Below, one piece after another: positions 1 through 64,000 of a stretch of 64,000 nucleotides of DNA. This DNA comes from Sinimarinibacterium arenosum. Lineage in GTDB: Bacteria > Pseudomonadota > Gammaproteobacteria > Nevskiales > Nevskiaceae. Location: the NCBI RefSeq assembly GCF_005047655.1, contig NZ_SUKF01000003.1, positions 124,001 to 188,000 of the forward strand, read 5' to 3'. The position numbers were made by a program, and so were the translations under genes. Position 1 is the stretch's first letter. The number at the start of each line of letters is the position of its first letter. The notes beneath the pieces are model-generated. The model saw only the letters and a program-made list of their open reading frames with translations. It did no database searches and was not told where the DNA came from.

Positions 1-1
1 G

Positions 2-259
2 GAGCTGAGTGCGCGCTGTACTCCGGAAGGTGTGGTTGAGGCGGCGCGATTCCGCGCCTACGGCTGTCCGACGTCGATTGCGGTGGGGGAATGGCTTGCC
101 GGTCGGATCGAAGGCTGCAGCACTGCCGTTGCCATCCCGCCAACCGCCGCCGATATCCGTGCCGCGCTTGAAATCGGTGAGGACAAGGCCCATTGTGCGC
201 TGATGGGCGAGGACGTCCTCCGCGCCCTGTTTGACCAGATCCATAGAATTCGCAGATGA
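2..259 (+). CDS. IscU/NifU-like Fe-S scaffold protein, 3' part
   Basis: The frame is open from the left edge, so the start is missing; 85 C-terminal residues are visible. The segment ARFRAYGC followed by a helix rich in small residues, and a late HC (AHCALMGEDV), match the second and third cysteine regions of IscU/NifU_N scaffolds, on which 2Fe-2S and 4Fe-4S clusters are built. An earlier Cys (SARCTPEG) lies just before the conserved ARF. The usual GCGSAIASS stretch is replaced by GCPTSIAVG, so this is a divergent member. Its stop overlaps the iscA start by 4 nt (ATGA), indicating co-translation with the Fe-S carrier. A cysteine desulfurase probably lies upstream, outside the window (inference). 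A divergent NifU-like protein other than housekeeping IscU is possible. Confidence 0.62.
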   Translation, partial: ELSARCTPEGVVEAARFRAYGCPTSIAVGEWLAGRIEGCSTAVAIPPTAADIRAALEIGEDKAHCALMGEDVLRALFDQIHRIRR

Positions 260-579
260 GTATTCAACTGACCGAAAACGCCGCTCGCAGGATTCGTGAC
301 CAGCTCAACCAGCGTGGTCACGGTCTCGGTCTGCGTGTGGGTGTCAAGAAGTCCGGCTGTTCCGGCTTCGCCTATACACTCGACTATGCCGACACTCTGG
401 GTGCCAACGACGCGGTGTTCGAGCAACACGGCGCGACTGTGGTTGTGGCGCAGGATGATCTTGGAGTGCTCGACGGCATGACCCTGGATTTCCAGAAGCA
501 GGGTCTGAATGAGGCATTCAAGTTCATGAATCCACAGGCAAAGGCGTATTGCGGCTGCGGCGAGAGCTTCACCGTCTAG
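256..579 (+). CDS. iscA: IscA/HesB-family Fe-S cluster carrier
   Basis: A-type carrier of 107 residues, the usual length for IscA. It accepts Fe-S clusters or iron from the scaffold and passes them to apo-proteins in the cytosol. The three ligand cysteines sit at the canonical positions 35, 99 and 101 (SGCSG and the C-terminal CGCGESF). The start overlaps the preceding scaffold gene by 4 nt. The next gene is ndk after 139 nt. In many gammaproteobacteria hscB-hscA-fdx-iscX lie between iscA and ndk, and here they are absent. ErpA or a generic HesB protein is the alternative name; family membership is secure. Confidence 0.88.
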   Translation: MSIQLTENAARRIRDQLNQRGHGLGLRVGVKKSGCSGFAYTLDYADTLGANDAVFEQHGATVVVAQDDLGVLDGMTLDFQKQGLNEAFKFMNPQAKAYCGCGESFTV

Positions 580-616
580 GGCTCGCGGCAACCCCCGGGC
601 CGCCGTGGCGCTTCAT

Positions 617-646
617 TGCCGCGTTGCAGCAGAACCGGCTATAATT
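617..646 (+). promoter_or_regulatory. sigma-70-type promoter for ndk
   Basis: A perfect TATAAT at 641-646 is preceded by TTGCCG at 617-622 with an 18-nt spacer. The predicted start lies near 653, giving a leader of about 65 nt before the ndk GTG at 719. This is the clearest consensus promoter in the left part of the window and could drive the whole ndk-to-bamB run. Confidence 0.72.
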
Positions 647-718
647 TACTGATTTCATTGGGCCTAGCGGGAAACCCGCCGGGCCTCACTTTTCTTTTGC
701 TTTTGAAGGAGTTCCGCT

Positions 719-1150
719 GTGTCGGTCGAACGTACGCTGTCCATTCTCAAGCCGGATGCTGTTGCCAAGAACGCGATCGGTGAAATCATCGCTCGCCTCG
801 AAAAGGCCGGCCTGAAGGTTGTTGCCGCACGCATGAAGCATCTGAGCAAGGCTGAGGCCGAAGGCTTCTACGCGGTGCATAAGGAGCGTCCGTTCTTCGG
901 CGATCTGGTCAGCTTCATGATCAGCGGTCCGGTGCTGGTGATGGCGCTGGAAGGCGAGAACGCCGTGGCCAAGTATCGCGACGTCATGGGTGCGACCGAT
1001 CCGAAGAAGGCGGCGCCGGGCACGATTCGCGCTGACTTCGCCGAGTCGATCGACGAGAACGCATGCCATGGTTCGGACAGCCTGGAGAATGCTGCGATCG
1101 AAATCGCGTACTTCTTCAGCACCACCGAGCTGTGCCCGCGGACGCGCTGA
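719..1150 (+). CDS. ndk: nucleoside diphosphate kinase
   Basis: Transfers the gamma-phosphate of ATP to NDPs through a phosphohistidine, balancing cytosolic NTP and dNTP pools. It has 143 residues, the family length. The N-terminus [12 protein letters not shown] and the active-site histidine in NACHGSDS are diagnostic. The GTG start is supported by the Shine-Dalgarno GAAGGAG at 705-711, 7 nt upstream, and by a consensus promoter at 617-646. The ndk-rlmN-pilW-rodZ-ispG-hisS order that follows is conserved in gammaproteobacteria. Confidence 0.97.
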
Positions 1151-1176
1151 GCGCCACGGACTTCTTGATCGGGCAC

Positions 1177-2340
1177 ATGAGCACGGATTCCGTCACTCAG
1201 ACCAGCAGCCAGGACGTCAACGACGTCCTGGCTGCTGCGCGTCGCCCGGCCAAACGCGTCAACCTGTTCGGACTCGATCGGCAGCAGCTGCGGGCACGTT
1301 TTGCCGAGCTCGGTGAAAAGCCGTATCGGGCCGATCAGGTGATGCAATGGATCTATCGTCGGGGCAAGGATTCCTTCGACGATATGACCAATCTGTCGAA
1401 AGACCTGCGCACGCGGATGATCGAGCATTTCGAGATTCGCACGCCGGAGCTGGTTACCGAGCAGGTCTCCAAGGACGGTACCCGCAAGTGGGTGCTGCGG
1501 CTCGATGGCGGCAATGCGATCGAGACGGTCTATATTCCTGAAGAATCGCGCGCGACGCTGTGCATTTCGTCGCAGGTCGGCTGTGCGATGGATTGTTCGT
1601 TCTGCTCGACTGCGCAGCAGGGCCTGAACCGCAACATGACCACGGCCGAGATCATCGCCCAGGTCTGGTTTGCGGCGCGCACGCTGGGGGGCGATTTCCA
1701 GAACGAGCGCGTGATTTCCAACGTGGTATTCATGGGTATGGGCGAGCCGCTGGCGAATTACAACGCCGTGCTGCCCGCGATCCGTATTCTGCTGGACGAC
1801 TTCGGTTTTGGCCTGTCGAAGCGTCGCGTCACCGTCTCGACCTCGGGTCTGGTGCCGTTCATCGATCGACTCAGCGATGACGTTGACACCGCATTGGCCG
1901 TGTCGCTGCATGCGCCCAACGATGCGCTGCGCAATGAGCTGGTTCCGGTCAATCGCAAGTATCCGGTGGCCGAGCTGATCGAGGCCTGCCGGCGCTACAC
2001 CGAAGGCAAGGACCGCAAGGCCCATATCGTTTACGAATACGTGATGCTGGATGGCGTCAACGACAAGCCGGAGCACGCGCGCCAGCTGGCGAAGCTGCTG
2101 GGCGGCATGGCGGCCAAGGTCAATCTGATTCCATTTAACCCATTCCCGAATTCCGGCTACGAGCGTTCGAAGCCTGAAGCCATTCAGGCCTTTGCCGAGA
2201 TCCTGCGTGCGAAACGCATCCTGACGACGACGCGCAAGACGCGCGGAGACGACATTGATGCGGCTTGCGGGCAGCTCGTCGGCAAAGTGCAGTCCAAACA
2301 GAAGAACCGTCTGCGCGGCATTCCGGTGGTGGCACGATGA
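1177..2340 (+). CDS. rlmN: dual-specificity 23S rRNA A2503 / tRNA A37 C2-methyltransferase
   Basis: Radical-SAM enzyme that methylates C2 of A2503 in 23S rRNA and A37 in some tRNAs. The protein has 387 residues. The radical-SAM CxxxCxxC motif is visible as CAMDCSFC, and the late cysteine needed for methyl transfer lies in DDIDAACGQL. I chose the ATG at 1177 (MSTDSV) because similarity to known RlmN starts only at about residue 26 (VNLFGLDRQQL) and no better in-frame ATG or GTG lies between. The Shine-Dalgarno is weak. A perfect 35-nt hairpin occupies codons 9 to about 20 (see 1203-1237). The stop overlaps the pilW start by 4 nt. Confidence 0.95.
   Translation: MSTDSVTQTSSQDVNDVLAAARRPAKRVNLFGLDRQQLRARFAELGEKPYRADQVMQWIYRRGKDSFDDMTNLSKDLRTRMIEHFEIRTPELVTEQVSKDGTRKWVLRLDGGNAIETVYIPEESRATLCISSQVGCAMDCSFCSTAQQGLNRNMTTAEIIAQVWFAARTLGGDFQNERVISNVVFMGMGEPLANYNAVLPAIRILLDDFGFGLSKRRVTVSTSGLVPFIDRLSDDVDTALAVSLHAPNDALRNELVPVNRKYPVAELIEACRRYTEGKDRKAHIVYEYVMLDGVNDKPEHARQLAKLLGGMAAKVNLIPFNPFPNSGYERSKPEAIQAFAEILRAKRILTTTRKTRGDDIDAACGQLVGKVQSKQKNRLRGIPVVAR
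1203..1237 (+). repeat. perfect 16-bp inverted repeat in the start of rlmN
   Basis: The left arm (1203-1218, CAGCAGCCAGGACGTC) is perfectly complementary to 1222-1237, with the 3-nt loop AAC. It begins 26 nt after the proposed rlmN ATG and ends 87 nt after the ndk stop. No T-tract follows, so it is not a standard terminator. As RNA it would be a very stable stem within the ribosome-loading region. It encodes SSQDVNDVLAA in RlmN. Confidence 0.9.
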
Positions 2341-3083
2341 GACGAATGGGGCTGCTGGTCGTTGCCGCACTGACCGTTGCGCTGGGCGTGGCCGGATGTA
2401 CCTCCGCGGCCAAGCGGGCCGAGAACGAATCCGAGGCGCGCTCCGTCGCCGAGCAGGGCATTGCCTATGCCCAGCGCGGCGAATATGACCAGGCATTGAC
2501 CAAGCTCAAGCGTGCTCTGTGGCTCGACAGCACGCTGACACCGGCCCATGCCGGGATTGCGCTGGTCTATTCCAACACCGGCAAGCCCGACAAGGCGGAG
2601 AAGCACTACCGCAAGGCGCTCAGCCTGAGCCCGGCAGACCCGGTGCTGAAGAATAATTTCGGCGTGTTCATGTGTGGGCAGGGCCGCGTTGAAGACGGCG
2701 AGCAATTGCTGGTGGAGGCAGCCAACGACAAGCGCTATCCGACTCCGGCGGCAGCTTGGACCAACGCGGGCACCTGCGTGAAGGCCAAAGACCTGGAGAA
2801 GGCTGAGCAGTATCTGCGCAAGGCGCTGCAGATCGATCCCGACAACCGCGAAGCCCTCGCGCAGATGGCACTGGTCAGTTACTCGCGCAAGGATTATCTG
2901 AGAGCCCGTGCCTTCCTGCAGCGCTACGGCGTTGAGGAAGCCCCGACGGCCGAACTGCTGGACATCGCCGTGCGCAGCGAGCGCGAGCTGGGTGATCTTG
3001 ATGCATCACGACGCTACGAGCGTCTGCTGAAATTGAAGTTTCCTGAATTTTCCGAACCCGTATCTTCTTCGCAGAGCCAGTGA
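2337..3083 (+). CDS. pilW: type IV pilus pilotin lipoprotein PilW/PilF (TPR)
   Basis: Outer-membrane pilotin that helps assemble the PilQ secretin for type IV pili. The 248-residue product begins with a lipoprotein signal ending GVAGC (lipobox cysteine near residue 21). It continues as tandem tetratricopeptide repeats, with typical positions in GIAYAQRGEYDQALTKLKRAL, then Y-S-N-T-G-K-P and later helices. The ATG at 2337 overlaps the rlmN stop (ATGA). Its position between rlmN and rodZ is the standard location of pilF/pilW, and twitching genes (pilG-chpA, pilH-pilJ) occur elsewhere in the window. Confidence 0.9.
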   Translation: MRRMGLLVVAALTVALGVAGCTSAAKRAENESEARSVAEQGIAYAQRGEYDQALTKLKRALWLDSTLTPAHAGIALVYSNTGKPDKAEKHYRKALSLSPADPVLKNNFGVFMCGQGRVEDGEQLLVEAANDKRYPTPAAAWTNAGTCVKAKDLEKAEQYLRKALQIDPDNREALAQMALVSYSRKDYLRARAFLQRYGVEEAPTAELLDIAVRSERELGDLDASRRYERLLKLKFPEFSEPVSSSQSQ

Positions 3084-4024
3084 TGAGTACCGAATTCCCG
3101 GCAGTCCCCGCCTTGACCGAACCTGCTGATGGCGTCGGCACCGCATCGGACGCTCTGGAGACCACTCCTGGCACGCGCATCCGGAATGCGCGTGAACGCG
3201 CCAAGATGTCGCTGGACGATCTGGCGATGCAGACCAAATTGGCCAAGCCGACGCTGGATGCGCTTGAGCGCGACGACTACAACGCGTTGCTCGAACCGGT
3301 TTACGTACGCGGCTACTATCGCAAGTGTGCAAAGGTGCTGGGGATCGACGAAGAGCCGTTGATCCGAGCGTATTCGGCGCGCGTGGTCGAGAAGTCGCCG
3401 GTTGCACCATCCAAACTGCGTCTGGCGTCCGGAACCGAGTTGGGCTCCAGCAGTCGTCTGCCGGTGGCGATGGCCGTGCTGGCTGCCGTTGTTGCGGTGG
3501 TTGCGTGCGCCTTTCTGTGGCTGGCTCGCGACGAGACCAAAACCTATCCCACCGCTCCGATGACGTCCGACGCGATGGGGGTCAATACCTCCGATCTGAC
3601 GACGCAGTCCGTGCCGGCAGACTCGGTTGAAGTGGTTGGCGCCGATACGTCGAGCGGCGCAGCGGACGCCACGACGCCTATTGAGAGTGCGGCCTCAACG
3701 GCCGACGGCGCGGAAGTTGCGCCGGCTTCGCCCGCAGCGGAACCCGCAGCGGCGTCGACGACATCGGCCAGCTCCGAGCCGGGAACCTTGTCGCTGACAT
3801 TCAGCGAATCCTCGTGGGTTCGGGTTGATGATGCCGCGGGCAAGACCTTGCTCAACGGCACCAAGCAGGCTGGTGAACAGATCAATATCAATGGCGCATT
3901 GCCGCTGAACGTGTTCCTTGGGAATGCCCCGGGTGTGCGCGTTGAATACGAAGGCCGCGTGTTTGATACCGGCGCGTTTACCCGTAGCAACAAGACTGCG
4001 CGTTTCGGCGTGCCGCAGTCGTAA
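3083..4024 (+). CDS. rodZ: cytoskeletal protein RodZ
   Basis: Bitopic membrane protein linking the MreB cytoskeleton to the elongation machinery. Residues about 30-95 form an Xre-type helix-turn-helix ([14 protein letters not shown] to [16 protein letters not shown]). A transmembrane helix follows near residues 128-152. A low-complexity Ala/Thr/Ser/Glu linker leads to the C-terminal periplasmic DUF4115 domain ([14 protein letters not shown] and [13 protein letters not shown]). The ATG at 3083 shares its first base with the last base of the pilW stop. A GTG three bases earlier is possible. Confidence 0.93.
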
Positions 4025-4040
4025 CGCGGCGGGGCAAATC

Positions 4041-5198
4041 ATGGCGATGACCAGCCACCATCAGATCACACGTCGGGTTTCGCGTGCGATTCGCGTCGGA
4101 CGGGTGACCGTCGGCGGCAGCGCTCCGGTGGCGGTACAGACCATGACCAACACCGACACCGAAAACGTCGATGCCACCGTGGCGCAGATTCAGGCGGCGG
4201 TGAAGGCGGGTGCCGACATCGTGCGCGTCTCGGTGCCGACCGTGAAGGCGGCGGAAGCCTTTGGCCAGATCAAGCAGCGGGTCGGCTACGTGCCGCTGGT
4301 TGCGGACATCCACTTCAACTACAAGTGCGGTATCGCTGCGGCTGAAGCAGGCGCCGACTGCCTGCGCATCAACCCCGGGAATATCGGTAGCGATCGCAAG
4401 GTGGCGGAAGTGATTGCCTGTGCCAAGCATCACGGCATTCCGATCCGCATCGGCGTTAACGCAGGCAGTCTCGAGGCTGATCTGCAGGAAAAATACGGCG
4501 AGCCGAACGCCGATGCGCTGGTCGAATCGGCGTTGCGCCACATTGAAATCCTGAAGCGTCACAACTTCGAGGACTTCAAGGTTTCGCTGAAGGCCAGCGA
4601 AGTGTTCATGACGGTATTCGCTTACCGCAAACTGGCGACGTTGATCGATCAGCCGCTGCATCTGGGTATCACCGAAGCGGGCGGACTGCGTGCCGGTAGC
4701 GTCAAATCGGCCATCGGCATGGGCATGATGCTGGCCGATGGCATTGGCGACACCATCCGCGTGTCGCTGGCAGCTGATCCGATCGAAGAGGTCAAGGTCG
4801 GCTGGGACATCCTGAAGTCACTGCATCTGCGGTCGCGCGGGATCAATCTGGTGGCGTGTCCGTCGTGTTCGCGTCAGAACTTCGACGTGATCAAGGCAGT
4901 GGCCGAGCTTGAAAGCCGTTTCGACGACATCGATCAGCCGCTGGATCTGGCGGTGATCGGATGTGTCGTCAATGGTCCGGGCGAGGCTCGAGAAGCCGCG
5001 ATCGGCGTCGCCGGGGGCTATCCGAATTCAATCTTTGTCGACGGTAAGATCCAGCACAAAGTGCACAACGACCAGCTGGTCGACGTGCTCGAGCGGCTGG
5101 TACGCACCAAGCTTGCCGAGCGCAAGGCTGCGGCAGCTGCCAATGCCGAGGCGGGTGCCGTGGATGAGGCGACAACGAACCCCATTCCAACTGCATAA
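4041..5198 (+). CDS. ispG: 4-hydroxy-3-methylbut-2-enyl-diphosphate synthase
   Basis: 4Fe-4S enzyme of the MEP pathway that converts MEcPP to HMBPP for isoprenoid synthesis. The product of 385 residues has the N-terminal TIM-barrel segment ([15 protein letters not shown]) and the C-terminal cluster ligands in [11 protein letters not shown] and [12 protein letters not shown] short Ala/Glu-rich tail follows residue about 365. The ATG at 4041, 16 nt after rodZ, gives the usual start region. The stop codon is directly followed by the hisS ATG. Confidence 0.95.
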
Positions 5199-6494
5199 AT
5201 GGCCAATCTGTTTCAATCAGTTCGCGGCTTCAACGATGTTCTGCCGCCGGATACTGCAATCTGGCAGCACCTGCATCGGGTCGCCAACGAGACCTTTGCC
5301 GCCTACGGGTACGGCGAGATCCGGCTGCCGTTGCTCGAACATACCGCGCTGTTCTCGCGTTCGATCGGCGAAGTCACCGATATCGTCGAGAAGGAGATGT
5401 TCACGTTCCTGGATCGCGAAGGCGACAGCCTGACGCTGCGTCCTGAGGGAACCGCCTGTTGTGTGCGCGCAGGGCTTGAACATGGCTTGCTGCACAATCA
5501 GCAGCAGCGGCTGTGGTACGCCGGGCCGATGTTTCGCCATGAGCGTCCGCAGGCCGGGCGCTACCGCCAGTTTCATCAGCTCGGTGCCGAGGCTTATGGC
5601 ATGGTCGGGCCGGATATCGACCTGGAAGTCATCGCACTGTCGGCGCGGCTGCTGGCGCGTCTCGGCTTGCGCGATCTGACTCTGGAGCTGAATTCGCTGG
5701 GTTCGTCCGAGGCGCGTGCGGCGTATCGCAGCGCGCTCATCGATTTCCTGCAGCGTCACGAAAGCTCACTGGATGCGGACTCCAAACGGCGCATGCACAG
5801 CAATCCCTTGCGCGTGCTGGACTCCAAGTCGCCGCAGACTCAGGAGATCCTGCGTGATGCGCCGAAACTGATTGATGCTCTGGACCTTGAATCGCGTCTG
5901 CATTTCGAGCAGCTGCAGCAGGGCCTGAGTGATCTGGGCCTGCCGTTCCGCCTGAATTCGCGGCTGGTGCGCGGGCTGGACTATTACGGTCGTACCGTGT
6001 TCGAGTGGACTACAACGGCGCTGGGTGCTCAGGGCACCGTCTGCGCCGGCGGCCGCTATGACGGTCTGGTCACGCAGCTGGGTGGCAGTGCCACTCCGGC
6101 AGTGGGCTGGGCCTGCGGAATCGAACGACTGATCCTGCTGATGAAGGCGCAGGGCGTTGCGGTGCCGGATACCGCTCCGCATGTGTATTTGTGCTGGCTG
6201 GGCGATGCTGCGCAGCGTGAGGCGGCGCGCCTGGGCGAGCAGCTGCGCGATGCGCACCCCGGATTGCGCCTGGTCGTCAACGCCGGTGGTGGCAAGCTGG
6301 CCGCACAACTCAAGCGTGCCGACCGCAGCGGCGCGCGTGTTGCGCTGATTCTGGGGGATACGGAAATCGCGGCACGCACCATTCAAGTAAAATCGCTGCG
6401 AGACACCGATACCTCACCCGCATCGATCCCAGAACAGCAAATCCTGCCGTGGTCGGAACTGTCCGGCTATGTTGCGGGTCTGTTCGACGCATGA
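5199..6494 (+). CDS. hisS: histidyl-tRNA synthetase
   Basis: Class II aminoacyl-tRNA synthetase of 431 residues that charges tRNA-His in the cytosol. The N-terminus [12 protein letters not shown], the motif-2 region ([17 protein letters not shown]), the histidine-binding loop ([15 protein letters not shown]) and motif 3 ([11 protein letters not shown]) are all present. A C-terminal anticodon-binding domain ends the protein. The ATG follows the ispG stop with no spacer. Confidence 0.97.
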
Positions 6495-6516
6495 TTCCAA
6501 TACCAAGAGCGATCCA

Positions 6517-7158
6517 GTGACGACACACTACGACGACGAAGAACAAGCCGAACGCCTCAAGCAGTGGTGGAAGGAGAACTGGATTTCGCTGGCCGCTGGC
6601 CTGGTGATTGGTCTTGGAGCGATCTTTGGCTGGGAAGGCTGGAAGTCTTACCAGGGGACGCGTGCGGCAGAGGCCTCGCGGATGTACGAGGATCTGCGAC
6701 TGGCGCTGGGCGAGGCTCGGGGTCAGGATGCCGAAAAAATCGGCTCGGCCTTGATCCAGGATCACGGCAGCAGTCCCTATGCGTCCGGCGCCGCGCTCTA
6801 CCTGGCGACTGACGCGGTCAAGCGCGGTGAGCTCGATCAGGCCCTGACGCATCTGCAGTGGGTGCGGGAACACGGCAGTGATGATGGCGTCCGTGAAGTC
6901 GCTGCACTGCGGGCGGCGCGGGTGCTGTGGCAGCAGGGCAAGCCGGATGAGGCGCTGGCGCTGATTGCCGGCGACGGCGGGGAATTCCAGGCGATGGCGC
7001 AGGAGCTGCGCGGCGACATTCTGCTGTCTAAGGGCGATCGCAGTGCGGCGCGCGAGGCCTACCAGAAAGCATTGGGCGCGAGCGACGACGAAGATGTGGC
7101 GGCACGTGGTGATCTTCAGCGCAAGCTTGACGACCTCAACGATGTGGTGGAGTCATGA
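6517..7158 (+). CDS. yfgM: YfgM-family SecYEG-associated TPR protein
   Basis: Inner-membrane protein whose family partners with PpiD at the SecYEG translocon and helps trafficking of periplasmic chaperones. The charged cytosolic N-terminus (DDEEQAERLKQWWKENW) precedes one membrane helix (residues about 22-40), followed by periplasmic TPR-like helices. The length from the GTG at 6517 is 213 residues, normal for the family. An ATG at 6469 inside hisS would add 16 unlikely residues. The stop overlaps bamB by 4 nt. Confidence 0.88.
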   Translation: MTTHYDDEEQAERLKQWWKENWISLAAGLVIGLGAIFGWEGWKSYQGTRAAEASRMYEDLRLALGEARGQDAEKIGSALIQDHGSSPYASGAALYLATDAVKRGELDQALTHLQWVREHGSDDGVREVAALRAARVLWQQGKPDEALALIAGDGGEFQAMAQELRGDILLSKGDRSAAREAYQKALGASDDEDVAARGDLQRKLDDLNDVVES

Positions 7159-8306
7159 TGCGCCGCCTTCTGTTGGCGCTGCTCGCAGCGAGTGTTGTGA
7201 CGGCATGCTCAAAGGACAAGGTTCGCGAGCCTGCGGAACTGAAGGACATCGAGAATCCCGCACTCAAGTTCAAGACGGCGTGGAGCTCACACCCAGGTAA
7301 CGGCAGCGGCGACTACTATGGCGAGCTGGGCCTGACGCTGGCGGAAGATGCGCTATACGCCGCGGATGTGAAGGGCCGCGTATACGCGCTGGACCCGGTA
7401 AACGGCAAGACGACCTGGCGGGCGCAGACCGGCGAACGTGTGATTTCCGGTCCGACCGTGTCGGGTAACGCGGTTTTCGTGGGCTCGATGGATGGGCACG
7501 TGATCGCGCTCAAGCGTGCCGACGGCAGCGACTACTGGAAAACCAAAGTGTCCAGCGAAGTTCTGGCGCCGCCAGTCAGCGACGGCACCTTGACCATTGC
7601 ACGCGCGGGTGACGGCAAGATCTACGCGCTGTCGTCCGTCAGCGGCGCGCAGGTGTGGATGTTCGATCGCACGGTGCCGAACCTGACGCTGCGCGGGCTG
7701 GGACGTCCGGAAATCGTTGGCAGCCTGGCTTTCGTCGGCATGGACAACGGCCGCGTCGCCGCCGTGCGCATGGCTGACGGTCAGGCGCAGTGGGAGCAGT
7801 TGATCGCCGCGCCGACTGGACGTAACGAACTCGAGCGGTTGACCGACGTCGATGCGACGCTGCTGGTCGATGGCGGCGAGCTTTATGCGGCGAGCTTCGG
7901 AGGCGAGGTTGTGTGCCTCGACGGCGACACCGGACAGGTGCTGTGGCGTCGTTCGCTGCGCAGTTATACGGGCATGGCCCGGGTCAACGATCTGGTTGTT
8001 GTCACCGATGAATCCGGGGTGGTCTGGGGTCTGGACGCCCGCACCGGCGCCGCAGCGTGGAAGAACGAAGATCTGCTCTATCGCAAGCTGTCACCGCCCG
8101 CGGTGTTCGCCGACCATGTCGTTGTGGGGGATTTCGACGGCTATCTGCACTGGCTCGATCCCAAGGACGGCCGCATCGTTGCGCGCGGTCGTATCGGCAG
8201 TGACCCGATCCGCACCGCGCCGGTGGCCGGTCCGGACATGTTGTATGTGATGAATGTGGCCGGACGCATCAATGCGATCCAGCTGAAGCCGGCGCCGACG
8301 CGCTGA
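7155..8306 (+). CDS. bamB: outer membrane assembly lipoprotein BamB
   Basis: Lipoprotein subunit of the BAM complex that supports beta-barrel insertion into the outer membrane. It has 383 residues with a lipobox VVTAC near residue 18. An eight-bladed PQQ-like beta-propeller follows, seen as repeated phrases such as GRVYALDPVNGKTTW, GHVIALKRADGSDYW and GEVVCLDGDTGQVLW. Two ATGs in tandem (7155, 7158) are possible starts, the first overlapping the yfgM stop. A strong terminator follows at 8324. Confidence 0.95.
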   Translation: MMRRLLLALLAASVVTACSKDKVREPAELKDIENPALKFKTAWSSHPGNGSGDYYGELGLTLAEDALYAADVKGRVYALDPVNGKTTWRAQTGERVISGPTVSGNAVFVGSMDGHVIALKRADGSDYWKTKVSSEVLAPPVSDGTLTIARAGDGKIYALSSVSGAQVWMFDRTVPNLTLRGLGRPEIVGSLAFVGMDNGRVAAVRMADGQAQWEQLIAAPTGRNELERLTDVDATLLVDGGELYAASFGGEVVCLDGDTGQVLWRRSLRSYTGMARVNDLVVVTDESGVVWGLDARTGAAAWKNEDLLYRKLSPPAVFADHVVVGDFDGYLHWLDPKDGRIVARGRIGSDPIRTAPVAGPDMLYVMNVAGRINAIQLKPAPTR

Positions 8307-8323
8307 GGCCTTGTTGTTTCCCA

Positions 8324-8366
8324 GGCCGGCACTGCGGAGGCCAAGTCCGCAGTGCCGGCCGTTTTC
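8324..8366 (+). terminator. rho-independent terminator after bamB
   Basis: Perfect 15-bp arms (8324-8338 and 8346-8360; GGCCGGCACTGCGGA on the left) with a 7-nt loop, followed by GTTTTC. It lies 17 nt after the bamB stop and separates the ndk-bamB run from der. Confidence 0.82.
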
Positions 8367-8457
8367 GTATGACGTTGTCGATCGAATGCGGGTTTCGATC
8401 CGGCGTCACCTGATAGCGTGAACGCGCGATGCGCTGCGCACCACTGTGTGATCTAGA

Positions 8458-9870
8458 ATGACCGACATGACCGACAAGTTGCCTACGCTGGTGCTGGTCG
8501 GCCGACCCAATGTCGGCAAATCGACCCTGTTCAATCGCTTGACCGGGACTCGTGATGCGCTGGTCGCCGACTTCGCCGGGCTGACACGAGATCGTCAGTA
8601 CGGTACGGCCGAGTTCGAGGAGCGCGCGTTTGTCGTGGTCGATACCGGCGGTTTGATGCCGGAAAGCAAGGACCCGTTGGCGGCATTGGCAGAGGACCAG
8701 GCCGAACTGGCGCTGACCGAGGCCGATCATGTGCTGTTTCTGGTCGATGCCCAGTCCGGCAGTTTGCCGGCGGATGTCTCGATCGCGCGGCATCTGCGCA
8801 AGCTCAACAAGCCGGTCACTCTGGTCGTCAACAAGGCCGAGGGGCGCCCGCATGAGCTGGCCGCTGCCGACTTCCATTCGCTGGGTCTTGGCGAGCCGCT
8901 GACGATTTCTGCCGAGCACGGCAAGGGCGTCGAGTCGATGCTGCGCACGGTGCTGGCTGATCTGCCGGTCGTCGCTCCCGATGCCGGCGAGATGGACGAT
9001 GGCACTGCGCGCGTCGCGATCGTCGGTCGTCCCAACGTCGGCAAGTCGACGCTGGTCAATCGCCTGCTGGGTGAAGAGCGACTGCTGGCGGCAGACGTGC
9101 CGGGTACGACGCGCGACGCGATCGCGGTGCCGTTTGAATACGAAGGTCAGGCGTTCACCTTGATCGACACGGCTGGCGTGCGCCGGCGCGCCAAGGTCTG
9201 GGAAGCGGTCGAGAAATTCTCGATCGTCAAGACGCTGCAGGCCATCGAACGCGCGCATGTGGTGATCGCGGTCGTTGATGCACAGAACGATATCGGCGAG
9301 CAGGACGCGCGTCTGCTCGGACTGGTTGCCCAGCGTGGTCGCGCGATCGTGCTGGCGGTCAACAAATGGGATGGTCTGTCGCCGGAAGAGCGCGAACAGG
9401 TCAAATACCGCGTGAAGCTGAAATTCCCGTTTCTCGATTACGCGCCGGTGCGTTTCATTGCGGCCAAGCACGGCTCCGGACTGCGCGAACTGATGGATTC
9501 GGTGCAGGCGGCCTACGCCTCGACGATGCGCGAGCTGTCGACCGGCGAAGTCACGCGGGCGCTGGAGCAGGCGGTCGAAGCGCATCAGCCGCCGGCGGTA
9601 CTGGGGCGTCGCATCAAGCTGCGCTATGCGCATCAGGGCGGCAAAAATCCCCCGCGCATCGTGGTGCACGGCAACCAGACCGACAAGTTGCCGGCATCGT
9701 ACAAGCGCTATTTGAGCAACCAGTTCCGCGAAGCGTTCAAGCTGGTCGGCGTGCCACTGCTGCTGACCTTCAAGACCGGCGACAACCCGTTCAAGGATCG
9801 CAAGAACGAGCTGACACCACGCCAGATCAAGAAAAAGCGGCGCTTGATGGCACGGGTCAAATCACGCTGA
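8458..9870 (+). CDS. der: ribosome assembly GTPase Der (EngA)
   Basis: Essential GTPase with two tandem G domains that acts in 50S maturation. Two P-loops GRPNVGKST occur, at about residues 15-23 and again at about 188-196. Each G domain has its DTGG/DTAG and NKxD motifs (VVNKAEG in the first, AVNKWDG in the second), and a C-terminal KH-like domain follows (GRRIKLRYAHQGGKNPPRIV). The total is 470 residues. In the first domain the G4 motif reads NKAE rather than NKxD, a known variation in Der. ATG 8458 or ATG 8467 could be the start. Confidence 0.96.
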   Translation: MTDMTDKLPTLVLVGRPNVGKSTLFNRLTGTRDALVADFAGLTRDRQYGTAEFEERAFVVVDTGGLMPESKDPLAALAEDQAELALTEADHVLFLVDAQSGSLPADVSIARHLRKLNKPVTLVVNKAEGRPHELAAADFHSLGLGEPLTISAEHGKGVESMLRTVLADLPVVAPDAGEMDDGTARVAIVGRPNVGKSTLVNRLLGEERLLAADVPGTTRDAIAVPFEYEGQAFTLIDTAGVRRRAKVWEAVEKFSIVKTLQAIERAHVVIAVVDAQNDIGEQDARLLGLVAQRGRAIVLAVNKWDGLSPEEREQVKYRVKLKFPFLDYAPVRFIAAKHGSGLRELMDSVQAAYASTMRELSTGEVTRALEQAVEAHQPPAVLGRRIKLRYAHQGGKNPPRIVVHGNQTDKLPASYKRYLSNQFREAFKLVGVPLLLTFKTGDNPFKDRKNELTPRQIKKKRRLMARVKSR

Positions 9871-9922
9871 GTCCGCGCCGCAGACATTCGCGCGGAGCAG
9901 TGCCCGTGTTAGCGTTGTCTGC

Positions 9923-11884
9923 ATGAGTGAAGCAAATCCGGATACTGAACCCGCTGCAACCGCGGGAGTGCCGAGCCGCGTTGTTTTGATCTGTGATGAC
10001 CCTGACGAGCCGTTGCTTGAACAGGTTCGCAGCGCGGCTGTTGAGCGCGGCATCGATCTTCTGGAAGTAGACGCGGCTGCGCTGATCGACGCTCCCCAGC
10101 GTGCGAGCGATGTTTCCGACTGGATCGTCGTCGCCAGTGAAGGCAAATTGCCGCAGCTGGCCGATGCAGCCGTGCGGCAGCGGGCGAGGGTTGCGGTGAT
10201 TCCGCAGAAGGGTTCAGCCATCCCGCGTCTGCTGGACCTGCCCAAGGGTCTTGATGAGCGGCTGGAGCTGGCGTTCTCCAGTGACGTCATCGAGATCGAT
10301 GCCACGTACTGCAACGATGAGCTGGTGCTGGGCGTCGCCGCCATTGGGGATGTGCCGTTTCTCGATACCCGCGGCCGCGCGTTTGTGCGGGCGCAGTCGA
10401 GTCTGCGCGGTCGCTGGGCGGCTGCGGTCGGTGTATTTATCGGCACTGTGCGCCGTCTGTTTTCGATCCGGCCGACGCGGATCGGGTTGCAGATCGGCGA
10501 CGAGGAGAAGCCGCGGCGAACCGCTGTCACGGGCATCGTCGTTCTTGAAAACGACGCTGACCACCTGAGCGCGCAGTTGTTGGGCGAAGCGTCATCCGCA
10601 CGCAACGGCCGACTGTCCGCGATGCTGTTTGCGCCCGCATCGGTGGCGGCGTACATCGCCGCGCTGATCCGAGCGACCATTGGCGTCGGCAGCCTGCCGA
10701 GTGCGTTGTCGATGGTGCAGACGCGCAGTCTGCAGATCGAGTGCGACCAGCCGCTGCACTACCGGATTGATGGTCGTCCCCGCAGCGCAAAGCAGATTTT
10801 CTTTGAGGTGCGACCGCGTGCGCTGTCGGTCAAGGCGGGCGCCCGCTTCGGCGACGACAATCCGGAAGGGCAGAAGGATCGCGACACATTGCGACTCAAG
10901 ACGCTGCCGGAGAACGAGGCGCGCCTGGCCTCGATCAGCAGCCGCCTTCCGCTGTTTACGCATGCGCTCGAAGATGATTTCAAGGAGTTGTTCCAGCTGC
11001 TGCGGGAGAACGCCCGCGTCAGTCCGGACTTCGTCATTCTGATGCTGGCTTCGAGTCTGCTTGCCGGGTTCGGTCTGGTGATGAACAGTGCTGCGGTGAT
11101 CATCGGCGCCATGGTGCTGGCACCTTTGATGGCACCGATTGTTTCCCTGTCGATGGGCATTCTGCGACGCGATACGCGTCTGCTGCAGCAGGCTGGGCGG
11201 ACGATCGCCATCGGGGTCGCTCTGGCGCTGTCGGCCGCTGCGCTGCTGGCTTTGATTACGCCGCTTCAGCGCGTAACGGCTGAAATTGACGCGCGTCTGC
11301 ATCCGTCATTGCTGGATCTGGCGGTGGCGGTGATCTCGGGCATCGCAGCGGCGTATGCCTATGCGCGTGAAAGCGTGATCAAGAGTCTGCCGGGTGTCGC
11401 CATCGCCGTGGCGCTGGTGCCGCCGCTGGCCGTTGCCGGAATCGGCCTGGGCTGGGGCGATCTGCGGATTTTTGGCGGAGCCGCCTTGTTGTTTCTGACC
11501 AATCTGGTCGGTATCGCTGCTACTGCCGCTCTGACCTTCCTGGTACTGGGCTACGCCCCGATTCATACCGCGGTGCGCGGCTTGCGCGTCTTGGCCGTGG
11601 CGACGTTGCTGATGGCGCTGCCGCTGACGGTATCGTTTGCGCACATCGTGCAGGTCTGGCGCTATGAAAACGCGGTGGTATCGGACCCGGTGGCGATCGG
11701 GGCACGGGATCTGGAACTGACCGAAACCAGCGTGCGCGTCGATGGCGACACCGTTGTGGTGCGCGCCACAGTGGTGTCGGCGCAACCGCTGACTGCGCAA
11801 CAGGCGGATCACATCAAGCTGCAGCTGCAGCAGCGGCTCGACGCAAAGGTACGGGTTGAACTGCAGCAGCGCCTGGTGCGCTGA
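9923..11884 (+). CDS. DUF389/TIGR00341 membrane protein with DAGK-like N-terminus
   Basis: A 653-residue protein. The C-terminal half (residues about 345-570) is the DUF389 membrane domain. It carries the characteristic stretch from LEDDFKELFQLL through SSLLAGFGLVMNSAAVIIGAM and APLMAPIVSLSMGI, with about six or seven membrane helices. The first 320 residues are soluble. Their fold signature resembles lipid kinases of the diacylglycerol-kinase/LCB5 superfamily: a Rossmann-like start, then a late beta-rich part with LQIECDQPLHYRIDGRP and FEVRPRALSVKAG. I do not see the GGDGT catalytic motif, so kinase activity is unlikely. Function is unknown. It ends 7 nt from a convergent gene. Confidence 0.8.
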   Translation: MSEANPDTEPAATAGVPSRVVLICDDPDEPLLEQVRSAAVERGIDLLEVDAAALIDAPQRASDVSDWIVVASEGKLPQLADAAVRQRARVAVIPQKGSAIPRLLDLPKGLDERLELAFSSDVIEIDATYCNDELVLGVAAIGDVPFLDTRGRAFVRAQSSLRGRWAAAVGVFIGTVRRLFSIRPTRIGLQIGDEEKPRRTAVTGIVVLENDADHLSAQLLGEASSARNGRLSAMLFAPASVAAYIAALIRATIGVGSLPSALSMVQTRSLQIECDQPLHYRIDGRPRSAKQIFFEVRPRALSVKAGARFGDDNPEGQKDRDTLRLKTLPENEARLASISSRLPLFTHALEDDFKELFQLLRENARVSPDFVILMLASSLLAGFGLVMNSAAVIIGAMVLAPLMAPIVSLSMGILRRDTRLLQQAGRTIAIGVALALSAAALLALITPLQRVTAEIDARLHPSLLDLAVAVISGIAAAYAYARESVIKSLPGVAIAVALVPPLAVAGIGLGWGDLRIFGGAALLFLTNLVGIAATAALTFLVLGYAPIHTAVRGLRVLAVATLLMALPLTVSFAHIVQVWRYENAVVSDPVAIGARDLELTETSVRVDGDTVVVRATVVSAQPLTAQQADHIKLQLQQRLDAKVRVELQQRLVR

Positions 11885-11891
11885 CGTTGGA

Positions 11892-12386
11892 TCAGCGCGG
11901 CGGCTGGCGATCGCGCAACCTTTGCAGGCTCTGCGGACTCAGCGCGGGGGTGAGCTGCAGCGTAGACGCAGGATCGTTGTGCAAGGTGCCCGGGTCCTGT
12001 GGCGGCCGTGACGTTTGCGGCCTGTTGGCGTTCACCGCAACCGCTGGATCAACGTCCGGCTCTCGCGCGTCAACCACGTACCAGTCGGTGCCGTTGTTGT
12101 CGGAGCGGTAGCGGTACTCCTGATCGATCGCCAACACCGAGCTGCCCCAGGTTGCGAAGCGGAAGCCATGCCCGTCGTCCGCGTGCGCGTATGCGGCGAT
12201 GCTGGAGAGGCACGCGGCTTGTGTCGTATAGCCGATCGATTGCCAGTTCTTCCCAACGCGGACCGCGCAGGCTTGCAGCGATGCCGGATGGTCCTCGGCT
12301 GTTACGGCGTCGGGCGCTTGCCCGCGGACCATGGGTGGCAGCAGCATCGCGAACATCGCGGCGGCTGCAATCACATCCTTGTTCAT
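11892..12386 (-). CDS. small secreted hypothetical protein
   Basis: A 164-residue product with a plausible Sec signal peptide (MNKDVIAAAAMFAMLLPPMVRG, cleavage near residue 22). A compact region with two cysteines (SLQACAV and QAACLSS) and aromatic residues follows (GFRFATWGSSV, YRYRSDNNGTDWYVVD), then a Pro/Asn-rich tail. I do not recognise the family. The amino-acid composition is far more protein-like than the overlapping plus-strand frames, which are Arg/Pro/Ser-rich. It converges on the DUF389 gene and probably shares a promoter region with nothing else. Confidence 0.6.
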   Translation of the reverse strand: MNKDVIAAAAMFAMLLPPMVRGQAPDAVTAEDHPASLQACAVRVGKNWQSIGYTTQAACLSSIAAYAHADDGHGFRFATWGSSVLAIDQEYRYRSDNNGTDWYVVDAREPDVDPAVAVNANRPQTSRPPQDPGTLHNDPASTLQLTPALSPQSLQRLRDRQPPR

Positions 12387-12478
12387 CGCAGTCGTCAGTA
12401 AAAATTCTGAATGGTTTGCTGCGGGCGTCTGGCGCAGAGCTGCATCGGTTTCCCGCAGTCCGGCCGGCTTGCACCGTG

Positions 12479-14251
12479 CTAGGAGTGAAATGGCCAGATC
12501 AGCGGAATCAGACAGACGCTGACCAGACCCATCAGCAACTGTAACGGAATACCGACTTTCATAAAGTCAGAAAATCGATATCCGCCGGGACCGGAAACCA
12601 TCAGATTGGTCTGATAGCCCAGCGGCGTCGAGAAACTGGCCGATGCCGCCATCATCACTGCAATCACGAACGGCATCGGATCGACTCCCAGCGTGCGTGC
12701 CGCAGCCATGCAGATCGGATACATCAGCACCGCTGCCGCATTGTTGGTGATCATTTCGGTCAGCAACATGGTCATGCCATAGGCCATTGCCAGCACCAGC
12801 CAGGGACTGCCGCCGGGCAGGGTCAACACCAGATGGGCGATGACCGATGCGGCGCCGGTGACTTCCAGCGCCCGGCCCAGCGCAAATGAGCAGGCGATCA
12901 CCAGCAACACCTGCGTATCGATGCTCTTGCGCGCGGTGCCGAGGCTGACGCAGCCCAGTGCCAGGGTTGCAGCGGCGCCCAGCAGGGCTGCGGTGATCAT
13001 CGGCAGCCAGTTCAGCGTGGCTGCGATCACGACGGCGCCAAGGATGCCCCAGGCACGCAGCGCGCGATCGAAGCGGGGCAGTTCGGAGTTGGCGACATCG
13101 CTGACCAGCAGGAAATCCGGTGAATGACGATTGCGTTCGACCCAGATTGGACGCGCTTCGAGCAGCAATGTGTCAGCGGGTTTGAGTACGACATCGCCCA
13201 ATCCGCCGCGGATTCGCTTGCCGTCGCGCGCCACGGCAACCACCGAGGCGCCGTAGTAGGTATGGAAGCGGCTTTCGCGCAGCGTTTGATTGATCAGGGG
13301 GCAGCGTGCGGAGATCACCACTTCCACCAGCTTGCGCTCGGGGAACTGCTTGCTGAACGACGAGTCTCCCGGATGCGGTGCGGAGAGTCCGCGCACGCGT
13401 TGCAGCTCGACGATCGCGCCGACATCTCCGGCAAACACCAGATGATCGTCAGCCAACAGGCGTTCACTTGAGCTGACGGCCGGAACGATGCGACCGTCAC
13501 GCGCAATCTCGACCAGGAACAGGGTGCCGAGGTGACGCAGCCCGGCTTCCTGAATGGTCTTGCCGACCAACGGGCCACCGGCATCGACCGTCATTTCGAC
13601 GGTGTATTCGCGCGGGTTTTCGAACACGCTGCTGCTGGTCTTGCCGTCAGGGAGCAGGCGGCGTCCGATGGTCATCAGATAGGCCATGCCGATCAGTGCG
13701 CTGGGAATGCCGATCTTGGCAATCTCGAACATGCCGAGTCCCGCGTGTCCGTCGCCTGACCACAGGCCGTTGACCACCAGATTGGTCGAGGTGCCGATCA
13801 GGGTGCAGGTACCGCCGAAGATCGCGGCGTAGCTCAGCGGGATCAATAGCTTCGACGCCGGCAGCTGATTGCGCTTGGCCCAGGCCAGCACGGCAGGCAG
13901 GAAGGTCGCGACCACTGGCGTGTTGTTGACGAAGGCCGACAGCGCGATCGTGGGCGCCATCACGCGTAGCTGGGCGCGGGCGATATTTTGCGAGCGCCCC
14001 AGCAACGCGTGGACCACAAGATCAATGGCGCCGGTTTCGCGCAGACCCGCGGCGATCACGTACATCGCTGCGACGGTGATCATGCCCTCGTTGGAGAAAC
14101 CGGCGAGCGCCTGTTTTGGATCCAGCACGCCAGCGCTGAGCAGAATCAGCATGGCCAGAACCAATACCAGCTCAGCCGACAGCTTTTCGCTGATCAGCAA
14201 GCCCAGCGTCAGCGCGAGCACGCCAAGCGTGATCCAGCCTTCAAGTGTCAT
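12479..14251 (-). CDS. SLC13/DASS-type anion permease with two RCK_C domains
   Basis: A 590-residue inner-membrane transporter. Two membrane halves flank a cytosolic insert. The first has the SNT-type signature in ALSAFVNNTPVVATF and GTCTLIGTSTNLVVNG, and the second repeats it in TEMITNNAAAVLM and ASFSTPLGYQTNLMV. The insert (residues about 210-370) contains two TrkA-C/RCK_C-like regulatory domains (VGKTIQEAGLRHLGTLFLVEI and INQTLRESRFHTYYGASVVAV). Such proteins transport dicarboxylates or inorganic anions such as sulfate with sodium. The substrate cannot be read from the sequence. It is probably monocistronic. Confidence 0.87.
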   Translation of the reverse strand: MTLEGWITLGVLALTLGLLISEKLSAELVLVLAMLILLSAGVLDPKQALAGFSNEGMITVAAMYVIAAGLRETGAIDLVVHALLGRSQNIARAQLRVMAPTIALSAFVNNTPVVATFLPAVLAWAKRNQLPASKLLIPLSYAAIFGGTCTLIGTSTNLVVNGLWSGDGHAGLGMFEIAKIGIPSALIGMAYLMTIGRRLLPDGKTSSSVFENPREYTVEMTVDAGGPLVGKTIQEAGLRHLGTLFLVEIARDGRIVPAVSSSERLLADDHLVFAGDVGAIVELQRVRGLSAPHPGDSSFSKQFPERKLVEVVISARCPLINQTLRESRFHTYYGASVVAVARDGKRIRGGLGDVVLKPADTLLLEARPIWVERNRHSPDFLLVSDVANSELPRFDRALRAWGILGAVVIAATLNWLPMITAALLGAAATLALGCVSLGTARKSIDTQVLLVIACSFALGRALEVTGAASVIAHLVLTLPGGSPWLVLAMAYGMTMLLTEMITNNAAAVLMYPICMAAARTLGVDPMPFVIAVMMAASASFSTPLGYQTNLMVSGPGGYRFSDFMKVGIPLQLLMGLVSVCLIPLIWPFHS

Positions 14252-14334
14252 GAAGCGTCAGGTCGACAAGGGAGTGGCGGAAACATAGCAGTTTTGAAGG
14301 GCGCTGCGTTCACTGCTGCAAAACGGTCATTTGC

Positions 14335-15567
14335 TTATGCCGTAGAGGTGGGCCATGTACGGTGCCAGCTGCCGGATACGCGGTGCGGTGCAACGCCGCG
14401 GTCAACACCAGAGATCAGCGCGGCGCAGCCGAGGAGCGCGACCGTGATGCCGCTGACGAACAAGGCTGGATAGCCGGCAGCGTCGCCAATACTGGCGCCG
14501 ACAAAGGATGCCATGCCCTGGGTCAGCACCAGTGCGCAGGCGAGCAGGGTGTAATCAGTGCCCGCGTGTTGCGGATCGCTGGCATCCATCATCAGCGTGA
14601 ACAACGCGACCGTGGCCATGCCGCCAAACAGGTGTTCGGCGATGCAGGCGCTACTGATCATGGGGATGCCGCCGAGACCGCCGGCGGCCAATGCGTAAGG
14701 AACCAGGCTGGCCGCCTGCAGGAGGCCGCTCCACAGCAGCGCACGTCGACGTCCTAGACGCCAAGCCAGCCAGGCGCCGGCTGCTGCCCCTGCGACGGTG
14801 AATACTGAACCCAGTGTGCCCTTGAGCAATGCGATCTGTGTTTTGCTCAGGCCACTGTCGTGCATGAAGGGACCGATCAAGGACGCGCCGATCGAATCCC
14901 CGGCCTTGTACAGGCAGATCAATGCGATGAATGCGATCACGCCGGGCTGGCGCAGCCGTTGCCACCACAGTGCCGAAAGCGCCGCCCACGATGGCGCGTT
15001 GTGGCCCGAGGGTTGGCTGCGGGGCAGGCGCAGTACCGGGATGACCGTCAGCGCCAGCAGCGCCGCCATCGTGCCGAACATCAGCGGCCAGCCGTAGCGC
15101 GCGAACACCCAGAGCAGCAGGCCGCCGCCCAGGACCATGCCGAGTCGATAGGCGCCGACCTGCAGGCCGTTGCCGAGGCCGCGTTCACGTGGGCCGAGCA
15201 GGTTGATGGCGAGCCCATCGGTGGCGATGTCCTGGGTCGCCGAGATCAGGCTGAACACCAGCATCGCGACCAGCACCGGCCATAGCGATCCGTCGAGATT
15301 TATCAGTGCCAGAGCGGCTGCCGCAGCGACCGCAGCGACTTGAAGTGCCAGCAGCCACTGTCGACGCGTGCCATAGTGATCCACTGCTGGGGCCCAGACG
15401 AATTTCAGGGCCCACGGCAGGAACAGAAAGCCGGACAGGCTGATGGCCTTGAGCGAATAGCCCTGATCGCGCAGCAGCACCGGCAGTGCCTGGGTGAAAA
15501 ACCCGAAGGGCAGTCCCTGCGCCAGATACAGCGCGCCCAGCAGCAGGACCTTCTGCCGTAAGCTCAC
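14335..15567 (-). CDS. AmpG-like MFS permease
   Basis: Major-facilitator protein with about 12 membrane helices. The opening LLLGALYLAQGLPFGFF followed by GFLFLPWALKFVWAPAVD is typical of AmpG, the permease that recycles anhydromuropeptides from cell-wall turnover. AmpG relatives with other substrates exist. The open frame extends upstream into the preceding hydrolase gene. I place the start at the GTG at 15567 (MSLRQKVLLLG), 14 nt after that gene's stop, giving 410 residues. A TTG at 15600 is an alternative. Confidence 0.78.
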   Translation of the reverse strand: MSLRQKVLLLGALYLAQGLPFGFFTQALPVLLRDQGYSLKAISLSGFLFLPWALKFVWAPAVDHYGTRRQWLLALQVAAVAAAAALALINLDGSLWPVLVAMLVFSLISATQDIATDGLAINLLGPRERGLGNGLQVGAYRLGMVLGGGLLLWVFARYGWPLMFGTMAALLALTVIPVLRLPRSQPSGHNAPSWAALSALWWQRLRQPGVIAFIALICLYKAGDSIGASLIGPFMHDSGLSKTQIALLKGTLGSVFTVAGAAAGAWLAWRLGRRRALLWSGLLQAASLVPYALAAGGLGGIPMISSACIAEHLFGGMATVALFTLMMDASDPQHAGTDYTLLACALVLTQGMASFVGASIGDAAGYPALFVSGITVALLGCAALISGVDRGVAPHRVSGSWHRTWPTSTA

Positions 15568-15580
15568 GGCAGGTGCTGTG

Positions 15581-16213
15581 TCAGCGGCAACGCCAGGCAA
15601 AGCGCCCGATCTGCGGACTTTCCAGCACGACGTCGTCGCCCGGAACCAGCGGACCGACACCTGCGGGAGTGCCGGTGTAGATCACGTCACCCGGACGCAG
15701 TGCCCAAGTCTGAGAAATGATGTGGATCTGGCGCGCGACTGAAAACATCATGTCGCGGGTATGGCCGTGCTGGCGCAGTTCATCGTCGACGCGGCAGGTG
15801 AACTCGATGTCCTGCAGATCCTGTTCGAGATAGGGTTGGAACTCGCCCAGCGGTGCCGCGCCGTCGAAGGCTTTCGCCAGCTCCCAGGGCTTGCCGGCTT
15901 TCTTCAGGGACGTCTGCAATTCGCGCAGGGTCAGGTCCAGGCCCAGGGTGATGCCTGCAACCCAGTGCATGGCATCGTCAACCGGAATGTCATTGCCGCC
16001 ACCGGTGACCTGAACCACCAGCTCCGCTTCATGATGGATGCTGCCGCGGCCGCGCGGGAGTTCGATGTCGGTCCCGATCGGAACGACGCTGCTGGGCGGT
16101 TTCATGAAGACGACGCAATCGCCGTCCGGCGTGTGTCCAAGGTGGGCCAGTTCGGCGACATGGTCTGCGTAGTTCTTGCCGATGCAGAAAATGCGGGTGA
16201 CTCGGGAATTCAT
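15581..16213 (-). CDS. fumarylacetoacetate hydrolase-family protein (YcgM-like)
   Basis: A 210-residue single-domain member of the FAH superfamily. The start IFCIGKNYADHVAEL, the metal-binding glutamates in SIHHEAELVV, the acidic residue in ITLGLDLTLRELQ and the closing PGDVIYTGTPAGVGPL are all family signatures. Members cleave C-C bonds of acylpyruvates or decarboxylate oxaloacetate, and the precise substrate here is open. It is followed closely by the AmpG-like gene on the same strand and may be co-transcribed with it. Confidence 0.88.
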   Translation of the reverse strand: MNSRVTRIFCIGKNYADHVAELAHLGHTPDGDCVVFMKPPSSVVPIGTDIELPRGRGSIHHEAELVVQVTGGGNDIPVDDAMHWVAGITLGLDLTLRELQTSLKKAGKPWELAKAFDGAAPLGEFQPYLEQDLQDIEFTCRVDDELRQHGHTRDMMFSVARQIHIISQTWALRPGDVIYTGTPAGVGPLVPGDDVVLESPQIGRFAWRCR

Positions 16214-16322
16214 GAACAGTCTGGGCGTGGATTTGCTGACACCATACCGCAGCTGGCGGAGATGAGGGTGGCACCGATGTGACGGGACAAAAAACTGCGG
16301 TCATGGTGCTGTCTCGGCGAAA

Positions 16323-16355
16323 CAAAAAAGGGCAGAGCATGCTTTGCTCTGCCCT
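16323..16355 (-). terminator. rho-independent terminator after the cytochrome c gene
   Basis: Arms of 11 bp (16329-16339 AGGGCAGAGCA and 16345-16355) with a 5-nt loop. On the minus strand the stem is followed by six T residues (A-tract at 16324-16329 on the plus strand). It lies 24 nt beyond the stop of the small cytochrome c and ends the cytochrome operon. Confidence 0.88.
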
Positions 16356-16379
16356 CGGGGCCTTAGCTTTGCGCGGCGG

Positions 16380-16769
16380 CTATTTCTGCTCTGCCAGAAA
16401 ATCCAGCAAGTCCTTGCGTTCGGCGGTGTCGGCGATGCCGTCAAACTTCATCTTGCCTCCCGGAATGACAGCCTTGGGTTGGGTGACGTAGGCATCAATC
16501 CGGTCCGGGGTCCAGACAATGCCCGATGCCAGCAGCGCATCGGAGTAGTGAAAGCCGTCGATCTTGCCGGCGTTGCGCCCGGCCACGCCGAACAGACTCG
16601 GGCCTTTCTTGTTTTTCAGCGAACTGGCGACGCTGTGACACTCCGCGCAGTTTTCGTCGAAGACATCGGCGCCACGTTCGGCGTCGGCCAGAGCGGCCAA
16701 CGGTGCGGCCAGCACCGCTGCGAGCGTCAGCATGGTACGGGTCCGGCTCCAGTGTGAACGATGGCTCAT
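16380..16769 (-). CDS. small periplasmic class I cytochrome c
   Basis: A 129-residue protein with a signal peptide (residues 1 to about 29) and one heme site CAECH at 41-45. The distal methionine ligand is Met107 in PGGKMKFDG, giving the layout of a cytochrome c2/c-550-like soluble electron carrier. The start at 16769 overlaps the stop of the upstream fused cytochrome-porin gene by 4 nt, so the two are translationally coupled. The likely role is to carry electrons between the outer-membrane cytochrome-porin and the inner membrane (inference from the operon). Confidence 0.9.
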   Translation of the reverse strand: MSHRSHWSRTRTMLTLAAVLAAPLAALADAERGADVFDENCAECHSVASSLKNKKGPSLFGVAGRNAGKIDGFHYSDALLASGIVWTPDRIDAYVTQPKAVIPGGKMKFDGIADTAERKDLLDFLAEQK

Positions 16770-18106
16770 AGCGCGGCCCAGACGAATGCGAGCAGCGTGT
16801 TGTTGTCGGTCGCGCCGCGCCCGCTGCCATCGTAGTTGTCGGCACCGCCGGCATAGCGGTCGTAGCGAGTGAACTGCAGGCCGAGGCGCAGGTTCACGTT
16901 CGGCGCCATCCACGAGGATTCACTGCCGAACGGAGTGTAGTCGAGCTGCAGCGTTTCACCGCGGGTGTCCGGGCGGTTGCTGCTGCTGTCCGCATACAGG
17001 CCGGCGTCGGCGTCGCCGTTGGTGGCGAAGTAGCCGGCAGTGACGCCGTAGTGCTGGTGATAGTAATAAGCGGCGTTGAGGTTATAGCTGTTCAGGCTGA
17101 GGTTGGAGTGCTCGGCATCTCCCACGGCGCGACTGCCGGACAGCGATTGCGATTCATGCAGCGCCAACGCATTGACCGTGAATATGTTTCGACGGGTGCC
17201 CAGGTATTGATACGAGGCATCGACACCGACATCGCGGTAACGGTCAGTGCGGCCGGTGTCGTCGACTTCCAGATTCGATGACATGCCGACCATGCCGACG
17301 GACATCGACTGTGCATGCACATCACGCGTATACGCCAGGCGCAGATACGGCGAGATGCCCGAAGCTTTGACGATGTCTTCGGCCGGCACGCCGAGTGCAT
17401 CCAGCGTCGAGTGGCCGAGCGAGCGATAGCCGCCGAGTTCGGCGTACCAGCGGTCGTCGAAGAACGCAAAGGCATTGGCGCCGAGGACCTGCGTCTCGAG
17501 ACCGCCAGCCAGCAGCGGCGCGGCCGGTGCGCCTTCCGGCGCAAGATCCGAGCCCAGATACGGGAAGCCCCAGACCGGCAACGTGTTGAACGGATCCTGC
17601 ACGCCGGGGTTGTTGTTCAGCGAGAGGCCGGTGATCAGATCCTTGCCCTGGAACGTCAGTGGTCGCGCGTAGCGGACGTCGAGATTGTCCCAGGCGGCTT
17701 TGCGGTCGATGCCCGAATAGGTGACCTGGGCAAAGCTGCCGAGGTGATCGGTCAGGCCGCCGCCAAGGAATGCAGAGACTTCCTGGATTGCTGCATTGTC
17801 ATTGGTGTCGAAATGCTTGGCCGGGGCTTCGGACTGATCCTTTGCGGTCTGGGTGAACTGGCCGACCAGCATCGCGGACAGCGCGAGTGTGCGGTTGTCG
17901 CCGTCGGTGTAGCCCCCGAGCTTGAAACGCTGGCCGTAGGGCGTCAGCTGCGGACCGAAGCTGCCAATATGGCACGCGCCACAGTCCTGTCCGGTCTGGC
18001 GGGCGAATGAGGGTAGCGCGTGGGCCTGCAGGGCAGTCAGGGAGACGGCTGCAGCAAGCAAGTAGCGCAGCGCCCGACTGGCGGACCGGAATAACGGGAG
18101 GTTCAT
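16766..18106 (-). CDS. Cyc2-like fused cytochrome c-outer membrane porin
   Basis: A 446-residue protein. A signal peptide ends at AHA (residue 30), and the mature N-terminus LPSFARQTGQDCGACH holds one heme site at 42-46. This matches the PxFARQTGxxCxxCH pattern that characterises Cyc2, the monoheme cytochrome-porin fusion used by iron oxidisers to take electrons from outside the cell. The remaining 390 residues have alternating aromatic and polar strands (YAELGGYRSLGHSTLD, YNLNAAYYYHQHYGV, NLRLGLQFTRYDRY) and end with Leu (FVWAAL), as expected of a 16-strand beta-barrel. The ATG at 18106 has the Shine-Dalgarno GGAG 8-9 nt upstream; ATG 18127 is an alternative. Function in iron oxidation is not shown by sequence; Cyc2-like proteins also occur in other bacteria. 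Confidence 0.85.
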   Translation of the reverse strand: MNLPLFRSASRALRYLLAAAVSLTALQAHALPSFARQTGQDCGACHIGSFGPQLTPYGQRFKLGGYTDGDNRTLALSAMLVGQFTQTAKDQSEAPAKHFDTNDNAAIQEVSAFLGGGLTDHLGSFAQVTYSGIDRKAAWDNLDVRYARPLTFQGKDLITGLSLNNNPGVQDPFNTLPVWGFPYLGSDLAPEGAPAAPLLAGGLETQVLGANAFAFFDDRWYAELGGYRSLGHSTLDALGVPAEDIVKASGISPYLRLAYTRDVHAQSMSVGMVGMSSNLEVDDTGRTDRYRDVGVDASYQYLGTRRNIFTVNALALHESQSLSGSRAVGDAEHSNLSLNSYNLNAAYYYHQHYGVTAGYFATNGDADAGLYADSSSNRPDTRGETLQLDYTPFGSESSWMAPNVNLRLGLQFTRYDRYAGGADNYDGSGRGATDNNTLLAFVWAAL

Positions 18107-18119
18107 GCAAAAAGCTCCA

Positions 18120-18680
18120 TCAGACATCAGGGGTGAGCATTGGGGTGCTGCCGCGACGTCGCGGCGGCAGCATTTGCAGTAGGGTGTCGTCGCGTCGCAC
18201 GTAGTGGTGCCATAGCGCCGCAGCGGCGTGCAGGCCGATCGCTGCGAGCAGGGTCCAGGCGCCCCAGCTGTGCCACGTCACCAGCTGCTCCGAAAAATCG
18301 CGGTTACGCTCTATCAACGTCGGCAGGATCGGAGCACCGAATAGGGTGACTGTGGTTCCGTGGGCCTGCGTGGCGAGCACGCCGATCACCGGAAGTGCCA
18401 GCAGCAGGCCGTACATCAGACTGTGGGTCATCGCGGCGAACCGATGCGTGACCGTCACGCTGGGGTGCGCTTTCGGCGGATTGCGCCAGCGCACCAGAAA
18501 GCGGGTGACCGTACCGATCAGGATGACGAGGCCGAGTTGACGGTGAACGGTGAGCAGGTCGGTGCGCAGTGCGTGGCTTTCGATGACCTCGCGCAGCAGC
18601 GCGAGCGCCACCGTGCTCAGGACCGCAATCAATGTGACCCAATGCAGCCAGATGATCGGGCGTGCGTGACGTGTAGACAT
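18120..18680 (-). CDS. cytochrome b561 family protein
   Basis: A 186-residue four-helix inner-membrane di-heme cytochrome b. The candidate heme histidines are His13 (WLHW), His46 (TVHRQLG), His137 (TWHSWGAW) and His151 (IGLHAAAALWHH), at the expected helix positions. The family moves electrons between quinones and periplasmic partners. It is the first gene of the operon with the Cyc2-like porin (13-nt gap) and the small cytochrome c, and it would be the inner-membrane end of that chain. It is divergent from a two-component system with a shared control region. Confidence 0.9.
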   Translation of the reverse strand: MSTRHARPIIWLHWVTLIAVLSTVALALLREVIESHALRTDLLTVHRQLGLVILIGTVTRFLVRWRNPPKAHPSVTVTHRFAAMTHSLMYGLLLALPVIGVLATQAHGTTVTLFGAPILPTLIERNRDFSEQLVTWHSWGAWTLLAAIGLHAAAALWHHYVRRDDTLLQMLPPRRRGSTPMLTPDV

Positions 18681-18766
18681 ACGGCGTTCTCGATGTGTGA
18701 CCCGATCGAACAGTGGCGAAAGGACCTCGCTCAGTGCGTTCGACGGCGCAATCTATCGAGGCCGGT

Positions 18767-18783
18767 CTTAAGAACTGCTTAAG
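18767..18783. promoter_or_regulatory. PmrA/QseB-type box CTTAAG-N5-CTTAAG
   Basis: Two CTTAAG half-sites at 18767-18772 and 18778-18783 are separated by exactly 5 nt, an 11-bp period. This is the direct-repeat architecture bound by PmrA/BasR- and QseB-type OmpR regulators. Because CTTAAG is palindromic, the site reads the same on both strands. It sits in the 126-nt region between the cytochrome operon and the response-regulator gene, 24 nt before the latter's ATG. A GATAAT lies 11 nt downstream on the plus strand, and a weaker GATAGA (18757-18752) lies 9 nt downstream on the minus strand. One box may serve both promoters. Confidence 0.72.
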
Positions 18784-18794
18784 ACGGATCCGGC

Positions 18795-18800
18795 GATAAT
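18795..18800 (+). promoter_or_regulatory. -10 element of the response-regulator gene
   Basis: GATAAT ends 6 nt before the ATG at 18807, so transcription would begin at or beside the start codon and the mRNA would be leaderless. The region that would hold the -35 overlaps the CTTAAG box, as expected for a promoter that depends on an activator. Confidence 0.5.
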
Positions 18801-18806
18801 CGGCGT

Positions 18807-19475
18807 ATGCGTGTACTGCTGGTCGAAGATGATCGATTACTGGGTGCTTCGCTTGTCGAAGCGCTGCGCCGTGAGCGTTACATCGTTGACTGGTGTCGGA
18901 CACTGGCGGATGCGCGCGTGGCAGTTGCCTCCACGCAATACAACATTGCTCTGATTGACCGCCAATTGCCCGATGGCGAGGGACTGGACCTGATCGATCT
19001 GCTGCGCGGTTCCGAGCTTCCGGTTGGTGTCCTGGTGCTGACTGCACGCGACGAGATCCAGCAGCGCGTGCAGGGGCTCGATCGGGGCGCCGATGACTAC
19101 ATGGTGAAACCGTTCGACCTGGATGAGCTGCTGGCGCGCATGCGTGCCGCTGCGCGCCGCTCGGCCGATCGCGGCCCGGGCGGGGTGCTGCGCGTCGGCG
19201 CGGTTCTGATCGATCCGGCGCGACGTACGGTGCAGCAGAATGGTGAACGGGTGGAACTGTCGCCGCGTGCGTTTGCGCTGCTGGTGACCTTGGCGCGTCA
19301 TCCCGGCCATGTCTTAACCCGCCGGCAGCTGGAGGAGGCGCTGTATCCGGCCGGCGACGAGGTCGAAAGCAATGCGGTAGAGGTTCATGTGCATCAGATC
19401 CGGCGCAAGCTTGGCGCCGAGATCGTCCGCACCGTACGCGGTCATGGCTACTGTATTGCCGATGATCCTGCCTAA
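18807..19475 (+). CDS. OmpR-family response regulator (QseB/PmrA-like)
   Basis: A 222-residue two-domain regulator. The receiver domain has its acidic pocket (VEDD), phospho-acceptor Asp51 and Lys101 (VKPFD). A winged-helix DNA-binding domain follows from about residue 125, ending EIVRTVRGHGYCI. It overlaps its kinase gene by 14 nt. The domain subtype agrees with the CTTAAG direct-repeat box just upstream, so autoregulation and control of the divergent cytochrome operon are likely (inference). Confidence 0.93.
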   Translation: MRVLLVEDDRLLGASLVEALRRERYIVDWCRTLADARVAVASTQYNIALIDRQLPDGEGLDLIDLLRGSELPVGVLVLTARDEIQQRVQGLDRGADDYMVKPFDLDELLARMRAAARRSADRGPGGVLRVGAVLIDPARRTVQQNGERVELSPRAFALLVTLARHPGHVLTRRQLEEALYPAGDEVESNAVEVHVHQIRRKLGAEIVRTVRGHGYCIADDPA

Positions 19476-20838
19476 GGCGTCTGTGTCATTGAGACAGCGA
19501 CTGCTGCAGCAGATCCTGCTGCCGCTTGCGCTGATCTGGCTGCTCAATGCGGTGCTGCTGCTGGGTGTGATCGTGCGCGAAAGCCGCGATGACATCGATC
19601 AGAATCTGAGGCTGACAGCACAGCTGCTAGAGGCGCTGGCACCCCAGGCGATCGATGCGACCGCAGGCGTCGCCGATATCGGTCCGAGTCTGCCGATGTC
19701 GGTGAGCTACCAGGTCTGGAGTGCTGACGGTCGCTTGCTGCTGCGCTCAGCCGATGCGCCGGAGACCCCCATTGGCGGATCCGATCCGCAGAGCATCGGT
19801 ACTGGCTTTGCCGACATCCGCATGGGTGATCGCGAGTGGCGCTGCTGGGCGAGCTGGAATGCCGGGCGCAGTCTGCAGCTGCGGATTGCGCAACCGCATT
19901 CGCATCAGATTGATGCGACCCTGGACATGGCACTGTCGCTGCTGCTGCCGGCGTCGCTGGCGTTGCCGTTACTGGCTTTGTTTGTCGGGGCGGTGGTAGA
20001 GCGCACCACCCGCAGCGTCTCCGGCGTCGCGCAGACCGTTGCCGAACGCTCTCGTGAGGATTTCTCGCCGGTTGATTCCAGTCAGCTTCCCGCGGAACTG
20101 GCGCCGCTGGTGGACGGATTCAACGCCCTGCTGGAACGCCTGGCCCAGGCGCTCGCGCGGGAACGGAGTTTTACCGATGGCGCCGCACATGAGCTGCGCA
20201 CGCCGCTGGCGGCGCTGCGGCTGGATGCGCAGGTCGGGTTGCGCAGCAGCGACGATCCGGCGATGCAGGCAGTGCTGCAGCGTGTGCTTGCCGCGGCACA
20301 GCGCTGCAGCATCGCGGTGGACGGGCTGATGACGTTGGCACGGATGGGGTCGCTGCGTGCGGGCGAGCAGCCGATCGAGCGTTTTGCGTTGTCGCGTATC
20401 GTCGACGAGACCGTGGCGGAGTTTCGACGTGCTGCGCAGCTGAAGGCGATCGGACTGAAACAGGATACCGACGCGGTGACGATCGAGGGCTATCCGGAAG
20501 CCGTCCATATCGTCCTGCGTAATCTGATCGACAATGCAATCCGGCATACGCCGGAGGGCGGGCACATCGGCGTCGCGCTGCATTTGGTCGATGGAGTGCT
20601 GCGGATCGAGGTCGAAGACGATGGCTGTGGAATTCCCCCGGAATCACGGCAGCGCGTGTTCGAGCGTTTCTGCCGTCTGACCGACGATGATCACGGCAGC
20701 GGGCTGGGGCTGTTCATTGTGCGCGGGTTAGCCGAATCGCTGGGCGGCACGGCGCGGATTGTCGAATCCCGTTATGCCAGCGGAACCCGTGTGCAGGTGG
20801 AATGGCCCGTGGTTGTCCGCACCGTGGCTCCGGGCTGA
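19462..20838 (+). CDS. sensor histidine kinase (QseC/PmrB-like)
   Basis: A 458-residue membrane kinase. A first membrane helix near residues 18-38 and a second near 155-175 frame a periplasmic sensor of about 115 residues with no recognised fold. The phospho-acceptor His243 lies in [18 protein letters not shown]. The ATP-binding domain shows the N box (LIDNAIRHTPEGG) and the G box (GLGLFIVRGL). Starting at the ATG at 19462 gives the usual short cytosolic lead. It is the partner of the preceding regulator. The signal is unknown, and redox state or metal would fit the neighbouring cytochromes. Confidence 0.92.
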   Translation: MILPKASVSLRQRLLQQILLPLALIWLLNAVLLLGVIVRESRDDIDQNLRLTAQLLEALAPQAIDATAGVADIGPSLPMSVSYQVWSADGRLLLRSADAPETPIGGSDPQSIGTGFADIRMGDREWRCWASWNAGRSLQLRIAQPHSHQIDATLDMALSLLLPASLALPLLALFVGAVVERTTRSVSGVAQTVAERSREDFSPVDSSQLPAELAPLVDGFNALLERLAQALARERSFTDGAAHELRTPLAALRLDAQVGLRSSDDPAMQAVLQRVLAAAQRCSIAVDGLMTLARMGSLRAGEQPIERFALSRIVDETVAEFRRAAQLKAIGLKQDTDAVTIEGYPEAVHIVLRNLIDNAIRHTPEGGHIGVALHLVDGVLRIEVEDDGCGIPPESRQRVFERFCRLTDDDHGSGLGLFIVRGLAESLGGTARIVESRYASGTRVQVEWPVVVRTVAPG

Positions 20839-20869
20839 GTACAGCACGCCCAGGTTCCGTCGACTCCAA

Positions 20870-20902
20870 ACAAGAAAGGCCGGACCCTGACGGGTCCGGC
20901 CT
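20870..20902 (-). terminator. terminator after pckA
   Basis: Perfect 11-bp arms (20877-20887 AGGCCGGACCC and 20892-20902) with a 4-nt loop. Read on the minus strand the stem is followed by TTCTTGTTT. It lies between the convergent histidine kinase and pckA genes and may also stop plus-strand transcripts, though no T-tract follows on that side. Confidence 0.75.
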
Positions 20903-20925
20903 CGGCGCAGCGTGTTGCGGATGGA

Positions 20926-22578
20926 TCAGATGCGAGCTTCGATTCCAAAAGCGGCGAAGCCCTTCTTCTCGAAGTTGTCGCGGAACATGTCGCGCAGCTT
21001 CACCGCGGCAGCGTCATAGGCGTCCTTGTCGGCCCAGGTGTTGCGCGGATTGAGCATGTCGGTCGGCACGCCCGGGCACTCCAGCGGCATCTTCAAGTTG
21101 AGAATGTCGTGGGTTTCGGTCGGGACCTTGTCCAGATCGCCGTTCAGCGCGGCGTTCAGCAGCGCGCGGGTCAGACGGATCGAGATGCGCTTGCCGACGC
21201 CGTAGGGGCCGCCCTGCCAGCCGGTGTTGAGCAGGATGCAGCGGGCCTGATGATGTTCCATCTTTTCGGCCAGCAGCTTGGCGTAGACATTCGGCTTGTG
21301 CGCCATGAACGGGCCGCCGAAGCAGGCCGAGAACGTCGGCAGCGGCTCGGTGACGCCCACTTCGGTGCCGGCCACGCGAGACGTGAAGCCCGACACGAAG
21401 TGATACATCACGTCCTTCGGCTCGAGGATCGCGATCGGTGGCAGCACGCCGAAGGCATCCGCGGTCAGCAGCACGATGGTCTGCGGATGCGGGCCACGGC
21501 CATGCGGCATGACGTTCGGGTTTGCCGTCAGCGGGTAGCTGAAACGCGTGTTCTCGGCGATCGAGTCGTCGTTCAGATCCAGATCCTGCGGATCGCACTC
21601 TTCCATCTTCTTGCCGGGCAGCGGCGGCACGTTCTCGATGATCGTGCCCGACTTCGACAGCGCAGCGGCGATGACCGGTTCGGCGTCCTTGTCGAGGTTG
21701 ATCAGCTTGGCGTAGCAGCCGTCCTCGAGATTGCACAGGCCGTTGTCGGACCAGATCGTCTCGTCGTCGCCGATCAGGCGGCGCATCGGATCGGCCGACA
21801 GGGTGGTCTTGCCGGTGCCGGACAGGCCGAACAGGATTGCGGCATCACCGTCGGGACCGACGTTGGCCGAGCAATGCATTGACAGACGACCGTCCAGCGG
21901 CAGCAGGAAGTTGCCGACTGTGAAGATGGTTTTCTTGACCACGCCGCAGTAGTCGGCGCGACCGGCAACCAGACAGATGCGGTTGCGGGTATCAATCAGC
22001 ACGGTGGCTTCAGCGCGGCAACCGTCACGCTCGGGTTCGCACACGAAGCTCGGCACATTGAGCATGGTCCAGCGACGGGCGTCGATGTCCTTCACGCCCA
22101 TCAGATCCTTCGGGAACATGTTGTGCGCGAACATGGCGTGCGTGGCGTACTCGCCGACGAAGCGGTAGGGCACCGCGAAGTCGGGGTCCGAGCCCATGTA
22201 CACGTCCTGCACGTACAGCGGAATCTGCTTGGAGTTGACGTGTTCGACGACGCGCTTGAGCAGGTTCTGGTACTGCTCCGGATCGTAGGGGTTGAGGTCA
22301 GCTTTGAACCAGATCTGGTCGGAGACTTCCGGCCATTTCACGGCATAAGTGTCCTTGGTGCGGCGTCCGGTGCAATCCGGGTCGGTGTAGTACACCAGCG
22401 GGCCGCGCGAGCCGAGCTTGGTCGCATAGGCTTTCTGCTCGTTCGAAGGACCGTCGCGGCGTACGCGTCCTTTGTCGTTGGCAATGGCCTCGTGAAACAG
22501 CTCCTCTTTGGACAGGTTGTATTTGAATTCGATGTTCTTCAGTCCGAAGAGCTTTTCGAGATCAGCCTGAAAGGTCAT
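20926..22578 (-). CDS. pckA: ATP-dependent phosphoenolpyruvate carboxykinase
   Basis: Gluconeogenic enzyme converting oxaloacetate and ATP to phosphoenolpyruvate, CO2 and ADP. The 550 residues are typical of the ATP-type. The kinase-1a P-loop is GLSGTGKTTLSADP and the kinase-2 region is IGDDETIWSDNG, slightly different from the common DDEHGW. The substrate and metal region (GRADYCGVVKKTIF) is intact. The ATG at 22578 has GAGGGA 8-9 nt upstream. A terminator follows. Confidence 0.95.
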   Translation of the reverse strand: MTFQADLEKLFGLKNIEFKYNLSKEELFHEAIANDKGRVRRDGPSNEQKAYATKLGSRGPLVYYTDPDCTGRRTKDTYAVKWPEVSDQIWFKADLNPYDPEQYQNLLKRVVEHVNSKQIPLYVQDVYMGSDPDFAVPYRFVGEYATHAMFAHNMFPKDLMGVKDIDARRWTMLNVPSFVCEPERDGCRAEATVLIDTRNRICLVAGRADYCGVVKKTIFTVGNFLLPLDGRLSMHCSANVGPDGDAAILFGLSGTGKTTLSADPMRRLIGDDETIWSDNGLCNLEDGCYAKLINLDKDAEPVIAAALSKSGTIIENVPPLPGKKMEECDPQDLDLNDDSIAENTRFSYPLTANPNVMPHGRGPHPQTIVLLTADAFGVLPPIAILEPKDVMYHFVSGFTSRVAGTEVGVTEPLPTFSACFGGPFMAHKPNVYAKLLAEKMEHHQARCILLNTGWQGGPYGVGKRISIRLTRALLNAALNGDLDKVPTETHDILNLKMPLECPGVPTDMLNPRNTWADKDAYDAAAVKLRDMFRDNFEKKGFAAFGIEARI

Positions 22579-22724
22579 GTAAGTCCCTCAAAATTACGGA
22601 AATTCCAACCACACGCGTAGGGGTGGGGGTACGCGGGGAGCGCAAATGGTAAGGAGGGGGGGGGATTCCCGCAAGCGGCAGCCGTAATCATTCCGGCGCC
22701 GCGGCTGTCAATCCGGTGGATTCC

Positions 22725-24716
22725 TCAGTGTGTAGGCAGCTTGAATCCGGCCACCGACTCGCGCAGTTTTTCAGACAACACGTTCAATTCCTCGACCGCC
22801 TGCGCGGTTGAGTGCGCCGAACCCGAGGTCTGCACCGCGATCTCACGAATGACCTGCATGGTGCCGGCGATCTTGGTCGCCTGCGCCGACTGATTGCGCG
22901 CCGAAACCGAAATGCTGGTGATTGACTGCGACAGTTCCTGGGACGCCGTTTCGACTTTGGTCAGCGCCTGTCCGGCTTCCTCGGCGCTCTTGGCGCCGAC
23001 CACCACGTTCTGCGTTGAACGCTCCATCGATACGATGGCTTCGTTGGTGTCGGCCTGAATCGTCTTGACCAAGGTTTCGACCTGACGCGTCGCGTTGGCG
23101 GCGCGTTCAGCCAGACGCTGGACTTCGTCGGCAACCACGGCGAAGCCGCGGCCGGCTTCCCCGGCCATTGCGGCCTGGATCGAAGCATTCAGCGCCAGGG
23201 TGTTGGTCTGTTCGGCAATGTCGTTGATGAACTCGATGATGTTGCCGATTTCCTGTGACGACTCGCCCAGGCGCTTGATGCGCTTGGACGTGTCCTGGAT
23301 CTGCTCGCGCAGCGCGGTCATGCCGAGAATCGTGCGGTTCACCGTCTGCGCACCGTCGCGTGCAACGTCGACCGATTGTCGAGCCTGATCGGCCAGCTGT
23401 TCGGCGCTCGCCGCCACCTGTTGCAGCGACTGTGAGGTGGTGGCGATGGTGTTGGTGACGTCAGTGATTTCGCGGGCCTGACGTTCCGACGCCTGATTCA
23501 TCCGTAACGCAGTTTCTTTCGTTCCGGACGCCGCCAGCGCGATTTCCGACGAGGTCGTGGTGATCGTGCCGACCAGGTTGCGCATGTTCTGCACGGTGTA
23601 GTTGATCGAGTCGGCGATGGCGCCGGTGAAATCCTCGGTCACGGTGACGTCAACGGTCAGATCGCCGTCGGCAAGGTTGGTGATTTCATCCAGCAGCGAC
23701 AGAATCGCGTGTTGCTGCTTGGCGTCACGTTCCTCGGCCAGCCGCAGACGGCTGCGGGTGTTGCGCACCAGAATGACGATGAACACGACCAGCAGCACGA
23801 TGGCCAGGGCGCCGCAAACGGTGACAACGATCGGCAGAATGACCTGACGCACCCGAGTGTCCAGCAGGCTCTGTTCGAGGCCTTTGGCAGTGGCGATCAC
23901 GTTGGTTGCCGCGCCCTGCAGTTCGCCCGCGGACAGCTGCAACTGATCGACCGCTTCGGCGCTCGCCAGAATCTTTGCGTTGGCCTGTGCGATGGCTTCA
24001 AAGCTCTGCGCGGCGCTGCGTGCGAGCTCGCTGACAGCGCCCTGTTCCGACAGTGAGCCGTTGATCTGGGCAAATTCCAGAATCTCGCTATCCAGCTTTA
24101 CCGCCATCGCCTTGGCGTCGCGACCGCGTGCCAGCAGGCCTCGTGCCTGGGCCGAAATACGTTCGAGCCGGATCAGCTGATCGATGCCAGGGTTGTCGCT
24201 GCCACGATTACCGAGGCGGCGTGCGATCTGCTCGTACTGGCTGAACAGGTCGCCATCGGCCGACGACGAGTGAACGGCATCGACAATCGTAGCGGTAGCG
24301 GTAGCGGTGGTGCGCCAGGCTTCCTGGCCGTCGATGACGGTCTGCGCGACCTTGGTCAAGCCGCTCCAGGCATTCGACAGTGCGGCCACTTCCGGTTGCA
24401 CGGCGTTGGGTGCTGGCGGGATGCCGACGTCAGGATCGCCCTGGGCCAGTGTCTGCACCGTCAGGCCGAGGTCCTCGACCCGCGCCGACAAAGTCAGGAA
24501 GTCAGGTGTGATGCCGCGGGTTGCGGCTTCGCCGACGTCAACCAGCTGGCCGATATCTGACGAGACCGAGCGGGCCAGTTCGACCCAGGTCTCATCCCGG
24601 TTGTCGGTGCGCTGGATCGCGTAGAAGCCGATCATCGCAATTGCAATCAACGCGACGGCGGTGACCAATGTGGCCAGCTCGCGGCGGGTCCCCCGACCCC
24701 TGGGTTGTTCTGCCAT
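22725..24716 (-). CDS. pilJ: type IV pilus chemoreceptor PilJ
   Basis: Methyl-accepting chemotaxis protein of the Pil-Chp system, 663 residues. An N-terminal membrane helix (residues about 14-31) and a second near 295-320 bound a long helical periplasmic region with a PilJ-type arrangement. A HAMP-like linker and the conserved cytoplasmic hairpin follow, including [39 protein letters not shown] in broken form across residues about 510-550. PilJ clusters at the pole and signals to ChpA for twitching and surface sensing. It sits directly after pilH (28-nt gap), away from the pilG-pilI-chpA block at 33.4-41.3 kb. Confidence 0.92.
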
Positions 24717-24743
24717 GTGTCCCCCTGCGCCTGATCGGCTGAA

Positions 24744-25109
24744 TTAGCGTCCCAGAACGGAATTGATTTTGGCCAGCAGATCCGCCTCGCGTACCGGCTT
24801 GACCAGATATTCGCGTGCGCCCTGACGCAGCGCCCAGACCCTGTCGGTTTCCTGGTTCTTGCTGCTGACGACAATGACCGGAATGTGTGCGGTGGCCGGA
24901 TCCTTGGACAGCGAGCGCGTGGCCTGGAATCCGTTCACGCCGGGCATGACGACATCCATGATCACGACTTCGGGCTTTTCGACGCGTACGCGCTCGATCG
25001 CGTCCTGTCCGGTGGTGGCTTCCAGCACCGAGTGTCCGGCCTTCTGCAGCATCGTGCGCAGATTCTGAACATCCGTTGGCGAATCATCGACGATCATTAC
25101 GCGAGCCAT
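24744..25109 (-). CDS. pilH: single-domain response regulator PilH
   Basis: A 121-residue CheY-like protein with acidic residues Asp8/Asp9, phospho-acceptor Asp52 in IMDVVMPG and Lys102 in YLVKPV. The motif DVVMPGVNGFQATRSL is characteristic of PilH, the Pil-Chp regulator linked to pilus retraction and cAMP signalling. The Shine-Dalgarno AGGAGAAGG lies just before the ATG. It precedes pilJ on the same strand and follows pyrC' after 54 nt, so it could be read from the pyr operon. Confidence 0.9.
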   Translation of the reverse strand: MARVMIVDDSPTDVQNLRTMLQKAGHSVLEATTGQDAIERVRVEKPEVVIMDVVMPGVNGFQATRSLSKDPATAHIPVIVVSSKNQETDRVWALRQGAREYLVKPVREADLLAKINSVLGR

Positions 25110-25163
25110 ACCTTCTCCTGGTCCACGTCGCCCGGCACGTGCGAGCGACGACGAATGGGAACT

Positions 25164-26555
25164 TTAACCCAAGCGGGTCGGGGTCGAGCGTCTTCCTGAC
25201 GAATCGGCCGTATGGAAGACTTCGATGCCGCGATGAAAAGTGCGCAGCACGCGGCCGCGCACAGTACGTTCGGCAAACGGGGTGTGGCGGCCGGCACTGA
25301 GAAACTTTTCCGGATCGATGCGGTATTGCGCCTTCGGGTCGATCAGGCACAGATTGGCGGTGCCGCCGACGGCAAGGCGTCCGCCGTCGGTGCCGGCAAT
25401 CGTTGCCGGACCCAGGCACAGGCGTTCGACAGCACTGAGCGGGCTGAGCACGCCATCGTCGATCAAGGCCAGCGCCAGCGGAACCATCGTTTCCAGTGAC
25501 GAGACGCCGGGTTCGGTCATCGGGAACGGATTGATCTTGGCATCAGCCTCATGCGGTTTATGGTCCGAGCAGATCGCGGCGATGGTGCCCTCGCGCACGG
25601 CTGCACGCAGCGCGTCCCGATCCGCTGCCGTGCGCAACGGTGGCTGCACATGACACAGCGCGTTGAAGCCGTCGACATCCTGATCGGTCAGGAACAGCTG
25701 GTGCATTGCAACGTCGGCGCTGATCGGCAGATTGCGCGCCAGCGCAGATTCCATCAGTTCGACGCCGCGCGCGGTCGACAGGCGACAGAAGTGAATCCGT
25801 GCGCCGGTGTCCTCGACCAGCGAAATCCAGAAGCGCAGCGCCGCGACTTCCGCGGCGGCCGGGATCGGAGACAGACCGAGCCGGGTTCCGACGGGTCCCT
25901 CGTGGACGCAGCCGCCGGCGGCCAGGGTTGCATCCTGCGCGAACACATGCGTCGTCAGATCGAGTCCATTGGCATACTCAAGCGCACGCCGTGCGATCAG
26001 TGAGTCGCGTACCGGTGCCAGGGCGTTGCTGAAGCCGACAGCGCCCGCGCCTTTGAGGGCCGACATCTCGGCCAGGGCTTCGCCGCCGAGGCCCTTGGTC
26101 AATGCGCCCAGGACGCGCACATCAAGTCCGCCAATCTGTTGTGCGATGCGCTGCAGGCGGATCAGCATCGCCGGTGTGTCTATTGCTGGCGAGGTGTCGG
26201 GCGGGATGACCACTTCGGTGACGCCGGCCGCCTGTGCTGCGCGGGTTTCGCTGGCGAAGCTGGCCTTGTGTGTCTGCCCCGGTTCGCGGAAACGTGCGCA
26301 GAGATCGACGAGGCCGGGCAGCAGCCACTGACCGCGGGCGTTGAGAATGGTGACATCGGTCGCCGCTTCGAGGTGCTGACCGATCGCGGCAATCTTGCCG
26401 TCGCGCAGCAGGACGTCACCAACACCGTCATGGGCGCTGGCCGGGTCAAGGATGCGGGCGCCGCGGATCAGCAGTGCCCGACCTTCAGGCAAGGTGGGGA
26501 CGCTCTCGCTGTGCGCTTTCAGCGACCATTCCTTCATCTGTGCAGGCCGAGTCAT
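25164..26555 (-). CDS. pyrC': inactive dihydroorotase-like subunit PyrC'
   Basis: A 463-residue amidohydrolase-fold protein that aligns with dihydroorotase (LLPGLVDL to [17 protein letters not shown]). In active enzymes a metal-binding HxH follows PGLVD; here residues 86 and 88 are Cys and Arg ([10 protein letters not shown]). A further metal His in HxCHxST is Arg (HFCRLST). It should therefore be catalytically dead. In Pseudomonas such a pseudo-DHOase forms the structural partner of aspartate transcarbamoylase. Its ATG at 26555 overlaps the pyrB stop by 4 nt, which supports that role. An active pyrC must exist elsewhere. Confidence 0.9.
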
Positions 26556-27556
26556 CGCAGGACTCCGAGGCGTCGGCGCGTGCGCGTCGGTGCCGTTGGC
26601 GATGCGTTGTGGCCGAGGATCATGGCCATCACCGCCATGCGTACGGCGATGCCGTGGCTGACCTGCTGCAGGATCAGGGATTGCGGACCATAGGCGACGT
26701 CGCCTTCGATTTCGACACCGCGATTGATCGGGCCCGGATGCATGATGATCGCGTCCTTGCGCAAGGTTTCGAGGCGCTTGCGGGTGAGTCCGAAGTCCCG
26801 ATGGAATTCGCCCATCGACGGCAGGAAGGCGCCGAGCATGCGTTCTTTCTGCAGTCGCAGCAGGATCACGACATCGGCACCCTCGAGACCTTCTTCGATG
26901 CGGTGACACACGCGTACGCCCATCTGCTCGATGCCGGCTGGGACCAGCGTCGGAGGTGCGACCACGCGGATTTCGCGGGCGCCCAGGGTGCGCAGGCCGT
27001 GAATGTCCGAGCGCGCCACGCGCGAATGCAGCACATCGCCGACGATCGCGACACGGAGATTGGTGAATTCCTGCTTGTAGCGCCGGATCGTGAACAGATC
27101 GAGCAGTCCCTGCGTGGGATGGGCGTGACGTCCGTCGCCGGCGTTCAGAATTGCTACGCCGGGAGCGGCGTGTTCAGCGAAGAAATGTGCCGCGCCGGAC
27201 GCGTCGTGCCGCACCACGAACATATCGGCCTGCATGGCTTCCAGCGTCTTCAGCGTATCGAACAGGGTTTCCCCCTTGGAGGTGCTCGACGCCGCGATCT
27301 GCAGATTGAGCACATCCGCCGACAGTCGCTTGGCCGCCAGCTCGAAAGTCGTGCGTGTCCGCGTGCTGGGCTCGAAAAACAGATTGACGATGGTGCGGCC
27401 GCGCAGCAACGGGATGTTCTTTTCCGGACCGCGCAGTGCTTTCTCGAGATCCTCGGCAGTGTCGAGAATCCGGCTCAGCAAATCACTGCTGAGCCCCTCA
27501 AGTGTCAGCAGGTGGCGCAGGTTGCCGTGGCTGTCGAGTTGGAGTTCTGGGCTCAT
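26552..27556 (-). CDS. pyrB: aspartate carbamoyltransferase catalytic subunit
   Basis: Makes carbamoyl-aspartate in pyrimidine synthesis. The 334 residues include the carbamoyl-phosphate motif [23 protein letters not shown] and the late [12 protein letters not shown]. The N-terminal extension and pairing with pyrC' are typical of class A ATCases, which are dodecamers of PyrB and the inactive PyrC'. No pyrR gene lies between pyrB and ruvX, unlike Pseudomonas. The 122 nt upstream contain the ruvX terminator, so a separate pyrB promoter is expected. Confidence 0.95.
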
Positions 27557-27587
27557 GCGTGGGGCGCATTGTCACCGTAAGCGCGGC

Positions 27588-27622
27588 GAAAAAAAAGCCT
27601 GCGATCGTGGGTTTGCATCGCA
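27588..27622 (-). terminator. possible terminator after ruvX
   Basis: On the minus strand TGCGAT (27622-27617) pairs with ATCGCA (27605-27600) across an 11-nt loop and is followed by GGC and eight T residues (A-tract 27589-27596). The stem is short, so efficiency is uncertain. It lies between ruvX and pyrB. Confidence 0.5.
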
Positions 27623-27678
27623 AAGCTGAGGTGAAAGAGCTTCGCCGGCCGGAAAAACCGCTTTCTGCGCGGGTGGCA

Positions 27679-28092
27679 TCAACCGCGCTGCGCCATCCAC
27701 TGTTCCAGAATGACCCGCGCGGCCTGGCCGTCGCGATCGCCTTTGCGCACGCGACGGCTCATCTGTCCGCCGGCGCGGGCACCGCGCAGGATGTCGTCCG
27801 CCGCACGTGAACTGTAGCGTTCGTCGACCAGGTGCACCTGAAGTTGGGCGCGTTGACGCAGTGCCTCGGCGAAGCGCCGAGCCGCTGTTGTGATGGGCTG
27901 TTCGGAGCCATCCTCATTCAGCGGCAGGCCCACGATCAATGCAGTGGGGCTCCACTGGGTGATCAGGCGTTCGATTGCCGGCCAGTCTCCGCTCTGCAAG
28001 GTCGGAACCGGCCGTGCGCTTCCGGTGAATTCGTCACCGACGGCGGCACCGATGCGTTTGAAGCCGAAATCGAAGGCGAGGTAGAGCGACAT
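27679..28092 (-). CDS. ruvX: Holliday-junction resolvase-like RuvX/YqgF
   Basis: A 137-residue RNase H-fold protein with the opening LAFDFGFKRIGAA and the acidic residues in VDERYSS, as in YqgF. The family processes 16S rRNA precursors and was named as a putative resolvase. It follows yqgE on the same strand after 93 nt, the conserved yqgE-ruvX pairing. Confidence 0.93.
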   Translation of the reverse strand: MSLYLAFDFGFKRIGAAVGDEFTGSARPVPTLQSGDWPAIERLITQWSPTALIVGLPLNEDGSEQPITTAARRFAEALRQRAQLQVHLVDERYSSRAADDILRGARAGGQMSRRVRKGDRDGQAARVILEQWMAQRG

Positions 28093-28185
28093 GCCCCGCA
28101 GTTTCAGGGTTCCCGGGAACAGTTTCCAGCCAGCGCTGCAATTTTCTTGGCGCTGCGGCTCAAAATGGCTGGCCTTCGAGACGGT

Positions 28186-28749
28186 TTACGCGTGCCCGGC
28201 TTCGCTGCTGATCTGGGTGACGTCGACGCCGAGCAGGCGTGTTGCCGCCTGCCAACGCTCGCCGGCAGGGATCCCGAACAGGATCTGGCCATCGAGCGGG
28301 GTATTGAGCCAGGCGTTGTGCAGCATTTCCGCTTCGAGCTGCCCCGCATCCCAGCCGGCGTAGCCCAGGACGACAAAAAACTCCTTGGGACCTTCGCCCT
28401 TGCCGATTGCGCCCAGAATGTCGCGCGAGGTCGTGATGTACAGACCTTCATCCAGCGGCAGGCAGGATTCCCAGCCACCGGGCTCGCGATGGATCACGAA
28501 GCCGCGCTCCGGCTGCACCGGGCCGCCCCAATAGACGATCGCGCCGCCATCGACCTCGTCATGCTCGAGGCCCATCTGTTCCATCATCTCGGACAGGCGC
28601 AGATCGGTGGGGCGGTTGATCACCAGGCCGACCGCGCCGTTGTCACTGTGTTCGCACAACAGCGACACGGTGTGATTGAAGTTCTCGTCCTGCAGCCCCG
28701 GCATGGCGACGAGAAACTGGTTCTTGAGTGAATCCGTAGTCTCGTTCAT
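28186..28749 (-). CDS. yqgE: YqgE/AlgH family protein
   Basis: A 187-residue cytosolic protein of the AlgH family, recognised by NQFLVAMPGLQDENFNHTVS, then NRPTDLRLSEMM, VYWGGPVQPERGFV and FFVVLGYAGWDAGQL. Function is not firmly known; in Pseudomonas it was named for an effect on alginate regulation. The ATG at 28749 gives the family length; an upstream in-frame ATG at 28794 would run into the preceding gene. Confidence 0.92.
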   Translation of the reverse strand: MNETTDSLKNQFLVAMPGLQDENFNHTVSLLCEHSDNGAVGLVINRPTDLRLSEMMEQMGLEHDEVDGGAIVYWGGPVQPERGFVIHREPGGWESCLPLDEGLYITTSRDILGAIGKGEGPKEFFVVLGYAGWDAGQLEAEMLHNAWLNTPLDGQILFGIPAGERWQAATRLLGVDVTQISSEAGHA

Positions 28750-28790
28750 GCGTCCAGTATCGGTTGAGGGGAACACACAGACAAGGCCGG

Positions 28791-29351
28791 TCATCCCTCC
28801 GAATGGGGTGTTTGGGCCGCTGCGTCCGCTTCGGACAGGCGCTGCAATACGGCGCTGGCGGCGATTCCGGTGGCGACACCGAATGCCAGTGCGGCGGTCA
28901 TCAGCGGAGGCAGAAGCCGCAGCAGGCCGGAATGCGGGACGAATACGGTGTAGGCGGTAAAAAACTGCAGGCTCATGTGTGCGAGTGCCGATAGCACCGA
29001 CAAGCCCACTGCCGACAGGCCCCAGCCGGGCAGCGCGCGATTCCAGATGCTGGCGGCGGCCAGGACGGTCAGGCTGCCGGCGGCGCCCGAAGCGGACAGC
29101 CAGAAGCCCGGTGTCATAAAGCTGCCGACCAGCAGACTGCCGACGATCACACGCAGCAGCGCCACCCAGAGTGCTGAACGCAGGCCATGGCGCAGCAGGA
29201 CGATCAGGGTGACGACATTGGCCAGGCCCGGCTTGACCCCTGGGATCGGCGACGGAAAGCCGGCTTCCAGCACGTGGATGACGATGGCCAGAGCGGCGAA
29301 GCCGGCGATGATACGGTCGTCACGGTCAGCGGTGAGCATGATGGTGTTCAT
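28791..29351 (-). CDS. Gx transporter-family membrane protein (Hpre_diP_synt_I)
   Basis: A 186-residue inner-membrane protein with about five helices. The motif FPSPIPGVKPGLANVVTLIVL is the signature of the family once labelled heptaprenyl diphosphate synthase component I, which is related to ECF-type substrate-binding (S) components. It comes after ApbE and a NusG-II protein in one tight operon (11-nt gap). The likely role is in flavin or quinone-related supply for an extracytosolic redox protein (inference). Confidence 0.85.
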   Translation of the reverse strand: MNTIMLTADRDDRIIAGFAALAIVIHVLEAGFPSPIPGVKPGLANVVTLIVLLRHGLRSALWVALLRVIVGSLLVGSFMTPGFWLSASGAAGSLTVLAAASIWNRALPGWGLSAVGLSVLSALAHMSLQFFTAYTVFVPHSGLLRLLPPLMTAALAFGVATGIAASAVLQRLSEADAAAQTPHSEG

Positions 29352-29362
29352 GGTCCCGCGCC

Positions 29363-29740
29363 TCAGAAGCTGACCGCATCGAGAGCTTCACTGCCATGGC
29401 CGGACAGCGTGATGCTGACGCGACTCGGCAGGCAGGCGGCGGCGTCGCCGCTGTGTGAAAGCCAGCCGCTGTGCACGCAGATCTGGTTGCGGCAAGGGCT
29501 TTTGCTGAACCGTACGCGGCCATCTTCGATCGTCAGCAGCAGGGGGCCCCGGCTGCCTTCGACTGTCAGCGACCGGTTGATCTGCAGCGGATAGCGGCCG
29601 ATGGACGTGCCGGCGACACGCACCTCGACCGTGTCAGCGGCCACGGCGGGTTGCCAGAAACGTGCATACAGCCCACCGACGCAGGCGGCAGCCAGGGTGA
29701 CCGCCAGCACATCGCCGCGGCTCAGCAGGCCGCGCGTCAC
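29363..29740 (-). CDS. NusG domain II-containing exported protein
   Basis: A 125-residue protein with an N-terminal membrane anchor (residues about 9-26). A small beta domain of the NusG_II type follows, identified by VRFSKSPCRNQICVHSGWLS with its paired cysteines. The same domain accompanies Gx-family proteins and ApbE in many genomes. The ATG overlaps the apbE stop by 4 nt. Confidence 0.83.
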   Translation of the reverse strand: MTRGLLSRGDVLAVTLAAACVGGLYARFWQPAVAADTVEVRVAGTSIGRYPLQINRSLTVEGSRGPLLLTIEDGRVRFSKSPCRNQICVHSGWLSHSGDAAACLPSRVSITLSGHGSEALDAVSF

Positions 29741-30918
29741 GGTGCCGGCCCGGGTTCCACCGTGCGTGCGCTGATGCCCTCAGCAAACTTCAGCCGCTGC
29801 GCGAGTCTCGGGGTCGCCATTACCTGGCCATCGGTGTCCACCACCAGGACCTTGTCCAGCGCCAGCGCATAGGCCTGTTGTTGCCAGCCACCGGGGCCGG
29901 CGACAAACAGCGCAGTGCTGGCCGCATCGGCGGCAGCGCCGCTATCGGCGACGACGGTGACCGAACTCAGGCCGCGCGCCGGAGTCCCGGTATGAGGGTC
30001 GAGGATGTGGTGATAGCGCTGACCCTGAAACTCGAAATAGCGTTCATAGTCACCGCTGGTGATGACAGCTTCGTCGCCTTCGATGTCCAGCGTCGCCAGC
30101 AGTCGATGCTGGGCGTCGGGGCGCGGATGACGGACGCCGATGCGCCAGGCGCGTTCGCCACGGCGACCGGCCGCGTGCAGATTGCCGCCCGCGTTGACGA
30201 TGGCGTTCGGATAACCGCTTTCGCGCAGCTGCCGGATCGCCAGATCGGTGGCGTCGCCCTTGGCAATGGCACCGAAATCCAGCTGGATTCCGGGTGCCGG
30301 GCCGTAGGCGACTCCGGCAGTGGGCAGGGCTGGAGCGCCGGCCTGAATCTGCAGCTGGGCATGGATTGCCTCATCCGACGGCGGTGTGCTGCGGAAATGC
30401 GTTTCGTCGTCGAAGCCCCAGAGTTTGACCAGTGCCCCGATGCGCACGTCGAAGCGGCCGTCACTGAGGCGGCTCAGTTGCGCGGCACGCTCGAACAGCG
30501 GGCGCATCGGTTCCGGTACTGAGGCGACCCCGCCTGCGGCCAGAACCTTGTTGATCTGGCGAAGATTGACCGGGGCGCTCGCCGGCCCGGCTGTAGCGGT
30601 GGTTACATCAGTATCGGCGTGAGCATCCGGAGTGTCTTCGGTGCCTTGGAGGTCCCATGCGCGCCAACGCAATTCGTAATCCTGCAGAACGCGCTCAAGG
30701 CGCGCCAATGCCGCTTCGGCGTCCGCGGGCACCTGCTGCGGTTCGAGATAGACGGAGACTGAAAACAAGGTGCCCATGGCGAGGAATTCGCGTTGCACCA
30801 CACGATTGTCGTCACTGTCAGCCGCCGGGCGCAGCGCCAGCCATGCAAAGAACACGGCAAGGCCGAGACCGAGGATCAGGCGACGAAAGAACAGGCGCAG
30901 GTGGGGTGACTGGAGCAT
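29737..30918 (-). CDS. apbE: FAD:protein FMN transferase (ApbE family)
   Basis: Periplasmic enzyme that covalently attaches FMN from FAD to Thr/Ser of redox proteins. The 393 residues include an N-terminal membrane anchor (residues 10-28). Conserved features are MGTLFSVSVY, FDVRIGALVKLWGF, QLDFGAIAKGDATD, NAGGNLHAAG and YHHILDPHTGTPARGLSSVTVVA with the metal-binding aspartate region DSGAAADAASTALFV. A low-complexity insert near residues 90-115 is unusual. It leads the operon with NusG-II and Gx-family genes. No obvious FMN acceptor gene is in the window. Confidence 0.92.
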   Translation of the reverse strand: MLQSPHLRLFFRRLILGLGLAVFFAWLALRPAADSDDNRVVQREFLAMGTLFSVSVYLEPQQVPADAEAALARLERVLQDYELRWRAWDLQGTEDTPDAHADTDVTTATAGPASAPVNLRQINKVLAAGGVASVPEPMRPLFERAAQLSRLSDGRFDVRIGALVKLWGFDDETHFRSTPPSDEAIHAQLQIQAGAPALPTAGVAYGPAPGIQLDFGAIAKGDATDLAIRQLRESGYPNAIVNAGGNLHAAGRRGERAWRIGVRHPRPDAQHRLLATLDIEGDEAVITSGDYERYFEFQGQRYHHILDPHTGTPARGLSSVTVVADSGAAADAASTALFVAGPGGWQQQAYALALDKVLVVDTDGQVMATPRLAQRLKFAEGISARTVEPGPAP

Positions 30919-30985
30919 GTGTCGCGTGGCGGTCAGACGGTGTCGGGATTGTCGTAGGTAGGGAAGACAGGGTTTGAGCGCGGGT

Positions 30986-31933
30986 TCAACGCAGTCGCGC
31001 TTCGATTGCGCGGATCAGATCCCCGCCGATGTCGAGCTTGCAGGCGGCGTCGAGCTCGCGCGCACAGGTCGGCGACGTGACGTTGATTTCGGTCAGATAG
31101 TCGCCGATGACATCGAGCCCGACGAAGATCAGGCCCAGCTCACGCAAGCTCGGGCCGACCTGGGCTGCAATCCAGCGATCACGCTCGGACAAGGGGCGTG
31201 GTTCACCGCGACCGCCAGCAGCCAGATTGCCGCGGACTTCGCCGGCCTGGGGAATGCGCGCCAGCGCGTACGGCACCGGCTCGCCGTCGACCATCAGAAT
31301 GCGCTTGTCACCCTCGACGATCTGCGGAATGTAGCGCTGCGCCATGATGTGCTGGCGGCCGTTGTCGGTCAGTGCCTCGATCACGGCGCCCAGGTTCATG
31401 CCGTCACTCGTGATCCTGAAGATGCCGGCGCCGCCCATGCCGTCCAGCGGCTTGAAAATCACGTCGTGGTGTTCGGCGTGAAACGCGCGTAGCGTGACTG
31501 AGTCGCGCGCGATCAGCGTCGGTGCGCAGCACTGCGGGAACCAGCTGATGAAGACCTTCTCGTTGGCGTCGCGCAGCGACTGCGGTCGGTTTACCACCAG
31601 CGCGCCCTGATCCTGCGCGCGCTGCAGCACATAGGTTGCGGCGACAAACTCAAGATCGAACGGCGGATCCTTGCGCATCAGGATGGCGTCGAGCTGACCT
31701 AGCGGTTCGCTGTGGCTGTCGCCGAACTCGAACCAGCGCTGGGGGTCGTCGAAAACCTCGATCTCGCGAGAGCGTCCCATCGCGATGCCGTCGCGCAGCC
31801 ACAGATCCTGCATCTCCAGATAACGCAGTTGCCAGCCGCGCTTCTGTGCAGCCAGCATCAGTGCCAGTGTCGTGTCCTTGTACGGCTTGATGGACCGGAT
31901 CGGGTCCATCACCACGCCCAGTGTGCGGTTCAT
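30986..31933 (-). CDS. gshB: glutathione synthetase
   Basis: ATP-grasp enzyme that adds Gly to gamma-Glu-Cys. The 315 residues match GshB length. The start LGVVMDPIRSIKPYKDTT, the DPPFDLEFVAATYVL segment, FKPLDGMGGAGIF and the end GDYLTEINVTSPTC are diagnostic. It follows gshA after 22 nt on the same strand, making a complete glutathione operon. The gshB-pilG divergent arrangement is shared with Pseudomonas. Confidence 0.96.
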   Translation of the reverse strand: MNRTLGVVMDPIRSIKPYKDTTLALMLAAQKRGWQLRYLEMQDLWLRDGIAMGRSREIEVFDDPQRWFEFGDSHSEPLGQLDAILMRKDPPFDLEFVAATYVLQRAQDQGALVVNRPQSLRDANEKVFISWFPQCCAPTLIARDSVTLRAFHAEHHDVIFKPLDGMGGAGIFRITSDGMNLGAVIEALTDNGRQHIMAQRYIPQIVEGDKRILMVDGEPVPYALARIPQAGEVRGNLAAGGRGEPRPLSERDRWIAAQVGPSLRELGLIFVGLDVIGDYLTEINVTSPTCARELDAACKLDIGGDLIRAIEARLR

Positions 31934-31955
31934 GTTGTCAGTTCGGCATGATGGG

Positions 31956-33266
31956 TCAGGCCGCCCGGGTTTCGAGCAGCTCGCGCGTGGCTTCGATTTC
32001 GCGGGCGGCGGCGAGTGCAGCCAGCCGAGCCACCACGCCATAGGCGTAGAAGCGGTTGGGGCGGTCGTCAGGACCGCAGGCCGGATTGGGATGACTGCAG
32101 CATTCGTCGAAGGCCAGCGGTTCGAAGCGCATGCCCGGCGCGTTCAGATTGTCCTGGCTGCCGCGCTGCGCGTTCAGGCGATAGAAACCGCCGACGACGA
32201 ACTGGTCGATCATGTACACCACCGGTTCGGCAGTGGCTTCGTCAGCGCCCAGTTTTTCCAGGGTCAGCACGCCTTCCTGGATGATGGCCCCGGTGACGTC
32301 GGCGCCTTCCTTGGCGCTGGACATATGGGTGCGCGCCTTGCGATTCATCGTGCGCAGGTCCTCGACGCTGCGCACCGTCATGACGCCCATGCCATAGGTT
32401 CCGGCATCGGATTTGACGATGACGAACGGTTCCTGCTGGATGTCGTATTCGGCGTATTTGGCGCGGATATCCTCCAGCAGCAGCGCGACGTTCGCCTCCA
32501 GGCATTCCTGGCCCTCGCGCTTGAGAAAATTGATTTCGCCGCAGTTGCGGAACAGCGGATCGATGAACCAGGGGTCCAGATCGATCAATGCGCCCACTTC
32601 CTTGGCCACTTCGCGATAGAAGCCGAAATGGTTGGATTTCTGCCGCGCGTGCCAGCCCAGATCCAGCGGGGGGATCACATGCTGGGACAGATCGCGCAGG
32701 ATTTCCGGTACGCCGGCTGTCAGGTCGTTGTTCAGCAGAACCGCGCAGGGCATGAAGTCGTCGACGTAAACGCGGTCGCCGTCGCGGCGCAGCGGCTCAA
32801 GGTGCAGGGTGCGGCCCGACAACTCCAGCGTGAGATCGGTGGCCTCGTGCAGATCGGGAATCAGCGAACCGATCCGGACATGGAAGCCGGCCTTCTGAAT
32901 CAGGTCGAACAGGGTTGCGACGTTTTCCAGATAGAACTTGTTGCGGGTGTGGTTTTCCGGCACCAGCAGGATGCGCTTGGCGGTCGGGCAGACCCGCAAC
33001 AACGCCGTCTGCAGCGCCTGGATGCACAACGGCTCGAATGCCGGGTTCAGATTGTTGAACCCACCGGGGAACAGATTGGTGTCGACCGGCGCCAGCTTTA
33101 AGCCGGCGTTGCGCAGATCCACCGAGCTGTAGAACGGTGGGGGCGTGGCCTGCCATTGCGCGCGGAACCAGGCTTCGATGTCGGCGGAACGACGCAGCAA
33201 CGTCGCTTCGAGTTGCAGTAGCGGTCCGGTCTGCGCGGTGGTCAGGTGGGGAACGGGGCTTTGCAT
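31956..33266 (-). CDS. gshA: glutamate-cysteine ligase, proteobacterial gshA_ferroox type
   Basis: First enzyme of glutathione synthesis. The sequence does not resemble E. coli GshA but the separate family described from Acidithiobacillus and nitrifiers (TIGR02049). Features are VDLRNAGLKLAPVDTNLFPGG, VPENHTRNKFY, the SDAGTYGMGVMTV loop and QFVVGGFYRLN. The ATG at 33266 gives 436 residues; the open frame reaches 33353 but the extra N-terminus is Pro/Arg-rich. It is co-oriented with gshB. Confidence 0.9.
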   Translation of the reverse strand: MQSPVPHLTTAQTGPLLQLEATLLRRSADIEAWFRAQWQATPPPFYSSVDLRNAGLKLAPVDTNLFPGGFNNLNPAFEPLCIQALQTALLRVCPTAKRILLVPENHTRNKFYLENVATLFDLIQKAGFHVRIGSLIPDLHEATDLTLELSGRTLHLEPLRRDGDRVYVDDFMPCAVLLNNDLTAGVPEILRDLSQHVIPPLDLGWHARQKSNHFGFYREVAKEVGALIDLDPWFIDPLFRNCGEINFLKREGQECLEANVALLLEDIRAKYAEYDIQQEPFVIVKSDAGTYGMGVMTVRSVEDLRTMNRKARTHMSSAKEGADVTGAIIQEGVLTLEKLGADEATAEPVVYMIDQFVVGGFYRLNAQRGSQDNLNAPGMRFEPLAFDECCSHPNPACGPDDRPNRFYAYGVVARLAALAAAREIEATRELLETRAA

Positions 33267-33432
33267 GGAAGTGGCTCGCAGTCGGCTGCGCGGCGCGAGC
33301 GCCGGCGGCGGAGTTCGTCGGGGCACGCATGGTAGCGCATGGGCGTCCGACACAGCACTGATAGGCAGTGTCCGAGGACTATGCTAAAACGCGGCGAACG
33401 CCAGACGCGTATTTCCAAACCCGGAGGAGTGT

Positions 33433-33819
33433 GTGCCCACTGATTCAACCGCGGCAGCCAAGGTCATGGTCATCGACGACAGTCAGACCATTCGACGGAC
33501 AGCTGAGACATTGCTTGCGCGCGAGGGGTACCAGGTCATCACGGCTCAGGATGGCTTCGAGGCCCTGGCGATGATTGCCGATCATGCGCCGGACATCATT
33601 TTCATCGACATCATGATGCCGCGGCTGGATGGCTATCAGGCCTGCGCGCTGATCAAGGGCAACCCTAAGTTTGCGCGGACGCCGGTGATCATGCTGTCGT
33701 CCAAGGACGGTCTGTTCGACCGCGCGCGCGGTCGCATCGTCGGCTCGGACGAATACCTGACCAAACCGTTCACCAAGGACGAGTTGCTGGGTGCCGTCCG
33801 CTCGCATGTACGTCGCTAG
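33433..33819 (+). CDS. pilG: twitching response regulator PilG
   Basis: A 128-residue CheY-like protein with phospho-acceptor Asp59 in FIDIMMPRLDGYQACALIK and the closing YLTKPFTKDELL, matching PilG, which promotes pilus extension in the Pil-Chp pathway. The GTG start is supported by a GGAGGAG at 33423-33429. A weak -10-like TATGCT lies at 33380-33385. It starts the pilG-pilI-chpA-chpC operon and diverges from gshA. Confidence 0.93.
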   Translation: MPTDSTAAAKVMVIDDSQTIRRTAETLLAREGYQVITAQDGFEALAMIADHAPDIIFIDIMMPRLDGYQACALIKGNPKFARTPVIMLSSKDGLFDRARGRIVGSDEYLTKPFTKDELLGAVRSHVRR

Positions 33820-33830
33820 CCACTGCCGAT

Positions 33831-34379
33831 ATGTCTGGTCAAATCAGAGCGATGCGCGGGGATCCTTTCGGGCAGCTGCTTGCGCTTGAGGAGCAGTTGC
33901 AGGCGTCGCGGGTCGACAGCGTCGCCGGTACCTCGCAGAACTGGATCGGGCTGGGGTTTCGTATCGGTGAGCGCTGGTTTGTCGCGCCGCGCGAGGATGT
34001 GCGCGAGGTGATTCCTCAGCCACCCAGCACGCACATCCCGAATGCGGCCAGCTGGCTGCGTGGGTTGGCGAATGTCCGCGGCGAACTGCTGGCCATCGTC
34101 GACCTTGCCGGCTTGCTCGGGCTGACGCCGTCCGAGACACACCGCGCTCAGCGGGTTCTAGTACTCAATTCACGCCGGATTCCGGCGGGGCTGCTGGTCG
34201 ACGAAGTCGCTGGCTACCGACAGTTCACCGTGGGGGAGCAGCGCAATGAACTGGTACGTGCGGCACAGCCATTCACGCCGTATCTGCTCGGTGCGTTTGT
34301 GCATGAGGGTCAGCCGTGGCTGGCGATGAGTCTGCACAAGGTCGCGCTGGGCGATGCATTCAGGACGGCAGCGCTATGA
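33831..34379 (+). CDS. pilI: CheW-like adaptor PilI
   Basis: A 182-residue protein with one CheW domain (residues about 40-175; GFRIGERWFVAPREDVREVI, LRGLANVRGELLAIVDL). It couples the PilJ receptor to the ChpA kinase. It follows pilG after 11 nt and overlaps chpA by 4 nt. pilH and pilJ, which are interleaved with pilI in Pseudomonas, are missing here and lie at 22.7-25.1 kb. Confidence 0.92.
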   Translation: MSGQIRAMRGDPFGQLLALEEQLQASRVDSVAGTSQNWIGLGFRIGERWFVAPREDVREVIPQPPSTHIPNAASWLRGLANVRGELLAIVDLAGLLGLTPSETHRAQRVLVLNSRRIPAGLLVDEVAGYRQFTVGEQRNELVRAAQPFTPYLLGAFVHEGQPWLAMSLHKVALGDAFRTAAL

Positions 34380-37300
34380 ACGCCCAGCCGCATACACAGA
34401 TGCTCACTGCCATTCACTGGGTTCGTGACGAGCTGGAGCGCGCCATCACGCGCGCCCGCGCCGCGATCGATCACTACGCCGAATATGGCGGTGACCCGCT
34501 GCAGCTGCAGCAGGCCCATCAGGAGCTGTCCCAGGTTCGAGGTAGCGCCACCCTGATTCGCTGTCACGGACTCGCCGCGGTCGCCAGCGAGATGGCGCAG
34601 GCGCTGACCGATCTGATTCAGGGTCGCATCTCAGAGCCAGAGCCCTTGTACTCGGCGCTGCTGGGGGCTTCGATCCAGCTGACTGACTACGTTCAGGCAC
34701 TGGCCGACGGCATGCCGGACTGCGTGCTGGTGATGCAACCGGCGATCAACGAACTGCGCCTTTCGCGCGGCCAGCCGGTGCTGACCGAAAGTGAGCTGTT
34801 CGTGGCGCAGATGCAGGCGACCGGCGCCACATTGACGCCGGAGGCGTCTGCGCCCGAGGGTGATTCGATCGAGTTGCTGGCGCGACGCTACCTGCCGGTA
34901 TTCGAGGCATCGCTGCTGTCATGGATCCGGGATGGCGTGGACGCGCAGACTTCTGCTGCCCGCGCCGGCAAGATTGCCGAACAGCTTGCGCAGCGCGCGA
35001 CGCTGGCGCCTGTCCATCAGTTGTGGCGGGTGGCCGCAGCGGCGATGGAGGCCTATCTGGCACGCGGTCTGGGCAGTGCGCTGGAGCTTAAACGCCTGTT
35101 CGGCCGGCTGTCGGCTCCGCTGAAGACACTGGCAGAATCAGGGGAGGCGGAAGCCGCTGCACGCAGCGGAGAGCTGTCGTTGCCGCTGCTGTTCATGGTG
35201 GGCCGATCGACGACTCGGGGCGCGCGTGTCAGCGCAATTCGGGCGCAGTTCGGTCTGGACGATCTGCTGCCGGAACAGGCACGCGTCGAACAGCTGCGGC
35301 GACGTATTCATGGCCCGAGTACCGCTTTGCTGGGCAAGGTGTCGGATGAGATCCGCGCTGATTTCAGCCGGATCAAGGATCAGATCGATCTGGCGGTCCG
35401 CACCGGCGGCCACGCCGATCTGACGGCAACGGTTGATGGACTGCGCCACGTGGCCGACATTCTCGGCGCCTTGGGCTTGAGTCAACTGCGTCAGATCGTC
35501 AGCCGTCAGGGCGAACTGCTGAAGGAATCGGCGCAGCGGCCGGCGGATCCGGCGTTGTGGATGGAATTGGCGACCTCGATCCTCCGTGTCGAAAGCAGCC
35601 TCGAAGGGGCGCTGTTCAGGCAGATGCATCGAGCCGATGCGATCGCCGGCACGGAAGATACCGTTTCGGATGCCATTCCCGAACCGCGCGATCTGGCACA
35701 GGGGCGCGAGGCCCTGTATCGCGAGTTTCTGGTCAACCTGGCGCGCATCAAGACGGCGTTGGACGCGTACTTCAAGCACGTCACTGACGAGATTCCAGCA
35801 CCCAATGCCTGGTTCAACGAGATTGCATCCGGGTTTGCCGTTCTTGATCAGGTCAGGGCTGCCGATCTGGTGCGCCGTCTGCAGAAGGTCATTGCGGGTG
35901 ACGCGATCGCGCGCTTGCGTGAACAGAGTGGGCCGGCTGAGCACTTCGCTGATGCCGTCGCCGCCATCGAGTACTACATCGAGGCCGCCCGCGCGGGAGC
36001 GCCCGGCGCTGATGCGATCCTGGATCGTCTGGATGTTGCGATTGATGCGGTGGAAGCCGTTCCGGCCGTGGAGATTGCGGATACATCGGTGGCCGATGTC
36101 ACCGAAACGGTTGTGGATGAGGCGACGACGATCGATGAGGCGCCGGCCGTTGAAGACGCCGCGGACTTGCCCGAACCCGCTGCGGAGCCAACACCCGCGC
36201 CGGCTGCAGTCATGGCCGCCGGCGACGATGATCCGGAGATTCGCGAAATCTTCCTTGAAGAGGCCGACGAGGTCCGCGCGACCTTGCAGTCTGCCTACGC
36301 GAAATGGCATCGCGACAACCGCGACAACGAAGCGCTGAGTGTCCTGCGTCGGGCGTTCCACACACTCAAGGGCAGCGGCCGTACCGTCGGTGCACAGGCG
36401 ATCGGCGAGTTCGGCTGGGCGCTGGAAAACCTGCTGAACAAGTGTCTTGATGGTTCGCTGCCGGTCAGCAGCGGCATCGTTGAAACGGTCGGCGCTGCGG
36501 TTTCCGTGTTGCCGTCGTTGATCGAGTCGTTCCGTCAGCGTGAGCCGGCGCCGGATGCTGCCGCCACCCTGGCGCAGCGAGCGACCGACTATGCCGAAGG
36601 GCGCAATCCCGACGCCGGCAGCGAACCGGATATTGCAGCGGTCTTCCGCGAGGACGCGACCGAAAAGCTGGCCACGGTGTTCAGCTGGCTTGATTCTGCC
36701 GCCTACAGTACGGATCTGGGGATCGATCGAGATGCGGTGCGTGCGTTCCACACGATCCGGGGCGCCGCGCGGGTGGTTGATGCGCACGCAGTCAGTGAGC
36801 TGGCGGCGGCGCTGGAAGCGTATCTGGATGCCTGCGATGTCGCAGGCTTGCGCCTGAGTGGCGAGAGCCTGGCCTGCGTCAGCGAAGCCACGGCCACCTT
36901 GCGTGACTGGATTGGCGACGTCGGGAACGGGGCTCCGCTGGCGCATGACGCGGCACCGTGGCTCGAGCGGATCGGCCGCCTGCAGTCGGATGTGCCTGAA
37001 GACGCGGTTCAGGTCAGTGCCGATCGGCAGCTTGCCGAGGTCTTCGCGGTCGAAGCCTTCGAGCTGGTCGACAAGATCGAATCCCAGCTGCGCGAATGGT
37101 CGCAGGCACCGAACAATCAGCGTGCGGCTGGCGAGCTGAAAGTGATTTGCCACACCCTGGCCGGCGCTGCGCTGATGTCGCAGTGTCCCGCCATCGGGGC
37201 GCCGGCGAAGGCGCTGCAGCGCCAGTTTGACGCCGCTGCCGCAGCGGCGATTGTGCCCTCACCCGAGCAGTTCAGCGTCCTGCTCGGATTTTGCGAGACG

Positions 37301-40300
37301 CTGTTCCAGGCCCTGGACGCGTACCGCGAAGGTCGTCATGGCGACAGCGGCGAGCAGCTGACTGCGGACATCGACGCGTTGGGCTGGGCTGCGCGCGCTG
37401 CTGTCGTTGCCGATAACGTGGTGCCGGCATCGCCAGCCCCGGAAATCGCGGACAGTGTGGTGCAGTCGCTGGATCAGACCGAGTTCGAGCTCCAATCGGA
37501 GGCGAACGTAGCCGAGCCGATTTCCGGACCTGATTCGGGGCTCGTTGCGACGGAGTCACAGATCGAGCCTGTCGAAGCACCGGCGCAGGTTGCCGCAGCC
37601 GAAGACATCATCGAGATGCCGCCCGTGGCTGCGGATGATCAGTCTGAGCTCGAGTCCGAAGCTGTTGCGGGACTCGAACAGGCGTTGGACGGCGATGGCG
37701 TCGACGTTCAGTCCATGAGTATGGATGCTGCGCCGTTGTTGGCGGACGAACCCGATGCAGAACTGCTGGCGATTTTCCAGGCTGAATGCGAGGAATTGCT
37801 CGAAGGTCTGGACCAGAGTACGGCGGCGTTCGAGCGCAATCCAGCCGATGTCGGCGCGCTGGCCGAAATCAAACGCCTGTTGCACACACTGAAGGGCAGC
37901 GCGCGCGTCAGTGGTCTGAGCACGCTCGGCGAGGTCGCACATCAGCTGGAAAGTTTGTTTGAGCAGGCCGAGGCCGGCACGATTCCGGCACAGACGCAGT
38001 TCTTTGCCCGTGTGCAGAATGCCGTGGATGGTCTGCATCTGGCGCTTGACGATCTCAAACGCGGACTGATCCCCGATCTTTCGCAGCTGCTCGAGGAGTT
38101 GGCGCAGCCTCTGGCGAGCGATCAGGTCGTGGAATTGCCGCGGTCGGCGCTGGAGGCGGATATCGATACGGGGTCCTCCGCTGCGGTACTGACGGAAGTC
38201 CCTGATGCGGAGCTGCAGGCGGAATCGCTGGGTTCCGATGCCCCCATCGAGCTCGTCGAGTCGATCGAGATGATCGAGCCCGTCACCGAAGCAGGATTTG
38301 GCATTCCCGAGCCGGTGGCCACTCCAGCGCAGGAACGGCCTCCTGTGTCGAGGCCTCCGGCTGCTGCGCCGGTCGCGACGTCGGCGTCGGGTGCCGACGC
38401 ACTGGGGCTGGATGAGGAGCTCGTCCGCACTTTCGCGGGTGAGGCCGAGGAGTTGATGGAAGAGCTGGAGCGTGCGCTGCCGCGCTGGCAGGCGCTGCCT
38501 GGCGACTACACCCCGGCACGAGATCTGCTGCGTGCGCTGCATACCTTCAAGGGTGGCGCGCGCATGGCCGGTCTGCGCGCGATGGGCGACGCTGCGCATG
38601 AGCTCGAGTCCCTGATCGAGGGGCTCGAATATGCAGGCGAGCTCAATGTCGACGCCTTGAACGTCGTCGCCGGTGCTGTTTCGGGGCTGCGCCGTATGAC
38701 CGATCGCCTGGAACGCGGCGATTACGCCGTGCTGGTGACCGGCGAGCATGAGGACGAACAGGAGGAGGCGAGCTTCGAGGAGCTGCAGGCGCTGGCGGAC
38801 AGTGAATCGTTGCCGCCCGGCGGCGCGCGCGTTGTCACCGTCGATGAAATCGTTGCCGACGATCGTGCGGCTGAAACGATGCCGGATGTGCCGACACCGT
38901 TCGATGCGACTCCCATCGCAACCTGGGATCCCGCACTGTTCTGGCGGCCGGATGACGCGGAGGCCGGCTTGTTGCAGCAGCGTCGCGAGACTGCGCGCGT
39001 GCCGGTGGAAGCACTCGACAAGATGCTCAACGAAGCCGGCGAGATCTCGATCTACCGCTCGCGTCTGGAGGAGCACAACTCGGGAATCGAAGCGCAGCTG
39101 GATGATCTGTCGCAGGCGATTTCACGCGTGCGTGATCAGCTGCGACAGCTGGATATCGAGACCGAAGCCCAGATCGCCGCACGCGGTCTGAACCAGATGG
39201 AGAGCGAGCGCGAAGGGGCTGGCGAGTTCGATCCGCTGGAGATGGATCGCTACACCCGCATGCAGGAGCTTTCGCGCGCGCTGTCCGAGTCGGTCAGCGA
39301 TTTGTCGGCTGTACACGCGTCGCTGGATCAACTGGCCAGTGAGGCCACCACGATCCTGCTGCAGCAGGGGCGCATCAACACCGAAGTGCAGCAGGGCCTG
39401 ATGCGAACGCTGATGGTGCCGTTCTCGCGCCAGATCGCACGTCTGCAGCGTGTGGTGCAGCAGACCTCGCAGGAAAATGGCAAGCGCGTCGAGCTGGTGT
39501 TCGACGGCGCGGAAGCCGAGCTGGATCGCAACGTGCTGGAACGGATGACGGCGCCGCTGGAGCATCTGCTGCGCAATGCCGTGATTCACGGCATCGAATC
39601 TCCGCAGCAGCGCGACAGTGTCGGCAAGCCGGCGACGGGTCGTATTGCGGTGTCCTTGTGGCGTGAAGGCTCGCAACTGTTGATCGAGCTGTCCGACGAC
39701 GGCCGCGGCCTGGATCTGCAGGCGATACGCCAGACCGCGGTGCGCCGCGGGCTGATGCCCGAGGACGTCGAAATTGGCGACGACGAAGCGGCGCAGTACA
39801 TCTTCATGCCGGGCTTCTCGACCGCGCGTGCGCTGACCCAGGATGCCGGCCGCGGCGTCGGCATGGATGTTGTGGCGTCCGAGGTCAAGCAGCTCGGCGG
39901 AACCCTGGAGCTGGCATCCGAGTGGGGCAAGGGCGCGCGCTTTACCGTGCGCCTGCCGTTGACGCTGGCGATTTCGCAGTCACTGCTGGTCGGCGCGGGG
40001 AACGAGTCGTATGCGATTCCGCTGCCGAGCATTACCGGCATCACACGGTTCGCCCGTGATCAGCTTGATGCGCTGCTGGCGGATGACAGCCCGGGGCTCG
40101 ACTATGGCGGGCACAGCTATCGGCTGATGCATCTGGCCGATCTGGTGGGTGTCCCACGAGATTCCGGCACTGAGCAGAAGACACTGCATGCAATTCTGGT
40201 GCGCATGCCGGAAAGTTTTGGCGGCGAGCAGCGACGCGTCGCGGTGGTGGTCGACACGCTGGTCGGCAGCCGCGAAATCGTATCGAAGGCAGTCGGGCCG

Positions 40301-40843
40301 CAGATCAGCGCGATTCCGGGCATCAGCGGCGCCACAATTCTTGCGGATGGACGCGTCGTATTGATTCTTGACGTGCCGGCGCTGGTGCAGGATCACGCGC
40401 GCCGGATTCTGCGCATGCAGGCGGCACCGCAGGTGGCCGGGCCGGCGCAGGCCCCGGAAGAGGCGAAGCGCGAGCTGATCATGGTGGTCGACGATTCGAT
40501 CACGATCCGCCGCGTCACCGAGCGCCTGTTGCTCAAGCAGGGCTACGACGTGATCACTGCGAAGGACGGCCTCGATGCGATGGCGCAGCTACAGACCGAG
40601 CGTCCGCTGGCGATTCTGCTGGATATCGAGATGCCCCGTGCCAATGGGTTCGAGGTTGCGACTTTCGTGCGCAATACACCCGTGATCGCCAATACACCGA
40701 TCATCATGATCACCTCGCGATCGGGCGAGAAACATCGTGAACATGCCGCAGCGATTGGTGTTGAGCGTTATCTGATCAAGCCGTTCCAGGAAGATCAGCT
40801 GCTCGAACAGCTGCGTGAAGTGATTGCCGGAGCCGCTGCATGA
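34376..40843 (+). CDS. chpA: giant Hpt/CheA hybrid histidine kinase ChpA (PilL)
   Basis: A 2155-residue kinase of the twitching chemosensory system. Five clear histidine phosphotransfer domains have their histidines at residues 662 (HTLKGSGR), 792 (HTIRGAAR), 926 (HTLAGAAL), 1170 (HTLKGSAR) and 1389 (HTFKGGAR). A degenerate Hpt-like bundle opens the protein around His48. Ala/Glu/Pro-rich linkers separate the domains. The CheA core follows: dimerisation (VPVEALDKMLNEAGE), ATPase (LLRNAVIHGIESPQ, DDGRGLD, GRGVGMDVV), CheW-like domain, and a C-terminal receiver with Asp2083 (LLDIEMPRANG). The ATG at 34376 overlaps pilI. Confidence 0.95.
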   Translation: MNAQPHTQMLTAIHWVRDELERAITRARAAIDHYAEYGGDPLQLQQAHQELSQVRGSATLIRCHGLAAVASEMAQALTDLIQGRISEPEPLYSALLGASIQLTDYVQALADGMPDCVLVMQPAINELRLSRGQPVLTESELFVAQMQATGATLTPEASAPEGDSIELLARRYLPVFEASLLSWIRDGVDAQTSAARAGKIAEQLAQRATLAPVHQLWRVAAAAMEAYLARGLGSALELKRLFGRLSAPLKTLAESGEAEAAARSGELSLPLLFMVGRSTTRGARVSAIRAQFGLDDLLPEQARVEQLRRRIHGPSTALLGKVSDEIRADFSRIKDQIDLAVRTGGHADLTATVDGLRHVADILGALGLSQLRQIVSRQGELLKESAQRPADPALWMELATSILRVESSLEGALFRQMHRADAIAGTEDTVSDAIPEPRDLAQGREALYREFLVNLARIKTALDAYFKHVTDEIPAPNAWFNEIASGFAVLDQVRAADLVRRLQKVIAGDAIARLREQSGPAEHFADAVAAIEYYIEAARAGAPGADAILDRLDVAIDAVEAVPAVEIADTSVADVTETVVDEATTIDEAPAVEDAADLPEPAAEPTPAPAAVMAAGDDDPEIREIFLEEADEVRATLQSAYAKWHRDNRDNEALSVLRRAFHTLKGSGRTVGAQAIGEFGWALENLLNKCLDGSLPVSSGIVETVGAAVSVLPSLIESFRQREPAPDAAATLAQRATDYAEGRNPDAGSEPDIAAVFREDATEKLATVFSWLDSAAYSTDLGIDRDAVRAFHTIRGAARVVDAHAVSELAAALEAYLDACDVAGLRLSGESLACVSEATATLRDWIGDVGNGAPLAHDAAPWLERIGRLQSDVPEDAVQVSADRQLAEVFAVEAFELVDKIESQLREWSQAPNNQRAAGELKVICHTLAGAALMSQCPAIGAPAKALQRQFDAAAAAAIVPSPEQFSVLLGFCETLFQALDAYREGRHGDSGEQLTADIDALGWAARAAVVADNVVPASPAPEIADSVVQSLDQTEFELQSEANVAEPISGPDSGLVATESQIEPVEAPAQVAAAEDIIEMPPVAADDQSELESEAVAGLEQALDGDGVDVQSMSMDAAPLLADEPDAELLAIFQAECEELLEGLDQSTAAFERNPADVGALAEIKRLLHTLKGSARVSGLSTLGEVAHQLESLFEQAEAGTIPAQTQFFARVQNAVDGLHLALDDLKRGLIPDLSQLLEELAQPLASDQVVELPRSALEADIDTGSSAAVLTEVPDAELQAESLGSDAPIELVESIEMIEPVTEAGFGIPEPVATPAQERPPVSRPPAAAPVATSASGADALGLDEELVRTFAGEAEELMEELERALPRWQALPGDYTPARDLLRALHTFKGGARMAGLRAMGDAAHELESLIEGLEYAGELNVDALNVVAGAVSGLRRMTDRLERGDYAVLVTGEHEDEQEEASFEELQALADSESLPPGGARVVTVDEIVADDRAAETMPDVPTPFDATPIATWDPALFWRPDDAEAGLLQQRRETARVPVEALDKMLNEAGEISIYRSRLEEHNSGIEAQLDDLSQAISRVRDQLRQLDIETEAQIAARGLNQMESEREGAGEFDPLEMDRYTRMQELSRALSESVSDLSAVHASLDQLASEATTILLQQGRINTEVQQGLMRTLMVPFSRQIARLQRVVQQTSQENGKRVELVFDGAEAELDRNVLERMTAPLEHLLRNAVIHGIESPQQRDSVGKPATGRIAVSLWREGSQLLIELSDDGRGLDLQAIRQTAVRRGLMPEDVEIGDDEAAQYIFMPGFSTARALTQDAGRGVGMDVVASEVKQLGGTLELASEWGKGARFTVRLPLTLAISQSLLVGAGNESYAIPLPSITGITRFARDQLDALLADDSPGLDYGGHSYRLMHLADLVGVPRDSGTEQKTLHAILVRMPESFGGEQRRVAVVVDTLVGSREIVSKAVGPQISAIPGISGATILADGRVVLILDVPALVQDHARRILRMQAAPQVAGPAQAPEEAKRELIMVVDDSITIRRVTERLLLKQGYDVITAKDGLDAMAQLQTERPLAILLDIEMPRANGFEVATFVRNTPVIANTPIIMITSRSGEKHREHAAAIGVERYLIKPFQEDQLLEQLREVIAGAAA

Positions 40844-41304
40844 CGCGCGAACAGATCTATGCGGCGCTGATTGCGATTGATGGCGATCATCTGTTGCTGC
40901 CCAATGCCGCGGTCGCGGAAGTTCTGGGCAACGATGCCCTGGTGCCGTCGCTGAAGACGCCACCATGGCTGCGCGGAACCTGCGCATGGAACAGCCGGCA
41001 GATTCCGGTGCTGTGTTTCGAGCAGCTGGCGGGAGCGGCCACGGCCGGTGATGCGCGTCGCCAGCGCATTGTCGTGCTGCATTCGCCGGGACGTCATCTT
41101 CCATCGGGTAATCTGGCGGTGTTATCCCAGGGCTATCCGCATCTGGTCACCTTGAACCGAACCGCACTCGAATCTGTCCCCTTGCGCGAAACCGACCGCG
41201 ACGATCTGATCTTGTCGCGCGTCCGCATTGCCAGTCAGCAGGCATTGATTCCGGACCTGGAAACCATCGAGGCCGAGATCGTCCGCGCGCAGATGGTGTC
41301 TTGA
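40840..41304 (+). CDS. chpC: CheW-domain protein ChpC-like
   Basis: A 154-residue single CheW-like domain (LLLPNAAVAEVLGNDALV, WLRGTCAWNSRQIPVLCFEQL). It overlaps the end of chpA by 4 nt (ATGA) and is likely the second adaptor of the Pil-Chp complex, matching ChpC in Pseudomonas. Sequence conservation is low, so the name rests on position and domain. The genes pilK (methyltransferase) and chpB (methylesterase) do not accompany it. Confidence 0.82.
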   Translation: MTREQIYAALIAIDGDHLLLPNAAVAEVLGNDALVPSLKTPPWLRGTCAWNSRQIPVLCFEQLAGAATAGDARRQRIVVLHSPGRHLPSGNLAVLSQGYPHLVTLNRTALESVPLRETDRDDLILSRVRIASQQALIPDLETIEAEIVRAQMVS

Positions 41305-41323
41305 GGCTGCATCCCCCCCTTCA

Positions 41324-42256
41324 ATGAATCCATCCGATACGCCGTCGCGCTATGCGCGCATGTCCATTGTGGCCGCACTGTCGACCATGGCGCTTAAATT
41401 CGGTGCATGGTGGATGACCGGGTCGGTCGGGCTGCTGTCCGATGCCATGGAGAGCATCGTCAATCTCAGCGCTGCGATGATGGCGCTGTGGCTGTTGCGC
41501 GTCGCCGCGCGCCCGGCGGATAGCGACCATAGCTACGGACATGGCAAGGCCGAGTATTTCGCCGGCGCCTTCGAAGGTGCCATGATCGCGGTGGCTGCAT
41601 TGTCGATCGCGTGGGCGGCGTGGCCACGGTTGCTGGCGCCGCAGCCGCTGGAGCAGACCGGAATCGGGCTGGCGATCTGCGCGGTGGCGGCCGGCATCAA
41701 CTGGGGTGTTGCGGCTGCGATGCTGAAGGCGTCCAAGCGGCACCGCTCGCTGACCTTGAAGGCGGACGCGCATCATCTGATGACGGACGTCTGGACTTCG
41801 GGCGGCGTCATCATCGGCGTCGCGCTGGTCGGCGTGACCGGATGGCTCATTCTGGATCCGCTGCTGGCTTTCGCTGTTGCGATCAATATTCTCTGGACCA
41901 GTGTGCGGCTGTTGCGTGAATCGGCCGAAGGGTTGATGGACGCAGCTTGGCCTGATGCCGAACGGACCAAGCTGAACCAAATCCTCGACGAGTTCCGCGG
42001 CAGCGGCATCGACTTTCATGCGGTACGCACCCGACGTTCGGGCGCGCTGCACTTCGTTTCATTTCATGTGCTGGTCCCAGGCGCATGGAGCGTGCAGCGG
42101 GGCCATGATTTCGTCGAGCAGGTCGAGTCGCGGATCAGCGAAGAGATGGCCCCGGTCAGCGTGCTGACCCATCTGGAACCGATCGAGGATCCGCTGGCCC
42201 ATGACGATCAGATGCTGGGGCGCGAACCGCAAAAGTCAGCCGGGGAGGGCATTTGA
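41324..42256 (+). CDS. cation diffusion facilitator (FieF-like)
   Basis: A 310-residue inner-membrane metal/proton antiporter with six helices and a C-terminal cytosolic domain. Metal-site residues are visible in LLSDAMESIVN (helix 2), the following SYGHGKAEYFAG, and DAHHLMTDVWTSGG (helix 5), where the HxxxD pattern favours Zn or Fe as substrate. It starts 19 nt after chpC and overlaps the next gene by 4 nt. Confidence 0.92.
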   Translation: MNPSDTPSRYARMSIVAALSTMALKFGAWWMTGSVGLLSDAMESIVNLSAAMMALWLLRVAARPADSDHSYGHGKAEYFAGAFEGAMIAVAALSIAWAAWPRLLAPQPLEQTGIGLAICAVAAGINWGVAAAMLKASKRHRSLTLKADAHHLMTDVWTSGGVIIGVALVGVTGWLILDPLLAFAVAINILWTSVRLLRESAEGLMDAAWPDAERTKLNQILDEFRGSGIDFHAVRTRRSGALHFVSFHVLVPGAWSVQRGHDFVEQVESRISEEMAPVSVLTHLEPIEDPLAHDDQMLGREPQKSAGEGI

Positions 42257-42726
42257 GCACGCTGTTGACGCCGCCGTTGATGGATGGCGTCGGCACGATT
42301 GCCCATGTGATCCAGCTGGCGGTGGCTCCTGTCTTTCTGCTGACCGGCGTCGGTGCCATTCTGGGTGTCCTGGCCAACCGTCTGGCGCGCGTGGTCGATC
42401 GCGCGCGCAGCCTCGAGCTGCGCCGGGCCGCCGCTGACGGGGATGCGGCCCGGCGACTGGATGTGCAACTGCTGACCTTGTCGTTGCGCGCCAAGCTGAT
42501 CGGTCGCGCGATCACCCTGTGCACCTTGACCGCATTGCTGGTCGCCAGCGTGATCATCACCTTGTTTCTGGGCGCGTTCGTTCCATTCGATCTGACGGTA
42601 CCGGTCGCCGCCATGTTCATACTGGCGATGCTGTCCCTGATTGCCGCGTTGATCGGCTTTCTGCGTGAAGTGTTCATGGCGACACGCAGTTTGCGCATCG
42701 ACAGCGGGTCTCCCTCGGGCACCTGA
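42253..42726 (+). CDS. DUF2721 membrane protein
   Basis: A 157-residue protein with three membrane helices and the DUF2721 pattern: APVFLLTGVGAILGVLANRLARVVDRARSLE, a short charged loop, then two helices. Function is unknown. The TTG start overlaps the previous stop (TTGA) and is backed by the Shine-Dalgarno GGGGAGG about 5 nt upstream. It is part of the 41.3-43.2 kb run. Confidence 0.82.
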   Translation: MSTLLTPPLMDGVGTIAHVIQLAVAPVFLLTGVGAILGVLANRLARVVDRARSLELRRAAADGDAARRLDVQLLTLSLRAKLIGRAITLCTLTALLVASVIITLFLGAFVPFDLTVPVAAMFILAMLSLIAALIGFLREVFMATRSLRIDSGSPSGT

Positions 42727-42746
42727 CCAGGCCCCGTCCACCGCGC

Positions 42747-43160
42747 ATGGATCTGATTGCCAACATCGACATTGATGATCTCGCGCGGGGCATCCGGTTC
42801 TATTGCGATGGCCTTGGACTCAGCGTGCGGCGTCGTTTTGGCGAATCCGGGGTTGAGCTGGAAGGTGCATCGGCCGCTTTGTTCCTGCTGGTCAAGCCTG
42901 TGGGGAGCCGGCCATTGCCGCAGGGCGACGCACGACGTGACTACCAGCGTCACTGGACGCCTGTGCATCTGGATTTCGTTGTCGAGGATCTGGATGGGGC
43001 GATCGAGCGTGCGTTGGCAGGCGGGGGAGCACTGGAATCCGCGCAGAAGACACATCGCTGGGGTCGCATCGCGCAGCTGAGCGATCCGTTTGGTCACGGC
43101 ATCTGTCTGATCCAGTTTCTGAACCGGGGCTACGACGAAATCGCCGCAGATCCGGATTGA
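42747..43160 (+). CDS. VOC-superfamily (glyoxalase-like) protein
   Basis: A 137-residue single-domain protein of the vicinal-oxygen-chelate fold: NIDIDDLARGIRFYCDGLGL at the start, then HLDFVVEDLDGAIERALAGG and LSDPFGHGICLIQF. Substrate unknown; members include glyoxalase I, dioxygenases and drug-resistance proteins. It follows the DUF2721 gene by 20 nt on the same strand. Confidence 0.85.
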   Translation: MDLIANIDIDDLARGIRFYCDGLGLSVRRRFGESGVELEGASAALFLLVKPVGSRPLPQGDARRDYQRHWTPVHLDFVVEDLDGAIERALAGGGALESAQKTHRWGRIAQLSDPFGHGICLIQFLNRGYDEIAADPD

Positions 43161-43202
43161 GCGCGGCAGAGCCGCGACACCCAGTACTCACGGAGGAAGG
43201 TT

Positions 43203-43718
43203 ATGACCGGCAGCACGATTTCGATGTATACGCAGTCAGTCCCGCTGTTGCAGCGCGCGCTGGGCAGTCTGGCGCAGATCCTGCGCAAGGCACAGGCGCA
43301 TGCGGAGGCGCGCAAGATCGATCCGCAGGTTCTGCTGTCCAGCCGTCTGTATCCGGACATGTTTGCGCTGGCGCGTCAGGTCCAGATTGCCACCGACACC
43401 GCCAAAGGCTGCGCCGCGCGTCTGGCCGGCGAGGAGCCGCCGTCCTACGAGGACACAGAATCGACCTTTGACGAACTGCAGGCGCGGATTGTGCGCACGC
43501 TCGACTATCTGCAGAGCTTCCGGCCGGAGCAGATCGAGGGTTCCGAGCAGCGCGAGGTCACGCTGAAGTTGCGCAGTGGGCCCATCCAGTTCACCGGACT
43601 CAGCTACCTGAACGGATTCGTGCTGCCGAACATCTACTTCCACGTGACCACGGCATACGCGATCCTGCGCCACAACGGCGTGGAGCTCGGCAAACTCGAC
43701 TATCTCGGTCAGCCCTGA
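43203..43718 (+). CDS. DUF1993 family protein
   Basis: A 171-residue cytosolic helical protein. MYTQSVPLLQRALGSLAQILRKA at the start, LYPDMFALARQVQIATDTAKGCAARLAG and FTGLSYLNGFVLPNIYFHVTTAYAILRHNG in split form match DUF1993, related to DinB-like four-helix bundles. Function unknown. The AGGAAGG upstream of the ATG supports the start. It closes the plus-strand run and is followed by a hairpin terminator. Confidence 0.85.
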   Translation: MTGSTISMYTQSVPLLQRALGSLAQILRKAQAHAEARKIDPQVLLSSRLYPDMFALARQVQIATDTAKGCAARLAGEEPPSYEDTESTFDELQARIVRTLDYLQSFRPEQIEGSEQREVTLKLRSGPIQFTGLSYLNGFVLPNIYFHVTTAYAILRHNGVELGKLDYLGQP

Positions 43719-43726
43719 GACGTCAA

Positions 43727-43760
43727 TCGCCCCGGCCTTGCGGTCGGGGCGATGTTTCTG
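43727..43760 (+). terminator. terminator after the DUF1993 gene
   Basis: An 11-bp stem with one G-T pair (43727-43737 with 43742-43752) and the loop TTGC, followed by TGTTTCTG. It is 9 nt after the stop codon and faces the convergent subtilase gene. Confidence 0.65.
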
Positions 43761-43798
43761 ACGGTCGATTCCGCCAGGGGTGGCGGATCACTGCTGAC

Positions 43799-46345
43799 TC
43801 AGCTCGGGAACGGCACGATCGCAAAGGTGCGGACGACGTACTCGGCGTAGTCACCGCGGGTCACGGTGTGCTTGGGCGCAATCGTGGCCACACCGCCGGC
43901 AAAGTCGGCTTTCAGAATGCCGAGATTCAACGCGTCCTGGACATGGCCCAACAGCGCCGGGTCAACATCTCCCGCGTCGGCGACCGCGACCGGATTGCCC
44001 TCTGCGTCCGGCGCCGTCAGCGGCGTGCCGGCATAGGACTCGGCGTTGGCCTGGCGGCCGATGGCCTGCACCAGTGCATAGGCGACTTGCTCTCGGGTTA
44101 CCGACGCCGTTGGCGCGAAGCTTGTCCCGGTTAGCGGCAATAACGGCAGCGACGCAGGCGAGCGGCTCATGATCAACTGGCCGCTGCGGCTGACCGCCGT
44201 TGCCGCCGCTCGAATCAGGTTCGACGCGCCGGCGAGATCGGCGAACGGCTCACTGCCGTCGTGCGGACGGGTCTGGCGCACGCCCCAGGCCATCAGGTAT
44301 TCAGCGAAGTCGCCGCGCGTCAGCGGCGCATCGGCCTGGAAACCGGCGCGCGTGCCGTCGACCAGCCGCTCGGCGACGGCCGCTTCGATGAACTCGGCCT
44401 GCGGGTGTCCGGCGATATCATCCAGACCACGCGGTTGCGCCGCGCGGAACTGCAGCACATTCACGTCCGCGGTGCCGGGACCGGCGACGCCGTTGGTAAC
44501 ACCGGCGGGATCGACCGGAACGCCGGAGACCGAACCAATGCCGCGGACGGTCACGGTCCAGGTGCCCGGTACGCCGGTGCCGACCGCGGCGACGTTGGAG
44601 CCCAGCAGCGGCAGCGCGATCGACGAGCCGTAGTGGGTGCCATTCGGATCGATCAGAACTACCGCGCAGGTGCACAGGTTGCCCAGCGGCTGGTTCCACT
44701 GCGCCATCACCAGCGAAATGTCCTCGCCGACCTCAAAGGTCTCCTCACCGGTGGGGCCGGCCGGCAGGAAGTCGATCGCGTAGCTGTTCTGGATCGATTC
44801 GCCCAGCGGAATCTCAGCAAAGAAGCTGCGCTGAGCATGGTTGGTCGCGCCATAGTCCTTGCGCAGGCTCAGGGCCATCGCCAGTGCCGCCTCGATGTTG
44901 GCGTAGCCGGCACCGACCTGCCAGGTGTCATAGCCCGGCATGTTGGTGGCGGTGGTCTTGAAGATCTGCTTGACTTCGCGCCACGTCAGTTCCGGATTGG
45001 CTTCGAGCAGTAGCGCTGTCAGGCCCGCCAGATGCGGCGCCGCCATGCTGGTGCCGGTCTTGTGCGTGTAGAACGGAATCAGCTCGGGCGGGATGTCGCC
45101 GGCCGCGATGTCGGCTTCGGTGTCCAGCGGTGTGAACGGATCGGCCGCGACCGCACGGGTGGAAATGATGTCAGTGCCGGGCGTGACCACGGTCGGACGG
45201 TCTTCAACGGTGTAGGTCTCGCCGTCGACTTCCACCTGATAGACCGCATTGGCCAGGCTGCCGCGTGACGACGACGGCGCCAGCAGGCCGGTCTTCTCGC
45301 CGTTGCCGGCGGCCAGCACCCACGGTGCCTTCTTGAAATTGCCGGTGATCGTGCCCTGTCCGGAGCCGGAGTTTCCGGCCGAGAACACCACGATCACGCC
45401 ACGGTCGGCCAGCGCCTTGGTGGCGATATTGGTCGGATCTTCCGGGTCAAAGCAGGTTCCGATATCGTCGGTGTTGCCGAAGGAATTGGTGACGATGCGC
45501 AGGTTGAGTTCCGGAGCCTCCTCCAGGAGCTGCAGCGCGTAATCAAAGCCACCCAGCGTATCGAGCACAAAGATCACCGCGCCGGAGCCGTAGCCGGCGA
45601 GGGTTGCGCCTTTCGCAGCACCGGCAAAGCGGCCGTCCGACGCGCTGCCGTCGCCGGCGGCGATGCCGGCAACGTGGGTGCCGTGCGAGCCGAGCACATC
45701 CGAGTTGGGCACGCCCTCGACCGGGGTGAACGGCAGCATGTCGTCCTGCGCGTTCAGATTCAGGTGGCCAAGCGCATTGCGCTGCACCTTGCTGCCGTAG
45801 GACAGGTCCAGATGCGTTGCGTCGATGCCGGAATCGTTGACCAGGATGGTCACACCCTTGCCGGTGATCGGCTCGCCGAGGGCGTTGTGCAGTTCCGGCG
45901 CGGCCTGGGCCTGGTCGACCGAGCTCAGATAGCGGGCATCCTCGTTGTCGTAGCTCAGCGGAGCGTTCCAACGCACGGAGCGCACGCCGGGAAGCTTTTC
46001 GATCTGTTCGATCTGCGCCTTGGTCGCCAGTACGCCGGCAATCGGCAGGTGATTCAGGAAATAGCCCTTGAGGCCGAGTGCGCGCAGTGCGTTGACGCGA
46101 TCCGTGCCGAGCGGTCCGCTGCCGTCGAAGCTGACGACGACACCCAACTGCTCGCCGTCGAGCAGATTGCGGACGCGTTCGGTGGTGGCGTCGGCGGGGT
46201 TGGTGCAAGCCTTGGCCGTGACTTCGGGTGGGGTCGAACCATTGAGGGCTGTGGGCGTCGTGCTGCTGCCGCATGCGGCCAGAAGGCACGGAAGCAGCAT
46301 TGATGCGAAGCGCACAGCGCGCCGGTTGAGTGGCAGAGGGTGCAT
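43799..46345 (-). CDS. subtilisin-like lipoprotein protease with SLH-like repeats
   Basis: An 848-residue S8 serine protease. A lipoprotein signal ends LLAAC (Cys25). An inhibitor-I9-like propeptide region (residues about 60-130) precedes the catalytic domain with Asp171 (DSGID), His221 (HGTHVAG), oxyanion Asn287 (TNSFGN) and Ser433 (GTSMAAPH). A beta-rich P-domain-like part follows. The last 200 residues hold S-layer-homology-like repeats, seen as EAAVAERLVDGTR with LTRGDFAEYLMAW, and ALNLGILKA with VTRGDYAEYVVRTF. The start is the ATG at 46345, giving a standard lipoprotein signal. Probably cell-surface located. Substrate unknown. Confidence 0.9.
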   Translation of the reverse strand: MHPLPLNRRAVRFASMLLPCLLAACGSSTTPTALNGSTPPEVTAKACTNPADATTERVRNLLDGEQLGVVVSFDGSGPLGTDRVNALRALGLKGYFLNHLPIAGVLATKAQIEQIEKLPGVRSVRWNAPLSYDNEDARYLSSVDQAQAAPELHNALGEPITGKGVTILVNDSGIDATHLDLSYGSKVQRNALGHLNLNAQDDMLPFTPVEGVPNSDVLGSHGTHVAGIAAGDGSASDGRFAGAAKGATLAGYGSGAVIFVLDTLGGFDYALQLLEEAPELNLRIVTNSFGNTDDIGTCFDPEDPTNIATKALADRGVIVVFSAGNSGSGQGTITGNFKKAPWVLAAGNGEKTGLLAPSSSRGSLANAVYQVEVDGETYTVEDRPTVVTPGTDIISTRAVAADPFTPLDTEADIAAGDIPPELIPFYTHKTGTSMAAPHLAGLTALLLEANPELTWREVKQIFKTTATNMPGYDTWQVGAGYANIEAALAMALSLRKDYGATNHAQRSFFAEIPLGESIQNSYAIDFLPAGPTGEETFEVGEDISLVMAQWNQPLGNLCTCAVVLIDPNGTHYGSSIALPLLGSNVAAVGTGVPGTWTVTVRGIGSVSGVPVDPAGVTNGVAGPGTADVNVLQFRAAQPRGLDDIAGHPQAEFIEAAVAERLVDGTRAGFQADAPLTRGDFAEYLMAWGVRQTRPHDGSEPFADLAGASNLIRAAATAVSRSGQLIMSRSPASLPLLPLTGTSFAPTASVTREQVAYALVQAIGRQANAESYAGTPLTAPDAEGNPVAVADAGDVDPALLGHVQDALNLGILKADFAGGVATIAPKHTVTRGDYAEYVVRTFAIVPFPS

Positions 46346-46723
46346 ATCCTTCCCCGAATGAATGTGTTGAAGCCGGCCTCTGATGGGCCGGTGCACAAGG
46401 CGTGATTCAGTCGGGGCAGCCCGATTGCCACACGTGCGGGCGCCATCATAGTCGGAAAATACTGACATTACAGATGGGAAAACACCTACTCAGCGACTGA
46501 ATGTGGGACGCCGCTCAACCGGCTGAATGCCTCCGTCGGTGGGGATGAACCGGGGTCGCGTCCGGTGCGGTGATATATCTGAAGGCGGTTGTCCGCTTCA
46601 GCTGCGGTCGGCCGTTCAAGGGCGCGCAAAGCGAGGGCGGCATAGCCGTCTGTTCCTTTGCGTGAAGAGGGATGCAGGCCGGAGGCGGAGTCCCTGACCT
46701 GTGGATGACGGAGTGCGGCAGCG
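46346..46723. other. 378-nt divergent intergenic region
   Basis: Separates the subtilase (minus) from the LuxR-type regulator (plus). No convincing gene is seen in it. A minus-strand -10-like TATGAT at 46450-46445 would give a leader of about 90 nt for the subtilase, but no good -35 accompanies it. The stretch 46450-46490 is richer in A+T than its surroundings and is the most promoter-like part. The overlapping open frames are Arg/Pro/Ser-rich and look non-coding. Confidence 0.5.
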
Positions 46724-47668
46724 ATGAACGAGACGGAACTCGCGGATCTGGACCGGACCATTGAAGCGGTCTATGCGGCGGCATTTCACCGTGAATGGGA
46801 CGATTTCAGGCTGCAGGCGCTCGATGTGATCTGCCGCTGGAGCGGCGCCCTGTCCGCCAGCTGGCTGATGCGCGCCAGCAGCGGATGCTGCGCTCAGTTT
46901 GCCTGCTGGCCGCATGAATCCGCTGCGCTACCGATGTCAACCGTTGCGGCCATCCCGCTGAGCCTCGATGCGCGCGAACTCGAACTCGACGCCGATGAAC
47001 TTGGGCGTGCCAATGGCGTCGACGGCGGGGTTCGGATACTGGCCTTGCGTCTGGCACACCGCGGTTGCGCAATGAACAGTGTGCTGTGTCTGTCGTTCCC
47101 GGCAGCACATCGCCCGAGCCGCAGTATGCTGCGGCATGCCTTGGGGCATCTGGTGCAGGCTTCGTCACTGGCATTGGAGCGCCTGGTCCAGCGGGACGAC
47201 TGGCTACAGACGATGGGACGTTCGTCTCGCGGTTCGGCTGCGCTGATCGACGAAGGTGGAACAGTCCATCTGGCCAGCGAGCGCTTCCGCGCGTTGCTGC
47301 GTGACAGTCTTGGTGTCGGTGATTCGGCGGAACTGCCGTTCAGCGTGCCGCAGCAGGTGGTGGCAGCCGGTGGCGGCTATTTCGATATTGGAGAGCTGCA
47401 TTTCCGGCTGGTTCCGGAGGCCGGCATGTTTCTGTTGCATGCGCGTCGGCCGCATCCGCTGGATGTGCTGTCGCCGCGCGAACAGGAAATTGCGCGTGCG
47501 CTGGCCAACGGCAAGACCTTCAAGAGCGTTGCGCGGGAATGTGATATCGCAATCAGTACCGTCGCCAATCACGCGTCACGGATCTATCGCAAGCTTGGAA
47601 TCTTCCGGCGTGAGGAATTGGTGGGGTTACTGCGCAGTTCGGTGATTCCGCAGGCCAACGCTGCCTGA
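46724..47668 (+). CDS. LuxR-family transcriptional regulator
   Basis: A 314-residue regulator. The C-terminal 65 residues are a LuxR/FixJ helix-turn-helix (LSPREQEIARALANGKTFKSVA, then ISTVANHASRIYRKLGI). The N-terminal 240 residues have no recognised sensor; they are Leu/Ala-rich and could be a PAS- or GAF-like fold. It is divergent from the subtilase gene, so it may control it (inference). Several related LuxR proteins of this layout exist as orphan regulators. Confidence 0.85.
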   Translation: MNETELADLDRTIEAVYAAAFHREWDDFRLQALDVICRWSGALSASWLMRASSGCCAQFACWPHESAALPMSTVAAIPLSLDARELELDADELGRANGVDGGVRILALRLAHRGCAMNSVLCLSFPAAHRPSRSMLRHALGHLVQASSLALERLVQRDDWLQTMGRSSRGSAALIDEGGTVHLASERFRALLRDSLGVGDSAELPFSVPQQVVAAGGGYFDIGELHFRLVPEAGMFLLHARRPHPLDVLSPREQEIARALANGKTFKSVARECDIAISTVANHASRIYRKLGIFRREELVGLLRSSVIPQANAA

Positions 47669-47671
47669 CGC

Positions 47672-47692
47672 CCCGCACGCTGCGCGTGCGGG
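47672..47692 (+). terminator. hairpin after the LuxR-type gene
   Basis: CCCGCACGC at 47672-47680 pairs perfectly with 47684-47692 across the 3-nt loop TGC, starting 4 nt after the stop codon. No T-tract follows, so termination would be weak or factor-assisted. The next 140 nt to the following gene hold no gene I can support. Confidence 0.45.
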
Positions 47693-47837
47693 CGGGTTCC
47701 ATCGCTGGCGGGCATGGCCGACAATGGCGGCTCCGTGACGCTGTGTTGGAGCGGTTGCACGCCTGGACAGGCGTTGCGACGCTTGCCGCACTGCGTCGGC
47801 CACACGCCACGACCCGATAGAGCCACGCGAACTCCGC

Positions 47838-48803
47838 ATGAATACCGTACCCACTGCGTCCTTGCCGCCCGTTCAGGATCTGGATTTCGGGATCACCTGC
47901 ATCGATACCCTGCAGGAGCGCCCCGGACTGGCCTGCTGCTATCTGATCCAGCGTGAGCAGGACTTCGCGCTGATCGAATGCGGTACCGCACATGGGGTGC
48001 CGCGCCTGCTGGAACTGCTGCAGCAGCGTGGCATCGCACGCGAACGCGTGCGCTACGTGATTCCGACCCATGTCCATCTTGACCACGCTGGCGGCGCCGG
48101 CCTGCTGATGCAGGAACTCCCCGCGGCTCAGCTGGTTGCCCATCCGCGTGGCGCGCGTCATCTGATCGATCCGGCCAAGCTGATCGCCGGTGCGACCGCG
48201 GTCTACGGCGCCGATGCGGTGCGCCAGATGTATGGCGAAATCCTGCCGGTGGAGGAGTCACGTGTGATCGTGGCTGACGACGACCACGTGATCCCTCTGG
48301 GATCGGGGGAGTTGCGTTTCATCGATTCCCCCGGACATGCCCGCCATCATTTCTGTGTCTGGGATGCCGTGTCGCGCGGGTTCTTCACCGGGGATACTTT
48401 CGGGTTGTCCTATCGGGAGTTCGATGGGCCGCAAGGGCCGTTTCTGATGCCGACAACGACGCCGGTGCAGTTCGAGCCGGATGCCTGGATGAAGACCCTG
48501 GATCGGCTGTTGTCCTTCAGCCCGGAACGGATGTTTCTGACGCACTATGGCTGCGTCGAAAATGTGCCGCAGCTGGCAGAGGGTCTGCGTGCCGGGTTGC
48601 AGCGCTATCAGACGATGGCGCAGCAAAGCGCACAGGCATCAGACCGCCACGCGGTCCTGTTCGAGGCCTTGATGGGCGATGCCATCAAACAACTCGCCGC
48701 GATGCATGCCCCGGTCGACGTAGCGAAGGCGCGTGAGCTGCTGCACTTCGATATCGAGCTGAACGCACAGGGGCTCGAGTTCTGGCTCGATCACGCCGCC
48801 TGA
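47838..48803 (+). CDS. metallo-beta-lactamase-fold hydrolase
   Basis: A 321-residue protein with the di-zinc motif THVHLDHAGG (His78, His80, Asp82, His83), FIDSPGHARHH as the next histidine, and FFTGDTFG for the bridging aspartate. A long helical C-terminus follows from residue about 215. It belongs to the glyoxalase II-like/flavin-reductase-like MBL group; the substrate is unknown. It stands alone between a LuxR gene and a convergent exported protein gene. Confidence 0.88.
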   Translation: MNTVPTASLPPVQDLDFGITCIDTLQERPGLACCYLIQREQDFALIECGTAHGVPRLLELLQQRGIARERVRYVIPTHVHLDHAGGAGLLMQELPAAQLVAHPRGARHLIDPAKLIAGATAVYGADAVRQMYGEILPVEESRVIVADDDHVIPLGSGELRFIDSPGHARHHFCVWDAVSRGFFTGDTFGLSYREFDGPQGPFLMPTTTPVQFEPDAWMKTLDRLLSFSPERMFLTHYGCVENVPQLAEGLRAGLQRYQTMAQQSAQASDRHAVLFEALMGDAIKQLAAMHAPVDVAKARELLHFDIELNAQGLEFWLDHAA

Positions 48804-48816
48804 TGCGCCTAGCTTC

Positions 48817-48840
48817 GCAGTGCCGTCGACGGCACTGCGC
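48817..48840. repeat. 24-bp perfect palindrome between convergent genes
   Basis: CGCAGTGCCGTC followed by its exact reverse complement. As RNA it forms a 10-bp stem with a 4-nt loop. It lies 14 nt after the metallo-hydrolase stop and 17 nt before the convergent gene's stop, so it could act as a bidirectional terminator although no T-tract follows on either side. Its stem shares the 10-mer CGCAGTGCCG with the bamB terminator. Confidence 0.7.
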
Positions 48841-48856
48841 TGCGTGACGTTTGTCC

Positions 48857-49354
48857 TTACTGCGGCTGCCAGATCAGCGTCACGTCCTGGTGGCCGTCGG
48901 CACGCACGCTGACATTGCGCGTCAGCTCGACCCCGCCATACGAACGCGCCGTGATGGCGTAGGTTCCGGTTGGCAGTCGCAGGAACAGCATCGGTCCGGC
49001 ATTTGAGACACAGAGCACCTGGTTGCTCTCGGCGTCGCGCACGGTGACCGTGACCATTGCGGTGTACGCATCCTTGCCGTCGAGGTGCTCGGCAAATGTC
49101 AGAGTCAGCGGAAAGCCGGACTTGATGGCGCGCATGGCCTCGGACTGCGGAGCGCCGATGCCGCCGCTGACGAAGCTGATCGATCCGGCCTGCTGCTCCG
49201 GAGGCGGCGTCTTGCCGAGGGCGGTGTAATCGATGGCGATGCAATCGGCGGCAGAGGCAGGGGGCGCTGGTTCCTGAGCGCCCACAGCGCAGGCGAACGA
49301 AAGCAGGCCCAGGCTAAGGGCCGCCTTAATGGTGGATTGCATTCGTGTGTTCAT
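48857..49354 (-). CDS. exported protein with carboxypeptidase-regulatory-like domain
   Basis: A 165-residue protein with a signal peptide (cleavage near GAQ, residue 27). The rest is beta-rich: a region GSISFVSGGIGAPQSEAMRAI, then a C-terminal half (LPTGTYAITARSYGGVELTRNVSV) resembling CnaB/carboxypeptidase-regulatory sandwich domains. Two cysteines (ADCIAID and QVLCVSN) may form a disulfide. Function unknown. A GAGGTG lies 7 nt before the ATG at 49354. Confidence 0.75.
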   Translation of the reverse strand: MNTRMQSTIKAALSLGLLSFACAVGAQEPAPPASAADCIAIDYTALGKTPPPEQQAGSISFVSGGIGAPQSEAMRAIKSGFPLTLTFAEHLDGKDAYTAMVTVTVRDAESNQVLCVSNAGPMLFLRLPTGTYAITARSYGGVELTRNVSVRADGHQDVTLIWQPQ

Positions 49355-49446
49355 GGTTCACACCTCACGTCCATGTCAGGGGTAACCTGACTCTACGACC
49401 TGTACCGGATTCGTCGTTTGATCCAGGTCAGTCGTGAACGGCGCAC

Positions 49447-49473
49447 AAAAAAGCGGCCGCTTCGGGCGGCCGC
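49447..49473 (-). terminator. rho-independent terminator after the 49.6-50.4 kb lipoprotein gene
   Basis: GCGGCCGC at 49453-49460 pairs with the same sequence at 49466-49473 across the loop TTCGG. Read on the minus strand it is followed by six T residues (A-tract 49447-49452). It ends the transcript of the lipoprotein and CocE-like genes. Confidence 0.85.
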
Positions 49474-49556
49474 AGATCTTGCTGCTTGGGTTCTTGGCGG
49501 CTTGCGCAGTGAGGTTCTGACGCAGACCAGATGCTGACTGTTTTGGGGCGGCCAGC

Positions 49557-50354
49557 TCAGCGCGGCAGGCCGTGCAGACCCCAGGGTGGATTGGCGTTGA
49601 TGACGCGGCCCAGCTGACAGTCGGCGACAAACTCGGCAAAGGCCTGGTCAGGGTTGCTGGCTGAAATTGTGTAGACCCCGGGCGGCACATTGGTCCACAG
49701 GATGCCGCCGTCTTCGGAGGTGCTGGTCACCGAGGCGTCCGGGACCACATTTTCGTTGAAGTAGATGGCGTCAGGCAGCGCAGGGTCGCCGGAGGCCGTG
49801 GTGCCGGGCACCCCATGCGGGTTGTAGGTCCGGAACTGCTCAAACGGCATGCCCACCACTTCCGGCACGCTGGCCGTGGTGACAATGACGCAGCCGAGCA
49901 GATCCGGAGCGATGTGTCCCATCGTTGTCAGCAGCAGCGCCAGCTGCGCGTACGTCTGCAGGTCGGGCGTCTGAAAATTCACGTTCTCCAGATCGGCGTC
50001 GACGGTAAAGGTTTGCAGATAGATCGTGCGATAGCCGTCGGCAACGATATAGGGCGTCACCGTGCTGCCGGCCGGCACGTCAATCGCATAGGCTCCTGCA
50101 TCGTCTGTCGTTGCGCTGAGGTCGGGGAACTCGACCAGATTGATCGTCGCGCCGACGATGCGGCACTGCGTCTGCTCGGGCTCGGCGGCGCACTGGTTGA
50201 AGGTGTAGGCCGTGCCGGTCAGCCGCGCGGTGCTGGGGTCGCCATCCGCGTCCGGGGTTCCCGTGCCGCCGCTGCCGCTATTGCATGCGGCGAGCAGCAG
50301 CGTGGCGAAAATGGACAGTGCCAATACATCTGGACGACGGGAGCGATGTTGCAT
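49557..50354 (-). CDS. hypothetical lipoprotein with carboxypeptidase-regulatory-like fold
   Basis: A 265-residue protein with a lipobox LLAAC (Cys24) and a Gly/Ser/Thr-rich linker. A beta-sandwich-like domain follows (VGATINLVEFPDLSATTDDAGAYAIDVPAG in outline), and near the end a second phrase VPPGVYTISASNPDQAF. Such folds are often surface-exposed binding modules. The family is not recognised with certainty. It follows the CocE-like lipoprotein hydrolase gene after 41 nt on the same strand and shares its terminator, so the two probably act together at the outer membrane. Confidence 0.72.
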   Translation of the reverse strand: MQHRSRRPDVLALSIFATLLLAACNSGSGGTGTPDADGDPSTARLTGTAYTFNQCAAEPEQTQCRIVGATINLVEFPDLSATTDDAGAYAIDVPAGSTVTPYIVADGYRTIYLQTFTVDADLENVNFQTPDLQTYAQLALLLTTMGHIAPDLLGCVIVTTASVPEVVGMPFEQFRTYNPHGVPGTTASGDPALPDAIYFNENVVPDASVTSTSEDGGILWTNVPPGVYTISASNPDQAFAEFVADCQLGRVINANPPWGLHGLPR

Positions 50355-50395
50355 GTGTGGTCTGTGGTTCGGACTTGTTGTGGGTGCGCCGAGGA

Positions 50396-52240
50396 TCAGA
50401 CGCCGTTCTGTGCGATTTCGCCTGGCGCCAGCAGCGGCAGAGCGACCGTCCCGGTCAGGTTCAGCGCCGGCACCAGCAGATCGCGTGACCAGGTCACCGG
50501 ATACTGCGCATGGAAACCGTAGATCAGCAGCGCCAGTTCATCGCCCTCGGCCAGACGTTCGGCGATGCCGTTCATTTCGAGGGTATGCACACCAAAGCCA
50601 CGTACCGGGGTGATCTGGTCGTCGATGACGTCCCAGCGCTCGGTGCCCGCTTTGCGATGGCCGATGGCGAAATACAGGATCGGATCGCAACCCAGCGACA
50701 GCGGTGCGGTCGCGCAGGTGGCCATCTCGGCGCCGCTGAGGCCTTGCATGTCGATGGCGAGGGTCGGTACGCCTGCAATCACTGCGCCGCCCGCCGGCAC
50801 CGTCATCAACGTCTGGTTCGCCAGCAACTGTTCGCGAAATGCGTTGCCGAGGACCGAACCGATGATGCTGAGCGCGCCGGACAGCTGCGGCGTGCTGGCG
50901 TCGATCTCGAACGCCGTACCACCGCGTTTGACCTGATTGACGGCTACCGCATCGCCTTCGCCGAGGCTGAGGCAGACCCTGGAACCGGACTTCAGGACGG
51001 CGTCGACCGCACCGGCCTGATTCTGCAGTTTCTCCTGGAACCAGGCGTGGGTGACTTCGTCGAGGTCAAGGCTGCCGCAGCTGCGCGAGCCGCCTGCATC
51101 CTGGAAGTTGGGCACAGTCACTGCGGCAAAGAACGGGTCCAGGGCGTCTTCGGCGCCCGGAATCGAGGTCAGGCTCACCGGCAGAATGTGGCCGGTCTGA
51201 TGGGTGAGCAGACGCACGTCGCCGCCGAGTGCCTTCAGACATTCATAGTTGCCGAGGCCGTCGTTGAAGTTGAACAGCGTGTCGCGGAAGCCCTGCGTGA
51301 CCAGCACGTCGGCTGCCGGCGGCGGGACCGGTGCGACCAGGAAGGTATCCGGCGTCGCGACCAGGAAATTCTGCGGGCCGGGCTGCTGGCCGTCACAGAA
51401 GTAGGCGACGCTGTGGTACTTGAAGGCGTTGAAGCCGGCGTCAGGGAACTGATTGGTCAGTGCGCCCTGGATCAGCGTTTCCAGCACCAGTGCGTCCTGG
51501 CGTGGGCCCGGACGCTGCAGATAACCCTGCAGCGGGGTCGGGTCGAGGCCCGTTAGCGCATCCAGCACAACCGTCGGGCTTTCGCCGCCGGCGCTCAGCG
51601 CCACCGCGTAGCCGGACTTGATGACGTTGTGCGAATCCAGCGAGTAGGTCAGATCGTGCGGCGTGATGTCCGGTGCCAGCACGCGCAGGCGATGCTTGGG
51701 ATCGGCCATGTACAGCAGCATCTGGTACATGCCGCCGTAGGAACCGCCATAGGAGCCGACGACCATTTCGTTATTGTCGCGACGGCGCAGACCTTCGAGA
51801 TTCTCGGCCCAGTCCAGCACGGCGATCAGGTTCTGGCCTTCGTAGTCCGGGTCCATCACCCGAACCGTCCCGCCGGATTCACCGAAGCCGCGCTCGTCGA
51901 TCGAGATGACGTAGTAGCCTTCATCGAGCAGGCGCTGTGCAAAGCCGCTGGCTTCGGTCATGCGCGTGCCGCCGTAGCCGTGGCTTTGCAGTACCAGAGG
52001 ATAGGTCTTGCCGACTTCCAGCTGGGTCGGCTCGAACACTTCGAACACGACGCTGTCACCGGTCACCGGGGAGGTGATTTCCTGGCGGTAATGGGTGCCG
52101 GCTCGGGATTCGGCGACGGCGACCAATGGGGGTTTGCCGCTGCCGGAGGAAGAGCCGCCGGAGGGCGCGGTGCCTGAGGTGGAGCTGCCGCAGGCGCAAA
52201 CGGTCATGGCTGCCGCAAGGCAGAGTGCTGGACGCAACAT
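50396..52240 (-). CDS. CocE/NonD-like alpha/beta-hydrolase lipoprotein
   Basis: A 614-residue protein with a lipobox VCAC (Cys17), a Gly/Ser-rich linker, then an alpha/beta-hydrolase domain. The nucleophile motif is GGSYGG (Ser167), with SIDERGFGESGG before it, as in X-Pro dipeptidyl-peptidase/CocE esterases. The C-terminal jelly-roll of the X-Pro_C type is suggested by PTLAIDMQGL and DELALLIYGF. A full catalytic Asp/His assignment is less clear (QGFRDTLFN, QTGHILPVS). The Shine-Dalgarno GGAGGAG precedes the ATG. Likely an extracellular esterase or peptidase; substrate unknown. Confidence 0.85.
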   Translation of the reverse strand: MLRPALCLAAAMTVCACGSSTSGTAPSGGSSSGSGKPPLVAVAESRAGTHYRQEITSPVTGDSVVFEVFEPTQLEVGKTYPLVLQSHGYGGTRMTEASGFAQRLLDEGYYVISIDERGFGESGGTVRVMDPDYEGQNLIAVLDWAENLEGLRRRDNNEMVVGSYGGSYGGMYQMLLYMADPKHRLRVLAPDITPHDLTYSLDSHNVIKSGYAVALSAGGESPTVVLDALTGLDPTPLQGYLQRPGPRQDALVLETLIQGALTNQFPDAGFNAFKYHSVAYFCDGQQPGPQNFLVATPDTFLVAPVPPPAADVLVTQGFRDTLFNFNDGLGNYECLKALGGDVRLLTHQTGHILPVSLTSIPGAEDALDPFFAAVTVPNFQDAGGSRSCGSLDLDEVTHAWFQEKLQNQAGAVDAVLKSGSRVCLSLGEGDAVAVNQVKRGGTAFEIDASTPQLSGALSIIGSVLGNAFREQLLANQTLMTVPAGGAVIAGVPTLAIDMQGLSGAEMATCATAPLSLGCDPILYFAIGHRKAGTERWDVIDDQITPVRGFGVHTLEMNGIAERLAEGDELALLIYGFHAQYPVTWSRDLLVPALNLTGTVALPLLAPGEIAQNGV

Positions 52241-52311
52241 GAACTTCTCCTCCAGATATCGGCACTATGGGTGTGCCGTGATTGGCCAAGATTACGCTTT
52301 TGTGACCTTTG

Positions 52312-53400
52312 ATGAGAATAGTAAAGCCGACCCTCCGACGACCGCTGATTCTTGCTGTATGCGCAGTTTCCGTCGTCGTTCTGAGCGGATGCAGCAACCT
52401 GAGCTATTACGCGCAGCTGGCAAGCGGCCAGCTGGCGCTGTTGCGTGCCCGCGAGCCGATCACGCGGGTACTGGGCGACGCCGACGCCGACCCCGCGCTC
52501 AAGCAGCGCCTGCAACGGGTCAGTGCGGCGCGGCAGTGGGCCGTGCAGCACCTGGATCTGCCGGACAACGGCAGCTACACCAGTTACGCCGATCTGCAGC
52601 GACCCTATGTGGTCTGGAACGTGTTCGCCACGCCGGAGTTTTCGCTCGAGCCCGTCGAACACTGCTTTCCAATCAGTGGATGTCTGGCCTATCAGGGCTA
52701 TTACGCGCAGGCTGACGCCGAGGCACGTGCCGCCGAACTCGCTGCGCGGGGCGCCGACGTCTACGTCGGCGGCGTGCCAGCGTATTCGACGCTCGGCTGG
52801 TTCGACGATCCGGTCACCAGCACGATGATGCGATGGAACGACGCCGCGCTGATCGGGACGCTGTTCCACGAGCTGGCGCACCAGAAGCTGTACGTGCAGG
52901 ACGACACCCGCTTCAACGAGTCCTTCGCCGAATTCGTCGAGGATCAGGGGCTGCGCGAATACCTGTCCGCGCATCCGGACACCGATGCACCCGCGGCGGA
53001 CAGCCGCCATCGCTCACAGCAATTCGCCGAATTGATCGTGCACACCCGCGAGAAGCTCGAGGCGTTGTACGCCAGCGGCGTCGGTGAAAACGTCATGCGT
53101 GTGCGCAAGGCAGAGCTGTTTGCGCAGCTCCGCACGGACTATGCGCAGCTGCGCGATGATGAATGGGGTGGCGACACTCGCTACGACGCCTGGTTCGCCG
53201 ACGGCGCGCTGAACAATGCCAAGCTGCTGCCTTTCGGTCTGTATGACGAGGATCTGCCGGCATTCGCGGCGCTGTTCGAGGAGGCGGGTCGTGATTGGCC
53301 GCGTTTCTTTGCGGCTGCGGAGTCCCTCTCACGTGCGCCGGAGCAGGAGCGGCAGCAGCAGTTGCAGGCGCTACGTGTGCGCACAGCGTTTAATCGGTGA
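52312..53400 (+). CDS. putative zinc aminopeptidase lipoprotein (PF10023-like)
   Basis: A 362-residue protein with a lipobox VLSGC (Cys27). The zinc motif HELAHQ lies at residues 186-191, with a downstream acidic partner in NESFAEFVE. The segment before it (LGWFDDPVTSTMM) and YAQADAEARAAEL match the aminopeptidase family formerly DUF2265. The start is the ATG at 52312. The 3' end overlaps the convergent metallo-hydrolase gene by 11 nt. Confidence 0.88.
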   Translation: MRIVKPTLRRPLILAVCAVSVVVLSGCSNLSYYAQLASGQLALLRAREPITRVLGDADADPALKQRLQRVSAARQWAVQHLDLPDNGSYTSYADLQRPYVVWNVFATPEFSLEPVEHCFPISGCLAYQGYYAQADAEARAAELAARGADVYVGGVPAYSTLGWFDDPVTSTMMRWNDAALIGTLFHELAHQKLYVQDDTRFNESFAEFVEDQGLREYLSAHPDTDAPAADSRHRSQQFAELIVHTREKLEALYASGVGENVMRVRKAELFAQLRTDYAQLRDDEWGGDTRYDAWFADGALNNAKLLPFGLYDEDLPAFAALFEEAGRDWPRFFAAAESLSRAPEQERQQQLQALRVRTAFNR

Positions 53401-54373
53401 TCAGCGGTCGCGTTTCACCATGCTGCAGGACCCAGAAGCGTTCATGCGGAATGCCGGCCGCGTCCAATGCGCGACGCAGGCGATGCGGCGGTTCGTCCAG
53501 CGGTTCTTCGGTCAGGCGGAACGTGCCCCAGTGCATCGCCACCGACTGGCGGCTGCCGATGTCCTGATGGATTTTCACCGCCTCGTCGGGATTGACGTGC
53601 ATCGCGTGCATGAACCAGCGTGGCTCGTAGGCGCCGATCGGCAGCAGCGCCAGATCAATCGGTGCGAAGCGCGCGCCGATATCGGCGAAATCCGCCGAGT
53701 AGCCGGTATCGCCGGCGAACAGCACCCGCCGCGGCACTGGGGTTGCTGCGGACTCGACGACGAAGCCACACCACAGGGTCTTGTTGCGATCGTTGGCGCT
53801 GCGGCCTGAAAAGTGTTGCGCGGGGACGGCATGCACGCGCAGGCCGCAGACGTCCGCCGACTGCCACCAGTCCAGCTCGATCACGCGCTCGATGCGCCGG
53901 CGGCGCAGCCAAGCCTTGAGGCCCAGAGGTACGACGAACTGAAGTTTCGGATGATGTCGTGCCAGCGCGATCACGCTGGCTTCGTCCAGGTGGTCGTAGT
54001 GATCGTGTGAGATCAGCGCTATATCCAGCGACGGCAGTTCGTCGACCTTCAGTGCCGGCGGGGTGTAGCGCAACGGGCCGGCAAACTGGGTCGGCGAAGC
54101 CCGACGACTGAAGTGCGGATCGGTGATCAGATTGAGACCGGCCAGCTGCAGCAGGAAGCTCGAATGACCGATCCAGGTCAGCTGATCCTGAGTTCGATTG
54201 GTGCGCAGCTGCTCAACCGCGGGGCGATGCAGCGGAAACTGCACCTTGCGGTAAGGCTTGAGCAGGAACGACGGCAGCCAGCGTAGTGCGTCGAAACCGC
54301 CATGGCCGTCGCTGGAGTGATTGTTGCGAAAGCCGCGTGCCGTGTGATGCCGCGGCGGAGCCGAGTCAGCCAT
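53390..54373 (-). CDS. NAPE-PLD/UlaG-like metallo-hydrolase
   Basis: Metallo-beta-lactamase-fold protein. ITDPHFSRRASP, LISHDHYDHLD (zinc ligands), FAGDTGYS and AMHWGTFRLTEEP identify the NAPE-phospholipase D/RomA-like group, active on phospholipid-type or unknown substrates. From the ATG at 54373 it has 327 residues. ATGs at 54379, 54391, 54442 and 54514 are also in frame and none has a clear Shine-Dalgarno, so the start is uncertain. Confidence 0.85.
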   Translation of the reverse strand: MADSAPPRHHTARGFRNNHSSDGHGGFDALRWLPSFLLKPYRKVQFPLHRPAVEQLRTNRTQDQLTWIGHSSFLLQLAGLNLITDPHFSRRASPTQFAGPLRYTPPALKVDELPSLDIALISHDHYDHLDEASVIALARHHPKLQFVVPLGLKAWLRRRRIERVIELDWWQSADVCGLRVHAVPAQHFSGRSANDRNKTLWCGFVVESAATPVPRRVLFAGDTGYSADFADIGARFAPIDLALLPIGAYEPRWFMHAMHVNPDEAVKIHQDIGSRQSVAMHWGTFRLTEEPLDEPPHRLRRALDAAGIPHERFWVLQHGETRPLITD

Positions 54374-54526
54374 GCGCATGATCGAAAGCATGAAATATCG
54401 CCCAAGCATACTCCGCAGCGGATGCGTGGCGGCGATGCCCATGTAACGTTCAGTATTGTCATCGGCTCGGCACGCGATTTGCTCAGAAATATTGTCCTGT
54501 AACTGGACGCGCACAGGGGGTGCACG

Positions 54527-54652
54527 GTGCCGCTGTTCTATTTCGATCCGGTGACTGGCAGCAATCGCCTGAAGCGCCGCTACACCTGGGGGTTGAGCGG
54601 ATTTGCGCTCGGCGTCGGGGTCGGTGTGCTGCTGACAATGGTCGTCGTCTAG
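54527..54652 (+). CDS. candidate 41-residue single-helix membrane protein
   Basis: A GTG at 54527 opens a 42-codon frame with the Shine-Dalgarno-like AGGGGG 6 nt upstream. The product starts PLFYFDPVTGSNRLKRRY and ends with a Gly/Val/Leu helix (GFALGVGVGVLLTMVVV). This gives a positive-inside small membrane protein with the charged part in the cytosol. It ends 12 nt from the convergent response-regulator stop. No family is recognised. Support is compositional only. Confidence 0.5.
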   Translation: MPLFYFDPVTGSNRLKRRYTWGLSGFALGVGVGVLLTMVVV

Positions 54653-54664
54653 GCGGGTCCGGAC

Positions 54665-55354
54665 TCAGCCGTCGAAGGTGTAGCCGACGCCATAGATCGA
54701 GCGGATCGGTTCGCACTCGGGGCAGATCGCCTGCAGCTTGCGTCGCAGGTTCTTGACGTGACTGTCGACCGTGCGGTCGGTGACCACACGGTGATCGGCG
54801 TAGAGCTGGTCCAGCAGCTGGGCTCGCGAGTAGACCCGTCCACGCGTGGTAGCGAGCGTTTTCAGCAGACGGAACTCGACCGGTGTCAGGTCCAGTGCTT
54901 CGCCGTTGTAACTGGCGCGATGCTGTGATTCATCGATGTGCAGGCCGCTGCTGGCGGCAACGTCGTCGCGTTGTGTACGGCGCAGGATTGCACGCACGCG
55001 CGCGACGACTTCGCGCGGGCTGTACGGCTTGCAGATGTAGTCGTCGGCGCCCAGCTCCAGCCCCAGCAGGCGGTCGATCTCCTCGACGCGTGCGGTCACC
55101 ATGATGATCGGCACGTCGGTGAAGCCACGCAGTTCACGGCAGATATCCAGGCCGTCGCGCCCGGGCAGTGCCAGATCGAGCAGAATCAGCTGCGGCGGGT
55201 CGCGCCGCACCGTGGCGACCACGTCCAGACCGTCGCTGAGCCATTGCACCTCGAAGCCGGCGCCAATCAGGTAGTCGCGCAACACTGTGGCGAGCCGCGA
55301 CTCGTCCTCGACGATCAGCACGCGTGCGGTGGTGGCAACGCCGGCCATGGTCAT
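54665..55354 (-). CDS. OmpR-family response regulator (BaeR-like)
   Basis: A 229-residue regulator with a receiver domain (IVEDE, Asp60 in [29 protein letters not shown]) and a winged helix ([32 protein letters not shown]). The stretch [17 protein letters not shown] is typical of BaeR, which responds to envelope stress. Its ATG at 55354 overlaps the stop of the kinase gene by 4 nt. The divergent efflux operon is a likely target. Confidence 0.9.
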
Positions 55355-56754
55355 GTCGGTGCTTCCAGTGGCAGCCGCAGCGAAATCCACAGGCCGCCCA
55401 AGGGAGACGGTCGGGCGTCGATCGTGCCGCCATGGGCTTCGGTGATGTTGCGGCAGATTGCCAGCCCCAGGCCGGCGCCGCTACGGTCACGCGTGCGCGC
55501 ATCGTTGACCCGATAGAAGCGTTCGAACAGCCGCGGCAGCAATGCTTCCGGCACGCCGGGCGTGGAGTCCTGAAAATCAATCTGGGCAATACCGTCCTGG
55601 CTGTGGCAGCTGATGCGCAGGCGGCCGCCTTCGGCGGTGTGGCGTGCCGAATTCTCCAGCAGATTGCTTAACAGCTGACGCAGTCGACCGTGATCTCCGC
55701 GTACGACTGGTGCCGGGGTCGGTATTGCGGCGTCGATCAGAATGCGCTTCTCCGCATAGCGTTCCTCGAAGCGACGCAACATCTCCTGTAAAAGTGCTCC
55801 GAGATCGACGGGACCCATGCGATAGGTCAGCGCGCCGGCATCGGATAAAGACAGTTCGTAGAGGTCGTCGACCAGTTTGTTCAGGGTCTCGACGCCGAGT
55901 TGCAGACCGTGGACCGCGTCGGCGTTGAGTGGGCGTACGCCGTCTTCGAGCGCTTCGAGTTCCGCGCGCAGCACAGCCAGCGGCGTGCGCAGCTCGTGCG
56001 AGATATCGGCCATGAATCCGCGTCGCATCCGTTCGTTGCGGTCCAGTGCGTGCGCGAGGCGATTGAAATCTTCGGCCAGACTGCCGATCTCGTCGCTGGA
56101 AGTGATTTCAACGCGGTTGGCATAGTCGCCGCCAGCGAGCTGATGTGTCGCCGCAGCCAGGCGCTTGATCGGCGACAGCATTGTATGCGCAAGAAGAATG
56201 GCGACACCGGCAGCCAGCAACACTGCCAGTCCGATGATGACCCAGGTTGCGGTCAGCTGCTGCTGCTGAAAGCGCAGGTCAGCTGCACCGGTCACATGCT
56301 GAATCGGAATCAGTGCAAGCCAGCCGACCGCTCGACCGTCGACCACAACGGCACGATGCAATGCGTCGTTGTCGACCTCTGTATTGCCAACGACCCATCG
56401 ATGCTGCTCGTCGAGTAGCGCCAGACGCAGGCCGAAGCCGGTCAGGTCCGAGTTGGGAAAGACCAGCGGGCGCGTGCCAGAGGACGGATCGCTCGTGGAT
56501 TCGGGTGCGGCCGGTCGCAGCAGATGGAACCAGGCGCGCGGATTGTCGCGAATGAACTCCCAGTTGCCGTGCTCGTGGTAGGCCGCTGCAAGCGCAGGCA
56601 GCAGACCCTCCATGCGCTCGACGCCCTGATCATTCAGGTACCCCAGGAATCCGCGCGAGAAATTGAAACGCGCCGCTGCACCCACCGCGATGGCGATCAG
56701 CACGCTGGTCGCGACGATGGTGACGAACAACTTGGCGGTAATGCCGAATCTCAT
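55351..56754 (-). CDS. sensor histidine kinase (BaeS-like)
   Basis: A 467-residue kinase. Membrane helices lie near residues 9-27 and 169-191, with a periplasmic sensor between. A HAMP domain ([23 protein letters not shown]) leads to the phospho-acceptor His253 ([17 protein letters not shown]). ATP-binding motifs are [14 protein letters not shown] and [12 protein letters not shown]. The motif pattern is that of BaeS, an envelope-stress sensor for drug efflux. The ATG at 56754 gives a short cytosolic lead; the open frame extends further upstream without support. Confidence 0.9.
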
Positions 56755-56911
56755 GCAGTCAGCGGCGGGTGGACGAAGGCGGCAGGCTATTTGGCGGCGA
56801 ATCGTCGGCGCTGACAAGGTGTCGCGACACGAATCCACAGTTTCTTCAAAATCGCTCCACATTCATGGCGCAGTCTGGATTGCACCTACACAGGATCCGG
56901 ACGGGCGGTTC

Positions 56912-58120
56912 ATGAAAGACAGCGTTTCCCAGATGAACACCGCGGGTCTACGTCGCCGCCGTCGCTGGCTATGGGACGTACTCGCGATCGTCGTGATTGC
57001 CATCGTGGCAGGCTGGGTCTGGAACGGTCTGCGGCCGGCACCTGAATCGCAGCAAAATACCGTCACCGTCGAGCGCGGGGATATAGAAAAGACCGTGACT
57101 GCGGTCGGTGCGCTGCAGCCCAAGGAATACGTCGACGTCGGGACTCAGGTGTCCGGGCAGCTGCAGAAAGTACATGTCGACATTGGTGACCGTGTGACCA
57201 AGGGCGATCTGATCGCCGAGATCGACCCGACGCGTTACGAGTCGACTGTGCGTAACGATCGCGCGAGCCTGCAGAGTCTGCGCGCGCAGCTGCTGCAGAA
57301 GCAGGCCGAGCGGGAACTGGCGCAGCAGCAGCTGGAACGCAATCAACGCATGTTGGCCGAGCGCGCGGTCAGTCAGGACACCGTTGACCAGTCGCGCGCG
57401 ACGGCCAAGGTGGCCAAGGCGGCGGTGGCCGCGCTGCAGGCGCAGATCGCAGCAGCAGAAGCCACGCTGGAGGGCAATCTGGCCAATCTCGGCTACACCA
57501 AGATCTACGCGCCGATGGACGGGACCGTGGTGTCTCAGACCAGCCTGGAAGGGCAGACCGTCAACGCCACGCAGTCGGCGCCGGTGATCGTGCAAGTGGC
57601 GAATCTCGATGTGATGACAGTATGGGCGCAGGTCGCCGAAGCCGATGTCAACAAGATCAAGCCGGAGATGGCAGCGTATTTCACGACCCTGGGCAATTCC
57701 GGGCGGCGCTGGCGCGGCACGGTGCGGCAAGTACAGCCGACACCGGAGACCGAGAACAACGTCGTTCTGTACAACGTCTTGATCGACGTCGACAACGCAG
57801 AACAGCTGTTGCTGCCGTCGATGACAGTGCAGGTGTTTTTCGTGCTCGGGCAAGCCCATGACGTGCCGCTGGTGGCGCTCAGTGCGCTGACGGCCGATCC
57901 GTCCGCGGGTCCCGACATGTTTCGCGCGACGGTGCTGACCGAGCAGGGGGTGGTGCCGCGACAGGTCCAGGTCGGTGTGACCAACCGCGCCACGGCGCAG
58001 GTCGTGTCGGGGCTGGAGGTAGGCGATCGGGTCGTGGTCGACACGTCCGTGGCGACGTCCGCTGAGTCCGCTGCGGGTCAGCGCAACGGCACGCGCCGGC
58101 CGATGATGCCGCACCTGTGA
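56912..58120 (+). CDS. macA: MacA-like periplasmic adaptor
   Basis: A 402-residue membrane-fusion protein. One membrane helix (residues about 22-40), then the lipoyl half-domain (VDVGTQVSGQLQKVHVDIGD), a coiled-coil hairpin (residues about 110-200, rich in Q, A, E and L), the second lipoyl half (YTKIYAPMDGTVVSQTSLEGQTV) and beta-barrel/membrane-proximal domains. This matches MacA, which stimulates MacB ATPase and bridges to TolC. The ATG at 56912 is the best start; Met8 at 56933 is possible. Confidence 0.92.
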   Translation: MKDSVSQMNTAGLRRRRRWLWDVLAIVVIAIVAGWVWNGLRPAPESQQNTVTVERGDIEKTVTAVGALQPKEYVDVGTQVSGQLQKVHVDIGDRVTKGDLIAEIDPTRYESTVRNDRASLQSLRAQLLQKQAERELAQQQLERNQRMLAERAVSQDTVDQSRATAKVAKAAVAALQAQIAAAEATLEGNLANLGYTKIYAPMDGTVVSQTSLEGQTVNATQSAPVIVQVANLDVMTVWAQVAEADVNKIKPEMAAYFTTLGNSGRRWRGTVRQVQPTPETENNVVLYNVLIDVDNAEQLLLPSMTVQVFFVLGQAHDVPLVALSALTADPSAGPDMFRATVLTEQGVVPRQVQVGVTNRATAQVVSGLEVGDRVVVDTSVATSAESAAGQRNGTRRPMMPHL

Positions 58121-60087
58121 GCGATCGAGCGATGACCGCTACTCCCAGTGCACACGATCAGCCGCTGATCAGTCTGCGCAATGTCAGCAAGGTCTATCCG
58201 AACGGAGAGACCGAGGTGCGCGCGCTGGATCATGTCAACCTCGAGATCCGTGCGGGCGAATTCGTGTCGATCATCGGGCAGTCCGGTTCGGGTAAGTCGA
58301 CCCTGATGAACATCATCGGCTGTCTCGACCGGCCCAGTCATGGGCACTACTGCGTGCGCGGCGCCGATGTCGCGCAGCTTGCGCCCGACGACCTTGCGGC
58401 AATGCGCAGGGACACTTTCGGTTTCGTGTTCCAGCGCTACAACCTGTTGGCATCGGTCAGCGCTGCCGAGAACGTCGAGCTGCCCGCGATTTACGCCGGG
58501 CGCGGCAAGCGCGAACGGCTCGAGCGGGCGAAGCAGCTGCTGGCACAGCTGGGGCTGGGCGATCGCAGCGAACACAAGCCCAATCAGTTGTCCGGCGGAC
58601 AGCAGCAACGCGTGTCGATCGCGCGCGCGCTGATGAATGGCGCCGAGGTGATCCTGGCGGATGAACCCACCGGCGCGCTCGACAGCCGCAGTGGTGCAGA
58701 GGTACTCGAGTTGCTGTCGGCACTGCATGCCGAAGGCCATACGATCATCCTGATCACGCACGATCCCGCGGTTGCCGCGCATGCGCGGCGCACGATCCAG
58801 CTCAAGGACGGGCAGGTGATCGAGGACACCGGCTCGGTGGCAGCAGGCGTGGATGCGGTCTATCACGCCCCCGGCGGCGCCCGACATCCGCACTGGCTGC
58901 CGGATCTGGCCGAGGCGGTGAAAATGGCGTTGCGCTCTCTGCGTGCCAATCTTTTTCGCAGTGCGCTGACGCTGCTCGGCGTCGTCATCGGCGTTGCTGC
59001 GGTGGTGACGATGCTGGCGATCGGCAACGGCAGCAAGCAGGACATCCTGCAACGCATCCAGGCCATGGGCAGCAATCTGCTGCTAGTGCGTCCCGGCGCG
59101 CCCGGGCAGCGCCCCAGCGGCGATCTGGCAACGCTGGTGCCGGAAGACGCGACAGCCGTGGTGGATCTGGACAATGTGGCCTACGTCTCGCCGGAGCGCC
59201 GCAGCAGCGCGACCTTGCGCTACGGCAGCGTTGACTATCGCACCACGGTCTACGGTGTCTGGCCCGGTTATCAGCACACCCAGGACTGGAAGCTGGCCAC
59301 GGGCAGCTTCATCAATCAGGACGACGTCGACGGCTACGCTGCCGTTACTGTGCTGGGCAAAACGGTTGCAGGCAATCTGTTTCCCGATGGCAGTAATCCG
59401 GTCGGACGCTATGTGCTGGTGGGCAATGTCCCCTTCGAGGTGATTGGCGTGCTGCAGCCCAAGGGGGCGAACGCCTTCGGGTCGGATATGGACGACGTTG
59501 CCCTGGTGCCGTTGTCCACGGGATTCATCCGCCTGTTCGGCAAGCGCTATCTGAGTTCGTTGAACGTCAAGATCGAATCCGCCGCACAGGCGGATACCAC
59601 GCAGGCCGCAATCGAGCGGCTACTGCTGCAACGTCATGGCACCGAGGATTTCCAGGTGCGCAGCACGACCTCGCTGATGGAGACGGTCGAGTCCACGCAG
59701 AACACCTTGACCGTGATGCTGGGCGCGGTCGCGGCGATTTCACTGCTGGTCGGCGGTATCGGTGTGATGAATATCATGCTGGTCAACGTCACCGAGCGCA
59801 CACGCGAGATCGGGCTGCGCATGGCCACTGGCGCCCGGCGCAGCAGCATTCTGCTGCAGTTCAATACCGAAGCGCTGGTGGTCTGCGGTATCGGCGGCGT
59901 CGCAGGGGTGGCGCTGGGCTTCGCCTCCGGTGCGGTGATCAAGGCATTCGGCACCAGCGTCGCGTTTACGGCGCTGCCAGCGGTCCTGGCTTTCAGTTCG
60001 GCTTTCGCCACGGGTCTGATCTTCGGGTACCTGCCGGCACGCAAGGCTGCACACATGGACCCGGTTGTGGCTCTGTCGTCCGAATGA
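58117..60087 (+). CDS. macB: MacB-like ABC efflux ATPase/permease
   Basis: A 656-residue fusion of an ABC ATPase (residues about 1-230: P-loop GQSGSGKST, signature LSGGQQQR, Walker B VILADEPTGALD) and a four-helix mechanotransmission permease with a large periplasmic domain. The conserved MNIMLVNVTERTREIGLRMA stretch lies near residue 555. MacB drives export of macrolides, lipopeptides or other compounds through the periplasm. The GTG at 58117 overlaps the macA stop (GTGA); an ATG at 58132 is an alternative. Confidence 0.93.
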   Translation: MSDRAMTATPSAHDQPLISLRNVSKVYPNGETEVRALDHVNLEIRAGEFVSIIGQSGSGKSTLMNIIGCLDRPSHGHYCVRGADVAQLAPDDLAAMRRDTFGFVFQRYNLLASVSAAENVELPAIYAGRGKRERLERAKQLLAQLGLGDRSEHKPNQLSGGQQQRVSIARALMNGAEVILADEPTGALDSRSGAEVLELLSALHAEGHTIILITHDPAVAAHARRTIQLKDGQVIEDTGSVAAGVDAVYHAPGGARHPHWLPDLAEAVKMALRSLRANLFRSALTLLGVVIGVAAVVTMLAIGNGSKQDILQRIQAMGSNLLLVRPGAPGQRPSGDLATLVPEDATAVVDLDNVAYVSPERRSSATLRYGSVDYRTTVYGVWPGYQHTQDWKLATGSFINQDDVDGYAAVTVLGKTVAGNLFPDGSNPVGRYVLVGNVPFEVIGVLQPKGANAFGSDMDDVALVPLSTGFIRLFGKRYLSSLNVKIESAAQADTTQAAIERLLLQRHGTEDFQVRSTTSLMETVESTQNTLTVMLGAVAAISLLVGGIGVMNIMLVNVTERTREIGLRMATGARRSSILLQFNTEALVVCGIGGVAGVALGFASGAVIKAFGTSVAFTALPAVLAFSSAFATGLIFGYLPARKAAHMDPVVALSSE

Positions 60088-61481
60088 GGCGTTCATTGAT
60101 GAAACGAACACGATTGACTGCACCGCTGATGTTCGGGCTGTTGCCCTGGCTGGCGGCGTGCAGCCTGACGCCCAGCTATCAGATGCCCGATGCGAAACTA
60201 CCGTCGTACTGGGAGACTGTGAAGGAGGGCACGGCTCAGGTCGCGGACACGCGGTGGTGGCTGAGTTATCACAGCGACGAGCTGGATCAGCTGATGCAGC
60301 AGGCGCTTGCGGCCAATCATGATCTGGCCGCTGCGGTCAGCCGCATCGAGCAGGCGCGGGCTTCGCTGCGCAGCGCGCGTTCGGTGCTGTTGCCCAGTGC
60401 CGGCCTCAGCGCCTCGGCCTCCCATGACAGACGCCGCGCCGATGACGTCACGACGACGTCCGAAGACAGCCAGGCCGGCGTGTCGATTGCCTATGAACTG
60501 GATCTGTGGGGCGCCAACCGTGCCGCGGCCGCGGCGGCCGATGCGACGCTCGCGGCCAGTCGTTACAGCCGCGACTCGGTCGCGCTGGTCCTGCAGGCGG
60601 AAGTCGCCAGCACCTATTTTCAGCTGCTGTCGCTGCGCGATCGACTGGTCATCGCGCAGCGCAATCTCGATGCCGCGCAGGAGCTGATGCGGCTGGTGCA
60701 GGTGCGCTTCGACAACGGTGCCGCGACGGCGCTGGACGTAGCGCAGCAGCGCACGACACTGCTCGGAATCCAGGCGCAGATTCCCAGTCTGCAGCAGAGC
60801 GTGAATGAAACCCGCCACGCGCTGGCGGTGCTGCTGGGTCAAGTGCCGCAGGGCTTCGATGTTGTCGGTGCATCGCTGGCCGAGCTGAACTTGCCGACGA
60901 TCGATCCGGGCCAGCCGTCGGCACTGCTGTTGCGGCGTCCAGATATCCGCATGGCCGAGGCGCAGCTGATGGCCGCCAATGCCGACATCGGCGCCGCACG
61001 CGCGGCGCTACTGCCGAGTCTGGATCTGTCGGCGTCGGCCACGGCAACCGGCCTGATCAGCGGCGGTTCCGCCACGGTGGCGTCGCTGGCGGCGTCACTG
61101 GCGCAGACGATCTTCAGCGGCGGACGCCTGCGCGCACAGGTTGCGCTGACCGAGGCGACGCGGCAGACGCTGGCCGAAACCTATGCTCAGACCGTGCTGA
61201 CCGGCCTGCAGGAAGTCGAAGACAGCCTGTCGCTGCTGGATACCAGCCTCGAGCGCACCGACCTGTTGGCACAGACGGCGGAGCAGGCGCGCGAGGCCTA
61301 CCGGCTGGCGCGTGTGCGCTATGACGCCGGTGCGATCGATCTGCTGACCCTGCTGGACAGTCAGCGCACCCAGCTCAGCGCAGAGGACACCCTGGTGCAG
61401 GCGCAGCTGACGCAGATCAACGCCACGGCGCAGCTGGTCAAGGCGCTCGGCGGCGGGTGGTCGGACGCCGTCAGCGGGTAG
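60084..61481 (+). CDS. TolC/NodT-type outer-membrane efflux lipoprotein
   Basis: A 465-residue outer-membrane channel of the RND/ABC efflux type. A lipobox LAAC (near residue 26) and [14 protein letters not shown] identify the NodT/OprM-like subgroup. Two helical repeats ([21 protein letters not shown] and [20 protein letters not shown]) form the alpha-barrel. The start overlaps the macB stop (ATGA). It completes a full tripartite pump with the two genes upstream. Confidence 0.92.
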
Positions 61482-61558
61482 CCGACGCCGCCTGGGGTTT
61501 TACTTGGATCCGCCCAAGCTACGGTATCCTTCGCGCGTTTTTCGCGATGGATACCCCG

Positions 61559-62938
61559 ATGCAGCTGCATAACACCCTGACTGGCCGCAAGGAAGCATTC
61601 GTCCCGCTCGATCCGCAGCGGGTGACGATGTACGTCTGCGGTCCGACCGTCTACAGCTACGCGCATATCGGCAACGCGCGACCCGCGGTGGTGTTCGACG
61701 TGCTGGCGCGCGTGCTGCGGCGGCGGTATCCGCAGGTGGTCTATGTCCGCAACATCACCGACATCGACGACAAGATCAACGCTGCTGCGGTGAAGGAAGG
61801 AGTCGAGATTGGCGTGATTGCGCAGCGTTACGAGAAGATCTATCTCGAGGACATGGCGGCGCTGGGCGTGCAGCCCACCGACTTCGCGCCGCGCGTGACC
61901 GAACATCTGCCGACGATCATTGCGATGATCCAGCGGCTGATCGACAGCGGGCACGCCTACGAGGCCAAGGGCCACGTGATGTTTCACACGCTGAGCTTTG
62001 ACGGCTACGGCAAGCTGTCCAAGCGTGACGAGCAGGCGCTGATGGCGGGCGCGCGCGTCGAAGTTGCGCCGTACAAGAAGCACGCCGGCGATTTCGTGCT
62101 GTGGAAACCGTCGACCGACGAGCAACCGGGCTGGGATTCGCCCTGGGGCCGCGGCCGGCCGGGCTGGCATATCGAGTGCTCGGCGATGGCCGAGGCGCTG
62201 CTTGGCGAGACCATCGACATCCATGGCGGCGGGATCGATCTGGTGTTCCCGCATCACGAAAACGAGATTGCGCAATCGACGTGCTCTCACGGCGGCAAGA
62301 CCTTTGCGCGCTACTGGCTGCACAACGGCTTTCTCAACGTCGACAGCCAGAAGATGTCGAAGTCGGTCGGCAATGTGTTGCTGGTGCATGAGCTGCTGAA
62401 GTCGCTGCCGGGCGAAGCCATGCGTCTGGTGCTGCTGACCGGCCATTACCGCCAGCCGATCGACTGGACCGATGAAGTCATCGGTGAGGCGCGCAAGAAG
62501 CTCGACCGGCTCTACGGCGCGCTGCGGGATCTGGGCGACGTTGCGCCTGCGGCCGGGGTCACCGCGCCGGAAGCCTTCATCTCCGCGCTGGAGGACGATC
62601 TGAATACGCCGATGGCGCTGGCTGAACTGTTCGAGCTGGCGCGCCGGGCCAACAAGGCGGACGATGCGGCCGAGAAGGCGCAGCTGAAGGCGCAGATGCT
62701 TGATGCCGGTCTGCTGCTGGGCCTGCTGCAGCAGGCGCCGGAGGACTGGTTCAGCTGGAGCCCGGCCGTTGACGGTGAGCGCCCCGGCGCGGAAGAGATC
62801 GAGGCCCTGCTGGCACAACGCGCCGACGCTCGCGCCAACAAGCAGTGGGCCGAATCCGACCGCATCCGCGACGAACTGAAGGCGCGCGGCGTCCTGGTCG
62901 AGGACTCGAAGGACGGTCAGCGCTGGCGGTATCTCTGA
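61559..62938 (+). CDS. cysS: cysteinyl-tRNA synthetase
   Basis: Class I synthetase charging tRNA-Cys. From the ATG at 61559 it has 459 residues, close to the family norm. The zinc/HIGH region is [16 protein letters not shown] and the KMSKS loop is KMSKSVGN. The region [14 protein letters not shown] and [18 protein letters not shown] are diagnostic. A weak -10 (TATCCT, 61525-61530) lies 28 nt upstream. An ATG at 61547 would add four residues. Confidence 0.95.
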
Positions 62939-62979
62939 CGGTCGTGCGTGAGTGTCGGTCAAGTGCTGCCGAGCGCCGA

Positions 62980-63060
62980 TTGCCGTGTATTTGTTATAAA
63001 TTCTGGAAAATCAATATATTGAGATATTAACCTCAAGTGTTGAATGATGTATTGTGACTT
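62980..63060. other. AT-rich patch between convergent genes
   Basis: About 80 nt in which only roughly a quarter of bases are G or C, in a genome above 60% G+C. It holds the 12-bp palindrome TCAATATATTGA at 63011-63022 and a TTATAAAT run at 62994-63001. It lies between the convergent cysS and N-formylglutamate amidohydrolase genes, where no promoter is required. No tRNA or gene is visible. It resembles the anomalous tails seen at recombination sites, but no integrase or repeat was found. Confidence 0.6.
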
Positions 63061-63074
63061 CGTCGGCTCTACGG

Positions 63075-63857
63075 TCAGACGTCCTTGAGTCCGGCGCCGG
63101 CTTGCTTCAGCAGGCTGGCGAGGCGGCCGGCCCAGTTCTTCTGGCCGGCGACATCGGTGATCAGATCCTGGCGAATGGACAGGCCGACGTGTGGCAGCCC
63201 GCGCGATTCCGCATGCTGCGACAGCGTGTAGTCGTTGGTGTCGTCCATGGACTGCGGTTCGTTGATGCCGACCTGCAGGCGTTCATCGCGCTTGAGCAGC
63301 TGTTGCAGTGCGTGCCCCAGGCGGGCGTCACGGTCGAACATCAGGCTGATGTCCCACGGCCGCTCGTCGCCGCGAAAGCTCGGTGCAAAGCTGCGTAGTG
63401 CAATCAGGCGGGTCGGGCGGCGTGCACGCAGGCGCTGATCGATCAGCTTGCGCAGCGTGTCGTGGAACGGCGTGAAGACCCCAGCGATGCGCTCGGCGAC
63501 GGCTTCGGGGTCCAACTCCAGGTTGCCGTCGATCTCACCCCACTCGGTACGGCAGTTGATGGAGTCCGCAGCGTCCAGCGGACGGTTGCAGTCAATCACC
63601 AGACGTGAATAGTTGGCTTCGATCAGCGGCGCTTCGAGACGGTCGGATAGCAGCCGCGCTACGCTGACCGCGCCGATGTCCCAGGCCAATGGACCGTCAA
63701 GCTGGGTGTCCTTCAGTCCGAGGGTGCCCAGTGAGGCGGGCAGTCGTGGGCTGGCGTATTCGCAGACCAGCAGGAATTCCGAGCCGCCGTTCGCGTTGTA
63801 CAGCGTGGAGGCTTCCGTTTCATCGGATTCGAACAGCGGTTTGAGGATGGCGTTCAT
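63075..63857 (-). CDS. N-formylglutamate amidohydrolase-family protein
   Basis: A 260-residue member of the FGase family. VCEYASPRLPASLGTLGL, AWDIGAVSVARLLSDRL, NYSRLVIDCNRPLDAAD and ALRSFAPSFRG are family signatures. The classical role is hydrolysis of N-formylglutamate in histidine breakdown, but many members sit next to ligase-type genes and have other substrates. No hut genes are visible. It overlaps the upstream gene's stop by 4 nt. Confidence 0.88.
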   Translation of the reverse strand: MNAILKPLFESDETEASTLYNANGGSEFLLVCEYASPRLPASLGTLGLKDTQLDGPLAWDIGAVSVARLLSDRLEAPLIEANYSRLVIDCNRPLDAADSINCRTEWGEIDGNLELDPEAVAERIAGVFTPFHDTLRKLIDQRLRARRPTRLIALRSFAPSFRGDERPWDISLMFDRDARLGHALQQLLKRDERLQVGINEPQSMDDTNDYTLSQHAESRGLPHVGLSIRQDLITDVAGQKNWAGRLASLLKQAGAGLKDV

Positions 63858-64000
63858 GGCGTCGGCTTTTCCGGAGTCGAAGGGGTTGCGACAACGGTGC
63901 GATCGGTGGCCGGAGTGCGGCGCTGAACCTCGACGCTTTCGTTGATATTCGCGGGAATCGACCATTCGCTGAGGTCGATATTCATCTGCTTGAGGCCTTC
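63854..64000 (-). CDS. 3' end of an unidentified protein gene
   Basis: The minus-strand frame is open from the right edge and ends at the TGA overlapping the start of the amidohydrolase-family gene. The 48 visible residues include LKQMNIDLSEWSIPANINES and a Pro/Thr-rich tail. I do not recognise the family. Similar amidohydrolase genes often follow ATP-grasp or carboxylate-amine ligases, which would be the first thing to look for upstream. Confidence 0.6.
   Translation of the reverse strand, partial: EGLKQMNIDLSEWSIPANINESVEVQRRTPATDRTVVATPSTPEKPTP

Follow-up and report, generated by a model that had tools for sequence, protein, structure and literature searches.

Gene content and layout of the locus

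The window, that is, the whole stretch of 64,000 nucleotides that was analysed, carries three genes on the minus strand at 16380-18680, encoding a cytochrome b561, a cytochrome-porin and a small cytochrome c. All three were present where the initial annotation had placed them, as judged by coordinates and open reading frames. That annotation had overlooked a divergent response regulator/histidine kinase pair (18807-20838) and a promoter box (18767-18783). The features are as follows.

18120..18680, minus strand: cytochrome b561, 186 aa; proposed link to the quinone pool
16766..18127, minus strand: Cyc2-type cytochrome-porin, 453 aa, mature part approximately 416 aa
17969..17983, minus strand: CxxCH heme-binding motif, porin residues 49-53, preceded by ALPSFARQTG (direct reading)
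17561..17617, minus strand: conserved porin loop NNNPGVQDPFNTLPVWGFP between strands 5 and 6, L3 position (strand map of the model)
16380..16769, minus strand: small class I (mitochondrial/c550-type) cytochrome c, 129 aa; PF00034, 2e-9
18807..19475, plus strand: OmpR-type response regulator, PmrA/QseB-like; PF00072, PF00486
19444..20838, plus strand: sensor histidine kinase, QseC/PmrB-like, with 2CSK_N sensor region; PF02518, PF00512, PF08521 (start codon uncertain; the list of open reading frames starts it at 19387)
18767..18783, no strand assigned: PmrA-box-type repeat CTTAAG-N5-CTTAAG in the promoter common to the regulator and b561 genes

Adjacent genes overlap: the b561 stop codon with the first start of the porin reading frame, and the porin stop with the start of cytochrome c, as ATGA. 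These overlaps make a single transcript likely, and from the sequence the b561, porin and cytochrome c genes are likely to be transcribed together. The five-gene set is best explained as a self-contained extracellular electron-transfer module consisting of a three-gene operon and a divergent two-component system.

The b561 protein matched PF01292 (E=4e-22; 79.2 bits, gathering cut-off 30.1), and its sole match among PDB sequences at E<=0.01 was E. coli cytochrome b561 (5oc0, E=1e-20). With residues counted directly on the reading frame and the 5oc0 alignment read by eye, H86 and H158 align opposite E. coli H87 and H158, the quinone-site histidines of that protein (PMC11869295). The corresponding columns hold histidine in 30/31 and 31/31 of the module b561s. 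The window protein resembles E. coli cytochrome b561/superoxide oxidase in family, approximate length and retention of these histidines; unlike it, the window protein is encoded together with a cytochrome-porin and a cytochrome c, and it scored 85.7 bits against the superoxide oxidase (CybB) equivalog NF008566, under the cut-off of 170. The cytochrome c matched PF00034 with class I/mitochondrial-type cytochromes c as its best PDB sequence matches, and scored 89 bits against NF043008, below the cut-off of 240.

The porin N terminus is signal-peptide-like as judged by eye. Its mature start, LPSFARQTGQDCGACH, was read by us as in the initial annotation and has a PxFARQTGxxCxxCH-type Cyc2 head. 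Cyc2 proteins are defined by an AxPxFAR[Q/K][T/Y] motif before CxxCH (PMC8406198), which is present here as ALPSFARQTGQDCGACH by direct reading. The protein has one CxxCH in 453 aa, whereas a Cyc2 is expected to have a CxxCH and at least 365 aa in all, and the C, C and H are invariant across porin alignments A1 and A2. Searches of Pfam, NCBIfam, PHROGs and PDB sequences gave no match for the porin.

An AlphaFold2 model of the porin (pLDDT 92.8, pTM 0.89) has the 16 strands that the Cyc2 reading predicted. Its nearest folds were porins (OmpC, Z 22.6; OprB, Z 22.1). In Foldseek the query-normalised TM-scores of the top 50 were low to middling (0.31-0.51), including AlgE and, at rank 40, an OprO mutant (4rjx, TM 0.51). 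The loop between strands 5 and 6 lies at what we take to be the position of the porin constriction loop L3. OprP, a structural homologue named in PMC8406198, was absent among the fold matches listed. The same paper describes MtrAB/MtoAB/PCC complexes as 26-strand porins with a separate multiheme cytochrome, whereas the window porin has 16 strands and one fused heme site; the single heme and the strand number rule out membership of the MtrAB/MtoAB type. Sequence and model together show a porin whose N-terminal head bears one heme site and whose barrel has 16 strands; it presumably sits in the outer membrane.

Placement among Cyc2 proteins

A total of 159 porin rows were found, of which 138 unique rows entered a quick tree after exclusion of fragments <340 aa and open reading frames lacking a recognisable head. 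Probable Cluster 1 and probable Cluster 3 groups were represented by 16 places matched at the N terminus only, a subset of those listed, and these labels come from comparing head motifs with the text of PMC8406198. The initial annotation had named an unrelated porin family as the outcome that would count against it; the window porin instead grouped with L160, a Cyc2 encoded in a rus operon, on a 122-row side of the tree (SH-aLRT 99). The two proteins aligned over their full length (325 bits, positions 1-419), and the L3-type loop NNNPGVQDPFNTLPVWGFP has a counterpart, NNAPGVGDLWQSTPIWGYP, in L160. Neither Thiomonas row L088 nor three inspected rows of probable Cluster 1/3 contained the strict L3 pattern, and a looser pattern was missing in 7/97 rows of the window clade and 5/24 basal rows.

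Taken together, the head motif, the 16-strand model, the full-length alignment with L160 and the tree position bear out the claim of a Cyc2-like cytochrome-porin, and at the level of sequence and model we consider Cyc2 family membership confirmed. An unrelated porin with a chance CxxCH is ruled out by the full-length homology and the redox partners.

The window porin lies on the rus-operon side of the tree, separate from the forms assigned to probable Clusters 1 and 3, and this side by inference corresponds to the published Cluster 2. The tree included no named, experimentally tested Cyc2; the Cluster 2 link draws on the rus-operon context of L160. Cluster 1 proteins (Mariprofundus Cyc2PV-1, Gallionellaceae) share the head motif, single CxxCH and cytochrome-plus-barrel architecture (PMC8406198). 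The 12 probable Cluster 1 rows differ in scoring only 43-58 bits against the A2 model and in forming a separate branch (SH-aLRT 99). Their listed matched stretches end by position 123; counting all domains, 6/12 extend beyond it, up to 399.

A PxL motif is expected 4 residues past CxxCH in Cyc2 proteins, and in the window porin it lies 5 past. The spacing was 4 in 12/12 probable Cluster 1 rows, 3 in 4/4 probable Cluster 3 rows, 3 in L160 and 22/24 basal rows, and 5 in 93/97 rows of the window clade. The window porin, with its spacing of 5, thereby differs from L160, which it resembles in full-length alignment, head type and L3-type loop. Likeness to the Cluster 2 Cyc2 of the Acidithiobacillus ferrooxidans rus operon was assessed through L160, and the 16-strand barrel set beside Cluster 2 is a feature of the window protein's own model. 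Unlike the Cluster 2 rus operon, the window module has neither rusticyanin nor cox genes; in their place it combines the porin with b561, a class I cytochrome c and a two-component system. Only one genome, G289, had a rusticyanin scoring above the cut-off; it gave no Cyc2 match, including in two contigs examined. A 195-aa protein beside the L160 Cyc2 gene, considered by eye as a copper protein, had no Pfam match.

Two Thiomonas strains that oxidise Fe(II) are reported to have Cyc2-like genes (PMC5566968). Thiomonas rows, whose strains may differ from those of that study, share the 97-row branch with the window porin. For Cluster 2 Cyc2s, assignment to iron oxidation depends on supporting context (PMC10734462). 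Much of Clusters 2 and 3 is described as unverified (PMC8406198), and the role of many Cluster 2 members as open in bacteria not known as iron oxidisers (PMC8406198, PMC10734462, PMC5566968).

Partner genes and regulation

At least 582 of 596 candidate stretches from a GTDB scan encode a porin relative (tblastn E<=1e-3), which shows that the locus is not due to chance; these relatives in other bacteria also rule out a module peculiar to the host genome. Gene neighbours were counted for the best 80 of the at least 582 relatives, a choice that makes the census lean towards the window's type. It comprised 80 proteins from 79/80 named loci (L077 is missing and L063 carries two) and misses neighbours more than 1.5 kb away or past early contig ends. 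Among these nearest named relatives b561 adjoined the porin in 26/80, in two gene orders, and a cytochrome c gene in 50/80. Azurin (7/80), HiPIP-like (5/80) and pseudoazurin (2/80) genes also occurred beside the porin; one example of each was checked against Pfam, the HiPIP one lying 0.2 bit under its cut-off. In an even sample across classes, within approximately 1.5 kb, b561 lay beside 2/27 full-length loci and cytochrome c beside 6/27.

The initial annotation had regarded b561 as an unusual inner-membrane partner for a Cyc2-type protein. It is so in that we found no description of this pairing in the literature searched, but the census shows that it is not specific to this genome. The b561-porin-cytochrome c order recurred in 29 tree rows and the alternative order porin-cytochrome c-b561 in 5. 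A close form of the module is present in the type strain Solimonas variicoloris DSM 15731. In L047, L051, L053 and L075 the porin adjoins a NapC/NirT-type gene (PF03264 for L075), and b561 went undetected at these four loci. The census itself counts one such gene, as it scored the same strand only and those of L051, L053 and L075 lie on the opposite strand; the gene of L047 is cut by the contig end.

These neighbourhoods bear on the idea that the protein is an ordinary porin, its heme structural by happenstance and its neighbours there by chance. The nearest folds are indeed porins and other outer-membrane barrels, and 18/80 of the nearest relatives (best 80 of at least 582) have none of the modelled partners beside the porin. 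Soluble redox partners and, in two gene orders, b561 nevertheless recur, the Cyc2 head and L3-type loop are common to the rus-operon Cyc2 L160, and the perfect promoter box is unique in the genome. We regard this explanation as highly improbable.

The response regulator scored best in NCBIfam against PmrA (200 bits, cut-off 330) and QseB (192 bits, cut-off 345), and the histidine kinase scored 206 bits against QseC (NF007664), below the cut-off of 475. The PmrA box is given as YTTAAK-N5-YTTAAK, with the motif from S. enterica and the N5 spacing from A. baumannii (PMC10927774). A direct repeat of this type lies at the shared promoter, 18767-18783. The window has no other CTTAAG-N5-CTTAAG site, and 100 shuffles produced none. 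The repeat is likewise the only perfect copy in the 4.54 Mb genome, which has one further, degenerate YTTAAK-N5-YTTAAK site elsewhere. In a spacer control there were 15 matches at spacer 5 compared with 8 in total over twelve other spacers from 0 to 12. The box occupies the same place in other Solimonas and in a Thiobacillus and was found in 10/136 loci scanned, most relatives being without it; upstream scores used over-long regulator reading frames in places, and G010 was rescanned on the true gap.

In domain make-up, best NCBIfam scores and direct repeat the pair resembles PmrAB/QseBC, but it falls below every equivalog cut-off and has its single perfect genomic site beside a redox operon. 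We found no support for a single orthologous two-component system throughout: in quick trees that carried long-branch warnings, the regulators encoded next to the relatives split into several distinct groups, with those of Solimonas in a group of their own. The regulator pair and the box stand next to the operon, and we infer that this PmrAB/QseBC-like system turns on the module to which it belongs, acting at the single promoter box.

We also considered a role in periplasmic redox-stress defence, with b561 as a superoxide oxidase feeding the quinone pool, the heme-porin and cytochrome c scavenging Fe(II)/superoxide and so limiting Fenton chemistry, and the kinase sensing envelope stress. The match of b561 to the E. 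coli enzyme, with quinone-site histidines apparently retained, and the PmrA/QseB-like regulator agree with such a role. Against it stand the other proteins of the operon, a Cyc2-type porin plus an electron carrier, and a b561 score under the CybB equivalog cut-off; in addition, 54/80 of the nearest relatives (best 80 of at least 582) have no b561 beside the porin. We judge this role improbable.

Proposed electron transfer and host context

We propose that the module is a regulated Cyc2-type conduit that takes in electrons from Fe(II) or a comparable reductant, in which cytochrome c serves as the hub and b561 forms the link to quinone; we put this full scheme at about an even chance. By analogy with Cyc2 precedents, Fe(II) or another small soluble reductant would enter the pore and reduce the porin heme; by the same analogy Fe(II) or the like is probably the substrate, with electrons flowing inwards. 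From the heme, electrons would pass to the co-encoded mitochondrial-type cytochrome c and on to host cytochrome oxidases, genes for which are present in the genome. The b561, with its conserved histidines kept, would couple cytochrome c to the quinone pool, and the PmrAB/QseBC-like pair would act through the promoter box to turn the module on. The loci with an adjacent NapC/CymA-type gene and no detected b561 support b561 as quinone coupler. Cytochrome c is of high potential relative to ubiquinone, and electron transfer from cytochrome c to ubiquinone would be uphill, so that b561 may run the other way.

Electron disposal would use that opposite direction: b561 or a NapC-type enzyme oxidises quinol, and electrons leave through cytochrome c and the Cyc2-type heme, to be taken up outside the cell by, for example, chelated Fe(III), Mn(IV) or O2. 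The b561 and NapC partners do adjoin the cytochrome-porin, electrons run downhill from quinol to cytochrome c, and NapC/CymA proteins are usually quinol dehydrogenases, which counts for disposal. Against it, the azurin, HiPIP-like and class I cytochrome c of relatives are usually oxidase-side carriers, and the window's module shows no multiheme extracellular partner. The three Cyc2 proteins whose biochemical tests PMC8406198 discusses, moreover, are Fe(II) oxidases, with a potential of +208 mV for Cyc2PV-1. Such a potential leaves few acceptors for disposal. We consider electron disposal rather unlikely.

The inward conduit can be set beside the irc cluster of Sideroxydans (ircABCD), which rises with iron oxidation and likewise combines an inner-membrane b-type cytochrome with small periplasmic cytochromes c (PMC12442390). 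Compared by description, irc differs from the window module in having no predicted porin (PMC10734462) and in containing a diheme cytochrome as well as a hypothetical protein.

The initial annotation saw the host as an otherwise ordinary heterotroph, citing pckA, MacAB and twitching. Of these, pckA is correct (PF01293, 530 bits); present too are a 2175-aa Hpt/CheA-type protein and, at 58117-60087, one of MacB type. The picture is nevertheless incomplete and finds no support, as the genome also has RuBisCO large and small subunit genes and, 2.6 kb beyond them, a phosphoribulokinase-family gene. Co-occurrence of module and RuBisCO in Solimonas was tried and dropped: each is in 4/11 genomes and both in 2. 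Across the 11 Solimonas genomes the module acts like a cassette at one site: it separates pckA from a FAH-family gene in 3/11, and in 5/11 these two genes are direct neighbours. We count the host's oxidase, RuBisCO and phosphoribulokinase genes and the cassette-like placement in favour of the inward conduit; the independent distribution of module and RuBisCO counts against it, as do the relatives with none of the modelled partners (18/80) or with no b561 (54/80).

The gene cyc2 has served as a marker for iron oxidisers (PMC10734462). A Cyc2 carrier is not automatically a lithoautotroph, nor should it be called an ordinary heterotroph before RuBisCO is looked for. What the module contributes to the picture of Cluster 2-type Cyc2 proteins is an inner-membrane partner that recurs, together with a regulator and a promoter box. 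More tentatively, and with somewhat more doubt than confidence, we suggest a distinct, quinone-linked Cyc2 branch in which the porin passes electrons to a small cytochrome c and on to interchangeable b561 or NapC/CymA-type enzymes, in Solimonas as a cassette under a local two-component system, forming a reversible single-heme gate in bacteria that are not dedicated iron oxidisers. If this is true, the gate would serve, according to conditions, to oxidise Fe(II) opportunistically, to keep redox balance or to export electrons.

Gene order and distribution of the module

The cytochrome-porin gene is the middle one of three overlapping genes, from which two regulatory genes diverge.

18680-18120, minus strand: cytochrome b561
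18127-16766, minus strand: cytochrome-porin, 453 aa, one CxxCH near the N terminus
16769-16380, minus strand: cytochrome c, 129 aa
18807-19475, divergent from these three: OmpR-type response regulator, nearest PmrA/QseB, below all curated cut-offs
about 19444-20838, likewise divergent: histidine kinase, nearest QseC/PmrB, below all curated cut-offs

The 453-aa protein had no match in Pfam, NCBIfam, PHROGs or PDB sequences. The host is probably a Solimonas species, in one genus with G007, whose module regulators are identical to those of Solimonas variicoloris DSM 15731. Among 11 genomes of this genus, pckA was present in all 11 and the porin in four (the window's own genome G000, G006, G007, and G010). 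An FAH-family gene directly follows pckA in five genomes (G001, G002, G003, G005, and G009). In the window, where the FAH-family gene carries PF01557, and in G006 and G007, the five-gene module is inserted between these two genes; in G010 it starts about 5 kb from pckA. G004 and G008 have no module, and no FAH-family gene was seen within 1.5 kb of their pckA. In these genomes, therefore, the regulators are present or absent together with the electron-transfer genes.

When the window (18120-20838) was compared with two other Solimonas loci (L022 and L023), identities were 46-49% for b561 and 35-38% for the histidine kinase; the regulator (61-67%), the porin (64-67%), and pckA (82-85%) were less diverged. 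Because kinase and b561 have diverged more than the other three, Solimonas species may differ in the signal sensed by the kinase.

Fold and family of the cytochrome-porin

An AlphaFold2 model built from 60 sequences (mean pLDDT 92.8, pTM 0.89) contains 16 strands, in line with the barrel-like region that the initial annotation had described, and three short helices form a head at residues 2-33 of the mature protein. In VIA-align the top ranks were taken by 16-strand general porins, such as OmpC (Z 22.6, 300 residues, 3.6 A) and OprB (Z 22.1, 321 residues, 4.1 A). The best Foldseek rows were porins and other outer-membrane barrels, for example AlgE, with query-normalised TM-scores of 0.31-0.51 among the best 50 rows. 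A long loop joining strands 5 and 6 bears a strongly conserved stretch (NNNPGVQDPFNTLPVWGFP in the window) and lies at the position of the constriction loop L3 of porins. Head, strand number, porin-like fold, and strand 5-6 loop all agree with the Cyc2 structure as described in PMC8406198. The protein is predicted to reside in the outer membrane and to carry attached heme.

A profile of porin relatives (A2) was searched against 369 genomes evenly drawn from the host's class (E <= 1e-5). It matched 52 of them: near full length in 27, partially in 2 (one at a contig end, one a fragment), and only in the N-terminal part in the remaining 23. One full-length match (L160; 325 bits, A2 model positions 1-419) lies in a rus-type operon with genes for oxidase subunit I (PF00115), a CtaA-type protein (PF02628), and a rusticyanin-like protein (137 bits, under the curated cut-off of 146.7), and has the L3-type loop in common with the window porin. 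This operon is much like those described for Acidithiobacillus, Acidiferrobacter, and Acidihalobacter in PMC10654088, but no cyc1 was seen at L160.

Sixteen of the N-terminal-only proteins, at 34-58 bits against A2, split in the tree into a branch of twelve whose heads are CHFQHFP-like (SH-aLRT 99) and a branch of four whose heads are FARKY-like (SH-aLRT 100). A branch of SH-aLRT 99 parts both small groups from the remaining 122 tree rows, among which are the window porin and L160. Since the small groups appear to resemble the published Clusters 1 and 3, we infer a position on the side of Cluster 2 for the window porin. This protein falls in a 43-row branch (SH-aLRT 89, under the 95 mark) in which b561 adjoins the porin in 28 rows, beta- or gammaproteobacterial wherever record titles give a group. 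The Cyc2 family itself is already known, and its occurrence in bacteria that are not recognised iron oxidisers is well documented (PMC5566968, PMC8406198).

In Uliginosibacterium gangwonense (L063) a distance of 1.8 kb separates two distinct Cyc2-like genes (5848-7275 and 9078-10565), one with b561 and the other from a basal branch. On a plasmid of Acidithiobacillus ferrooxidans YQ-N3, a protein with the annotation "hypothetical" (L201, 49686-51053) is Cyc2-like over its full length, and the next gene encodes a c-type cytochrome. Because the match on Acidiphilium cryptum JF-5 plasmid NC_009469 has equal identity and E-value, these sequences suggest near-identical plasmid copies common to an iron oxidiser and Acidiphilium. 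A Cyc2-like head, AEPAFAR[ML]Y...CNACHKDGGGTP, occurs in 252-261-aa proteins (L002, match at G000:C22:7192-7365; L018, L019, and L020) that adjoin a 474-490-aa protein with CxxCH motifs. They are seemingly too short for a head plus 16-strand barrel, and their head is a non-porin relative of the Cyc2 head.

Redox partners and promoter box

A scan of the named collection met at least 582 relatives, of which the best 80 loci were kept, a choice biased towards the window's type; partners were counted for 80 proteins at 79 of these loci. In this best-ranked set a class I cytochrome c is encoded on the porin's strand, at most 1.5 kb away, in 50/80, b561 accompanies the porin in 26/80 (cytochrome c present in all 26), a two-component gene lies within 2.6 kb in 26/80, and all three occur together in 17/80. 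Other soluble partners in the set were azurin (7/80), HiPIP-like proteins (5/80), and pseudoazurin (2/80), and 18/80 had none of the counted partners within these distances. The class sample was sparser, with b561 at 2 and cytochrome c at 6 of 27 full-length loci (about 1.5 kb each side). The order b561-porin-cytochrome c, which the initial annotation had proposed to seek in other genomes, was found there: b561 is upstream of the porin in 29 tree rows and downstream of cytochrome c in 5. Well-supported branches force at least 7 changes of the b561 label, which may be gains or losses.

A NapC/NirT-type gene lies on the opposite strand between regulator genes and porin at L051, L053, and L075 (PF03264, 223 bits at L075), and another follows cytochrome c at L047, cut by the contig end. 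No b561 was detected at these four loci, which suggests that b561 and the NapC/NirT-type protein are alternative quinone links. The quinone-site columns hold histidine in 30/31 and 31/31 module b561s; H86 and H158 of the window protein align, as read by eye, opposite H87 and H158, the E. coli quinone-site histidines named in PMC11869295. At two further loci cytochrome c prime follows the porin-cytochrome c pair (L130:3166-3639, PF01322; L131:3443-3916), and at L132 and L133 a second small cytochrome c takes its place.

Between the regulator and b561 genes lies CTTAAG-N5-CTTAAG (18767-18783), alike on both strands and the sole YTTAAK-N5-YTTAAK in the window (0/100 shuffles). The perfect form is unique to this spot in the 4,544,824-base genome; one further degenerate copy (C1:354946-354962, L203) is a possible second target of the module regulator. 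In S. enterica, PmrA recognises a direct repeat of YTTAAK; the A. baumannii PmrA site is TTTAAG-N5-TTTAAG (PMC10927774). Across 136 porin-centred loci (1.31 Mb) the degenerate box gave 15 strand-wise hits in 10 loci and none in 126, and the same half-sites set at each of the remaining twelve spacer lengths in the range 0-12 totalled 8 hits, at most 2 per length. In all 10 loci the box is within about 0.4 kb of a porin-module gene, some nearness being expected of porin-centred loci.

Position of the box in the loci that carry it
Between regulator and b561: window; G006; G007/S. variicoloris (L037 and L038, same strain)
Between regulator and porin: L065, Thiobacillus MAG
Upstream of b561: L039
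Upstream of regulator: L049
Upstream of porin: L080, L157
Between porin and cytochrome c: L086

In G010, the fourth Solimonas carrier, the gap holds a 10-of-12 match and nothing better. Regulators adjoining porin relatives are of several kinds. In the window, the arrangement of genes and box would fit a dedicated local regulator of the module.

Host metabolism and direction of electron flow

The host genome encodes a RuBisCO large subunit (773 bits, cut-off 438), a small subunit, a divergent LysR-type gene, and, 2.6 kb past the large-subunit match, a PRK-family (phosphoribulokinase) gene (C1:187151-191315; L193, L197). RuBisCO occurs in 4/11 genomes of the genus, and because just two of these four have the module, the two are not linked. 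Of four PF00115 matches in the host, one belongs to the nitric oxide reductase B type (PF22085); a second, a COX1 hit, lies by eye in a cbb3-type cluster. Elsewhere in the window, a 2175-aa Hpt/CheA-type hybrid kinase (34316-40843) fits the twitching noted earlier, and the subtilase-family protein encoded at 43799-46468 (889 aa) gave a weak hit to S-layer homology.

The literature searched, which takes in few subscription journals and preprints, yielded neither a combination of Cyc2, cytochrome b561, and two-component genes nor a pairing of cytochrome-porin and b561; the b561 in the part of PMC5566968 consulted is a fused b561/diheme protein adjoining an mto operon. On this basis a module of b561/NapC and regulators appears undescribed in that literature.

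Expression of cyc2 by itself is no marker of iron oxidation (PMC12442390), and assigning function in Cluster 2 requires context (PMC10734462). Electrons could flow outward through the module, and the main argument for this less favoured direction is the b561/NapC link, which may be reversible. Given the kinship with Cyc2, and soluble partners of types that work at high potential, we favour a path in which electrons would flow inward, from Fe(II) or a similar reductant as the putative substrate.
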